Positions 1 to 64,000 of a stretch of 64,000 bases of DNA are shown here, piece after piece. Source of the DNA: Arctopsyche grandis (taxonomy: Eukaryota; Arthropoda; Insecta; Trichoptera; Hydropsychidae); contig NC_135356.1 in the NCBI RefSeq assembly GCF_051622035.1, positions 186,001 to 250,000 of the forward strand, written 5' to 3'. The translations under genes were made by a program, and so were the position numbers. The notes below the pieces were generated by a model, which did no database searches, was not told the DNA's origin, and saw only the letters and a program-made list of their open reading frames with translations. The first letter of the stretch is position 1; each line of letters begins with the position of its first letter.

Positions 1-3000
1 CTTTGATTTCGGTGATGGTTAGGTTCAGATGGGTGAGGTTTGGTAGGATAAGAACTTTTTGTGGATATTTTGGCAATGTCGAATTCTCTGATTTCGGTGA
101 TGGTTATGTTAGGTTGGGTTAGGTATTGTGAGGTAAGCACGTTTTGTGGATATTTTGGCATGTCCAATTCTTTGATTTCGGTGATGGTTAGGTTCAGATG
201 GGTGAGGTTTGGTAGGACATGAACTTTTTGAGGATATTTTGGCAATGTCGAATTCTCTGACTTTGGTGATGGTTAGGTTAGGTTGGGTTCGGTATTGTGG
301 GGTAAGCACGTTTTGTCGATATTTTGGCCATGTCCAATTCTTTGATTTCGGTGATGGTTAGGTTCAGATAGGTGAGGTTTGGTAGGACATGAACTTTTTG
401 AGGATATTTTGGCAATGTCGAATTCTCTGACTTTGGTGATGGTTAGGTTAGGTTGGGTTCGGTTTGGTGAGGTAAGCACGTTTTGTGGATATTTTGGCTA
501 TGTCCAATTCTATGATTTTTGTGATGGTAAGGTTCAGATGGGTGAGGTTTGGTAGGATAAGAACTTTTTGTGGATATTTTGGCAATGTTGAATTCTTTGA
601 CTTCGGTGATGGTAAGGTTAGGTTGGGTTAGGTATGGTGAGGTAAGCACGTTTTGTGAAAATTTTGGCAATGTCCAATTCTTTGATTTCAGTGACGGTAA
701 GGTTCAGATGGGTGAGGTTTTTTTAGGATAAGAACTTTTTGTGGATATTTTGGCAATGTCGAATTCTCTGACTTAGAGGATGGTTAGGTTAGGTTGAGTT
801 AGGTATTGTGAGGTAAGCACATTTTGTGGATATTTTGGCAATGTCCAATTCATTGATTTCGGTGATGGTTAGGTTCAGATGGGTGAGATTTGGTAGGATA
901 AGAACTTTTTGTGGATATTTTGGAAATGTCGAAATCTTTGACTTCGGTGATGGTAAGGTTAGGTTGGGTTAGGTATTGTGAGGTAAGCACGTTTTGTGAA
1001 TATTTTGGCAATGTCTAATTCTTTGATTTCGGTGATGGTTAGGTTCATATGGGTGAGGTTTGGTAGGATAAGAACTTTTTGTGGATATTTTGGCAATGTC
1101 GAATTCTCAGACTAAGGTGATGGTAATGTTAGGTTGGGTTAGGTATTGTGGGGTAAGCACGTTTTGTCGATATTTTGGCCATGTCCAATTCTTTGATTTC
1201 GGTGATGGTTAGGTTCAGATAGGTGAGGTTTGGTAGGACATGAACTTTTTGAGGATATTTTGGCAATGTCGAATTCTCTGACTTTGGTGATGGTTAGGTT
1301 AGGTTGGGTTCGGTTTGGTGAGGTAAGCACGTTTTGTGGATATTTTGGCTATGTCCAATTCTATGATTTTTGTGATGGTAAGGTTCAGATGGGTGAGGTT
1401 TGGTAGGATAAGAACTTTTTGTGGATATTTTGGCAATGTCGAATTCTTTGACTTCGGTGATGGTAAGGTTAGGTTGGGTTAGGTATTGTGAGGTAAGCAC
1501 GTTTTGTGGATATTTTGGCAATGTTCAATTCTTTGATTTCAGTGACGGTTAGTTTCAGATGGGTGAGGTTTGGTAGGATATGAAATTTTTGTGGATATTT
1601 TGGCAATGTCCAATTCTTTGATTTCGGTGATGGTTAGGTTCAGATGGGTGAGGTTTAGTAGGATAAGAACTTTTTGTGGATATTTTGGCCATGTCGAATT
1701 CTCTGACTTCGGTGATGGTTATGTTAGGTTGGGTTAGGTATTGTGAGGTAAGCACGTTTTGTGGATATTTTGGCAATGTCCAATTCTTTGATTTCGTTGA
1801 TGGTTAGGTTCAGATGGGTGAAGTTTGGTAGGATAAGAACTTTTTGTGGATATTTTGGCAATGTCGAATTCTTTGACTTTGGTGATGGTAAGGTTAAGTT
1901 GGGTTAGGTTTTGTGAGGTAAGCACGTTTTGTGGATATTTTGGCAATGTCCAATTCTTTGATTTCGATGATGGTTAGGTTCAGATGGGTAAGGTTTGGTA
2001 GGATAAGAACTTTTTGTGGATATTTTGGCAATGTTGAATTCTCTGACTTCGGTGACGGTAAGGTTAGGTTGGGTTAGGTATTGTGAGGGAAGCACGTTTT
2101 GTGGATATTTTGGCAATGTCCAATTCTTTGATTTCGTTAATGGTTAGGTTGAGATGGGTGAGGTTTGGTAGGATAAGAATTTTTTGTGGATATTTTGGCA
2201 ATGTCGAATTCTCTGACTTCGGTGATGGCTAGGTTAGGTTGGGTTAGGTATTGTGAGGTAAGCACGTTTTGTGGATATTTTGGCAATGTCCAATTCTTTG
2301 ATTTCGCTGATGGTTAGGTTCAGATGGGTGAGACTTGGTAGGATAAGAACTTTTTGTGGATATTTTGGCAATGCCGAATTCTTTGACTTCGGTGATGGTT
2401 ATGTTAAGTTGGGTTAGGTATTGTGAGGTAAGTACGTTTTGTGGATATTTAATCAATGTCCAATTCTTTGATATCGGTGATGGTAAGGTTCAGATGGGTT
2501 AGGTTTGGTTGGATAAGAACTTTTTGTGGATATTTTGGCAATGTTGAATTCTTTGACTTCGGTGATGGTAAGGTTAGGTTGGGTTAGGTATGGTGAGGTA
2601 AGCACGTTTTGGGAATATTTTGGCAATGTCCAATTCTTTGATTTCAGTGACGGTAAGGTTCAGATGGGTGAGGTTTTTTTAGGATATGAAATTTTCGTGG
2701 ATATTTTGGCAATGTCCAATTCTTTGATTTCGGTGATGGTTAGGTTCAGATGGGTGAGGTTTGGTAGGATAAGAACTTTTTGTGGATATTTTGGCAATGT
2801 CGAATTCTCTGATTTCGGTGATGGTTATGTTAGGTTGGGTTAGGTATTGTGAGGTAAGCACGTTTTGTGGATATTTTGGCATGTCCAATTCTTTGATTTC
2901 GGTGATGGTTAGGTTCAGATGGGTGAGGTTTGGTAGGACATGAACTTTTTGAGGATATTTTGGCAATGTCGAATTCTCTGACTTTGGTGATGGTTAGGTT

Positions 3001-6000
3001 AGGTTGGGTTCGGTATTGTGGGGTAAGCACGTTTTGTCGATATTTTGGCCATGTCCAATTCTTTGATTTCGGTGATGGTTAGGTTCAGATAGGTGAGGTT
3101 TGGTAGGACATGAACTTTTTGAGGATATTTTGGCAATGTCGAATTCTCTGACTTTGGTGATGGTTAGGTTAGGTTGGGTTCGGTTTGGTGAGGTAAGCAC
3201 GTTTTGTGGATATTTTGGCTATGTCCAATTCTATGATTTTTGTGATGGTAAGGTTCAGATGGGTGAGGTTTGGTAGGATAAGAACTTTTTGTGGATATTT
3301 TGGCAATGTTGAATTCTTTGACTTCGGTGATGGTAAGGTTAGGTTGGGTTAGGTATGGTGAGGTAAGCACGTTTTGTGAAAATTTTGGCAATGTCCAATT
3401 CTTTGATTTCAGTGACGGTAAGGTTCAGATGGGTGAGGTTTTTTTAGGATAAGAACTTTTTGTGGATATTTTGGCAATGTCGAATTCTCTGACTTAGAGG
3501 ATGGTTAGGTTAGGTTGAGTTAGGTATTGTGAGGTAAGCACATTTTGTGGATATTTTGGCAATGTCCAATTCATTGATTTCGGTGATGGTTAGGTTCAGA
3601 TGGGTGAGATTTGGTAGGATAAGAACTTTTTGTGGATATTTTGGAAATGTCGAAATCTTTGACTTCGGTGATGGTAAGGTTAGGTTGGGTTAGGTATTGT
3701 GAGGTAAGCACGTTTTGTGAATATTTTGGCAATGTCTAATTCTTTGATTTCGGTGATGGTTAGGTTCATATGGGTGAGGTTTGGTAGGATAAGAACTTTT
3801 TGTGGATATTTTGGCAATGTCGAATTCTCAGACTAAGGTGATGGTAATGTTAGGTTGGGTTAGGTATTGTGGGGTAAGCACGTTTTGTCGATATTTTGGC
3901 CATGTCCAATTCTTTGATTTCGGTGATGGTTAGGTTCAGATAGGTGAGGTTTGGTAGGACATGAACTTTTTGAGGATATTTTGGCAATGTCGAATTCTCT
4001 GACTTTGGTGATGGTTAGGTTAGGTTGGGTTCGGTTTGGTGAGGTAAGCACGTTTTGTGGATATTTTGGCTATGTCCAATTCTATGATTTTTGTGATGGT
4101 AAGGTTCAGATGGGTGAGGTTTGGTAGGATAAGAACTTTTTGTGGATATTTTGGCAATGTCGAATTCTTTGACTTTGGTGATGGTAAGGTTAAGTTGGGT
4201 TAGGTTTTGTGAGGTAAGCACGTTTTGTGGATATTTTGGCAATGTCGAATTCTTTGACTTCGGTGATGGTTAGGTTAAGTTGGGTTAGGTATGGTGAGGT
4301 AAAAACGTTTTGTGGATATTTTGGCAATGTCGAATTCTTTGATTTCGGTGATGGTCAGGTTCAGATGGGTGAGGTTTGGTAGGATAAGAATTTTTTGTGG
4401 ATATTTTGGCAATGTCGAATTCTCTGACTTCGGTGATGGTTAGGTTAGGTTGGGTTAGGTATTGTGAGGTAAGCACGTTTTGTGGATATTTTGGCAATGT
4501 CCAATACTTTGATTTCGCTGATGGTTAGGTCCAGATGGGTGAGGTTTGGTAGGATAATAACTTTTTGTGGATATTTTGGCAATGTCGAATTATCTGACTT
4601 TGGTGAAGGTAAGGTTAGGTTGGGTTAGGTATGGTGAGGCAAACACGTTTTGTGGATATTTAAGCAATGTCCAATTCTTTGATTTCGGTGATGGTTAGGT
4701 TCAGATGGTTGAGGTTTGGTTGGATAAGAACTTTTTGTGGATATTTTGGCAATGTTGAATTCTTTGACTTCGGTGATGGTAAGGTTAGGTTGGGTTAGGT
4801 ATGGTGAGGTAAGCACGTTTTGGGAATATTTTGGCAATGTCCAATTCTTTGATTTCAGTGACAGTAAGGTTCAGATGGGTGAGGTTTTTTTAGGATATGA
4901 AATTTTCGTGGATATTTTGGCAATGTCCAATTCTTTGATTTCGGTGATGGTTAGGTTCAGATGGGTGAGGTTTGGTAGGATAAGAACTTTTTGTGGATAT
5001 TTTGGCAATGTCGAATTCTTTGACTTTGGTGATGGTAAGGTTAAGTTGGGTTAGGTTTTGTGAGGTAAGCACGTTTTGTGGATATTTTGGCAATGTCGAA
5101 TTCTTTGACTTCGGTGATGGTTAGGTTAAGTTGGGTTAGGTATGGTGAGGTAAAAACGTTTTGTGGATATTTTGGCAATGTCGAATTCTTCGAATTCGGT
5201 GATGGTTAGGTTAGGTTGGGTTAGGTTTGGTGGGGTAAGAACGTTTTGTGGATATTTTGGCAATGTCGAATTCTTTGACTTGGGTGATGGTAAGGTTAAG
5301 TTGGGTTAGGTTTTGTGAGGTAAGCACGTTTTGTGGATATTTTGGCAATGTCGAATTCTTTGACTTCGGTGATGGTTAGGTTAAGTTGGGTTAGGTATGG
5401 TGAGGTAAAAACGTTTTGTGGATATTTTGGCAATGTCTAATTCTTTGATTTCGGTGATGGTTAGGTTCATATGGGTGAGGTTTGGTAGGATAAGAACTTT
5501 TTGTGGATATTTTGGCAATGTCGAATTCTCAGACTAAGGTGATGGTAATGTTAGGTTGGGTTAGGTATTGTGGGGTAAGCACGTTTTGTCGATATTTTGG
5601 CCATGTCCAATTCTTTGATTTCGGTGATGGTTAGGTTCAGATAGGTGAGGTTTGGTAGGACATGAACTTTTTGAGGATATTTTGGCAATGTCGAATTCTC
5701 TGACTTTGGTGATGGTTAGGTTAGGTTGGGTTCGGTTTGGTGAGGTAAGCACGTTTTGTGGATATTTTGGCTATGTCCAATTCTATGATTTTTGTGATGG
5801 TAAGGTTCAGATGGGTGAGGTTTGGTAGGATAAGAACTTTTTGTGGATATTTTGGCAATGTCGAATTCTTTGACTTTGGTGATGGTAAGGTTAAGTTGGG
5901 TTAGGTTTTGTGAGGTAAGCACGTTTTGTGGATATTTTGGCAATGTCGAATTCTTTGACTTCGGTGATGGTTAGGTTAAGTTGGGTTAGGTATGGTGAGG

Positions 6001-9000
6001 TAAAAACGTTTTGTGGATATTTTGGCAATGTCGAATTCTTTGATTTCGGTGATGGTCAGGTTCAGATGGGTGAGGTTTGGTAGGATAAGAATTTTTTGTG
6101 GATATTTTGGCAATGTCGAATTCTCTGACTTCGGTGATGGTTAGGTTAGGTTGGGTTAGGTATTGTGAGGTAAGCACGTTTTGTGGATATTTTGGCAATG
6201 TCCAATACTTTGATTTCGCTGATGGTTAGGTCCAGATGGGTGAGGTTTGGTAGGATAATAACTTTTTGTGGATATTTTGGCAATGTCGAATTATCTGACT
6301 TTGGTGAAGGTAAGGTTAGGTTGGGTTAGGTATGGTGAGGCAAACACGTTTTGTGGATATTTAAGCAATGTCCAATTCTTTGATTTCGGTGATGGTTAGG
6401 TTCAGATGGTTGAGGTTTGGTTGGATAAGAACTTTTTGTGGATATTTTGGCAATGTTGAATTCTTTGACTTCGGTGATGGTAAGGTTAGGTTGGGTTAGG
6501 TATGGTGAGGTAAGCACGTTTTGGGAATATTTTGGCAATGTCCAATTCTTTGATTTCAGTGACAGTAAGGTTCAGATGGGTGAGGTTTTTTTAGGATATG
6601 AAATTTTCGTGGATATTTTGGCAATGTCCAATTCTTTGATTTCGGTGATGGTTAGGTTCAGATGGGTGAGGTTTGGTAGGATAAGAACTTTTTGTGGATA
6701 TTTTGGCAATGTCGAATTCTTTGACTTTGGTGATGGTAAGGTTAAGTTGGGTTAGGTTTTGTGAGGTAAGCACGTTTTGTGGATATTTTGGCAATGTCGA
6801 ATTCTTTGACTTCGGTGATGGTTAGGTTAAGTTGGGTTAGGTATGGTGAGGTAAAAACGTTTTGTGGATATTTTGGCAATGTCGAATTCTTCGAATTCGG
6901 TGATGGTTAGGTTAGGTTGGGTTAGGTTTGGTGGGGTAAGAACGTTTTGTGGATATTTTGGCAATGTCGAATTCTTTGACTTGGGTGATGGTTAGGTTAG
7001 GTTGGGTTAGGTATGGTGAGGTAAACACGTTTTGTGGATATTTAAGCAATGTCTTATTCTTTGATTTCGGTGATGGTTAGGTTCAGATGGTTGAGGTTTG
7101 GTTGGATAAGAACTTTTTGTGGATATTTTGGCAATGTTGAATTCTTTGACTTCGGTGATGGTAAGGTTAGGTTGGGTTAGGTATGGTGAGGTAAGCACGT
7201 TTTGTGGATATTTAAGCAATGTCCAATTCTTTGATTTCAGTGACGGTAAGGTTCAGATGGGTGAGGTTTTTTTAGGATATGAAATTTTCGTGGATATTTT
7301 GGCAATGTCCAATTCTTTGATTTCGGTGATGGTTAGGTTCAGATGGGTGAGGTTTGGAAAGATAAGAACTTTTTGTGGATATTTTGGCAATGTCGAATTC
7401 TCTGACTTCGGTGATGGTTATGTTAGGTTGGGGTTGGTATTGTGAGGTAAGCACGTTTTGTGGAAATTTTGGCAATGTCTATTTCTATGATTTTTGTGAT
7501 GGTAAGGTTCAGATGGGTGAGGTTTGGTAGGATAAGAACTTTTTGTGGATATTTTGGCAATGTCGAATTCTTCGACTTCGGTGATGGTTAGGTTAGGTTA
7601 AGTAAGGTATGGTGAGGTAAGCACGTTTTGTGGATATTTTGACAATGTCCGATTCTGTGATTTCGGTGCTGGTTAGCTTCAGTTGGGTTAGGTTTGGTTG
7701 GATAAGAACTTTTTGTGGATATTTTGGCAATGTTGAATTCTTTGACTTCGGTGATGGTAAGGTTAGGTTGGGTTAGGTATGGTGAGGTAAGCACGTTTTG
7801 TGAAAATTTTGGCAATGTCCAATTCTTTGATTTCAGTGACGGTAAGGTTCAGATGGGTGAGGTTTTTTTAGGATATGAAATTTTTGTGGATATTGTAGCA
7901 ATGTCCAATTCTTTGATTTCGGTGATAGTTAGGTTCAGATGGGTGAGGTTTGGTGGGGTAAGAACGTTTTGTAAATATTTTGGCAATGTCGAATTCCCAG
8001 ACTTCGGTGATGGTTAGGTTAGGTTGGGTTAGGTAATGTGAGGTAAGCACGTTTTGTGGATATTTAAGCAATGTCCGATTCATTGATTTCGGTGATGGTT
8101 AGGTTCAGATGGGTGAGGTTTGGTAGGATAAGAATTTTTCGTGGATATTTTGGCGATGTCGAATTCTTTGACTTCGGTGATGGTTAGGTTAGGTTGGGTT
8201 AGGTATTGTGAAGTCAGCAAGTTTTGTAAATATTTTGGCAATGTCCAATTCTTTGATTTCGGTGATGGCTAGGTACAGATGGGTGAGGTTTGATAGGATA
8301 AGAACTTTTTGTGGATATTTTGGCAATGTCGAATTCTCTGACTTAGAGGATGGTTAGGTTAGGTTGAGTTAGGTATTGTGAGGTAAGCACATATTGTGGA
8401 TATTTTGGCAATGTCCAATTCATTGATTTCGGTGATGGTTAGGTTCAGATGGGTGAGATTTGGTAGGATAAGAACTTTTTGTGGATATTTTGGAAATGTC
8501 GAAATCTTTGACTTCGGTGATGGTAAGGTTAGGTTGGGTTAGGTATTGTGAGGTAAGCACGTTTTGTGGATATTTTGGCAATGTCTAATTCTTTGATTTC
8601 GGTGATGGTTAGGTTCATATGGGTGAGGTTTGGTAGGATAAGAACTTTTTGTGGATATTTTGGCAATGTCGAATTCTCAGACTAAGGTGATGGTAATGTT
8701 AGGTTGGGTTAGGTATTGTGGGGTAAGCACGTTTTGTCGATATTTTGGCCATGTCCAATTCTTTGATTTCGGTGATGGTTAGGTTCAGATAGGTGAGGTT
8801 TGGTAGGACATGAACTTTTTGAGGATATTTTGGCAATGTCGAATTCTCTGACTTTGGTGATGGTTAGGTTAGGTTGGGTTCGGTTTGGTGAGGTAAGCAC
8901 GTTTTGTGGATATTTTGGCTATGTCCAATTCTATGATTTTTGTGATGGTAAGGTTCAGATGGGTGAGGTTTGGTAGGATAAGAACTTTTTGTGGATATTT

Positions 9001-12000
9001 TGGCAATGTCGAATTCTTTGACTTTGGTGATGGTAAGGTTAAGTTGGGTTAGGTTTTGTGAGGTAAGCACGTTTTGTGGATATTTTGGCAATGTCGAATT
9101 CTTTGACTTCGGTGATGGTTAGGTTAAGTTGGGTTAGGTATGGTGAGGTTCAGATGGGTGAGGTTTGGTAGGATAAGAACTTTTTGTGGATATTTTGGCA
9201 ATGTCGAATTCTTTGACTTTGGTGATGGTAAGGTTAAGTTGGGTTAGGTTTTGTGAGGTAAGCACGTTTTGTGGATATTTTGGCAATGTCGAATTCTTTG
9301 ACTTCGGTGATGGTTAGGTTAAGTTGGGTTAGGTATGGTGAGGTAAAAACGTTTTGTGGATATTTTGGCAATGTCGAATTCTTTGATTTCGGTGATGGTC
9401 AGGTTCAGATGGGTGAGGTTTGGTAGGATAAGAATTTTTTGTGGATATTTTGGCAATGTCGAATTCTCTGACTTCGGTGATGGTTAGGTTAGGTTGGGTT
9501 AGGTATTGTGAGGTAAGCACGTTTTGTGGATATTTTGGCAATGTCCAATTCTTTGATTTCGCTGATGGTTAGGTCCAGATGGGTGAGGTTTGGTAGGATA
9601 ATAACTTTTTGTGGATATTTTGGCAATGTCGAATTATCTGACTTTGGTGAAGGTAAGGTTAGGTTGGGTTAGGTATGGTGAGGCAAACACGTTTTGTGGA
9701 TATTTAAGCAATGTCCAATTCTTTGATTTCGGTGATGGTTAGGTTCAGATGGTTGAGGTTTGGTTGGATAAGAACTTTTTGTGGATATTTTGGCAATGTT
9801 GAATTCTTTGACTTCGGTGATGGTAAGGTTAGGTTGGGTTAGGTATGGTGAGGTAAGCACGTTTTGGGAATATTTTGGCAATGTCCAATTCTTTGATTTC
9901 AGTGACAGTAAGGTTCAGATGGGTGAGGTTTTTTTAGGATATGAAATTTTCGTGGATATTTTGGCAATGTCCAATTCTTTGATTTCGGTGATGGTTAGGT
10001 TCAGATGGGTGAGGTTTGGTAGGATAAGAACTTTTTGTGGATATTTTGGCAATGTCGAATTCTTTGACTTTGGTGATGGTAAGGTTAAGTTGGGTTAGGT
10101 TTTGTGAGGTAAGCACGTTTTGTGGATATTTTGGCAATGTCGAATTCTTTGATTTCGGTGATGGTCAGGTTCAGATGGGTGAGGTTTGGTAGGATAAGAA
10201 TTTTTTGTGGATATTTTGGCAATGTCGAATTCTCTGACTTCGGTGATGGTTAGGTTAGGTTGGGTTAGGTATTGTGAGGTAAGCACGTTTTGTGGATATT
10301 TTGGCAATGTCCAATACTTTGATTTCGCTGATGGTTAGGTCCAGATGGGTGAGGTTTGGTAGGATAATAACTTTTTGTGGATATTTTGGCAATGTCGAAT
10401 TATCTGACTTTGGTGAAGGTAAGGTTAGGTTGGGTTAGGTATGGTGAGGCAAACACGTTTTGTGGATATTTAAGCAATGTCCAATTCTTTGATTTCGGTG
10501 ATGGTTAGGTTCAGATGGTTGAGGTTTGGTTGGATAAGAACTTTTTGTGGATATTTTGGCAATGTTGAATTCTTTGACTTCGGTGATGGTAAGGTTAGGT
10601 TGGGTTAGGTATGGTGAGGTAAGCACGTTTTGGGAATATTTTGGCAATGTCCAATTCTTTGATTTCAGTGACGGTAAGGTTCAGATGGGTGAGGTTTTTT
10701 TAGGATATGAAATTTTCGTGGATATTTTGGCAATGTCCAATTCTTTGATTTTGGTGATGGTTAGGTTCAGATGGGTGAGGTTTGGTAGGATAAGAACTTT
10801 TTGTGGATATTTTGGCAATGTCGAATTCTTTGACTTTGGTGATGGTAAGGTTAAGTTGGGTTAGGTTTTGTGAGGTAAGCACGTTTTGTGGATATTTTGG
10901 CAATGTCGAATTCTTTGACTTCGGTGATGGTTAGGTTAAGTTGGGTTAGGTATGGTGAGGTAAAAACGTTTTGTGGATATTTTGGCAATGTCGAATTCTT
11001 CGAATTCGGTGATGGTTAGGTTAGGTTGGGTTAGGTTTGGTGGGGTAAGAACGTTTTGTGGATATTTTGGCAATGTCGAATTCTTTGACTTGGGTGATGG
11101 TTAGGTTAGGTTGGGTTAGGTATGGTGAGGTAAACACGTTTTGTGGATATTTAAGCAATGTCCAATTCTTTGATTTCGGTGATGGTTAGGTTCAGATGGT
11201 TGAGGTTTGGTTGGATAAGAACTTTTTGTGGATATTTTGGCAATGTTGAATTCTTTGACTTCGGTGATGGTAAGGTTAGGTTGGGTTAGGTATGGTGAGG
11301 TAAGCACGTTTTGGGAATATTTTGGCAATGTCCAATTCTTTGATTTCAGTGACGGTAAGGTTCAGATGGGTGAGGTTTTTTTAGGATATGAAATTTTCGT
11401 GGATATTTTGGCATGTCCAATTCTTTGATTTCGGTGATGGTTAGGTTCAGATGGGTGAGGTTTGGAAAGATAAGAACTTTTTGTGGATATTTTGGCAATG
11501 TCGAATTCTCTGACTTCGGTGATGGTTATGTTAGGTTGGGGTTGGTATTGTGAGGTAAGCACGTTTTGTGGAAATTTTGGCAATGTCCATTTCTATGATT
11601 TTTGTGATGGTAAGGTTCAGATGGGTGAGGTTTGGTAGGATAAGAACTTTTTGTGGATATTTTGGCAATGTCGAATTCTTTGACTTTGGTGATGGTAAGG
11701 TTAAGTTGGGTTAGGTTTTGTGAGGTAAGCACGTTTTGTGGATATTTTGGCAATGTCGAATTCTTTGACTTCGGTGATGGTTAGGTTAAGTTGGGTTAGG
11801 TATGGTGAGGTAAAAACGTTTTGTGGATATTTTGGCAATGTCGAATTCTTCGAATTCGGTGATGGTTAGGTTAGGTTGGGTTAGGTTTGGTGGGATAAGA
11901 ACGTTTTGTGGATATTTTGGCAATGTCGAATTCTTTGACTTCGGTGATGGTTAGGTTAGGTTAAGTAAGGTATGGTGAGGTAAGCACGTTTTGTGGATAT

Positions 12001-13848
12001 TTTGACAATGTCCGATTCTGTGATTTCGGTGATGGTTAGGTTCAGTTGGGTTAGGTTTGGTTGGATAAGAACTTTTTGTGGATATTTTGGCAATGTTGAA
12101 TTCTTTGACTTCGGTGATGGTAAGGTTAGGTTGGGTTAGGTATGGTGAGGTAAGCACGTTTTGTGAAAATTTTGGCAATGTCCAATTCTTTGATTTCAGT
12201 GACGGTAAGGTTCAGATGGGTGAGGTTTTTTTAGGATAAGAACTTTTTGTGGATATTTTGGCAATGTCGAATTCTCAGACTAAGGTGATGGTAATGTTAG
12301 GTTGGGTTAGGTATTGTGGGGTAAGCACGTTTTGTCGATATTTTGGCCATGTCCAATTCTTTGATTTCGGTGATGGTTAGGTTCAGATAGGTGAGGTTTG
12401 GTAGGACATGAACTTTTTGAGGATATTTTGGCAATGTCGAATTCTCTGACTTTGGTGATGGTTAGGTTAGGTTGGGTTCGGTTTGGTGAGGTAAGCACGT
12501 TTTGTGGATATTTTGGCTATGTCCAATTCTATGATTTTTGTGATAGTAAGGTTCAGATGGGTGAGGTTTGGTAGGATAAGAACTTTTTGTGGATATTTTG
12601 GCAATGTCGAATTCTTTGACTTTGGTGATGGTAAGGTTAAGTTGGGTTAGGTTTTGTGAGGTAAGCACGTTTTGTGGATATTTTGGCAATGTCGAATTCT
12701 TTGACTTCGGTGATGGTTAGGTTAAGTTGGGTTAGGTATGGTGAGGTAAAAACGTTTTGTGGATATTTTGGCAATGTCGAATTCTTCGAATTCGGTGATG
12801 GTTAGGTTAGGTTGGGTTAGGTTTGGTGGGATAAGAACGTTTTGTGGATATTTTGGCAATGTCGAATTCTTTGACTTGGGTGATGGTTAGGTTAGGTTGG
12901 GTTAGGTATGGTGAGGTAAACACGTTTTGTGGATATTTTGGCAAAGTCCAATTTTTTGATTTCGGTGATTGTTAGGTTCAGTTGGGTTAGGTTTGGTGGG
13001 GTAAGCACGTTTTGTGGATATTTTGGCAATGTCCAATTCTTTGATTTCGGTGTTGGTTAGGTTCAGATGGGTGAGGTTTGGTAGGATAAGAATTTTTTGT
13101 GGATATTTTGGCAATGTCGAATTCTCTGACTTCGGTGATGGTTAGGTTAGGTTGGGTTAGGTTTTGTGAGGTAAGCACGTTTTGTGGATATTTTGGCAAT
13201 GTCCAATTTTTTGATTTCGGTGATGGTTAGGTTCAGATGGGTGAGGTTTGGTGGGATATGAATTTTTTGTGGATATTTTGGCAATGTCGAATTCTCTGAC
13301 TTCGGTGATGGTTAGGTTAGGTTGGGTTAAGTACGGTGAGGAAAGCACGTTTTGTGGATATTTTGGCAATGTCCAATTTTTTGATTTCGGTGATGGTTAG
13401 GTTCAGATGGGTGAGGTTTGGTAGGATAAGAACTTTTTGTGGATATTTTGGCAATGTCGAATTCTTTGACTTCGGTGATGGTGAAGTTAGGTTGGTTTAG
13501 GTATGGTGAGGTTAACACGTTTTGTGGATATTTTGGCAATGTCCAATTCTTTGATTTCGGTGATGGTTAGGTTCATTTGGGTAAGGTTTGGTGGGGTAAG
13601 AACGTTTTGTGGATATTTTGGCAATGTCAAATTCTTTGACTTCGGTGATGGTTAGGTTAGGTTGGATTAGGTATGGTGAGGTAAGCACGTTTTGTGGATA
13701 TTTTGGCAATGTCTAATTCTTCGATTTCGGTGATGTTTAGGTTCAGATGGGTGAGGTTTGTTGGGGTATGATTTTTTTGTGGATATTTTGGCAATGTCGA
13801 ATTCTCTGACTTCGGTGATGGTTAGGTTAGGTTGGGTTAGGTATGGTG
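1..13848. repeat. Satellite array, left part (85-bp half-units in 170-bp dimers)
   Basis: The whole interval is tandem repeat and continues off the left edge. Each half-unit of about 85 bp contains the core GGATATTTTGGCAATGTC. Two half-units alternate: one with GTAAGCACGTTTTGTGG, CAATGTCCAATTC and CAGATGGGTGAGG; the other with AGAACTTTTTGTGG, CAATGTCGAATTC and TTAGGTTGGGTTAGG. The second holds several TTAGG-like pentamers. Larger blocks are copied: 109-670 recurs at 2830-3391 (shift 2721), 3860-5093 at 5561-6794 (shift 1701), 9669-10137 at 10435-10903 (shift 766), 4625-5054 at 6326-6755. The shifts are close to multiples of 85. The short open frames in the array recur with the unit and are not credible genes. 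Confidence 0.95.
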
Positions 13849-13858
13849 AGGTAAGCAC
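13849..13858. repeat. Target-site duplication, left of the LINE
   Basis: AGGTAAGCAC ends the left satellite array and is repeated at 20039-20048, where the right array begins. Removing the intervening DNA plus one copy restores a normal satellite unit (GGTGAGGTAAGCACGTTTTG). Confidence 0.85.
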
Positions 13859-14318
13859 AACCAATGAGGTAATCGATACCAACAACAACTACGTTGCTAA
13901 CGGCTTTATGCGCTTGCAGCAAAACGAAATAACATTAAATATGACCAATGCGCATGTGTGTGCTGAATAAATAATAATTGGCAACGGTGAAATTTTGCAT
14001 TGGTTAGATTGGATTCGGCAAACGAATTAGACACATTGCTTTGAAAAACTCGAATTACTATCATTTACACACACCCACGGTGAATCGTAACACTGTTGAC
14101 TGGAGACAAGAGACAAAGTTAGTGTTAAAGTGTCCATCACAACATAAACGTCTAACAACAGCTCATTAATAACAATAACAACTACGTTGCTAACGACTTG
14201 TTGCGATTACGGCAGATCAAAGTACCACTTACAACGACCAAAATAAATAGTGTGCGAGCGCGTACCGATTGAAAAACTAACGATCACGGTGAACTTTTTA
14301 GTCGGAGAAATTGGAATA
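13859..14318 (+). promoter_or_regulatory. LINE 5' leader with internal direct repeat
   Basis: Non-coding leader of the LINE. CAACTACGTTGCTAACG occurs at 13886-13902 and again at 14179-14195, 293 bp apart, in the same orientation and both followed by similar sequence. Repeated 5' leaders are common in LINEs and usually carry the internal promoter. A promoter here is inferred from position only. Confidence 0.5.
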
Positions 14319-15519
14319 ATGACAACAATGGCTAGCATATCTTTGGAAATGTGTGAGATTACTGCTAAAGTAGCTCTCGAGCAGAAGGTATTCCACAAAT
14401 TAGAATTAATTCTAATTGATCTCAATAGCAAAATACGTAAAAATACCTATGTTCCAATCAAGGATGGAATTGAAGAGGCAATGATAGCCTTTAATACATA
14501 TAAAGACATAAAACTAGACCTGTTTAAGCATAGATTACAAACTTAAACACTAATAGAACTCAATCCCACCTCGAGCGATATTTTAAAGAATCCTCCAAAT
14601 GCTTTAATACCGGAAAATCCCGCAATCATGGACTCGGCATCCTCACTAGATCAACCAAAAGAGGATTCCTGGAAAGAAGTAAGGTCAAAAAAAAGGCGGA
14701 ATAAAAAGAATAAAAGAACAAATAATACAAAGAACACCAACAACAACAACGATCGGCGTCAGCCAAACATTGAAAATAGCTTTCAAGATCGATATGCGCG
14801 ATTTCCACCAGGCCCCAGAAATGAGGCTATAACAATAAAGTCAGACGGCACGGTGACATATGCAGACACCTTAAAGAAAATCAGAAAAGAAATTCCAATG
14901 GAGAATGTAGATGTTGCCGCTATTCGTCAAACAAAGGGTGGAGAAGTTCTTATAAAAATGCAAAAAGGAACAACAAAAACGGAAGAGCTAATGGGTGCGA
15001 TTTCCGCGATTCTGGGCAATGGTGCGACTGTGAAGAAGCTCGTCCCTGGAGTCGTCATTGAAATACGGGACATCGATGGGGCCACGGATGAGACAGAATT
15101 GATGGAGGCATTAGCAAGCGCTTCACCACATGTGGTGAGAAATGCGCGATTGATCACTGTCAAACCGGCTTATGGAGGCACTCAGATGGCGATGGTCAAA
15201 CTCCCGAGAGACGATGCCACTGAATTGATTAAGGCCGGAAGAATTCGAATCGGATGGGTCAATTGTCGTTTGAGGCCCCGAGTCCATATAATAAGATGCT
15301 TCAGGTGTCGGGGATTCGGACACATTGCGGTAGAATGCGCCAGCAAACAAGACAGAAGCAAAGAATGCAACAAGTGCGGAAGGCCATAAAGCTGTGATTT
15401 GTAAGAACGACCCACACTGCAGCATTTGTGAAGGAGAAAAAATAAGCAGCGGTCATCAGACCGGTAGTCGAAGCTGTGCAGCCCTCCGGACTGCTCTGAA
15501 AGGACGAACACAACAATGA
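14319..15519 (+). pseudogene. LINE ORF1, gag-like zinc-knuckle protein, broken
   Basis: An RNA-binding gag-like protein of R1-clade LINEs. From ATG 14319 the frame runs to an in-frame TAA at 14544-14546 and reopens in the same frame, with an internal ATG at 14628 giving 253 residues. That segment has a basic Lys/Arg/Asn-rich N-terminus and a first CCHC knuckle (C-FRC-RGFG-H-IAVE-C), then stops at 15387-15389 in the middle of the second knuckle. The frame starting at 15382 continues with GHKAVIC, a third knuckle (CSIC...H...C) and a TGA at 15517-15519. The lost bases fit deletion of one of two tandem GGCCA copies. The restored frame's TGA overlaps the ORF2 start as ATGA, suggesting coupled reinitiation in the parent element. 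Both lesions are visible; function is presumed lost. Confidence 0.75.
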
Positions 15520-18494
15520 TCCGCATACTCCAGATCAATCTGAATGGATGCCAGGCGGCGCAGGATGTGATGATACAGACAGCAGAGGAGCGGCGAGCGG
15601 ACCTCGTGATTGTGTCTGAACAGTACCGCAACATTCCTCATCGATGGTATTCGGATGCAAGCTCAAGATCTGCAATCTACACACCAACTGCCCACCTGCG
15701 AATCACGAATGCTGTTTCAATTGGCGTCCAAGGCTGGACGTGGGTGGAGATGAGGGGAGTGAGGTCCTATAGCTGCTATTTTTCTCCTAGTGCAACAATA
15801 GAGGAGTTCAAGAGAGATCTCGTCTGCCTTGAAGATGACGTGAGAACATCGACCTTACCTGTTGTCGTTGCCGGAGATTTTAACTCAAAAGCTCCAGAGT
15901 GGGGCTCTCAAACAACGGATCGCAGAGGTATTTTACTCTCTGAAATGGCATCGCATTTACATCTACATGCGGCCAACGTAGGAAGTGCTTACACGTTCGT
16001 TCGGGGCAGCACCGGATCGGTCATCGATGTCACATTTGCAGGTGAAACAATAATTGGCAGGATCCGAAAATGGCAAGTGCTTGACAGCTACTCTCACAGC
16101 GACCATCGCTACATTGGCTTCGAGTTGGTAGATCGCCTCGCCGGGCCACAAATGTTACCTTCTAGTTCTGGCTGGGGAGCTCGTAAGCTGGACATCGTAG
16201 CTTTGGAAGAAGCCGTTGCAGAACTTAGATCAAAAGTGACTGACGTCGCAAGCAGCGGGGTTGGAGCCGAAGACATTGCCAACTCATTAAATGACCTATT
16301 GAGTGAGAGCTGCGACGCATCGATGCCGAGACGCGGAGGTAAAAAGAGGCGCCCGGTCTTCTGGTGGACCGAAAACATCGCCATACTTCGCCGCGAGTGC
16401 TTAACCTGCAGACGCCGAGCACAACGACGGTCAAGCAATGAACAGCACAGAGTAAAATATCAAGAAGCCAGGATAGCTTTACGAAAAGCTATAAAAGAAA
16501 GTAAAGAGAGATGCTGGAAAGAGCTCTGCAAATCGATTGATGTGGATCCGTGGGGGAGCCCATATAAGATCATAAGGAAAAAGCTCCGAATTGGAACTGT
16601 CGATCCATATCTTGAAAATAAGGCGAGTCTTGAATTGGTCATAGATGGCCTCTTTCCGCAACACCCAGTGATGGAAAGACGATCGGCGAGCAGTACTGGT
16701 GATGAAATGCCGATTTTCACGGAGGAAGAAGTCGTAGCAGCCGCCAAACGAATAAATATTGAAAAGGCGCCGGGACCGGACTGCATTCCAAACGCAGTTA
16801 TTAAAAGAATTGCCTTGAGCGATCCTGCGTTGCTGTTGACGACTTTCAATGCTTGTCTGTCGGAAGGAACCTTTCCAAAACCATGGAAAAGACAAAAACT
16901 CGTGCTGATTTCAAAAGGAAAGGGAGGCCCACCAGGACCCTCATCATACAGGCCACTCTGCCTACTTGACGGGGTAGGAAAGTTACTAGAGAGACTTCTC
17001 CTACAGCGACTACAACAACAGCTAGAAAACAGCGACACAGGACTGTCATCGCAGCAATTTGGATTTCGACCCGGTCGCTCAACTATTGACGCGATCAGTG
17101 AAGTCGTAAACACCGTAAGACTTACATGGCGTGGGAGCGTCAAGGCGAGCAAACATGTTGTGATGATCGCGCTCGACATAAAAAATGCATTCAACACTGC
17201 CAACTGGGGAAGGACTCTCGATGCATTAGTCACTATCAATGCTCCGGAAAAACTTATCAAGATGATCGAGAGCTATTTTTCGGACAGAATCCTTCTGTAT
17301 GAATGCATGGGCAAAAAATACGAACGATCAGTCACTGCGGGCGTACCACAGGGATCGGTCCTGGACCCGGCGCTTTGGAATGTAATGTACGACGGCTTGT
17401 TGAAGATCCCAATGCCAGATGAAACGAGCCTGGTCGCCTTTGCTGACGATGTCGCGTTGCTTGTCACCGCAAAGAACACAACATCTTTACGCCTAAGAAG
17501 CAAAGAAGCCATAAGAAGGGTTAAAAAATGGCTCGTGGATGCGGGCTTGGTGCTCGCCGTCCAGAAAACTGAAGCTGTATTCTTCACAAGACGTAGAAAG
17601 CTGCTGCTTCCTCAAATAACAGTCAACGGTTTTGAGGTGACGTTCAGCAGATCACTGCGGTATTTGGGAGTGCAGTTAGATGACAAACTACGCTTTGCAA
17701 AACATGCGGAAAAAGCGGGAGCTAGGGCGGCCCAAATAGCAGAAGACCTCGCCAGACTGATGCCCAACATCGGTGGACCGAAACAGAGGAGAAGAAAACT
17801 ATACTGTGAAGTAGTACACTCAGTCCTCCTGTACGGTGCTCCGATTTGGGCGGAAAAAACAAAGGTTGAGAGGACGAGGCTCAGCCTCGCTAGAGTACAA
17901 AGAAGAGCTGCATTAAGAGTCGCAGCGGCATACCGAACAGTATCAGAAGATGCCATCCTGGTGTTGTGCGCCATTCCACCGATCGACTTACTCGCTCTAG
18001 AACGACAAGCGATCTACAGAGGTGAAAATAAGAGTACAGCCAGAGAGACAACGATGATCAAATGGCAAGACAGATGGAACAGCTCTGAAAAAGGTCGATG
18101 GACACACCATCTCATCGGAGACCTAAAAGCGTGGTGCCAAAGAAAGAACGGTGAACTGAATCACCACACGACCCAAATACTCACAGGTCACGGATGCTTC
18201 GGGACCTACCTACACAAAATAGGAAAGGAAACAACTCCGAAGTGCCACCAATGTGAAAACGAGAAAGACGACGCGGCCCACACAACCTTTGATTGTCCAG
18301 CATGGGAAGACGACAGAAGAACATTCAGAACTGTAATCGGCGTAGAACACCTGACGCCGAGAAACATGATCTTCGACATACTGGATAGCGCAACTGCCTG
18401 GTCAGCGTGGGAAGCATTTGCTTCCACGATAATGAAAAATAAAGAAGAAGCAGAAAGAACCCGAGAACTCGAAGGAAGAGCCATAAATGGCTAA
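15516..18494 (+). CDS. LINE ORF2: APE endonuclease and reverse transcriptase, intact
   Basis: A 992-residue open frame with no stops. Residues 1-215 are an APE-type endonuclease: QINLNG near the start, the E of VSEQY, AGDFNS, and SDH at 195-197. This domain nicks target DNA to prime reverse transcription. The middle is the reverse transcriptase: KAPGPDCIPN, YRPLCLLD, FGFRPGRSTID, catalytic D554 in ALDIKNAFN, GVPQGSVLDP (usually LGP) and FADD at 642-645. Near the C-terminus is a CCHC motif, C910-C913-H922-C927, typical of the R1 clade. No RNase H is seen. Start: ATG 15516 overlaps the end of the ORF1 frame and the endonuclease motif follows directly. All catalytic motifs look complete, so it could be active in trans although its own ORF1 is damaged. 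Composition is more GC-rich than the flanks. Confidence 0.92.
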   Translation: MIRILQINLNGCQAAQDVMIQTAEERRADLVIVSEQYRNIPHRWYSDASSRSAIYTPTAHLRITNAVSIGVQGWTWVEMRGVRSYSCYFSPSATIEEFKRDLVCLEDDVRTSTLPVVVAGDFNSKAPEWGSQTTDRRGILLSEMASHLHLHAANVGSAYTFVRGSTGSVIDVTFAGETIIGRIRKWQVLDSYSHSDHRYIGFELVDRLAGPQMLPSSSGWGARKLDIVALEEAVAELRSKVTDVASSGVGAEDIANSLNDLLSESCDASMPRRGGKKRRPVFWWTENIAILRRECLTCRRRAQRRSSNEQHRVKYQEARIALRKAIKESKERCWKELCKSIDVDPWGSPYKIIRKKLRIGTVDPYLENKASLELVIDGLFPQHPVMERRSASSTGDEMPIFTEEEVVAAAKRINIEKAPGPDCIPNAVIKRIALSDPALLLTTFNACLSEGTFPKPWKRQKLVLISKGKGGPPGPSSYRPLCLLDGVGKLLERLLLQRLQQQLENSDTGLSSQQFGFRPGRSTIDAISEVVNTVRLTWRGSVKASKHVVMIALDIKNAFNTANWGRTLDALVTINAPEKLIKMIESYFSDRILLYECMGKKYERSVTAGVPQGSVLDPALWNVMYDGLLKIPMPDETSLVAFADDVALLVTAKNTTSLRLRSKEAIRRVKKWLVDAGLVLAVQKTEAVFFTRRRKLLLPQITVNGFEVTFSRSLRYLGVQLDDKLRFAKHAEKAGARAAQIAEDLARLMPNIGGPKQRRRKLYCEVVHSVLLYGAPIWAEKTKVERTRLSLARVQRRAALRVAAAYRTVSEDAILVLCAIPPIDLLALERQAIYRGENKSTARETTMIKWQDRWNSSEKGRWTHHLIGDLKAWCQRKNGELNHHTTQILTGHGCFGTYLHKIGKETTPKCHQCENEKDDAAHTTFDCPAWEDDRRTFRTVIGVEHLTPRNMIFDILDSATAWSAWEAFASTIMKNKEEAERTRELEGRAING

Positions 18495-20038
18495 GACAAA
18501 ACTGCTTTCCCGAAGCAAAACATGAAAATGTATCCGGGGAGCAGAGGTGTTAAGGGGGTGGGGTTTAGTCGGTAAAAATCCGACACTATCCTCCAGTTCG
18601 GGCTGGAGGATGTCTTTGGAAGATTCCCCACCTCCGACGATAAAAAAAAAAATTCGGGGGTGACCAACCCATGACTTTATCTATGTATTTGAGGAATATA
18701 AGAAGGTTACAAAACAAAATTCGATATTGAACTAATAACTATGATACAAATTGAGCGCAAATATATGCAAATACTTTCACAAGACAAAATTTCTACTTCC
18801 GGTTGGCGGATTTTGTTCAAATTTTTTTAATTATTTAAAATCAGTATACCTATTATACACATTTAATATCAAGAGGATAAAAATAATTTAAAAGGTCAAA
18901 ATAAAATAATGAAATATTGTTTTTAAAAAAAATACTACTTTCGGTTTACGAATTCTGACCAAAACGTTACCAAATTTAAGTTAGTACATAAACAACACAA
19001 ATATAAATTTTCAGCTTAATACGTTTAGGGGCGTGGACAGGATCCAGGCGACAACATTTTTGACCTTTCTAATAGGATAAAATCCCACTTCCGGTTCATT
19101 AAATTTGATAGTTTTATTTTTTATTTTTACTTAAAATCACTATCTCTATTGTACACAATAAATATCAAGACGCTTAAAATAATTTAAAAGGTCAAAATAA
19201 AATAATGAAAAAATAATGAAATATTGTTTTTAAAAAAAATACTACTTCCGGTTTACGAATTCTGACCAAAACGTTACCAAATCTAAGTTAGTACATAAAC
19301 AACACAAATATAAATTTTCAGCTTAATACGTTCAGGGGTGTTGTCAGGATCCAGGCGACAACATTTTTGACCTTCCTTCCGGATGCTTCCGGAGGGAAAA
19401 AATCCCACTTCCGGTTTATTAAATTTAGTGATTTTTTTTTATTTTAATCACATTGATACAAGAATTATACTTGAATTTTTTCGTGAAGACCACACATGTT
19501 GAAGAGGTCCAAAAAAATAGTGGAAGACAAATCGAACAAAAGTAAACTGCCACTTCCGGTCGACGGACGCTTACCAAATTTTATACATAACTTGGTATTG
19601 AGCTTAAACTGATCGATATGAAATTTCAGTTCGATAAATCAAAAGGCTTTTGAGAAAAACCTCGATTCTCTAGAGTAAAAGTACTACTTCCGGTTCAGAT
19701 AAAAATATTTAAAAATTATAAAATTATAAAAATTATTATTTCTAGTACATGTAAAAAAATTCAGTCCGATTCAGTAAGTAGTTTGGGAGAAAATCGAATT
19801 CAAAAACTTAAAAAAAAGAGGACACCTATAAAAGGGAGGTACCATTTCCGGTCGATAGGACTAACGGTGTTGAAAAAATCCCTAAAAGTACACAGACACA
19901 CACACACATTTTTTCTAGATCATTAAAACGTGATCAGTAATCGATTCTGAGATCGAATCAGTCAAAATCTCGAGTTCAAATTTTCGCATGATCACAAAAC
20001 TTCATCTATTGTTACTACGTACATAGATAAAGTAAAAA
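18495..20038 (+). repeat. LINE 3' region with ACTTCCGG repeats
   Basis: Non-coding. After a G/C-rich foldable stretch (CTCCAGTTCGGGCTGGAG near 18591) and an A-run (18642-18652), the rest is AT-rich and punctuated about every 150 bp by (C/G)ACTTCCGGTT-like motifs near 18795, 19085, 19243, 19410, 19552, 19687 and 19846. A block at about 18880-19125 is repeated at about 19180-19430. ACTTTATCTATGTA (18674-18687) is the exact inverse of TACATAGATAAAGT (20020-20033). Relatives of the last few hundred bases occur at 48255-48582 and, inverted, at 50200-51645. Confidence 0.7.
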
Positions 20039-20048
20039 AGGTAAGCAC
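20039..20048. repeat. Target-site duplication, right of the LINE
   Basis: AGGTAAGCAC, the second copy of the repeat at 13849-13858. It is the first satellite sequence after the LINE tail. Confidence 0.8.
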
Positions 20049-23000
20049 GTTTTGTGGATATTTTGGCAATGTGTAATTCTTTGATTTCGGTGATGGTTAG
20101 GTTCAGTTGGGTTAGGTTTGGTGGGGTAAGAACGTTTTGTGGATATTTTGGAAACGTCGAATTCTTTGATTTCGGTGATGGTTAGGTTAGGTTGGGTTAG
20201 GTATGGTAAGGAAAGCACGTTTTGTGGATATTTTGGCAATGTCCAATTCTTTGATTTCGGTGATGGTTAGGTTCAGTTGGGTTGGGTTTGGTGGGGTAAG
20301 AACGTTTTGTTGATATTTTGGCAATGTCGAATTCTTTGATTTCGGTGATGGTTAGGTTAGGTTGGGTTACATATGGTGAGGAAAGCACGTTTTGTGGATA
20401 TTTTGGCAATGTCGAATTCTTTGACTTCGGTGATGGTTAGGTTAGGTTGGGTTAGGTATGGTGAGGTAAGCACGTTTTGTGGATATTTTGGCAATGTGTA
20501 ATTCTTTGATTTCGGTGATAGTTAGGTTCAGTTGGGTTAGGTTTCGTGGGGTAAGAACGTTTTGTGGATATTTTGGCACTTTCGAATTCTTTGACTTCGG
20601 TGATGGTAAGGTTAGGTTGGGTTAGGTATGGTGAGGTAAGCACGTTTTGTGGATATTTTGGCAATGTGTAATTCTTTGATTTCGGTGATGGTTAGGTTCA
20701 GTTGGGTTAGGTTTCGTGGGGTAAGAACGTTTTGTGGATATTTTGGCACTGTCGAATTCTTTGACTTCGGTGATGGTAAGGTTAGGTTGGGTTAGGTATG
20801 GTGAGGTAAGCACGTTTTGTGGATATTTTGGCAATGTGTAATTCTTTGATTTCGGTGATGGTTAGGTTCAGTTGGGTTAGGGTTTCGTGGGGTAAGAACG
20901 TTTTGTGGATATTTTGGCACTTTCGAATTCTTTGACTTCGGTGATGGTAAGGTTAGGTTGGGTTAGGTATGGTGAGGTAAGCACGTTTTGTGGATATTTT
21001 GGCAATGTGTAATTCTTTGATTTCGGTGATGGTTAGGTTCAGTTGGGTTAGGTTTCGTGGGGTAAGAACGTTTTGTGGATATTTTGGCACTGTCGAATTC
21101 TTTGACTTCGGTGATGGTAAGGTTAGGTTGGGTTAGGTATGGTGAGGTAAGCACGTTTTGTGGATATTTTGGCAATTTCGAATTCTTTGACTTCGGTGAT
21201 GGTTAGGTTAAGTTGGGTTAGGTATGGTGAGGTAAGAACGTTTTGTGGATATTTTGGCAATGTCGAATTCTTCGACTTCGGTGATGGTTAGGTTAGGTTG
21301 GGTTAGGTTTGGTGGGGTAAGAACGTTTTGTGGATATTTTGGCAATGTCGAATTCTTTGACTTGGGTGATGGTTAGGTTAGGTTGGGTTAGGTATGGTGA
21401 GGTAAACACGTTTTGTGGATATTTTGGCAAAGTCCAATTTTTTGATTTCGGTGATTGTTAGGTTCAGTTGGGTTAGGTTTGGTGGGGTAAGAACGTTTTG
21501 TGGATATTTTGGCAATGTCGAATTCTTTGATTTCGGTGATGGTTAGGTTAGGTTGGGTTAGGTATGGTTAGGAAAGCACGTTTTGTGGATATTTTGGCAA
21601 TGTCCAATTCTTTGATTTCGGTGATGGTTAGGTTAGGTTGGGTTACATATGGTGAGGAAAGCACGTTTTGTGGATATTTTGGCAATGTCCCATTCTTTGA
21701 TTTCGGTGATGGTTAGGTTCAGATGGGTTAGGTTTGGTAGGGTAAGAACTTTTTGTGGATATTTTGGCAATGTCGAATTCTTTGACTTGGGTGATGGTTA
21801 GGTTAGGTTGGGTTAGGTATGGTGAGGTAAACACGTTTTGTGGATATTTTGGCAATGTCCAATTCTTTGATTTCGGTGATGGTTAGGTTCAGATGGGTGA
21901 GGTTTGGTGGGGTAAGACCTTTTTTTGGATATTTTGGCAATGTCGAATTCATTGACTTCGGTGATGGTAAGGTTAGGTTGGGTTAGGTATGGTGAGGTAA
22001 GAACGTTTTGTGGATATTTTGGCAATGTCGAATTCTTCGACTTCGGTGATGGTTAGGTTTGGTGGGGTAAGAACGTTTTGTGGATATTTTGGCAATGTCG
22101 AATTCTTTGACTTGGGTGATGGTTAGGTTAGGTTGGGTTAGGTATGGTGAGGTAAGCACGTTTTGTGGATATTTTGGCAATGTGTAATTCTTTGATTTCG
22201 GTGATGGTTAGGTTCAGTTGGGTTAGGTTTCGTGGGGTAAGAACGTTTTGTGGATATTTTGGCACTGTCGAATTCTTTGACTTCGGTCATGGTAAGGTTA
22301 GGTTGGGTTAGGTATGGTGAGGTAAGCACGTTTTGTGGATATTTTGGCAATGTGTAATTCTTTGATTTCGGTGATGGTTAGGTTCAGTTGGGTTAGGTTT
22401 CGTGGGGTAAGAACGTTTTGTGGATATTTTGGCACTTTCAAATTCTTTGACTTCGGTGATGGTAAGGTTAGGTTGGGTTAGGTATGGTGAGGTTAGCACG
22501 TTTTGTGGATATTTTGGCAATGTCGAATTCTTTGACTTCGGTGATGGTTAGGTTAAGTTGGGTTAGGTATGGTGAGGTAAAAACGTTTTGTGGATATTTT
22601 GGCAATGTCGAATTCTTCGACTTCGGTGATGGTTAGGTTAGGTTGGGTTAGGTTTGGTGGGGTAAGAACGTTTTGTGGATATTTTGGCAATGTCGAATTC
22701 TTTGACTTGGGTGATGGTTAGGTTAGGTTGGGTTAGGTATGGTGAGGTAAACACGTTTTGTGGATATTTTGGCAAAGTCCAATTTTTTGATTTCGGTGAT
22801 TGTTAGGTTCAGTTGGGTTAGGTTTGGTGGGGTAAGCACGTTTTGTGGATATTTTGGCAATGTCGAATTCTTTGATTTCGGTGATGGTTAGGTTAGGTTG
22901 GGTTAGGTATGGTTAGGAAAGCACGTTTTGTGGATATTTTGGCAATGTCCAATTCTTTGATTTCGGTGATGGTTAGGTTAGGTTGGGTTACATATGGTGA

Positions 23001-24065
23001 GGAAAGCACGTTTTGTGGATATTTTGGCAATGTCCCATTCTTTGATTTCGGTGATGGTTAGGTTCAGATGGGTTAGGTATGGTGAGGTAAGCACGTTTTG
23101 TGGATATTTTGGCAATGTGTAATTCTTTGATTTCGGTGATGGTTAGGTTCAGTTTGGTTAGGTTTCGTGGGGTAAGAACGTTTTGTGGATATTTTGGCAC
23201 TGTCGAATTCTTTGATTTCGGTGATGGTTAGGTTAGGTTGGGTTAGGTATGGTGAGGTAAGCACGTTTTGTTGGATATTTTGGCAATGTCCAATTCTTTG
23301 ATTTCGGTGATGGTTAGGTTCAGATGGGTGAGGTTTGGTGGGGTAAGACCTTTTTTTGGATATTTTGGCAATGTCGAATTCTTCGACTTCGGTGATGGTT
23401 AGGTTAGGTTGGGTTAGGTTTGGTGGGGTAAGAACGTTTTGTGGATATTTTGGCAATGTCGAATTCTTTGATTTCAGTGATGGTTAGGTTAGGTTGCGTT
23501 AGGTATGGTGAGGTAAGCACATTTTGTGGATATTTTGGCAATGTGTAATTCTTTGATTTCGGTGATGGTTAGGTTCAGTTTGGTTAGGTTTCGTGGGGTA
23601 AGAACGTTTTGTGGATATTTTGGCACTGTCGAATTCTTTGACTTCGGTGATGGTAAGGTTAGGTTGGGTTAGGTATGGTGAGGTAAGCACGTTTTGTGGA
23701 TATTTTGGCAATGTGTAATTCTTTGATTTCGGTGATGGTTAGGTTCAGTTGGGTTAGGTTTCGTGGGGTAAGAACGTTTTGTGGATATTCTGGCACTTTC
23801 GAATTCTTTGACTTCGGTGATGGTAAGGTTAGGTTGGGTTAGGTATGGTGAGGTAAGCACGTTTTGTGGATATTTTGGCAATGTCGAATTCTTTGACTTC
23901 GGTGATGGTTAGGTTCAGTTTGGTTAGGTTTCGTGGGGTAAGAACGTTTTGTGGATATTTTGGCACTGTCGAATTCTTTGATTTCGGTGATGGTTAGGTT
24001 AGGTTGGGTTAGGTATGGTGAGGTAAGCACGTTTTGTGGATATTTTGGCAATATCCAATTCTTTG
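20041..24065. repeat. Satellite array, right part (variant subfamily)
   Basis: The same 85/170-bp satellite resumes in register after the LINE and ends abruptly near 24065 in unrelated DNA. Most half-units differ from the left array: GGGGTAAGAACGTTTTGTGG replaces AGGATAAGAACTTTTTGTGG, CAGTTGGGTTAGG replaces CAGATGGGTGAGG, and GGCACTTTCG or GGCACTGTCG and AATGTGTAATTC variants appear. Near-identical dimers are spaced 170-171 bp (20452, 20622; 22138, 22308). Open frames on the minus strand repeat with the unit and are not treated as genes. Confidence 0.95.
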
Positions 24066-24151
24066 TCCATTTCCGATCAAAACGCGTTCGTTATCTTCAG
24101 CAATTTCTGGAAAAAAAAAAAAAGTTTGTTAAAGATACATCCACGGGTACA

Positions 24152-24186
<35 letters not shown>

Positions 24187-25454
24187 CGTACATACATATG
24201 TATGTACTATGAAATTGGTGGTAGGTAGTGAAGTGAAAATATTAAAATACATATGTACATGTACGTTCATATGTACCTATGTATGTATATGTAATTCGGT
24301 TGTAGTTAAAATTTGTTTAATATACGTACATACATATGTACCTACATACATATAATACATAAATATCAGGAAAAATATCTCACCCGATTGTTTTCTCACT
24401 AGTCCGGAGGCCAGAGCTAGAAAATAAAAAAAAAACAAAAAAAAAATCTTAATATACATACATACATACAATAAAAAATGACGGTCGTTTATTTTCTAAT
24501 ACATACGATACGGTTGCATGACAAATATGTACTATTGTACATAAAAATAAAAATTAAATAAAAAAAAACGTATTCTTTAATAAGAATAAGAATACTCCAA
24601 CTGGCTGTGCTAGTTGGATAAATCGCCAGTCAGTAAAATTGAATAAAACACGGCATTGCAAATACGTACATACATATGTACATATGTATGTGAAAAGAAT
24701 TAAGCGTCGCGTCGCATAGAAGGTAGAATTTAGCATTTGGGTAACAATACGACGATTCAAAATACATACGTAATGTCGAAAATGTCAAAAAAAGTACATT
24801 CAACGAGCGAGTGACTTATCTGAAATGTCGATAGAAATGAAGGGGTAATGATGATGGAAATCATTCGCTGTACCTGTGTCGATGCGCTGAGATGTCAGAT
24901 GCTGAGATCGCGCCCGAAATGAGTTGCCGCTGCGAGCTCGGCAGTTCTCGTCTGTCGCTCGGGTGTTCTCGGTATATTGTGCACAAACGCAAACGCAAAG
25001 CGTAACACGCGCGTTCACGGCCGTTGCGAGCCAAATGAATGTTGCCATAAACTTCAAAATGTATAACATACTTGTTATCTACAATAATATAATATAGGTT
25101 ATAAATAACTTAGATTTATTATTAAACGTTAAATACATATGTATATGTATTTTATTAAAATTTAAAAAAATGATGGAAAGGAAATAATAATATTGTAGAT
25201 TTTAATTTTTTCGTATTTAAAAAAAAAAAAAAAAAAATAGAATCTCGTTTGCAGACTAAAAAAAAAACATAGATAAAGTAAAAAGAGTATCACTAATATT
25301 TCTGTGTTGGATATTTTGGAACGCAAAAACATCCCGGAAGTATGTAGGTTTTTACATTGCTCATCAAAAATAAGCAATGTCCAAGTGTCCAAGTCGTGGC
25401 ATAATTGAACGACGCATATGATATTCTCGTGGTATAACTATAACTAAAAGAGTA
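24066..25454. other. AT-rich spacer with microsatellites and one GC-rich island
   Basis: No convincing gene. It holds a (CA)n tract at 24153-24183, several TACATATGTA palindromes and A-runs. A GC-richer island at about 24830-25040 stands out and includes an 89-codon minus-strand frame (24800-25069) that I do not recognise; it could equally be a promoter or 5' UTR. At about 25267-25285 there is ACATAGATAAAGTAAAAAG, matching the end of the LINE at 20021-20039. Confidence 0.5.
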
Positions 25455-25899
25455 CAGTATACTCTCGATTATCCGGGCTAATGCTGGGGAGGAAGGGCAC
25501 GGATAATTGAAAAACACGGATAATCCGAATCATCAAATTTTGGCTTGGTTTCGAATATAATATCATATTTACAACACAATTTTTCGTTTCATAATTTTAA
25601 CACTCATTATTTACTAAGAAAAACGCTCATAGTTAAGCGGATAAGTGGCCTAGTGGTTAGTAGTTAGTTAGTACTAGTGTTGCCAACATATAATATGTAT
25701 AAAAAAATCTAGTCAACCAGCCAGACTAAATTAACAGATTAATTCAACAAAAAAAATAATATTTTTCAAGCACGAATAATCCGCAAACCGGATAATCCGC
25801 ACCCGGATAATCCGCACCCGGATAATCCGCACCCGGATAATCCGCACCCGGATAATCCGCACCCGGATAATCCGCACCCGGATAATCGAGAGTATACTG
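25455..25899. mobile_element. pogo/Tigger-like MITE with internal 15-bp minisatellite
   Basis: 445 bp bounded by inverted repeats CAGTATACTCTCGATTATCC and its complement, flanked by TA on both sides (25453-25454 and 25900-25901). The terminus matches the pogo/Tigger type (CAGT...CTCGATTATCCG). There is no transposase. The right side carries about seven tandem copies of ATAATCCGCACCCGG (about 25783-25888), which look like amplified terminal-repeat sequence. Confidence 0.8.
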
Positions 25900-25901
25900 T
25901 A

Positions 25902-26523
25902 TCTATCACATTTGGTCTCCTTCGCAACATTTTGTAGTGCAATGGAAGATAAAATTTTAATCCGAAAACTTACATATGTAAATAGGGAGGGAACGTTTTG
26001 TCCCGTATCGTGTCATAATTGCACGCATTTTATTCCCTTCCCTTGCGATGAATTAGTCACTTACCAATTATAAAATAATACATATGTATGTATATCACTT
26101 TTGTCTGCGTCGAAACATTTTGTAGTGCAATGCAATTGTGTATGTATGTATGTATGTATGTACGTACATATGAAGTATGTATGTATGTATGTATGTATGT
26201 ATGTATGTGTGTATGTACTTCTGCGGAAGAAGTTTTTTGTTCGGAAAACTTAAATAAGGAATGTTTTTGCCCAAGTCGATTCGGGGAAATTTATTACCAA
26301 GTATTTAATGTTATCGACTATTTCTACAACTTTGTCATCCATCCTCACTTCAACCACATTTCTTTTATGATATTGTAAAGCCTTATAAATAACAACAGAT
26401 AATTTTAAAAGTAAATTTTACTCTTAAAATTATCATGTACATTATAAGTATTTAAAATCGAAACGTGCGTTACAACAGTTAGATTAGACAATACGTGAGG
26501 TAAAAAAAAAATATATATATATA
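25902..26523. other. Spacer with GTAT microsatellite
   Basis: No gene seen. A (GTAT)n tract lies at about 26138-26163 and 26174-26216. A 96-codon plus-strand frame at 26088-26378 reads through the tract and is probably an artefact of it. Confidence 0.5.
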
Positions 26524-27539
26524 CCAGTGGCGTAGCTATCATTGCGCGGGGTGATGCAAAGCATCAGGGCCCATGCTCGACAAGGGCCCAAATTTTTTAA
26601 CACTCAATATGAAAAAAATATTATTTTCTATCTAAATATATTGAATATTGTAACAGAACAGAACAGAAAGTGACAAAATACTTTCTCACGTATTTCAACA
26701 AAAGCCAAGTAAATATGGATCATATTTGATGCCATATATTATATATGCTAAGCTGCGTATGACACATTTAGATATATGGTCAATTACAAATATATGGTCA
26801 ATTACTTCAACTGTGAATAACTATTCAGACTAAATGTATTTTTATAATATTGTTAACAAGGTAAACGTTCAACTTAAAAGTCGCTTTCAAGGAATACAGT
26901 CAGTGAAAAACTATTTCAGTTTTCTTGAACCTCGCAATATTATGAATCATCATAATTAAAATATTCTAGAAAATTGTTTAAAATTAAGGAAAAAATATCA
27001 AGAAGTTTTCTCAGATCAATTTAATGACTAGTTCATTCAAGTAATTTCATTATTGAAAAACGATTTCACTGAAAACATGACCATAAAACAATTTTCATAA
27101 TTACTTATAACAAAATACAGTTGTTTGGAAAGTGAATTTTTGGAAGCTTATGTCATGTTTATGCTATTTTTTACTTTACCAATAACAGTGGCGAATATTG
27201 AAAGATCTTTCAGTAAATTAAAAATGATTAAATACAACGAAAAGAAACTCTATCGGACAATCAAGACAAAATAATCTTGCATTGAACCATTGGCCATTGA
27301 ACATAAATAAGCGGCAGAATTAGAAGTTAAAAATTTAATTAGTGATTATGAAAGCAAGAAAGAAAAATTTAAATTAGTGAGATTATGTCTGAAATATTTT
27401 ATTATTTTCTCTATTATATGAATATTTATTATGTAAAATATGTACATAAACTTATTTTATTTCTTATTTAAAAAAAAATATCAAGGGGCCCTTGCGTAAT
27501 ATTTGCATCAGGGCCCAAAATTTCTAGCTACGCCACTGG
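26524..27539 (+). mobile_element. hAT element remnant (ZMYM1-type transposase)
   Basis: Bounded by CCAGTGGCGTAGCTA and TAGCTACGCCACTGG, with sub-terminal GGGCCC blocks inside both ends. The interior reads, in fragments, as the C-terminus of an hAT transposase: around 27150-27235 one frame gives LPITVANIERSFSKLK, matching the conserved dimerisation signature (usually PVTVASAERSFSKLK). Stops and shifts interrupt it elsewhere. I could not find an 8-bp target duplication. Confidence 0.7.
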
Positions 27540-27630
27540 TTGTGGGGTATACAATATAAAAAATACAATACAATACAAATAAAAATACAATACAATATAA
27601 ATACTTATAACAAAATACAATACAAGATGT
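27540..27630. repeat. AATAC/ACAAT microsatellite
   Basis: Imperfect tandem AATACAATACA-type repeats lie between the two hAT elements. Confidence 0.6.
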
Positions 27631-27820
27631 ATTTCAGTGCATCGTCAACCCGTGGCGTAGTGAAGGGGGGGTCCGGGGGGTCTGGACTCCCCCCCCCCTT
27701 GGCGGATCGCGGTCGGCGGTAAAATATCCCACTCCTGTCGCAATTGATCGTTTGTACCATTTTTGGATAGTTTTTTATCACAAATACATGATAGACTTTT
27801 AGGACATAAACATATACATA

Positions 27821-29080
27821 TTAGGTGGGCTGAAAAGTTCATAGGCTGACACATAGATGGCGCTACTAGTATTAAATCCATATGATTTTTAGTTAACCCT
27901 AACCTTCAAAAGACACGTGTATAAATTTGACAGCTGTCGTACTATTAGTTTGTGAGTTATAGCATTTTGAGTGAAGCAACTTTTATTATTTTGAAAAAAT
28001 GGATAAAAAGGAATTTCGTGTGTTAATAAAGCATTGCTTTTTGGCGAAAAAAAATACTATTGAAGCCAAGGCTTGGCTTGATAAACATTATTCGGACCTT
28101 GCACCTGGAAAATCAACCGTTGAGAAGTGGTTTGCTAAGTTTAAACGAAGCGAAATGAGAACCGAGGACGATGCACGCAGTGGACGCCCCAAAGAGGCTG
28201 TTACCGACGAAAACATCAAAAAAGTCCACAAAATAATTTTGGATAACCGTAAAGTGAAGTTGATTGAGATATTTGAGACCCTAAAGATATTAAAGGAACG
28301 TGTTGGACATATCGTGAATGAATATTTGGGTATGCAAAAGCTCCGTTCGAAGTGGGTGCCGCGCGAGCTCACAATCGACTAAAAACAACAATGAATTGAT
28401 GATTCTGAGCAGTGTTTGGAGCTGTTTAATCGTAATAAACCCGAATTTTTGCGTTGATATGTGACAATGGATGAAACATGGCTCCATCATTTCACACCGG
28501 AGTCCAATCGACAGTCAGCCGAGTGGACTGCACGTGATGAAGTGACTCCAAAGCGTAGAAAGGCGCAAAAGTCGGCTGGCAAGGTTATGGCATCAGTATT
28601 TTGGGATGCGCATGGTATAATATTCATCGACTATCTTAAAAAGGGAAAAACCATAAACAGCGACTCTTACGTAGCGTTATCGGAGCGTTTGAAGGACGAA
28701 ATCGCGGAAAAACGGCCCCATTTGAAGAAGAAGAAAGTGCTATTTCAACAAGACAATGCACCGTGTCACAAATCAATGAAAACGATGGCAAAATTGCATG
28801 TATTCTCCAGATCTGCCCCCCAGCGACTTTTTCCTGTTCTCAGACCTCAAGAGGATGCTCGCTGGACAGAAATTTTGCGCCGATGAAGAGGTAATCGCCG
28901 AAACTGAAGCCTATTTTGAGGCTAAAGACAAATCGTACTATAAAAATGGTATCGAAAAATTGTATGACCGCTATAATCGTTGTATCGCCCTTGAAGGCAA
29001 CTATATTGAATAATAAAATCAAATTCTAACAAAAAAAAGATTTTTTCTATGCTAGCCTACGAACTTTTCAGCCCAACTGT
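27821..29080 (+). mobile_element. mariner transposon nested in the hAT
   Basis: 1,260 bp flanked by TA. The ends share GGGCTGAAAAGTTC in inverted orientation (27827-27840 and about 29061-29074) and continue as imperfect inverted repeats. It contains a broken mariner transposase gene. It interrupts hAT sequence, so it arrived after the hAT. Confidence 0.88.
27999..29013 (+). pseudogene. mariner transposase (DD34D), broken
   Basis: It starts at ATG 27999, as mariner transposases do just inside the 5' UTR. The N-terminal part is the paired-type helix-turn-helix DNA-binding region (FRVLIKHCFL..., GKSTVEKWFAKFK, SGRPKEAV). The catalytic domain shows MDETWLHHF (first Asp), FQQDNAPCH (second Asp) and YSPDLPPSDFFLFSDLK (third Asp). 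The frame is interrupted by stops at 28380-28382, 28392-28394 and 28455-28457. Near 28795, after KTMAKLH, a short segment that normally precedes YSPDL is missing and the frame shifts; the last part, 28798-29013, reads in another frame to a normal C-terminal stop. The three catalytic Asp are all present, but no functional enzyme can be made. Confidence 0.9.
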
Positions 29081-29663
29081 TATGTATAATACTTGAAAAT
29101 TTCCAATTTTTGCTTCCTGATGGAAAAAGCTCTCAACCATCAAGTGTTTTAAAAAATAAGATAAAGACTTTGGGGGAAATTTACAACAAAGATATATTTT
29201 GTAGGCCTTGCATTCTATCTGGAGAGTTGGAAATGTGGTGACAATATATAGTAAGTACTAGTGAAAATCGACCAAAAAACGTACTAGCTGCAATTGCAAT
29301 TTGCAATCCTTCAGTATTCCCCAATATTTACATACTTACAAATTCTAGCAACACCTCCTGTGACAACAGCCACAAGTGAACGGAACTTTTCCATTGGATT
29401 GGATCTGTGAATTTCGTAATTTTTTAAAGTATTCATTATTTTTATTTTATTTGAATTTTGTTCATACTATATTGTGATTTTATATTAATTAACTTATTTT
29501 GCCTTTTTTCCTGTCAACCCCCCCCCCCCCTTGACAAAATCCTGGCTACGCAACTGTCGTCAACCCATACTGGTTGATGCACTGAAATAATCTTACAAAC
29601 TTATCTACATACATACAATGTCAGTAGCTACAATTTCCAATAAAACAATTAATGTATGTATAT

Positions 29664-29990
29664 TAGTGGCGTAACTAGGACACTTGGGCCTGCGTGCAAA
29701 TGTTAAAAAAAGGCCCCCTTTAGTATTTTAATTATTAAAATTAAATTGGTAATTCACTTATATGTAATTTAAATGTTCCTTTTCCTCGCCTTCAAAGTCG
29801 CAAAGTATGCAATTATATACATCTTTCAAAGACATTTTATTTTAACAATTACATATTATTAGTGTACGTGAAAGTATTGAATGTCGTGAGAAGGAGTACA
29901 GATGGATGAAAATTGGACACGCAATGTGTTGCGCATAAAATTTGGAGCATCAAATAAAATTTGAAATAGTGTTTGTTATACATTTGTAGT
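29664..29990 (+). mobile_element. hAT-like fragment, copy 1
   Basis: Begins AGTGGCGTAACTAGG, an hAT-type terminus, followed by GGGCCTGCGTGCAAATG and GGCCCCCTTT. It is clearly related to 34285-34640 in the same orientation over about 320 bp (shared CGCCTTCAAAGTCGCAAAGT, AAGACATTTTATTT and CACGCAATTTGT-like segments). No transposase frame is visible. Confidence 0.6.
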
Positions 29991-30748
29991 GTAGTGCCGA
30001 CCCGCGTCGAGGCGCAGGCAGTACTTCACGGTCACAGCGAGCGCCAGCCAGCTACTCGAAACAGAAATCAGCTACTCAAACACCAACATAAAATCGTAAT
30101 AATACCTCCAAAATATTTCGACAAAAATTGTTTTAAATGTTAAATAATAATGAGCTCAAAATACCCAAATTACAGCTCAAAATTTACATTGAACGATCTT
30201 CTAGTAATGCATACATATGTACATAGTAGATATTAATAAACGTACTTTTGTTCCGAACTTGAACTGCTATGTAATCGACTGCGACCTTTTCGAAATTGTA
30301 ACCGTCGACAACAATTTTCAAGATTTGTATAATTTTTGAAAAAAATTATATGAAATTTTACATTTCTAACAGGTTTCCGGAAACTTTTGATTTTTAACTA
30401 CGGGTTTCCGGAAACCCATGGAAACCATTAGGCCATTAGGGTGACACCACTGCACATGCCCAATTGCGTGAATCCTCGGATGAGTCAAACGCACACATAT
30501 GTACATACATTCAACATAAATTAGTTCGATACATCAGTCACAATTAATTTACAATCACGATCGCAGGTCTAGTTGCGACAGTGAGCACCAAGCGAAAATC
30601 AAGGTATGGATATATTTTGGTATTTTGCAGATTTGTTTAAAAGTGTTCTTGACGCTTGTTGCGTCCAGTGATAAAACGAAATTGAATGTTGAAACGTTAA
30701 AATGTTTGCTAATCATTTAATATAATCTTAACCAGTCTCGTGTAGAAT
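29991..30748. other. Spacer with a candidate non-coding first exon
   Basis: No coding frame. 29995-30070 is GC-richer. Around 30534 an initiator-like TCAGTC precedes a GC-balanced stretch that ends in ATCAAG followed by a good donor, GTATGG (30603). This could be a 5' UTR exon of the LITAF-like gene, whose first coding exon has an acceptor just before its ATG. The link is inference only. Confidence 0.3.
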
Positions 30749-30855
30749 TTTATAAGCATTCAAGAAAATGAATTACTTTTTTCATAAATGTGCGTCCATG
30801 AATTTTTAATCTTCGTTGTAAATAATTGAAGTATTTAGAAATGCTAAACGGGCTA

Positions 30856-31680
30856 CATCCCAAATGTGAATCGCTATTAGGATAACCGCCGCTACGAAAA
30901 AAGGCTCGCGCGGGTCTCCTGTCGCATGAAAATTCGTCACACAGGAATATTGCCGTACAGAAAACTGCCCAAATATTGCTCATCAAATGCTTTTTTATTC
31001 TTTGAAGGACGGAGCGTCGAGATCGAACGAGTGTCCCAAACCGGGGTCGAGTAAGACCCTTATATTATTAATCATTTTATACATTAACATAAAAAAGTTT
31101 TAGTCCTATAGCATGTTTTTGACTATTTTTGTATTAAAAAATAACGACAAACATCGACATGCAAACGTACATAGGTAAGACTAACAGGCGACTACATGAA
31201 TCAATAGCCACGCGCCAAAGGTGACGAAAACAATAGCTTGAGAAAATATAGCTGCCTCTTTCTCTCCCGCTGATTCATCAATCAACAAGAATATGCAAGC
31301 GAACAGTCAAAAACATGACTTATCGCTACCGCCGTTAAATCATACTTTGGAACGTAGAAATGTATAAATGTATTTTTTTACGATGTACCCCTTTTCTAAA
31401 TCATAAAAAATCTATTAAAATAAATTTCTTGTAGTGCAGCATTCTAGGAATATAAGAAATAAATAGTGCATAGCTTTGAAAGCCACATAGTTATTACGAA
31501 AAACGTAAAAATTGGGGCACCTCAATACCCCACTTCGATGAGGGAGGGTTATACGAGTTTTTGTACGAAAATTTTCCTGTGCGACGAATTTTCGTGGCAG
31601 ACAAATTTTTATAAGAGCATTCAAGAAAATAAGTTGATTTTCGTAGCAGCGGTTATCCTGGTAGCGATTCACATTTGGAA
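30856..31680. repeat. Inverted pair of related repeat fragments
   Basis: 30856-30965 is largely the reverse complement of 31568-31680. Shared motifs include AATGTGAATCGCTA, AGGATAACCGC, GCTACGAAAA and GAAAATTCGTC. A short piece, TTTTATAAG(AG)CATTCAAGAAAAT, appears at about 30750 and 31610 in direct orientation. It is probably a decayed transposon pair. No coding capacity is evident. Confidence 0.55.
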
Positions 31681-31699
31681 TGTAATCACCAAACATTAT

Positions 31700-32402
31700 A
31701 AATATATTTTTGTTAAAAATGTCCCGGTTTTGAATTTTGAAAAAATGGTCACCTTAACTGGTGGTGTGAAAAAATATTTTTTAATTTTGTTAATAGTTGT
31801 AAACACAATTGAGTGAATTGCAAACAAAAAATGATGCAATCGCAATAGTTGAGAGATTCCGAGCATGGTCGTATAATAAAATGTTGAAGTCAGTTTACCG
31901 TATCTCGTCATACGGTGAGGTCGTGAAAGGAGGGGCGGGGCGGGGCGTGCGGTTGTCGTGTGTTTGCCGTGTTCTGTCATCGTTCGCCGCATTCTTCTCT
32001 CTGGATCTGTCCAAGGGGGCGCAGCGCCGTAGGTAACGTTTCCTCCCCTCCCTCCCTCCCTCCGTGTCCCCGACTCCGACTCCTGAGAGGGACGGCAAGC
32101 CCACGCGATTGAGGTCACCGCTAAAAATAAAATACATTAGTTTTGGTAACGCCCATACACACTCACGCCATCGTCAAGGTCCTCGCTCATTCTCATGTTT
32201 CTATTGCCTGCCTGCCTGCCTGCCTGTTATTACGCAATTGTCGCCAATTTGGAAATGAGGATATCAAACCATATCAAACTTTCAAAACGGAAATTTATCC
32301 AAAATGTGTCATATATCGAGTTTCAATCACTTTTGTTCAATTCGTACATTTTATATTCAATTACTAGAGACAAAGAGACAGCATCAGCATCAGTATTATT
32401 AT

Positions 32403-32408
<6 letters not shown>
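31700..32408. other. Spacer with G-rich and C-rich tracts
   Basis: No supported gene. 31915-31945 is G-rich (GGAGGGGCGGGGCGGGG) and 32040-32065 is a CCTCCCTCCCT tract, a pattern seen near hAT ends in this window. A CCTGCCTGC repeat lies at about 32207-32226. Confidence 0.4.

Positions 32409-32480
<72 letters not shown>
32409..32480. repeat. (TA)n microsatellite
   Basis: About 36 uninterrupted TA dinucleotides, followed by related TTATATTATA sequence. Confidence 0.95.
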
Positions 32481-32487
<7 letters not shown>

Positions 32488-32784
32488 TATATATTATATT
32501 AATAATAATAAATATTCCAAAACACAAAAATCTTTTCATTCATTTCACTAGACTTTTCTTTTTATTACAAGAAAAGTCTCTTCTATAATCGTATCTTGAC
32601 GTTTAGTGGTCAGTAGCCTTAAATATGTTCCTTTCCTCCTAGGGCTGCCAACAGCCGTCTCTTTTTTAACACAATTCTCCCCATAATGTCCTCTTTTCCA
32701 ATTTTGACAATAATTTCACGCGGTTCTCTTACGAGATGAGATGCTTGGAGTTGCAATACCTGGCCAAAATGCCAATGTAGAAAG

Positions 32785-33156
32785 AATATTTGGTGCTACT
32801 TAAGTATGCGGTCTACCTTCACATATCCACTTTAGTGTGCGATCTGCCTTCACGTTTTTCAGTTCTCGCGTGTGACACTGAGCCTGAATAATAGGGCCAA
32901 CCTTAACTGTATGTAACCACCTATTCTGACCCTTAAATAAAAAGGTGTTGGCTGCTAAGATATCTTATTTTTAAAAGTTTTATTTCATCAATATTTTCAC
33001 AAGGTTAAGTTAAGGTTGGCCCTATTCAATTCAAATTTGTATATTTTGATTGAAATACTTCAATAACATTATGGGGCAAACCAGAAATTGTAATAAAAAA
33101 AATAGTGGACTGCGATTCAAAGGTAAACCGCATACTAAAGTAGCACCGAATATTTT
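32785..33156. mobile_element. Imperfect fold-back element
   Basis: GAATATTTGGTGCTACTT and TATGCGGTCTACCTT (32785-32821) are inverted at 33118-33156. AATAGGGCCAACCTTAACT (near 32889-32907) is exactly inverted near 33008-33026. The arms are therefore nested around a centre at about 32960, as in a fold-back MITE. No terminal duplication was identified. Confidence 0.55.
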
Positions 33157-34284
33157 CCATGATCAGCGGACAGTGGACGAAATAAATAAATTGAAAATCT
33201 CCACTGTCTGAGGTGTATTTTAATTATAATAAAATTATATCATGTTTAAAATTTTATAAAGAAAACAAGAAACTTTTGCACCAAATTAACAGTGTATGGA
33301 TAAATATAGCAACAGAGATGATGAAATTGAGAGTGACAATGAAAATGATTAAATTCAACAATGCATTTTTAAGCGCACTTTTCAAGTTCCTAACTACATA
33401 CATATATACGTATATATGTATGTTCCGATTATTATGAAAGTCATATAATATTTCGTTTGAGATAATCGAACTTTTGCGTAAATTTGTTTTAAAATTATTT
33501 TGATACTACATAAAAATATATGTACATACATTATGATTCATAGCCTTGTTGTAGATCTGTAAAATCTTTCCTATACTGGTGGAATTTTACGATTGCTTTG
33601 TAAAATTATGGTATTTTTGGTACCTTAAATGACTTATTTCACTTTAATAATAACCCGCACAATTGTAAAAATGAACATTTTTTTGTTAAGACTATTTCGG
33701 CCCTCTCTTTTTGTCAGATTTTAATTGTTTAATGAGAACTATAAATATATGTATAGCCACAGCATAGCTGCGATTGTATGTAGAAAGGTCGTGGGTTCAA
33801 CATTATCCGACCACATTAAAAATATATATACATATATTTGATTTTCTCGATTTTTACGACTACTTTTATCGCTTATGGCTAAATCCAACTCACTTTTTAA
33901 TTTATCTAACTTAATTGTTGCAGCGATTCATCATCATCATGATCATCCCTTCTCACAAATCTCACAAATTTGGATAGTCTAAATTTGTTATTTGTTGCAA
34001 AATAATTAGTCTTATCAGGGTACGTACATATGTATGTATATAGAAATTATATTTATATATGTATGTTAATAAATTAATAATTATATGTCATCTCCATAAA
34101 AGCAGGATGTATGGGGCCCGCCATTTCATCTTATTGGCCATTCTTGTTATTTTCTTTCTCATGCTATGTCTCATTTCCAAACATATGTACATACAGTAAA
34201 TTAGTAATGAGAAAAAAAAGGATAGTACTTCGGCTACATATGTGAATACTTGATTTATTTTTTACTAATTCTACATACGTATGT
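33157..34284. other. AT-rich spacer
   Basis: No gene seen. A stretch GGTCGTGGGTTCAACATT near 33787 resembles a pol III B box but lacks a matching upstream A box. TACATATGTATGT palindromes occur near 33410 and 34025. Confidence 0.4.
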
Positions 34285-34740
34285 ACAGCATTGACGTAAG
34301 TAGGAAAATTGGGGCGTGCATACAAATGTTAGAAAACGGCCCCTCTTTTAGTATTTTCGTTATTAACATTAAATTGGTAATTATGTATAACTCATATGTA
34401 ATTTAAATGTTCTTTTCGTTCGCCTTCAAAGTCGCAAAGTATGCAATTACATATGTACATATTTCAAAGACATTTTATTTGAACATCGTTTTGATAGATA
34501 CGTATCATATGTACATATGCAAATTATTTTTACCGAAAACTAACGAATGTCATGAGAAGGAGAACAGATGGGTGAAAATTCGACACGCAATTTGTCGCAT
34601 ATTAAATTTCGACTAGACAATTTTAAATAGTCATATGAATAATTTAAGAAGACATTGAAAATTGTCTAGTATTTTCATTTGAAAACCTTTTGGGCCCCTA
34701 AATTTTAAAAGCCCGTGCTTCATCTGGACCCCTGGCCTCC
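34285..34740 (+). mobile_element. hAT-like fragment, copy 2
   Basis: Related to 29664-29990 (GACGTAAGTAGG, GGGGCGTGCATACAAATG, GCCTTCAAAGTCGCAAAGTA, AGAACAGATGGGTGAAAATT). It is followed at about 34690-34735 by TTTTGGGCCCCTAAATTTT and GGACCCCTGG, which may be the far end. No coding frame survives. Confidence 0.55.
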
Positions 34741-36235
34741 AGAATACTATCATCGTTTTTTACCATGCTTTTCACTATATGGTTTTTCATTAGGATTTTA
34801 CAAAGCCATATATTTTTATTTATTTACTATATGATACACCAACAGTTTTTGGAATAAAATAGGTGTATTAATGTCATTTATTATTGGCTCACGGTCATAT
34901 TGTGGACAATGATAATAATTTGTAAATTGTAAATTTTGGTAGAAAAGGCCCATTCCGAGGCCCCAAAAAAAGCCTTTACTAATTTTCAAAGAAAATAAAT
35001 ATCAAATATTTTTATTTGTATAATACATATTTTTTTTTAAAGTCTTCTCTTTATGATTTTGAATTTTTAAAATGAATGGGGGGGGGGGTTCAAAAATATC
35101 AGTGGCCCTGGTTGTCGCATTTTCTCCAATATGGGAGATGGTATAATTTATAAATAATTTTCATGTTTATGAAAGCCCGCCACGCTGAAAATTTCCAACC
35201 AGAATTATTTAGAAATCCAATAGAAAGCAGGTATATAAATTGTAGCTAATAATTACCGCCGAGGATTTCGAGTTTTGTAAAGGTGTGTTTAGACTATCCA
35301 ATATATACATATGTATGTATATTGAAACAATATAAAATAAGCCTATTAATGAATGTATTTTTCCAAAACTCGTTCCTTCTTCTTCATTGTTGTTAAAATG
35401 TAATGCTCATGCAATCTAAATGCCAAGCCACAATTTAAAATACTCGGCAGTTACGGATTTCCATCGAGAAATTCTGCTATGGTTATAAATGCAGAAATTC
35501 CGGTGTAAACCAGTCTTTATAAACATTAAAACGAATTACAATGTTCAATGCATTTTTTTTTTCAATGCTAACGGGTAGTATTCTTGTTTACTTTTTACAT
35601 ATTTCAAGCTCTCGGACTTGTTGACAAAACGCCGATCAGCGTTGGTCAGCATTCAAAGGGTCAATGGAAATTATTATATTTTTTAGACGATAACAGTATT
35701 TATCAACGTCATGTTATGGATAGCAAAACTTAACAGTAATATTATTAAAGACGTTCCATTAAATTATGTATATTGTAATCTAATTTATAATTTCTAAAGA
35801 GACTCTGTTAGTATTTATCCATGTTTAAGCAGGTTACATATATTACAAATACCGAGCGGAGCCGGGTAAAAACACTAGTAATATTTTATATGTAGTTACA
35901 TAAATAAGAAATCATTGAATAAAAGTAATAATAAATATTTTACGTCCTCACAGTGTATGTGCAATCCGCGAATTGCACATTGCAGCATGATTAGTTTGAT
36001 GGTTATTGGTTTTTCGTTAACATATTAACCAACCCCAAATATTACTTGAAGTATTTTCTGAAACATTTAAGAAATCCAATGATATATGAAAAGAATGTGA
36101 ATGTGATATGATAATTTGCATAGAGGAGTTTTTGTGTTGAGGCTAACATATGTATGTATGTAATCTGGGGTTACGTGCGTCACTGTTTATATAATAACGT
36201 ACTCGATGAATGTGTTTTGTTTGCAAATTTTTCAG
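34741..36235. other. Spacer upstream of the LITAF-like gene
   Basis: No coding frame. A G-run (about 35076-35089) followed by GTTCAAAAATATCAGTGGCCC suggests another decayed hAT end. The stretch just before 36236 is probably the end of a 5' intron of the LITAF-like gene, because it ends TTTTTCAG. Confidence 0.4.
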
Positions 36236-36240
36236 CAAGC

Positions 36241-38361
36241 ATGAATAACAAAGAGGCGGCTCCGTCTTACAACTACAACAATCAACAGATGGGTGTTCCG
36301 AGCTATGGCTTCAACGTTCCGCCCCCGTCTGCGCCCCCGCCGAGCTATGCTCAGGCCGTCGGTGGAGTAGCACCTTCCAGTCCATACGTGCCTCCTCAAC
36401 ACAACGGTAAATATCATGCCGACTTGCGATTCTTCGCCGTACACTACTGCGACTAATCACCAATTGTATAAAAATATATATATATATATATATGTAGCTG
36501 GCGATTTTATTCCTGTTGCGTTTTTTGCTATCGTTTGTCATGTCATTATTCGTGTTTGTTATTTGTTATTACTGAATAATTCTCCAGTAAACATGGTATC
36601 CATTTAATTTTTTTTCCATTTAGATTTAGTTTATTCGACACAAACTAATATATGTAGGAAACCATTGAATGCAACGTTTGGCAAAAGATGAAAATAATAA
36701 ATACTTTTTCGCGCACTGCTGTTTGGGAAACGCCAATATACATACATATGTATATACCTACACATGATCGAGAACATTTAGGGCGAAGACACACTGAGTG
36801 GTAAGTGGCACGAAAACATGCGAAAAAACTGCAGCATATATAATACATGGTTCACAGTCCCAAAAATCACCCCCTGGAGTGTTTCCGGTGATATTTTATC
36901 CTTGTATTTATTCTTGCTTGACAGAGGTCGTTAACGGTGAATCCCATATTGGAAGAAATGTAGGAGAAACTTGTCTGATCTCTGTTGCATATGAATATGC
37001 ATACACGTGCGACCTCCCAAACATACCAACTCTGCACGTGCAACTTCACCCGAATGCGGTTTGGGGAACCCCCCACTGTGAAACGGTCACAGCGGTGAGC
37101 AAAAGGACGTGTCGTGCCCTACCACTCAGTGTGTTTTCGCCCTAATAAGTTTCTTTATTGTAAATTAGCCCATTATTGCAAAACTTGTACTTTCTGTCCA
37201 ACTTTTACATTCATAAGTGATATTCAGACAATTGTGAATTTCAAACGGTTCCGCGACAAATTGCTCACAGACCTTTCACTCAACAACGTTACGCGCACGA
37301 CATTTCACTCGCGCGACAACTCGTTCGTGGACATTACTCTCACAGATAAATCGCCCACAGGACAGTATTATCGTATAAAGAATTTATAATTAACACCAAT
37401 TAAAAAAATTATTGTAACTGAACGAAAATTCTTATTAATACGAAGAATTTATATTTATACTTGGTGATAAAATTTAGATTAAACTGGTTTGTATATATTT
37501 TATTTATTTATCTGTGGTAGGATAGTGTGTTAATTCGTCACGATACGTTTAATTGAGTTTTGGAATGATTCTTGCATAAAAAAATAACGTCTTTGTTCGT
37601 TATTTTAATAATTCCGTAAGCGTAATGTCGCGTTATTTATTTGTCGCGTAGTTATTTGTCCCGTGAGCGATTTATCTGTAAGTGTAACGTCGGTCCTTTT
37701 CTTTTTTTGTTTTTGGTTGCACTTTTATATATGTAAGTAATACTGTCAATACATGTAGAATCCCTATGCATATATACATATACAGGGGATGATATATGTA
37801 CGTACAAGTATTTCATTAATGTAAGAGCTGATGCGCAAGTTGTTTTATTGCTATTTTTTTCGTATATGAATGTAGTTTTGCATAATAGAACTGTTAGTAA
37901 ATGTTATAATGTGAAAGCAAACATATGTATGTGTGTGCGACTCAACTCCAACTCTGTTTGGCAACTGATTGTGTAGATGCGGGTCCAGCTATAGTGACGA
38001 CGGTGGTTCCCGTGGGACCCCAACCTACTCACACCATATGCCCGAGCTGTCACGCCGAAATCGACACGAAAACGAAAACCGAACCGGGAATTATCGCTTA
38101 CATATCCGGTATCGTTATCGCTCTAGTGGGGTGAGTATAAAAGTCATAGTTTAATTGTATTCGATTCACTTGGCACTTCACTAGTACCACTGGCAAGCAA
38201 AGCCAAAGCAAGCGCACGCTTCTATTGTAAAATGCATTGTGACCGTATTTTTCAGATGCTGGTTCGGCTGCTGCCTGATTCCGTGCTGCATCGACGAATG
38301 CATGGACATCCATCACTCCTGTCCCAATTGCAAGGCGTACCTCGGCCGCTTCCGTCGATAA
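36241..38361 (+). CDS. LITAF: LITAF-domain membrane protein (SIMPLE/LITAF family)
   Basis: Three coding exons: 36241-36406, 37977-38130 and 38256-38361, all with GT..AG introns and consistent phase, giving 141 residues. The N-terminus is Pro/Tyr-rich with PSAP (29-32) and PPSY (33-36), the TSG101- and WW-binding motifs known in LITAF. The LITAF domain follows: CPSC (77-80), a hydrophobic stretch at about 93-118 (IIAYISGIVIALVG...) and the C-terminal HHSCPNC (C129, C132). The two CxxC halves form one zinc site, and the hydrophobic part dips into the late endosome/lysosome membrane face. Family members act in endosomal sorting. An acceptor six bases before the ATG (AG at 36234-36235) implies an upstream non-coding exon. 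Intron 1 contains a MITE. Length and domain order are normal for the family. Confidence 0.93.
36781..37142. mobile_element. TA-flanked MITE in LITAF intron 1
   Basis: 362 bp. The left end GGGCGAAGACACACTGAGTG continues GTA; the right end is its complement with one mismatch over 23 bases. TA flanks both ends (36779-36780 and 37143-37144). No transposase. The superfamily is not certain. Confidence 0.75.
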
Positions 38362-39047
38362 AACAAAACATGCTCATTCTCAGGCCGCATGTTCAACGAA
38401 ACGGAACACCAACTTTACTTTACAATTTCCACGAGTGAACAAAACCTATTATGAAACACCACCATCACATACTAAATATTTACTGCTAGAAATTATATAT
38501 ATATATATATATACATATATAGTGTACTTATGTATATAGTGTTATACATATAGAAATTTTTCATGTTTATTTCAAAACCATCGAAACTTCACTGTATCGC
38601 TTATATTTGTATATATGTATGCGAAGTGTGATCAAAAAATTTGCTAAAAAAAACATAAATATTGTAAAACTGGTTTGTGGCCACAATCAGACTCAACTCA
38701 GTAGCTTTGAGTCGGATGTATCTCGTGTCCGACTGTCTTCCGTTCATAATAATTTCAACAAGTCAACTTACATACATAGTTTAGTTTTAACATTTTGAAA
38801 ATGTATGAAACGATCCTCCCTCCGTCCAATAGCACAGTTATAAGAACGACAGCTTTGCCTATTGTATTTTGATCTGATCTTCCATTTGCCTAATTATTTT
38901 GGTTTCCTTCCACCAGACCTTCGGGTATCAGCTCCTCTTCATCCAATACCTTTTTGCCTTAAATCTATTTATAGTAATTTGTGCGATGCAATAAATGGGA
39001 GTAGTTGAAAGAGAAATCGACATATTGTTACCAATAAAGATATACAT
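38362..39047. other. LITAF 3' UTR and spacer
   Basis: Sequence after the LITAF stop. A TA tract is at about 38498-38520. The first clear AATAAA is at 38990-38995, so the mRNA may extend this far, although earlier variant signals are possible. No other gene seen. Confidence 0.4.
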
Positions 39048-39880
39048 AGGAATTGCAATACCGAAAGTACCGAAACCGGTAGTATCGATATTTGAACGAA
39101 AATAAGCCTTTGGTAAAACCGGTATTAAAAAAAGAAATACTGATAGTATCGATTTTTACATATCTCCATGGCTAAAAACTACAAAAACGATATCGAAACA
39201 AATATCGTTAAATATACAATATTCGGCAACATTTTCGCTCTCAAGTTCGCCTATTAACCTATTCAATGTTATTTGAAATAAGATATTTTTTTAAATGACG
39301 GCCTAATTTTCTAATTAGTGTAGTTAAATATACAATATTCGGCAACATTTTCGCTCTCAAGTTCGCAAACCTATTCAATGTTATTTGAAATAAGATATTT
39401 TTTTAAATGACGGCCTAATTTTCTAATTAGTGTAGTTAAATATACAATATTCGGCAACATTTTCGCTCTCAAGTTCGCAAACCTATTCAATTTTATTTGA
39501 AATAAGATATTTTTTAAATGACGGCCTAATTTTCTAATTAGTGTATGGAAAAAAATATATCATTTGTTTTCAACAACAACTAATTCCCCAGCTGATGGTT
39601 GACTCTTCGTTTGCATCTCCAGTGAGAAATGATTGGGCATCAGATAAGCTTAGGTCGGAATTGCAAAAAAAAACTAGTTTCTACGAAACATTATAATCCT
39701 TTCATACTTGAGACGTACCCACTTAACAATTTTGTACCCGAATATCCTGTATTTGAATGTTTGAGCTTGGCGTATTTTTCAATAAACATGAAAGCAGTGC
39801 TCATGATATCGGAAGCAATGTTTTAAATAATAATACCGGTATCGTTCTTGTTTTGAAATTTCGGTATTTTTGCAATCCCT
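39048..39880 (+). mobile_element. Decayed hAT element with internal triplication
   Basis: Ends are AGGAATTGCAATACCGAAA and, read inward from the right, AGGGATTGCAAAAATACCG, typical of BED-finger hAT elements. One frame near 39629-39826 retains a transposase-like tail (ETYPLNNFVPEYPVFECLSL...), interrupted elsewhere. Three tandem copies of a 111-116-bp unit lie at 39207-39545. No clear target duplication. Confidence 0.6.
39207..39545. repeat. Three tandem copies of a 111-116-bp unit
   Basis: Units at 39207-39322, 39323-39434 and 39435-39545 begin GTTAAATATACAATATTCGG and end CTAATTAGTGTA. The first has a few extra bases (CCTATTAA) after AAGTTCG. High identity suggests recent amplification inside the old hAT. 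Confidence 0.9.
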
Positions 39881-42800
39881 AGTTATCATACATTTTTTGA
39901 TCACACTTTGTGCATACACATATGTATTTAAAATTTTCCATTCAATTTGAATAATGTATAAAAAGGTTTATGTCCAAAAGAATTTATGAGCACTCGAATA
40001 TATAATACATATGTATATGAAAAAGCTAAAAAAAATATGGTGCTTGTAAATTTACCTAATTATTTTACAAAAAATATCTAACTTCTGTTTCATTTTACTG
40101 ACGAATGTTTTTGGTCGTTGTGACAATGCGCGTGAATATTAAATACACGCATATTTTTCTATCAATATTTATATACATACATATATTATTAATACATACA
40201 TAGTAGCTGTCATAAATTTAAATATTACGATGCACTCGAATGAAATCCGACACAAACATATACATACATATACGTGTAAGCCTTATAATACCCAAGTGCA
40301 GTTTGACGGATGCATATTATATATTGCATTGTAGATTTCAAATGCATTTTTTTTTTATCTTTTTCTTACCTGCCGTGTCGGCTCTCATTCGATTGTGAAC
40401 TTTTTCGCATTCATTATCCTGTTATCGCCTGTCGTTGAATTTTTAGCATTTTGATTAGAAATAATACCATTATTATGTATAATAATATATATATATATAA
40501 CAAGGGCTCTTAACCTATGGATCGATTAACATTGCTATTCAGTGTGCGTGTGTGTTGAGATTATAACATGTAATAGCAGCTCATCTTTCAGGTATTCTCA
40601 TTTGAAATGAACAAGTTCGGTATTATTGTACTGTGCTGTTAAATCAAATTATATGAAAATAAAATAAAATGGAATAAGAATTTGGCGACATTTTAAAAAT
40701 TTGTTAAATTGATTTGAAACCAAAGTATTACATTTAATGCAATGTTGCCTCAGTTCAATGCATATGAATGTGTAGGTTAAGAGGCCTTGGCGTAGAATAA
40801 GTACCAATCGAGAATTGCAGCAGCTCTTTGCATTTTATTGATTATACATACATATGTAGATTTAGCCTTTTAAAGTTTTGATATTATGTACAACGAAGAA
40901 TATCCTTGTTCGAATAGATGAGAGACCACACGGTGATTGACCGGTGGGATTTTCGAGTTAAATACGCATTAGTACGCGTGTACATATGTATGTTCGCATC
41001 ACGACAGTGCTCTTATTACTAATTGGTAGCAGTATATACATACATATATATGACTTAATGCATATTTTAAACTTTCAAATTTAATTGGCTTTTTTCGATG
41101 TTCGATTTCGTTTTGATTTTTACTGATCCATGCCAATTTGAGATTATTTTAATTCTAAACTAAAATGATATCTAAGAAATATATATCTACATACATGGAT
41201 ATGTTGATGCAATAAAAATGTACAATCAGAATATATGTATATGTGTCAAAATGTATCGCTAGGTGTACAATATTATGATATATATATATATAATTGCTGG
41301 TGAATCTTACAAACACACCTTTACCAAATGTATCGTTTTTGATATGTGCCTTAAAATCATTTCATAGATGATTACGTTTTATTATATTGTACTCAAATTC
41401 TGTTGATTTTTTATGTATATATTGTAGTAGGAATATTGATCGATCTTGTGTCCCAGTTATTTTTTTGTTCAATCTCTTCTTTTGTATATCGTTGAAGAAA
41501 ATGAAGTATAATATTATGTGTATTCATTTAATTTAAGAAATATTAATATAAAACGCTTAATTTTCTCGCTCTGACACTTTTGCTTCAATTAGACACTTTG
41601 GTGTATTGCTAATATTATTGAAATTATTTTTATGTAAAGTGTCAAAAGGAATACTCGAATGTCTCCCAGTATATTTTTGGGAGTACACACTACTTTAATT
41701 TATCTTTCAAAAAAAAAAAAAAATGTCCTTCACATTCCTCCATCGCTTCTTCCATACAAGGGTGGTATACGTATGCCGGTATTTTTTCTATTCTTTCTCT
41801 AAGGGAGTAAAGTTGCATAGATTTAAAGGGTGAATGAAAGTCGAAAAGAATCACGTGTTAAATTTAATTTTAAAATTTTACACCCCCCACACACTATACA
41901 TTAATACATATAATACATAGTTGAGTTACATATGTAATAACTGTTGCATCATGATTCCTTATGGAGCTTATAAATTGTGTGCGTGTGTAATTTTATAACA
42001 ATATATCTTAGCAACTACTATTACAGATTTTATTGAATATATGTATATTTGTCTACTTTTTTAATTGTACGTAAAACAGTGAATGCGTAAAATTTGGAAA
42101 ATGTATACACTTATTAATCGGTGTATTCATATGTACATTTCATGTTTGCAAACAAGCTTAATCTTGGTGTGTAATATTTGATAACGTTGTGTAGTTTGTT
42201 CCTAGTTCTATCACGTTTTTCGTGTCCGGGTTAGGTTAGGAAGCAATGCTTCTAGTACTATTTGATGTGAAATTTATGCAATTTAAATATAAATTGAAGA
42301 GTTTGATTACATACCTTTTTGGATATTTAAATATAAATCAGGTGTATTTCATTGCTTTTGAACAAATTAGTATGTATACATTCATTGAATTGACGCATTT
42401 GCTGTAATACATACATACGTACATATACACATATGTGTATATGTACACAATTTTTGTTTGAATACCTCCATTTATTAATTTAATATTTAAACATTTTTTA
42501 ATACAATCTAATTTGATCATGATTATATACTGTTATTCGTATACATACATATTTATTTAATAAACGTAATTCTTACAAATATATGTTTTTTTATTATGTA
42601 TTTTTAAATCAATAAAATAAATTTGAATCCCTTATCAAAAATTATAAATGATGGACACGAACTACATAATGTATAAGAAATGTGTACATAAAATACTCAA
42701 ATATTCAAATTGAAAGCTTATTCCAAATGTTTGTCAACAAAGAACATTTTGTTTGAATTGGGCTTTTGTTATCATTGAAATGTCTCTATTAGAACGTTGA

Positions 42801-44500
42801 TTGATAGTAATATTGTGTACAAGCTAGGCACTGCTGCTATGTATGATATGTGGGGGATGCTGCACCATTTATAAGATGATGTGTTATAGGGGGGGGAGGG
42901 GAGTGAGATTATGTAATGAATGGTAACAATAGAGTTCTTATTGGAGGGGTCAATTGGTTATACGGAAAAGTGGTCTCGGTCAGCTCCGCCAAGGTAGGTA
43001 GGTTACAATAATGTTAGGTCATTTATTCAGAGGCGCGTGCATTTGCATGGTTCCGCATCGATTGAGCGTCATTCGCATCTGCTTCTGTATAAACTAGCGC
43101 AAGCGTGTCGTTATGATATTGCATTCAAAAATTGTAATGTCTGTTCCGTTGTACCAGGGATTCGTCGGAGAATCTCAAACTTCGGCTCGCGATTTTCAAC
43201 TTTCAACAGCCCACACACACTGCTGATTTCTTCAATTCGAGTGCTCGCCACTATTCGTGGTATAATTATTTGTAATTGAGCGTTATGTGTACATGACTAC
43301 TCACTATAAGAATAAAAAAAAATACACTTATTATATTGATTTACGGTTCGGTGATTATCTATATATGTATGAAAACTCACTAAAATCTGTATAACGGAAC
43401 ATCTGGCAGCAGAAAAGTCCATCATACTAACGATAACTATCATATTAACTAGAACTCGAGTGCCAAATATTCCGTATTCGCGATTTTCATGGCAAAAATT
43501 GTCTTTTGGGCGATCGTGATGTGACTAATAATACAATTACCTGATTTACTGCCGATCCGGCCCTAGATAAGATTCCATTCCACACTAGTGTTGTACCCGA
43601 TGAAATATCATCGCATGGGTGTTGACATATTAAGTTATTAAATAAATAAAAAAAATTAAATGAAGTCTGTTGGTCCTGTATTCGATCCGCATGCGGTCGA
43701 ATTTTTATCAAATATTTACATTTACTTGCTCAATATGAAAAAAACTACCTACATACCTACCTATCTGTATATACATATATATATATATATATATTCTATA
43801 TAAATGACAAAAGATCATACAAGTTTATATAATATTTTACTGTAAAAGCATTGAATTGGTAAATCCTGCTTTTTACAGGTAAATCTTACTACATAGTATA
43901 TAATACAATATAAGTAAAATATACATATACATATGTATATCATTTCACTCATTTATTAAAATTTGAATTAACTTACATATTTCATTTGAAATTTAAATTA
44001 TTTTGTTTTAACATTTTAAATATTTCAATTATTTTAAAATCATAATTAATTCAATTATTTTTAAATTTTAATCTTTTCAATTATTTCAAAATATTAAATA
44101 ATTAAATTATTTAATAGGTACAAGCTCTAAGGCAATATACATATGTAGATATATATTCTTCCGTGTATCACTACTTGGTAAATTGCTCATTTATTCGAGT
44201 TGTATAACTGATGGGTCAATTGTATTATCAAGGCAACCGAATTTTCAGACTATAATAATTTAGATTTTAAATATGTATAATACATACCTATATCTTTAAT
44301 GAGTCCATTGGTAAATAATAGAGACTGGGCTTAAAATAATATACGACACATACGATAGATATTTGATGAGGGCTTTTAGATTTATACATACCTATCTATG
44401 TATGTATGTATGTACAATAGTGTTTGCAGCATATCCAATTGACATGATTGAGTGCAGGAAGCATCATGTTCATATGTATGATATGATAGGACCATCGTCG
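39881..44500. other. Long AT-rich intergenic stretch
   Basis: 4.6 kb without a supported gene. It contains numerous TACATATGTA-type palindromes, TA tracts (about 40484-40498, 41278-41292, 43766-43792), a G-run at about 42890-42903 and a slightly GC-richer patch at 43035-43265. The 80-codon frame in that patch is not recognised. This is ordinary spacer as far as I can see. Confidence 0.5.
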
Positions 44501-44914
44501 AGAAGTATTTGATCGCCGTTGGAGTCGAAAAGGTTAAGTTTGTGTGGAATTTGGAATGGTTGTGTGGAGCAGTGACATCACGGTTGCCCAATTGGGTGAC
44601 CCCGCGTTTGCGACTACTTTATTACGCGTCCAATTTGACTTGTGAGCTGATGATGAGCTCGATGCTAATTACACAATCGGTCCACGCACGAAAGGTTGAC
44701 GATCGCTACGCAAACGAAAACAATATTCCCACAAACGACTTTATCGATACGTTGGTCAGGGTTGACCTGCAAACTGCGGATGTGCATATCTTCTGTAAAC
44801 GTTGCAATTTTTTGCCCTGCACATTGTTTTTGCGCTGAATTTGCATAGAATCGACTGTCTTTGCATGACTGTATTACGATGACCCATATTTGTACATTTT
44901 ACGATTGTGGGAAG
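44501..44914. other. GC-richer island with an orphan 109-codon frame
   Basis: 44509-44838 (plus strand) is open for 109 codons in sequence clearly less AT-rich than its surroundings. The predicted peptide has no motif I recognise. It abuts a Helitron-like copy and may belong to that element or be a relic exon. Listed so that it is not lost; coding status is doubtful. Confidence 0.2.
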
Positions 44915-45190
44915 GCATGCAATTCCCGTTCCCGTTCCCATTTCAAGTGACGTGATTATGTACCAACGAACACATTTCCTTGACTACACAATGGCGCTTC
45001 GAACTTTCGCGTCGGTAAAATCTTAATTACGAATATTATTATTAAGAGGTTTATTCCCGTTTTTTTCACAGTAAGCTTCCCGAACATGCATACAACAAAT
45101 CCTGAAAGTTCCATCGTATTCGGTTGATAGGTTTAGGAGCCTATACGAGACAGACAGACAAATAGACATTCAATTTTATATAAATACGCT
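44915..45190 (-). mobile_element. Helitron-like non-autonomous element, copy A (partial)
   Basis: Shares with 46913-47268 a nearly identical stretch (CACATTTCCTTGACTACACA, GGCGCTTCGAACTTTCGCG, TTACGAATATTATTATTAAG, GGAGCCTATACGAGACAGAC). The left part diverges after GGCATGCAATTCCCG and lacks the CTAGT-type end. It lies antisense to the window. Confidence 0.55.
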
Positions 45191-45993
45191 GCTAGGGAAA
45201 CAATTGCGGTTTATGAAATTCAAATGTGAAATCCAGATAGCTTTTGTGCAAGCTTTCAAATTGTGCGCGATTCTGATTCAATTAATGTCTTGAGTTGGTC
45301 TTTATCAACTGAAGAGGTTCTGTATATGAATTTCTTCATATTTGAGTTTTTCTTAACCCCAGCAGGAAGATTTTGAAATAACCATTGCATCACTAACATT
45401 GTTTCGTTTAGCTTAAGAGCAATTTCTGCTGCTTAACCACCCCTTTTGAATTCATAAAAAAATGGTGTTTCTAAAGAAGGAATGGAAGCAAATTAAAATT
45501 CAATAGTCGATTCAATATTATCGAAACACAGACCGATAATTGCAATTTGTTATACTAAAATGTATGTATACTATGAGTAAAGGGCGGATAGGAAGCGTGC
45601 TTTTTCCAGGAATCGGGGCGTTTTTGGTTTATTTACAAAGCTAGAGTGCAAAAAAAAAGGTTCTTCATAAAATTAGACAAAGCACAGTGAACAATTAACA
45701 ATGAACGTCAATGTGCAAAATGGGCAAAAATGTCCGATATCTAATTATGAGATGCATGAAAGTTGTTGGATAACTTTTTATTGATAATTTTTGAGAGCAT
45801 GTTTCTACTATGCGTAGTCAAGTGATGTGTGCTGAATGGTTAATATTTTCTCGAATTAGTACGGCAAAGGAGATATTAACGGGAAAATAAAGTAATGATA
45901 ATGAATTGATTGAATTAATGGTAGCTAGTTAATGAATGAACAAATAAATGCCTCTATTAAATTACGTTTTCGAATTCTGCGTTGCTATGTATA
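45191..45993. other. Spacer
   Basis: AT-rich. No gene or clear repeat recognised. Confidence 0.4.
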
Positions 45994-46657
45994 CAGGGGC
46001 GGCTCGTGACTTTAAAAAGAGGCGGGGCAGGAGGAAGATAAAGTTGCCCCCCCCCCCCCTACAAATATTTTTTTCCCAAAAATCGAACTTCAGTAGCATA
46101 TTTGACGGAAAATGCCTTCTTTTTAGCAAATTATCGACTTATTCGTTCATTATATGTTCTACAAAAGCAAAAATGTAATTAATTAAAAATATTTAATGAT
46201 AAAAATGAAACAATTGACATATTGTGATTGACGATTTAAAACATTGACGTTGTCGTGTATTTTTCGAATCGTATAGAAAATATAGACGACCGGGCTAGCG
46301 CATTCTGCCCCAAAGAGACCGGTACGTAGCCAATTAAAAGTGACCCTCTGTATACGGAAATACGGATCATTTTTCTCTGCCTCGACTGACTGTGTACACT
46401 CTACACACACTACCATTTGCAAGTGCCAGAGTAGCAGGCAAACCGAAGCTGGCGACCACGGGACCGCGGCAGATAAACGACTGCCTCGAACTGAATTACA
46501 AACCGGTTATACTTACTACGTGGTGAGCGGGATAAAAAAAAACACTTGTTGACTCTTGACAAGTCACTGACAATATACGAAATTAATTTAATTTTTTGGT
46601 TAGGAGAAATGTGTGTAGGGCAGTACTCCGGCTGCCCTCGAAGACAAGGCGCCCCCG
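45994..46657. mobile_element. Probable hAT-like MITE with poly-C tract
   Basis: The left end is CAGGGGCGGCTCGTG, followed by a G-rich and then a poly-C tract (about 46045-46060). The right end, read inward, is CGGGGGCGCCTTGTC. Flanking 8-mers TATGTATA (45986-45993) and TATGTATG (46658-46665) match at seven of eight positions. The ends are only partly alike, so the boundaries are tentative. Confidence 0.4.
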
Positions 46658-46912
46658 TATGTATGGGGAGTGTTGCTGTACGGATCAGAAATGAATATGG
46701 AATAAGGAATATCTTGGGAGAAAGAGGCTCTCTAGGCTCCGGAACATAAGGGATGGGACTCGAACTCGAAAAATTGTTTCGGCTTGTCTAAGATAGGGTA
46801 GAATTCGCACGGGCTATCAATAATGTCTGCCCAAGGTCCGGATACGGATTTAGCACAAAAAGAAGAAGTAAGCTCCCGTGTTTGATTAATCTTATTCCTA
46901 TTTATAAAAGGA

Positions 46913-47268
46913 CTAGCTGAACCCAGCATGCGGTGCAATGCCACAATAACGCATGCAATTCCCATTCCCGTTTCAAATGATGGATGGAGCTCTACTAACG
47001 ACTCTTCAACGCTGTGTCGTCATAAACCAACTGGTAACGTGGTTACCAACGAACACATTTCCTTGACTACACAATGGCGCTTCGAACTTTCGCGTCGGTA
47101 AAATCGTAATTACGAATATTATTATTAAGAGGTTTTATCCGGGTTTTTTTACAGTAAACTTTCCGGACATGCATACAACAAATCCTGAAAGTTCCATCGT
47201 AATCGGTTGATTGGTTTAGGAGCCTATACGAGACAGACAGAAATTCAATTTTATATATATATAGATAT
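46913..47268 (-). mobile_element. Helitron-like non-autonomous element, copy B
   Basis: Read on the minus strand it runs from a TA-rich start, through CTCGTATAGGCTCCTAAACC, to a terminus GCTGGGTTCAGCTAGT at 46913. A CTAG-T end with a short upstream palindrome and no target duplication is Helitron-like. Copy A shares its core; copy C (49581-49928) shares only its ends. Confidence 0.5.
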
Positions 47269-47347
47269 CAAGACTTGAAAAAGGTTAGGCACCCGTGGAT
47301 GCCCATCAGAGGTGGAAGATTTGCCCGCATCGTTAGCGAGCAGGTAT

Positions 47348-47498
47348 CAGTGCCGGCCTTACACCCGATGGCGCTCTAATCTAAAATTTTGAATGGCTTT
47401 TGGCGCTCTAATTTTAAATTTTAAAGCGCCTTAGGCGCATCGTTCGGCGCCCTAACTTATTTGTCGACCCAGCCCCCCCCCCCCCTAAAACCGCACTG
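47348..47498. mobile_element. 151-bp hAT MITE with perfect 8-bp duplication
   Basis: Flanked by GCAGGTAT at 47340-47347 and 47499-47506. Ends CAGTGCCGGCCTTA and, inward from the right, CAGTGCGGTTTTAGG. The interior repeats GGCGCTCTAAT and carries a poly-C tract. Confidence 0.8.
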
Positions 47499-47639
47499 GC
47501 AGGTATGTACATGTGTATTGGTAAATAAAATGAGTTATAATGTAAATGCAGTATTAAAAGTATTTACAATACGTAGCTACATTGACTAGTGTCTTCGTGT
47601 TTGTTGTGATTGAAATGAAGTAAGTGGTAAGAGAACAGT

Positions 47640-47772
47640 TTCGTTCAGTTGGCGTTCGATTGAGCGAGATTGAGGAGATTTCGCCTAGTCGGGGGGGGGG
47701 GGAGGGGTTCAGTGAGTATTTATTAAGAGAAGCCGCCGCGCTGGAGGGGCAGAGCGCGATCGTCTGTTCGCC
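47640..47772 (+). promoter_or_regulatory. Candidate core promoter and 5' UTR of the BRICHOS-like gene
   Basis: An insect initiator match, TTCAGTT (47644-47650), lies about 126 bases upstream of the signal-peptide ATG. There is no TATA box at the expected place. The leader is GC-rich and contains a run of G (about 47691-47702). Start-site placement is inferred from the motif only. Confidence 0.3.
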
Positions 47773-50700
47773 ATGTGGTCTCGGGGGCGCAGCACCTCAT
47801 CGTTGCTGCTGCTATCATTGTCTTTCCTTACATTCACCACCGCTCAGGTAACAATCGATCACTAACACCAGGTACGCTAGATTAGCAACACTTTACTACT
47901 CACCAATATCCTTAATAGATAAATACATATATTCAATGTACTACACACAGTACTAAAATTATTCATCAATAATGGGGGGCTTTTCTTCAGATGAATCACA
48001 AATAAAAAGTTTCAGAATTTTATTCGGTTGATGAATATTTTTCAATTTATCAAAAATTCTAAATATTTTTGGGTTCCGATGATTTTGAATTTTTTTACTT
48101 TAAAATCGCATCGAGAATCATTCGTAAAAAAATCAGATTATTTAGATATGTATTATTAAATTAGTATACAATTTGAAAATCTATCATCGAAAATTTTACA
48201 TCTAATTTTATGTATTTGCATGCTTATCAGGACTATAAGAAAAAAATTCGTATGTGTATAAAATTTATAATTTTTATTACATGTCTGATTCGGTTGGCGG
48301 TTTGGGAGATAATTCAAAAACTTAAAAAAAGAAGCCACCTTAAGGGGAGGTACCATTTCCGGACAACTTAAAAATTTACGTCGTGTATGGATAAGAATTT
48401 CAGTAATCGATACTAAGTTTCAGTTTGATAGGACTAACGGTGTTCAAAAAATCTCCATAATAACACACACGCATAGTAATCGATTCTGAGTTTGAATCAG
48501 TCAAAATCTCGAGTTCGAATTTTTGCATGATCACAAACTTCATCTATTCTTTCTACGTATGTATATAAAGTAAAAATTGATAGTAAAAAAAAATTTTTAG
48601 TGAATTTATGAAATTATATACGTTATATATTTATATATCGGTCTCCGTGACGAGCCAGAATGTTAAATTACAGAAAATGCAAATATCGGAAGGCAAAGAT
48701 CGAAAGTCGAAAGATCAAAAAAAAGGGTGCATGGTAAACGGTACATACTCACTTAATTTAAGCGAGCAGGATACAACAGGAACAAGAGGAACAGGCTTTT
48801 CCTCCCGTATTAATGTGCGCGCGCAGAATCTTGTCATTATTAAAAAGGGCGTATTTCCTTCCTTCAAAAAAGGTTCCATGTGCATGTACTTAAGATATTT
48901 ACAATTATAAAACGTTTAAATTCTGGACCTTAATGTAAGAAGTGTCTAGGTCAAAATTTGATAAAACAAAATAAATATTGCAATGTACTAGAAAATTGTT
49001 ATACTTTTAGGGCTAGGAATACCTGCCATTTAATGTAAAGCGAATGAGATATATGTATGTTGGGTACATGGTCTCTATCAATATAACAATGCGACATATT
49101 TTTCATAAGTGATAATATGACATGATTTGTTTCCTATGCATTTAAAACCTGCCCAACAGAATTTAAAAAAATATATGCTTTCGTGAGATGTATGTAATCT
49201 TTAAACCATCCACTGTTCCATGAAAATCTCTCAAATGTGCTCAGATTCTTTTGTATTTCTTATTGCATTAATCTGCATTTCAATACATGTATGTACATGT
49301 GTATTTGCACTCCATCTGCGTATGTACATAGTACATAGATGGAGATTTTCAGGGGCGTCATTTGGTGGGGGTGGGGAGGGCAGCTGCCCCCTTTAGATTT
49401 GAACGGAACTATCCACCTTGTTTAATGTACTATTATGAATTAAAATACTTAAATACTAAACCAATAAACCAAATCTCTTAATAGATTTTTTTAATTATTG
49501 TACTATTCATTTCATTGGTAAAAAAATATAAACAATAAAATTATTTAAATAAATAGTCTCATTCAAAATTCAAATCAAATATATAAAATTGAATGTCTGT
49601 TTGTCTTTCTGTATGTCTCGTATAGGCTCCTAAACCACTCAACCGATTACGATGCAACTTTTAGGATTTGTTGTATGCATGTCCGGAAAGCTTACATTGA
49701 AAAAAAAATCGCCCAAAAGCCGGAACGGAAACGGGAAATACGGGAATGAGTGGCATTGCAACGCAATAATTTCAAATGTTTTCGCGTCGCGACCTGCGTT
49801 ATTAGGCGTAAAATAAACAAACAATTGAATAATTTCAAATGTGTTCGCCGCCTGCATTTTTCCGACAAATGGGAACGGGAATTGCATGCGTTATTGTGGC
49901 ATTGCAATGCATGCTGGGTTCAGCTAGTTTTTTATATAATACACCCTCCCCCCCCCCCCTGGGAAAAGCTGAAATGACGCCCCTGGAAGTTTTCCTTAAT
50001 TTAATTGCAATAGTTTTAATCCAATAGAATATACATATATGTATAGTAGTAATTAAAGTATGAGCATTCTAAGTAAATTTGGAAAAGCTTGAAGAATTGA
50101 ATGCGAATTTGGGAAATGCGCGTGATATCAATATTGTTGAATTTCTTCGTCAATGTGACCTTATCAAGGCTTGGAATGGAAATTTTCATGAACGGGAAAG
50201 TCTTTTTTTTTATATTATCTCCGAAACAGACTGATTTTTTTTTACATGTAATAGAAATTATAAATTTTATACCTAATTATTATTACCTCAACCGGAAGTA
50301 CATAGTACTTTTACTCTAGACTCGATCGAGGCTTTTTATGTTTTTGTCGAAAACCTTTCCGCGTATTGAACTGCGATATCATATCTAGAAGTTTAACCTT
50401 AATACAGCGGTTTCCAAACTGGGAGGCGCGCGCTATTGCCAGGGGAGGCGCCAAAACTTTTTAATAAAAAAATAATTTTCATACCATAATATCTACAAAT
50501 AAATAAAACTTCATATCGTAGCTTAACAGTAAAAATTCAATGCATGAATGTTTATTTTTATTTTTCTTTAATTTTTATATACACATTTAATTAGCAACCC
50601 TTCAAGAAGAAAACCAACATGAAGAGGCACATTTGTGGACGAACGATAATTTTATTGTTAAACTTGCCTATTTGGTTGAAATTTTTGGAAAATTGAGCGG

Positions 50701-53700
50701 TTTAAATAAATCAATGCAGGGATCACAAATACATCCACTTGTTCAAAAACACAAAGTAAAAGCTTTCATTAAAAAGTTGAAGTTATGGAAATCAAATTTA
50801 TTTCACTTTCCAAAGATTTCTGGGCCACAGCCAATATTAAAGAAGGTAAAAATCGTTTTATTGACCACTTGGATGGTTTAGTGCTACATTTTTCCAATTA
50901 TTTCAAAGACCTTGATTTCTCAAAGTTTTTGTGGATACAGAATCCATTTAACTACAATAAAGAAGACAAACTCGAGCTGACAACCATCGAAAAAGAAAAA
51001 TTGATAGAATTATTATGCGATAGCTCACTAAAACAAAAGTTTCAAAATGAAACCATAATAAAATTTTGGATGAATCTTAGTGGAGAGTATGAATCTTTGT
51101 ATTGCAAAGCAATGCAAGTGCTTCTACCGTTTGTAACGTCTTATTTAAGCGAAACGGGCTTTTCGGCACTAGCTGCAATGAAAACCAAATATCGAGCCAG
51201 GTTAATAGTCGAAAAGGAGTTACGAGTGGCACTCTCCATATTGCCCCCAAGATTTGATAAACTTTGTGCCAATAAACAACAACATCCTTCACATTAAATT
51301 TTGATGTGTTAGATGTAGTTTAATTAGTAATTTAATATAAAAATAAATATATGTACACGTGTTCGTATAAGTTTATGTTATAGCAAAACCTTTTTATTAT
51401 TCTGTCTATTGTAGTGTTCAGAATTTTTTTTTAAATAAAGGCTTATTATATAAAACCTGTCTATATTAATATATCTATTAAAAATAAAAGGTAGGGAGGC
51501 GCGGAAAAAAAAATTTTTTTAGGGAGGCGTAGTAACATAAAGTTTGGAAACCGCTGCCTTAATACCAAGTTATACATATTATATATAAAATTTGGTTACA
51601 ACCTGTCAATTGGAAGTGGTAGTTTACAATTGCTCGATTTTTTTCGATCCCTTAAGCATGTGTGCTCTTCACAAGAAAATTCGTGATGAAAATAAAAAAA
51701 ATGATTAAATTTAATAAACAGGAAGTGAGAAGGAGCGCTACGTTTTTGGATTTCACGAAAGGGAGATTTACAAATATACATATAATACATATGTACCTAC
51801 TTGTATTTACGACATTAAATATACGTATATTCACTAATTGAGATATATGTACATATAATACATTTTAAAAAGAGAATACCAGTCAGCTACATACATATGT
51901 ATGTACATATGTAGTAGTTCGGAAAAATAAAAGAAAATATACAAAAATCGATTACATTCAATTAAATTTAAATATAACTACAGTAGTATTTTCATTGTAA
52001 ATTGTTTCAATTGAAAAAAGCAAAAAAGTTCACTATAAATACAAACTAATGCTGCTTTATGTATTGTTTCCCAATTTTATTTATATTATTAATTTCAGTG
52101 TAGGTCTTAAAAATCATTGTCTTTGATATTCTGGTAACAATAATTCATATTATATTGTTATTCATATCAACAGATATTCTGGAGTTTCAGATATTTTTAA
52201 AAACAAAATGCATAGACGGTAAATTTTTAAATTTAGGTCGCAAGTTATTGACAACGAACTATTCTTTCACTTATGTTTATATGTAAAACCAAATTTGTCA
52301 ACATAGTAATTATTTTCAACAGGAAAAATGGAAATCCAAAATCCCAGGAGATTTAGAGGTTGCCAAAGTCACGTTTCCAGTTTTACTTCCAAATTCAGGC
52401 GATGACGTGGAAAACTTTGAGACTTACTTTGACTTAGAAAAGGTAAAAAAAAAAAAAAACAATTTTAATCTCACAAATGGTTAGAATCGTCATTTATGAA
52501 AATAACTAGATGGCAGATGACGTTTACGCATGAATTTTTCTCTAAATTTATAACATTCTGTTTTGGTTATATTTTATCTAATAATGCCCATATGTGATAA
52601 ACAATCATAAACATATTTTCGATTTGAACTCTGAACTCTTACAAATTTAGCATTGAATTAGAATTCATTTTAAATTCACGCATATTTAGTGCAACCCACG
52701 CTTGATTTCGTTCATACATACATACGTATGTACATATAGCATTGATAACATTTCTCTGTATCTAAAATTAGATCTGGCTCCTACAGATGAACCAAATCTT
52801 GGACTATATTTGAAACTAAATTGCATTACAAAGTCAACTTATCTGAAATTGTTTTCACCTGCCTCATCCAATCCCTTCCAGGCCACCATACCATACCATT
52901 TCCCTGTGAAATTTCATTTCTATGTCGAAAGTTATAAAATTTTTAAAATACAAATACATATATGCATGGATTTCTAACAACTTTTAATTTGCAGAAAGTG
53001 ATAGCTCACAGACACATCCCTAATCGAATGTGCTATTTGGTACATGACACATCGGACAATCGACCGTCTTTACTTTATCCAGTTTCCAATCGACTTTCCA
53101 AAGTTCAGGTAACAAATAGCCCAATAAGCGAAATTTAAAATATTATTGTATATTTTTGAATGTGTAAAACATAATACGTATATATAAGGCGATTATCACA
53201 TTTACATAATATCGATATGTTTGTATCAAAAAGTTGACAATGTTGCGCTTTAGCCACTTTATTTTCATTATACAATTGATTATGATTTCGTGAATGCATA
53301 ACAAAGCGATAAAAATTGCAAGCGTCACTCAATAATTGTGCAAATATTTAATCAATTGCATAAAAAAATATGTACCACTGTGCAGATTAAACTAACCCTT
53401 TTCAAAGAATGAATTGTTTATGTCGAAATCATCGGTGAAATGAGTTGAAAGATCTTGTACTATGTAACGATACACTCACTCATTTCTACATATATAAATT
53501 ATAATTCGTAAGTAGGTTACATCAATAGCTGTTTCAATTGTTAAAATTTGAAATTTGTCGCGTTATTACACTGATAAGGGAAGACGTAAGTCATTGACTC
53601 AAAACGAAGACGATGTCTTAACCCCAGATAACCGACACGAGGTCATTTTTTTCAAGCTGACCCAAATCCCAAAAATTTTACACAACACTAAATGTGTTAC

Positions 53701-56700
53701 GGCGAACGTGGAAATGGATCGAAAGCACAAAAATGTGCATTGTCTTTGTGTTTGCAGGTGTGGCGTCTGGCCGGGTCCGTCGTGCAAGACTTTTGCAAGA
53801 ACTTCCGGACGGTGCTCGTCACCGTTAAGAGGTTGGATGTGAGGGTCAGGAGGCGTAGGAATGCCGGAAATGGTTATGGATATCAGCCAGGTGTTAGGGG
53901 ACGTTACAGAGGACAGACTCAGTCCCAGTATTTGAACTTTGGCTCGAATGGTTCGACTCCCGGCAAGGCAGAGGCTGAATCCACACAAGATGGCTCCAGA
54001 GCAGCAGTTAGTGAGTTGAACTTTTAACAATTTGGTTCATCAAACATTCAATAGCTACACATCCAACTACATACATATTCCAAACATTTACTTTCTTGTT
54101 ACGTGAACCTCTTTGCCACGGTCAAAAAGTTCTTCAAATAATTAGGAAAAGTAGACCACACCCTTGTCTTTCAGATTACAGTAGAAAATAAAAAAAGGCA
54201 TTTCTATAAGAATTACTTTCAGACAGTTTCAAAAATCAAATGAATGTAAATAATTATTTTAATTCTAGGTGGGACGAGTGGAATGGGCCAGGCTCAGAGC
54301 CAATCATTCGGCGCCAGTTGTGATGACTGTTACAACACAGGCAGGACTCAAAATCAAGCTTTAGGCATTCAAGGAGGTCAATATGCCCAAAATGGAGGCC
54401 CTTATGGTTATGATCCACGAGATCCCAATGCGGGAAGAGATCTCTATCCTGGTACAGCTGGGAGTAATGGAAAACTCAAACCAGATTCTCTCACCGATCA
54501 AAAAGGTCGAGTTCCAGGCGGACAGCAGACTTTTTATCCAGGTGGAACATATCCACAAGGTCAATATCCAGGACAAGGAAGTTCTCAAGTTCCCGACGGG
54601 TATCAACCGACGACGTATCCTGGTGGTCTTGGTCAGCCTAGTGGCGGTCACGATTCCTCAGGTTACCCTAATGTCAAAGGAGTTTATCAACAGACACCCA
54701 GTCAAGGATGGCAAACTGGACAAAATGGTCAAGGAAACACGCAAACTGGCCAATATCAACCACCACTAACACACACTGGACAAGGTCAGTTGCAACCGGG
54801 ACAGGGACAATTGCAACCGGGGCAGGGTCAATTACATCCTGGACAAGGGCAGTTGCAACCTGGACAAGTACAATTGCAACCAGGGCAACAGCGACCAGGA
54901 CAAGGACAATTTCAACCTGGACAGGGCCAATTACAACCTGGTCAAGGCCAGTTGCAACCTGGACAAGACCAATTGCAAACTGGACAAGGGCAGTTGCAAC
55001 CTGGACAAGGTCAATTGCGACCTGGACAAGGACAATTACAACCAGGGCAACAGCGACCAGGACAAGGACAATTTCTGCCTGGACAAGGCCAATTACAACC
55101 TGGACAAGGGCAATTGCAACCTGGACAAGGTCAATTGCAACCTGGACAAGGGCAGTTGCAACCTGGACAAATACAATTGCAACCAGGGCAACAGCGACCA
55201 GGACAAGAACAATTTCAACCTGGACAAGGCCAATTACAACCCGGACAAGGGCAGTTGCAACCTGGACAAGGTCAATTGCAACCTGGACAAGGAGAATTGC
55301 AACCAGGACAAGGACAATTGCAACCAGGGCAACAGCGACTAGGACAAGGACAATTTCTGCCTGGACAAGATCAATTACAACCCGGACAAGGGCAGTTGCA
55401 ACCTGGACAAGGTCAATTGCTACCTGGACAAGGACAATTGCAACCAGGGCAACAGCGACCAGGACAAGGACAATTTTTGCCTGGACAAGGCCAATTGCAA
55501 CCTGGACAGGGTCAATTGGTACCTGGACAAGGACAATTGCAACCAGGAAAAGGACAATTTCAGCCTGGACAAGGTCAATTGCAACCTGGACAAGGACAAT
55601 TGCAACCTGGACAAGGACAATTGCAACCAGAGCAACAGCGACTAGGACAAGGACAATTTCTGCCTGGACAAGATCAATTACAACCAGGACAAGGTCAGTT
55701 GCAACCTGGACAAGGTCAATTGCTACCTGGACAAGGACAATTGCAACCAGGGCAACAGCGACCAGGACAAGGACAATTTTTGCCTGGACAAGGCCAATTA
55801 CAACCTGGACAAGGGCAGTTGCAACCTGGACAAGGCCAATTGCAACCTGGACAAGGGCAGTTGCAACCTGGAAAAGGTCAATTGCAACCAGGGCAACAGC
55901 GACCAGGACAAGGACAATTTCAAACTGGACAAGGCCAATTACAACCTGGACAAGGGCAATTGCAACCTGGACAAGGTCAATTTCAGCCTGGACAAAGCCA
56001 ATTGCAACCTGGGCAACAGCGACCAGGACAAGGTCAAGTGCAACCTGGACAAGGTCAATTGCAACCAGGTCAAGGACAATTTCAGCCTGGACACAGCCAG
56101 TTGCAACCTGGGCAAGGGCAGTTACAACCCGGACAAGGGCAGCTGCTTCCCGGAGAAGTGCATTTACAACCCGGACAGGGACAGTTACAGCCTGGACAAG
56201 GGTACCTTCAACCTGGACAAAATCAATTGCAGCCTGGTTCAGGATACCTACAGCCTGGACAAGGACAGCTATATCCCGGAAAAGGACAGTTTCAACCCGG
56301 TCAAGGTAATTTGCAACCTGGACATGGACAATTAGTCCCGGGACAGGGACAATTGCAGCCGGGGCAGGGTCAATTACAACCCGGACAAGGACAATTGCAA
56401 CCTGGTCAAGGTCATTTGCAACCTGGGCATGGACATTTACAACCAGGACAAGGGCAATTGCAACCAGTACAAGGGCAATTGCAACCAGGACAAGGGCAAT
56501 TGCAACCAGGATATGGACAACTACAACCAGGACAAGGACAGTTGCAACCTGGACAAGGACAGTTGCAACCTGGGCAAGGGCAACAGCAACCAGGACAAGG
56601 ACAATTTCAGCCTGGACAAGGCCAATTGCAACCTGGACAAGGACAGTTGCAACCTGGACAAGGACAATTTCAGCCTGGACAAGATCAACTGCTACCTGGA

Positions 56701-59435
56701 CAAGGCCAATCGCAACCTGGACAAGGACAGTTGCAACCTGGGCAAGGGCAACAGCAACCAGGACAAGGACAATTTCAGCCTGGACAAGGCCAATTGCAAC
56801 CTGGACAAGGGCAACAGCAACCAGGACAAGGACAATTTCAGCCTGGACAAGGCCAATTGCAACCTGGACAAGGTCAATTGCAACCAGGGCAAGGGCAGTT
56901 GCAACCTGGACAAGTTCAATTGCTACCAGGGCAAGGGCAGTTGCAACCTGGACAAGGTCAATTGCTACCTGGACAAGGACAATTGCAACCTGGACAAGGA
57001 CAGTTGCAACCTGGACAAGGACAGTTGCAACCTGGACAAGGACAGCTACAACCGGGACAAGGTCAAATTTACCCTGGTCAACAATCTCCAGGCTTATGGT
57101 CAGGACAAACTCAACCTGGAGATTTGTACCCAGGACAGCGTCAACCAACTTCAAAATATCCAGGGCAAACACAATCCGGTCAATGGTACCCAGGCTCTGG
57201 ACAAACTACCGATTTTAGTACAGGACAACAATTAACACCAGGTCAAACATTACAACAACCTGGTTATAATTTACAGCCAAATCAAGTACATTCATCTGGT
57301 CAATCAGCCTATGATCAAAGATACAATTCGGGCCAAATAGCGTATCCAGGGGATCATCTTCCGTCTAGTCCAATCCCACAATCTGGAAGTAGTGTATATC
57401 AGCCCGGACCTCAACTGATACCTGGCAATATCATCGATCCTAAAACAGGGCAAACGTATCCCGGAGGCCAAACCTATGTAAATGGCCAAGAAGGAGGTGG
57501 TCAAGTGTCTCCCGGCGATTCTAGCTATCCACCTGGATTTCAATATGAATCGAGAAGCCCTTCAAGCACACAACCAGGTAAAATAATTTATTGCTATGAA
57601 TTGTAGTCAAATTTAATAAGTATTTTAAATTTGCACAAATATAATTTTTAACATTGACAGGTAGAGACAGTTATGGTGGGTACCCTCAAACTCAAGTTGT
57701 TGGACAAGGTCCACTCCAGACCAGCACCGATACTTATGGAACAGTTTACGGTGGGGACGCCGCCGGAGACGATGAAAACTCTCAAGCTGAAGCAAGCATA
57801 CAACATTTAAAAAATGAAACTCAAGCGAGTGCGTCGTCGATGGGAAAACATGCAGATGGCTTGGCGCAAACTCAGATCAGCGGTACATATTCAGGATCTG
57901 GTTCATTTTCAGCGCAAGCCCAAACATCAGACAGCAAAAAGGGTGCTCAAAGTCAAATCTCAGTTGGAAAAATGGGAGCGATGAGCAGCGCACAAGGAAA
58001 CGCCGGATTCGGACAGTCACAAGCGCAGCTACAATTGGGTATGGAGTCAGGTATAACAAAAGCAGAAGCACAGAGCGGCGGTTGGAATCACGGAACAAAC
58101 ACACAGTTGCAAACAAACGAAAAAGGTGGTATGGCTGACGCTCAAGCGAATGGACCAGGGAGTACATCGTCCCAAGCCCAAATAGGTTTCCAACCATATC
58201 AGGAAAACGGTAACAATGACCAGATGAATGGACCGTTCTACGGAGGCGGGGCGGCGTCCGCTCAGTCGGGAAGACACTCGGGACAGTCGCAGACACAAAT
58301 ACAGGGCAAGTTTAAATACGGAATAAGTTACAACGGAGCAGCCCAAGCCGAATCCGGTTCTAAAGATGGACTGCCGAGGAATAGGACAGCATTTAAAACA
58401 TTCGACATATTCAATAAGAACACACTGAGGTCAGACAGAGAAGCAACTCCATATTCCAGCAATCAAAACGGCTTGAGCAACACGAGCAGCGATACGGATG
58501 TCGAAAGTAGCCCAAACGAAAGCATGAGCGAATCAGAGTCAAAACGCTCAGCTCAAACTTTCAACACCAATAACATCGGCATCGGCGCTAAGCAGGCATA
58601 TACAAATCCACCGGTGAATCCTATGATATCTAGACAGTCGTCGATGAAGAGCGACAACGACGACTTCGAAGACAAGTCCGTCAAAGAAACGCACAACCCA
58701 GAATACGACGAAGAAAACGACGACGACGAGGATTACGAGGGAGAATTTCACTCGGGCGGAGAGCTCGGCCATCAAAAGTTGCAATACATCACCAAACCCA
58801 AGGAAGTCGTCGTACAACAAACGGGAAGAGGACAAAGGCAACACATCTTATTAGGATCGCTCGATAACAGCGGAGCTCACGTCATACAAGACTCGTCGGC
58901 CAGCCAGCAGAAGGCACGCATGGTGTTCCAGCCCGGCGAAGTGATCCCGGGCACACAAGGCTACACGATCCCGATAGGCTTCAGAGGAGTCAGCTCAATA
59001 TCGCACGGAAACGAAACCTACTCGTACGCGAACGAGAACGGCGAATCCCAAGCTCAGACGGTGACGTTGACTCCGGGATCGAAAAACGTCACGTACAGCA
59101 AACCTTCAGCCAAAGTTCAGCCATCTTTGAGGAGCTGGAACTCGAACGGTTACAACCAAAAGATATACGGCGGGAGTCGACCGCTGAACAGATACAATCT
59201 GAGAAGCAGTCCCGACAGTTATGTCACTGTGACCAAATCTGTGACGGGGGCTTTCAACTCGGACAAGGACAATCCCATCGAAGACAAAAAATTCGAACAC
59301 ACCTTCTACACCAAGTCGTCCACGTGCGGATATTTCACGTTTTCGTGCAACGTTGTTTACGGTTCCCAAGGGAGAACTAAGGTTTGCAAACCGACCACTC
59401 AGACTAATGCAGACGGCACGCCAGTTCAATGTTAA
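47773..59435 (+). CDS. Secreted BRICHOS-like protein with glutenin-like heptad repeats
   Basis: Six coding exons: 47773-47847, 52323-52442, 52995-53108, 53758-54010, 54269-57577 and 57661-59435. All junctions are GT..AG and in phase, giving 1,881 residues. Exon 1 is a signal peptide (hydrophobic LLLLSLSFLTF, ending TTAQ). Residues about 26-128 resemble a BRICHOS domain: YFDLEKKVIAH with D62, MCYLV with C78, and C116 in QDFCKNF; compare surfactant protein C (YDYQQLLIAY...CCYI). RVRRRR at 132-137 is a polybasic convertase site. CDDC follows, then about 109 GQGQLQP heptads (residues about 359-1122). Exon 6 gives a Ser/Ala/Gln/Gly-rich region, an acidic patch (EENDDDEDYEG) and a four-Cys tail (STCGYFTFSC...VCKP...VQC). 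I infer an extracellular structural or elastic protein with an attached chaperone domain. The BRICHOS call is by pattern; I do not recognise a named orthologue. Confidence 0.8.
48255..48582 (+). mobile_element. 5'-truncated relative of the LINE 3' end
   Basis: Matches 19740-20035: GGTTTGGGAGATAA, GGGAGGTACCATTTCCGG-like sequence, AGGACTAACGGTGTT, GTAATCGATTCTGAG, AATCAGTCAAAATCTCGAG, GCATGATCACAAA and CTTCATCTATT, ending ATAAAGTAAAAA. About 60 bp after CCGGACAAC is absent from the full-length copy. It lies in intron 1 of the BRICHOS-like gene. Confidence 0.75.
49350..49985. mobile_element. hAT MITE interrupted by Helitron-like copy C
   Basis: Ends CAGGGGCGTCATTT and AAATGACGCCCCTG are perfect inverses. 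Flanking 8-mers GAGATTTT and GAAGTTTT agree at six positions. The interior is broken at about 49581-49928 by a Helitron-like copy. A poly-C tract lies next to the right end. Confidence 0.7.
49581..49928 (+). mobile_element. Helitron-like non-autonomous element, copy C
   Basis: Starts ATATAAAATTGAATGTCTGT and ends GCTGGGTTCAGCTAGT, the same termini as copy B but on the plus strand. The core differs from copies A and B and has its own repeat (AATAATTTCAAATGT, twice). Confidence 0.5.
50405..51556 (+). mobile_element. hAT transposon (SCAND3/ZBED5-type), internally deleted
   Basis: Perfect termini CAGCGGTTTCCAAACT and AGTTTGGAAACCGCTG, with the 8-bp target duplication CCTTAATA at 50397-50404 and 51557-51564. 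It is only 1,152 bp and encodes only the C-terminal part of a transposase. It inserted into an older antisense LINE fragment. Confidence 0.92.
50633..51297 (+). pseudogene. hAT transposase C-terminal fragment, frameshifted
   Basis: 50633-50810 (WTNDNFIVKLAYLVEIFGKL, then LNKSMQG and KVKAFIKKLKLWK) and 50785-51297 (a different frame: FWMNLSGEYESLY, ALLPFVTSYLSETGFSALAA-like, MKTKYRARL, LRVALS) are consecutive parts of one protein of the SCAND3/ZBED5/FAM200 hAT family. The second contains the dimerisation region. A frameshift lies near 50790-50825. The BED finger, the first catalytic acids and the N-terminal half are absent, so it is inactive. Confidence 0.8.
51646..52322. other. Rest of intron 1
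   Basis: AT-rich intron sequence with TACATATGTATGT palindromes (about 51885-51910), ending in the acceptor TTTTCAACAG before exon 2. Confidence 0.5.
54781..57072 (+). repeat. 21-bp coding minisatellite (GQGQLQP heptads)
   Basis: About 109 tandem 21-bp units encode GQGQLQP with variants: GQGQFQP, GQGQLLP, GQGQFLP, GQQRPGQ and GQDQLQP. A block with one GQQRPGQ recurs about every 9-13 units in the first half, giving a second-level period. Because the unit length is a multiple of three, other frames also stay open for long stretches (minus strand 54674-57172; plus strand 54708-56309). Gln residues are mostly CAA, Gly GGA, Pro CCT or CCA. Confidence 0.95.
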
Positions 59436-61811
59436 ATCACTGTGTTTACTATTACTCGTAAGCGATTTATAAACAATGTGTTTCATCTTACTATTCCCAG
59501 TTTATTATTGATTAACTTTTTCAACACTTATAAATACACATATACATATGTAAGTACAGATGATAAACATTTACTGGGATCAATAAGTTAATTTTACACT
59601 AATCATCTAAATACATATCTGGAAGACCAAGCCTCACTCAATATTAGACTAAATAAATTGCTTTTTTGTTCGCATTCTATCGATAATATAATAAAATTTC
59701 TTGTGGTTAGTCACCTAGGCAATGGTGCTGGAATTCATAGGGGGTTGAATTTAGTCATTCAACCCCCTAAACGAGTTTTCCTCGAGTCAAAGTCAAAATC
59801 AATTAGATCTAAATAGATTTTTAGGCCAGAAAAGAGTGGTATGGTTAGTTTTCAAGACAAACATAGAATAAGTGTTAGTTTATATTATATAGTATAAGAT
59901 ACATTTTATATGTATGTCCATTGATTAATTGTAATGATTATGTTGAATACTTTGGATTACCTAGTTATTTTTTATCCCAATAAATCGAGTGTTGTGCATC
60001 TGAATGATACATAGTTTCAAACAACAACAAAAAATACATACATATAATGTTAGCATATTCTGATATTATTAGTTTCGTACAATGATTGCATTGTTGTGTA
60101 TATGTAGGTATATTTAAGATCGTTTTGATAAAAAATTGATAATGAAGCCTTCTACATAAATTGAAATTGAATCTTCAAATATTATATACATATTGTAAAA
60201 GACTCGAGGGAGGATTGTGGATAGATGATTGCAAATTTTCGATATCCAGTAAAATATTGCATGTTTATTTATTGATTTTCACTTCTGCCGTACACAATGT
60301 TACAATTAACGTATACAATTAATTAAATAGACCGGGATCAAATATTAACATCCTAAACTTAGTATTATAATAAATTTAATATTTTATAATATGAAAAGTA
60401 TGTGTATGTATGCTGCAATTTTGTTTACATATACAAATATTTATTGTTTTTTATTACTTTAACATTATGTAATTTTTATAATAAAATAAATCAATAACTC
60501 AACGATCTTGTGTTATTTCAATAGGCAAGAATCTAAACGCGTGAAGGAGAAAGGATCCGGCCGACAAACGTAAACATAAATTAACGAGAACATTACACAT
60601 ATCAGGTACCTTATGAGTTAATTAATATACATACATAATATAATATAACACTTTCATTTAGAGAAAAACAGGAATTTTCACTCGTCGATAAATGAGTGCA
60701 ACTAGGAAACATCATATGACACAAATAAATCTAAATATTATCAATTTATTGCAAGATCACAAGTCATTTGAAAAGTTAAACTTATATACATATATTTAAA
60801 ATAAAATAATCATTATTGCAAACCTTTCTATAAAACATCAACTATGATACTCTTCCCACACATATTAATAATAACTTATTTTTGGCAACACCCATTTGGT
60901 AACAATATACATACATATGATATAAATCGATATAAAACTGATAAATGTAAAAAAATCAGATCATTGCTGTTAATGTAAAAATTAACTAGCTTTGTGCTAT
61001 TAGATTTCAGGTATAAACATTATTATTAAAATACGAAACAAATTATAAACTTACGATATACAAACGATTACTCAAAGGTTACGAAAAACGTGTAAGTACT
61101 AATTTTTACAATTTAATCACACCCAAAATTACTTCTCATTAAACGTTTGAGGATTTCTAAAATGCTTCGAGACATTTGAGAAAAAAATTTGAGTATTACG
61201 TTTAATATCTAATCCCGAGGGCGATTAAATTTGGAAAAATATTTTATTTAAATCAAAATTCCGGTTACTTTTGGACACCCCTCATATGTATACAAAATAA
61301 ATCAATAAATAAAGGCAAATTCGAAAGATTTGACTCTACAAAACCGATATTTCGCAAGACGTTTTCTGGAAGATTATTGATATTGCACAATTTATTGCTG
61401 TCTATTGCCCACTCTTAATTACTTAAAACAAACACACATTTCACAATTGAATAAACATTTCATGTTTAGCATTTCATAAGGAAATAAGAGATCAATATGT
61501 ATTAAGAATTGCCTTTACTTACTGATTTACCCTCGTAATAAGAGATGTACATAACACTAAATTATTTATATTATACGTTTATTAGTTTTGTTCATTATTT
61601 GTTCAACAGCCTCGTTTGCCACACAACAAACCCACCCTTAATACAAACGAATAATAAATAAAATAAAATGACTAGAGTGGTACACATAATTGAGGACAGC
61701 GTACTTAAAATATATCCTGAAATATGCAATAAAATACCATTAATATACATACATACAGATATGTGCATGCAATGTATGTATATAAAATTTTAATAAAAAA
61801 AGGATTACATC
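59436..61811. other. 3' UTR and intergenic spacer between convergent genes
   Basis: AATAAA at about 59979-59984 may end the BRICHOS-like mRNA. TTTATT at about 61578-61583 gives AATAAA on the minus strand for the coiled-coil gene. Otherwise AT-rich with no coding signal. Confidence 0.45.
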
Positions 61812-63560
61812 TTATGTTTCATCGTGTAATAGTTCATCCGATTTCTCATCCTTTATTTTATCATGTAGCATTGAGATTTCCAAATTAGCTTGTTCTAACT
61901 GTAAATGCAAAAATTAACATTTTCTTCAATACGCTAATGTAATGTAATTTTAAATATCAAAGCAGTTTATCTGATCGATCATTTGGCTAATTTATATGAA
62001 TAATAATAAAAACAAACGAACCTTCTTGATTAATATTTTCTTATCTGACTTTTCTTTCTCGAGTTGTTTGTTTAAAGTGTAAATTTTAAGTTGGCATATT
62101 TGATCTGCAGTCATAAGCCTTGAAAAAAATTTTAATTATTAAAAATTAAATATATGTATAATAATTAAGTACATAAAATATAAAACGTACAGTTCGGGTA
62201 ATTCTTTGCAATCGGCACCTTCATTGTGTTTGACAAATTCTCCCTTCAAGGTTTGAAGCTCTGAGAATATTTTAGAAATCCTGCAAAAATAAAATATAGT
62301 CGTTGTTGAAAAATTTTGTTATCGTTATTATTTAGAGCTGCCACATACAATCACAAAAAAAAATAACAATTTTCTTTTATTATTCGCGCAAAATGTACAT
62401 TTATATCATTAATTAGGAATGTTTTTAATTTCATTTGTGAATTGGTGGTTCAATATGACGCAACGCAATATTGATATTTGTAATCGCACAATATTTAGAT
62501 AAAAATTACATTAATTTCTTCATAGACGATTTTTTAAATACCGAGCCTGATTATTTCACCTTTTAAAACATACAAAAATATTTTTTTTTAATTGAAAGCG
62601 AAATTTAATTGAGAACATTGAAACAAATCAATAAATAGTCTATAAATAACTTTGGCTGTAAAGTAAATTTTAATAAAATGTTTCGATTTGGAAATGAATT
62701 CCACATTTACACATATGTATATGTAAACGTAATAAATTTTCTTTTTCTATATACTATATTTTTGATCAATTGGTCTGCTCAATCAAAATCAGATATTAAA
62801 AATATATATTGTATAGATTGCGCATTGCAAAACGATTCATAAGAATAAAATGGTAAGAATAGTCACATTTCAGTTAGGACTTCAACATTTTTGCCATCGT
62901 TAATAGTATCGTCCATCATTAATGAATACTTTTCGTCACCCTCGGAGAACAATGGATTTTCTGAAATTAAAATTGCATATTAAAAATAAGTGATATAATT
63001 AAAAAATAGAGACACAATCAAGTATCAGTGAATTTTATCTTTTTGGATAATTTAAACCTAAATACCAATTTTCAAAAGTGATCTATGCAAATTAACGTTC
63101 ATTAATTTAGAGGTGTTTTCAAATAAACACATTTTAGGCATTATATGTAGATGTAAATACATATTATAATCACCTGTTTCTGGTGTGCTAATCGTATTCT
63201 CGACATTTTTTGAATCTCGATCTTTATTATTTCTACAATTTGGACCTGAAAAATCGGTTAACAAAGTACACGATTCAAATAAATCAACAAAAAGTATAAA
63301 CAATACATTAAAAAAAAGTACATACAAGTGTAAGTATTTTGATTAGTGATTTCAGGCGTTTTCAACATGTCTTGTATATGCTCGTTGTTTTCGTCCCCGT
63401 ATTTCAACAGCAACTTGTTGATCTCGCTTTTTAAATACGTATTGTGAGCATCGAATATTTCCAACCGATTGTTTAGAGCAGAACAATCTTGGGTTACGTC
63501 GTTCAATTGCAATTTGTAATTTTTTATTTGTTTTCGGAGTTCTTCATTCTCTTGACGGAG
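61812..63560 (-). CDS. Coiled-coil protein, 3' part of a multi-exon gene
   Basis: Six minus-strand exons in order of translation: 63560-63326, 63245-63174, 62960-62867, 62280-62191, 62118-62022 and 61898-61812, the last ending in TAA. All introns are GT..AG and the phases agree, giving 224 residues with no gap. The first exon is a strong coiled coil (LRQENEELRKQIKNYKLQ, then heptad Leu/Ile pattern). Exons 2 and 3 are polar linkers. Exons 4 to 6 return to helical heptads (KIFSELQTLKGE, QLKIYTLNKQLEKEK, LEQANLEISMLHDK). No catalytic motif. I do not recognise the family. A scaffold or tether role is typical of such proteins but is only a guess here. The gene continues to the right: a further exon probably lies at 63942-64000. 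Confidence 0.72.
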
Positions 63561-63941
63561 CTGCAAAAACAAACGTATGTAAAATAAAATATCTCATCGT
63601 TAGGCTAATATTGACATGGTAAACACTACAAGTATAAAAAAAGTACTTAAAAGAGACTTTTATTATATCGATTAATGTTCAACATTATTTAAAACAAATA
63701 AACAGTCAGTACTAATTAGAGAATAAATCAATGTAAACATTTACAATTTGAAATAAATTAATGCGAAAGTTGTTTGCATTCATTGGCTTATTTTATAATA
63801 CCTAGTTGAAAAAAATCTAAATTCATGTCTCCCTATTTTATTAACAGAATAACAACAAATCAACATTCCAACATCAAGTGTCTGAAATGGCCAAGTTAGT
63901 CTAGTTATATATATATTATAAGTTTAAATACCTTACTCCAT
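63561..63941. other. Intron of the coiled-coil gene
   Basis: AT-rich, with acceptor TTTTTGCAG (minus strand) next to 63560. No additional exon could be recognised in it. Confidence 0.4.
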
Positions 63942-64000
63942 TTTTTGCGCCAACCTGCCGTGCAAACGGTCCACCATCTCACGGTCTTTTCCATCTGACA
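63942..64000 (-). CDS. Possible upstream exon of the coiled-coil gene (partial)
   Basis: On the minus strand one frame reads [20 protein letters not shown], a helical, charged peptide suiting the gene to its left. It is followed by a donor GTAAGG. That donor leaves two bases, which does not match the phase-0 start of the exon at 63560. A small missing exon or another donor may lie between. Partial at the window edge. Confidence 0.35.

Follow-up and report, generated by a model that had tools for sequence, protein, structure and literature searches.

Among the closest known systems to the gene described here are the BRICHOS precursors, such as proSP-C, Bri2 (ITM2B), the gastrokines, OAF and the polychaete peptides of the arenicin and alvinellacin type. 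As set out in excerpts of three papers (PMC9714404, PMC10182729, PMC6265681), and in common with what is predicted for our locus, they carry a signal peptide or membrane anchor, a domain with one aspartate and a pair of cysteines, a convertase site, and a mature part that is usually C-terminal, beta-prone and often cystine-linked. Their mature parts are aggregation-prone, are protected by the BRICHOS domain until a convertase releases them, and often consist of two disulphide-held beta-strands (PMC9714404, excerpt), and the polychaete precursors yield beta-hairpin peptides (PMC6265681, excerpt). The mature part of Bri2 starts at residue 244 (PMC9714404, excerpt), and that of nicomicin is given as 33 residues long. 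Worms, insects and vertebrates all have such precursors, which fall into thirteen groups, one of which ('group II') is of unknown function (PMC9627735, excerpt).

A six-exon gene and its predicted protein

There are six exons on the plus strand that, when spliced by hand, form a single frame of 1881 amino acids with one stop codon, at its end. They lie in the 64-kb stretch of DNA analysed here (the window):

47773-47847, plus: exon 1, residues 1-25, signal-peptide-like MWSRGRSTSSLLLLSLSFLTFTTAQ, judged by eye; donor CAG/GTAACA
52323-52442, plus: exon 2, residues 26-65, where the BRICHOS-like domain begins; includes Asp62
52995-53108, plus: exon 3, residues 66-103, BRICHOS-like domain; includes Cys78 (in CY)
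53758-54010, plus: exon 4, rest of the BRICHOS-like domain, including Cys116, then RVRRRR and the first part of the mature chain
54269-57577, plus: exon 5, residues 188-1290, Gly/Gln-rich linker, heptad repeat, YPGQ-type tail
57661-59435, plus: exon 6, AQAQ-rich region, acidic stretch, C-terminal cysteine segment, stop

All five introns are bounded by GT and AG, and the junction phases (0, 0, 0, 1, 1) are compatible throughout. By a simple count against the donor consensus, four of the five donors score 7/9 and that of exon 4 (TTA/GTGAGT) is the weakest with 6/9. The weaker acceptors are those of exons 2 and 6, which are still in the top 20% or so of the AGs between 47 and 60 kb. The six-exon gene that an earlier note on this DNA had spliced by hand holds up at the sequence level, and we judge the gene model very probably real.

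We give little weight to the notion that exons 1-4 and exon 5 are separate genes and that their fusion is an artefact of hand splicing. Exon 1 does lie 4.5 kb upstream of exon 2, across an intron that holds a hAT copy, and is placed by one donor and by a sequence that, by eye, resembles a signal peptide; moreover, the donor that leads into exon 5 is the weakest of the five, and the fusion is read from genomic sequence rather than from transcripts. However, the phases agree at all junctions, and exon 4 is already written in the Gly/Gln/Tyr and AEAES style that is carried on in exons 5 and 6. This makes the two-gene reading very improbable.

Three overlapping in-phase candidates for missed exons in intron 3 were considered, none of them convincing. 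An alternative first exon in intron 1, with two possible start codons (MCSDSFVFLIALICISIH or longer) and the donor CAT/GTATGT, is conceivable only as a remote option. Long open frames that cross the repeat in other frames or on the other strand (for example, one of 843 amino acids on the minus strand) result from its 21-base period and were rejected as genes. The third-codon G+C content of exon 5 (0.23-0.28) is below that of exons 2-4 (0.48) and of exon 6 (0.52), as though exon 5 had expanded separately.

The predicted protein of the six-exon gene has the following layout:

residues 1-25: signal-peptide-like, by eye
residues 26-131: BRICHOS-like domain
residues 132-137 (53842-53859, plus): RVRRRR, furin-type site
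residues 138-355: Gly/Gln/Tyr-rich, with CDDC at 205-208
residues 205-208 (54319-54330, plus): CDDC, the sole cysteines of the mature chain N-terminal to the repeat
residues 356-1118 (54772-57060, plus): GQGQLQP heptad repeat, seen as a TRF array (54776-57066, period 21) and in codon-position entropy
residues 1119-1290: YPGQ-rich
residues 1291-1845: AQAQ-rich region and acidic stretch
residues 1846-1881 (59325-59432, plus): C-terminal four-cysteine segment, with a weakly modelled hairpin (1848-1858/1861-1872)

The architecture proposed in the earlier note, namely a secreted protein with a BRICHOS-like domain, a furin-type site and a giant glutenin-like repeat, is thereby supported. The RVRRRR that it had pointed out is present, ends a proregion of 112 residues and leaves a remainder of 1744 residues. 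It is also unique, in that the pattern R-x-[KR]-R occurs in the whole protein only there, as two overlapping matches. It follows Cys116 by 21 residues, and the corresponding distance from the second cysteine in the Bri2 fragment is 20. We consider cleavage by a proprotein convertase at this site to be likely. The cysteines of the mature chain (205, 208, 1846, 1853, 1866 and 1881) are found only near its two ends, and the span between 208 and 1846 contains 1637 residues and no cysteine.

In our judgement the DNA is likely to come from an arthropod, probably an insect. The remainder of the window holds the following elements, and Rfam and tRNA scans of the whole 64 kb found nothing:

1-13855 and 20039-24065: 85-base satellite containing TTAGG-like words, in two large arrays
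about 0.7 kb past the first array: start of a non-LTR element with long open frames
14547-15389: zinc-knuckle frame of the non-LTR element
15468-18494: endonuclease-RT frame of the non-LTR element
27975-28886: mariner-type transposase broken by stop codons; its two open stretches share a frame
36241-38361, plus: LITAF-like gene upstream, ends by eye; zf-LITAF-like domain, E 3.6e-24 for a hand-spliced piece
44961-45186, 46899-47261 and 49579-49941: dispersed repeat around exon 1, in both orientations, 84-91% identical
48475-48576: similar to 19936-20038, which directly precedes the second satellite array
50405-51556: hAT element in intron 1, with inverted 16-base ends CAGCGGTTTCCAAACT, an 8-base target duplication CCTTAATA and a transposase remnant (hAT dimerisation match sub-threshold, E 0.0054)
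61812-63593, minus: likely coiled-coil gene; 12 coiled-coil-type families matched weakly, all below cut-offs

The BRICHOS-like domain

There is only one Pfam family reported for the N-terminal domain, and it is BRICHOS (PF04089), below the curated cut-off. The match has an E-value of 0.054 (14.2 bits) for the 113-residue domain and 0.015 (15.9 bits) when this is trimmed to 78 residues; neither reaches the gathering cut-off of 25 bits. It spans profile positions 6-39 of 91, or about a third. Neither the 360-residue N-terminus nor exons 2 and 3 by themselves gave a reported BRICHOS match. With search filters that remove most matches above E 0.1, the OAF profile (PF14941, an accession taken from an excerpt of PMC9714404 and assumed to be within the Pfam set searched) matched neither the 113-residue domain nor the 360-residue N-terminus. 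None of 50 shuffled versions of the trimmed domain matched BRICHOS. Twelve other families were each matched by one shuffle, with a best E-value of 0.027, so the Pfam E-value is only suggestive.

Because the score is sub-threshold, although a threshold is set by curators and is not a biological feature, we label the domain 'BRICHOS-like, probable member' rather than a proven BRICHOS. The wording 'BRICHOS-like' in the earlier note can thus be kept, with the profile match below threshold. Of the profile and fold check that it had proposed, the profile half returned one weak match, to BRICHOS only, and the fold half an unusable prediction. BRICHOS domains fold into a beta-sheet with two helices; the single-sequence AlphaFold2 model of our domain has a mean pLDDT of 40.6, which is too poor for use. 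A Foldseek search with this low-confidence model gave 274 matches at E <= 10 and none at E <= 0.001 among the 50 listed, and there are no sequence relatives of the domain in the PDB at E up to 10.

Local alignment with proSP-C, a test specific to the family, is stronger evidence than the Pfam E-value. The score is 64, whereas shuffles average 30.2 (z 6.15) and none of 5000 is as good. For proSP-C and Bri2, which are true relatives, local alignment gives a z of 2.5, with 117 of 5000 shuffles as good. The local match between our domain and Bri2, the latter represented by a typed fragment, is weak (score 52, z 2.1, 190 of 5000 shuffles as good), and so are the global alignments, with z 2.0 in both cases (219 of 5000 shuffles as good for proSP-C, 213 for Bri2). 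When the window was cut into 931 six-frame pieces, the open frame of exon 3 was the best of them against proSP-C, with 59 (next 54), and adding exon 2 by splicing raised this score to 64. Against Bri2, four of the 931 pieces exceed the domain's 52 and one more equals it.

Asp62 lies 16 residues before Cys78 and is aligned to D105 of proSP-C, and the same Asp-x15-Cys spacing is present in the Bri2 fragment. The conserved aspartate, which ends strand 2 and is D105 in proSP-C and D148 in Bri2, is found in 97% of single BRICHOS domains (PMC9627735, excerpt). The pattern Asp-x15-Cys with Y, C, F or W as the next residue has four further chance occurrences in the window's frames. Since Asp62 and Cys78 are both inside the scored proSP-C alignment, their spacing is not separate evidence, and for this reason we have set our estimate for a true BRICHOS domain slightly lower than we would otherwise have done.

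Cys78 and Cys116 are the sole cysteines of the domain, which matches the two conserved cysteines of BRICHOS (in strand 4 and helix 2) and makes them a candidate disulphide pair. Cys116 is outside the scored alignment, in a stretch (109-118) that is helical in the low-confidence model. At 38, the gap between the two cysteines is well below the 59 of the Bri2 fragment and the 68 of proSP-C, which suggests that the middle of the domain has been shortened. The signal peptide or anchor and the convertase site of BRICHOS proteins have counterparts in the hydrophobic run of exon 1 (by eye) and in RVRRRR. Likewise, each of the five features listed for BRICHOS proteins in an excerpt of PMC9714404 has a counterpart here, the hairpin weakly.

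Perhaps the N-terminal domain is instead a short, unrelated prodomain with a chance likeness to proSP-C. The sub-threshold profile match would agree with this, as would the ease with which shuffles matched 12 other families at E-values from 0.027 up, the weak Bri2 and global alignments and the unusable fold model. This explanation must nevertheless account for a proSP-C score that no shuffle reached, and for a second cysteine and a cleavage site that, although outside the alignment, suit the BRICHOS layout and are positioned as in Bri2. We consider it improbable, and hold that the sequence probably encodes a true, if divergent, member of the BRICHOS family.

The heptad repeat, the C-terminal segment and a possible client

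The repeat comprises 763 residues, in agreement with the approximately 764 of the earlier note. There are 104 steps from one PG to the next, 92 of which are exactly seven residues long, and the most frequent unit is PGQGQLQ (49 counted, spaced by sevens). The mean entropy among the 92 exact heptads is 0.28, 0.22 and 1.14 bits at codon positions 1, 2 and 3, where the choice of heptads by their PG fixes four bases at positions 1 and 2; over the remaining five codons it is about 0.39, 0.31 and 1.19 bits. Low entropy at the first two codon positions and high entropy at the third show that the repeat is kept as protein, with selection acting at this level and not on the DNA. In place of the GYYPTSPQQ-type nonapeptide and PGQGQQ hexapeptide repeats of a plant prolamin, it has PGQGQLQ as its commonest unit. 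Its likeness to high-molecular-weight (HMW) glutenin is an analogy only.

The earlier note had suggested that BRICHOS keeps the Gln-rich repeat soluble. The repeat is certainly long and Gln-rich, and BRICHOS also counters amorphous, non-amyloid aggregation (PMC9627735, excerpt). However, with a mean hydropathy of -1.28 and no stretch of nine residues above 0.38 it is hydrophilic, is broken by proline about every seven residues and has an average beta propensity (mean 0.95-0.96, maximum 1.13). It is therefore an unlikely client, and there is a stronger candidate at the C-terminus. The nonamer FTFSCNVVY (1849) ranks highest in the mature chain on the hydropathy and beta-propensity scales alike, a rank that it shares with the nonamer starting one residue earlier, and YVTVTKSVT (1811) is nearly equal in beta propensity (1.292 versus 1.294). 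We thus regard the repeat as the less likely client, with a small probability of being the one that is held soluble until cleavage.

The C-terminal 82 residues were modelled by AlphaFold2 with a mean pLDDT of 46.2. This weak model includes a hairpin (1848-1858/1861-1872, pLDDT about 50-60) that would set Cys1853 opposite Cys1866. BRICHOS precursors have antiparallel strands with nested cysteines, to which the four cysteines of residues 1846-1881 may be compared, the hairpin being seen only in the low-confidence model. There is, in our judgement, about an even chance that the four-cysteine hairpin is the main client of the BRICHOS domain.

Searches for relatives of these regions yielded no family. 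The C-terminal 49 residues gave 102 pattern matches in genome contigs and one match by tblastn, and no true relative. The tblastn match was rejected as chance, as it lies in a bacterial gene cluster and its similarity is centred on TNADGTPVQ; the matched protein, which we take to be YajC, is beside SecD/SecF-like proteins. In viral contigs, the BRICHOS-like domain gave 28 pattern matches and exon 6 gave 3, with no relatives among them. A PDB search with the C-terminus produced one antibody match only (E 0.44), and the Pfam matches of exon 6 are weak and unrelated (NUP210 Ig-like, E 0.13; PBP1_TM, E 0.16).

Our preferred overall reading, to which we assign roughly equal chances of being right and wrong, is that the gene encodes a secreted precursor whose BRICHOS-like domain chaperones a very large matrix protein within the same molecule. 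In the endoplasmic reticulum, the BRICHOS domain would bind the beta-prone C-terminal cystine hairpin, which is of the kind typical for BRICHOS clients, and so keep the chain from aggregating or forming disulphide links too early. A proprotein convertase would then cut after residue 137, and the freed chain of 1744 residues might link end to end via its terminal cysteines. The product would be a hydrated, extensible matrix or adhesive, with the repeat in the role that the central domain has in wheat HMW glutenin. Because the cysteines lie only near the ends and the plan is glutenin-like, we propose a matrix protein that is elastic or adhesive and linked by disulphides. The end-linked polymer itself is a tentative and somewhat doubtful element, and we infer the linking of chains, the tissue and the mechanics.

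Alternatively, the domain may be BRICHOS-like but the mature chain no structural polymer; the protein would then be secreted in soluble form, perhaps for storage or as a haemolymph component, and the repeat would be no more than a passive spacer. In Fbp1 of Bactrocera dorsalis, the glutenin-HMW stretch is 66 residues shorter in a clone than in a GenBank entry (PMC8065459, excerpt), which indicates that such repeats can be changeable passengers. The excerpt mentions neither terminal cysteines nor a furin-type site for Fbp1, and the first two codon positions of our heptads are strongly conserved, although a passenger could also stay in frame. We consider the spacer unlikely and prefer the chaperoned matrix protein.

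In its boldest form, to which we would give rather low odds, the preferred reading describes a self-chaperoning animal elastomer, wherein BRICHOS is a timed assembly brake, the terminal cystine hairpin is both client and cross-linking node, and a convertase releases the chain. If this were true, BRICHOS would be extended from small peptides to load-bearing materials, and a repetitive chain of 1744 residues would test its chaperoning in the secretion of structural polymers. It would also show how nature combines a domain, a cut site, an elastic chain and cystine ends, a design that could serve to make Gln-rich elastic proteins that do not gel too early.

Comparison with known systems

The mature chain of 1744 residues is mostly of low complexity, whereas those of Bri2 and OAF have 23 and 70 residues (PMC9714404, excerpt). 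The locus also differs from other BRICHOS precursors in its much shorter intradomain gap between cysteines.

The cysteines of HMW glutenin are located mainly in its end regions, and it is a plant seed protein that is not known to carry BRICHOS or a furin site. Like our protein, wheat HMW glutenin has a central Pro/Gly/Gln repeat between short non-repetitive ends, and its disulphides are said to supply an elastic framework (PMC13052691, excerpt). The unit is the PGQGQQ hexapeptide in wheat and the PGQGQLQ heptad here, and the likeness implies no common ancestry. A repeat resembling HMW glutenin also occurs in the tephritid fat body protein 1 (Bdfbp1), which is secreted and comes from an insect (PMC8065459, excerpt). 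However, it is a storage protein with the repeat between hemocyanin N and C domains, and BRICHOS is not mentioned in that excerpt.

No BRICHOS protein of this architecture was seen in the titles and abstract openings of the part of the open-access literature that was covered, and nothing was found there for BRICHOS together with Lepidoptera. An Anopheles gene is labelled BRICHOS in a table (PMC2491644, excerpt), and a paper on silk (PMC5000687) names BRICHOS only within its reference list. A similar family may already be catalogued in the supplementary data of PMC9627735, because that paper, in the excerpt available, reports insect BRICHOS precursors and the group II of unknown function. BRICHOS precursors and a glutenin-like stretch in an insect protein are each already known, and what is probably new at this locus is their combination.
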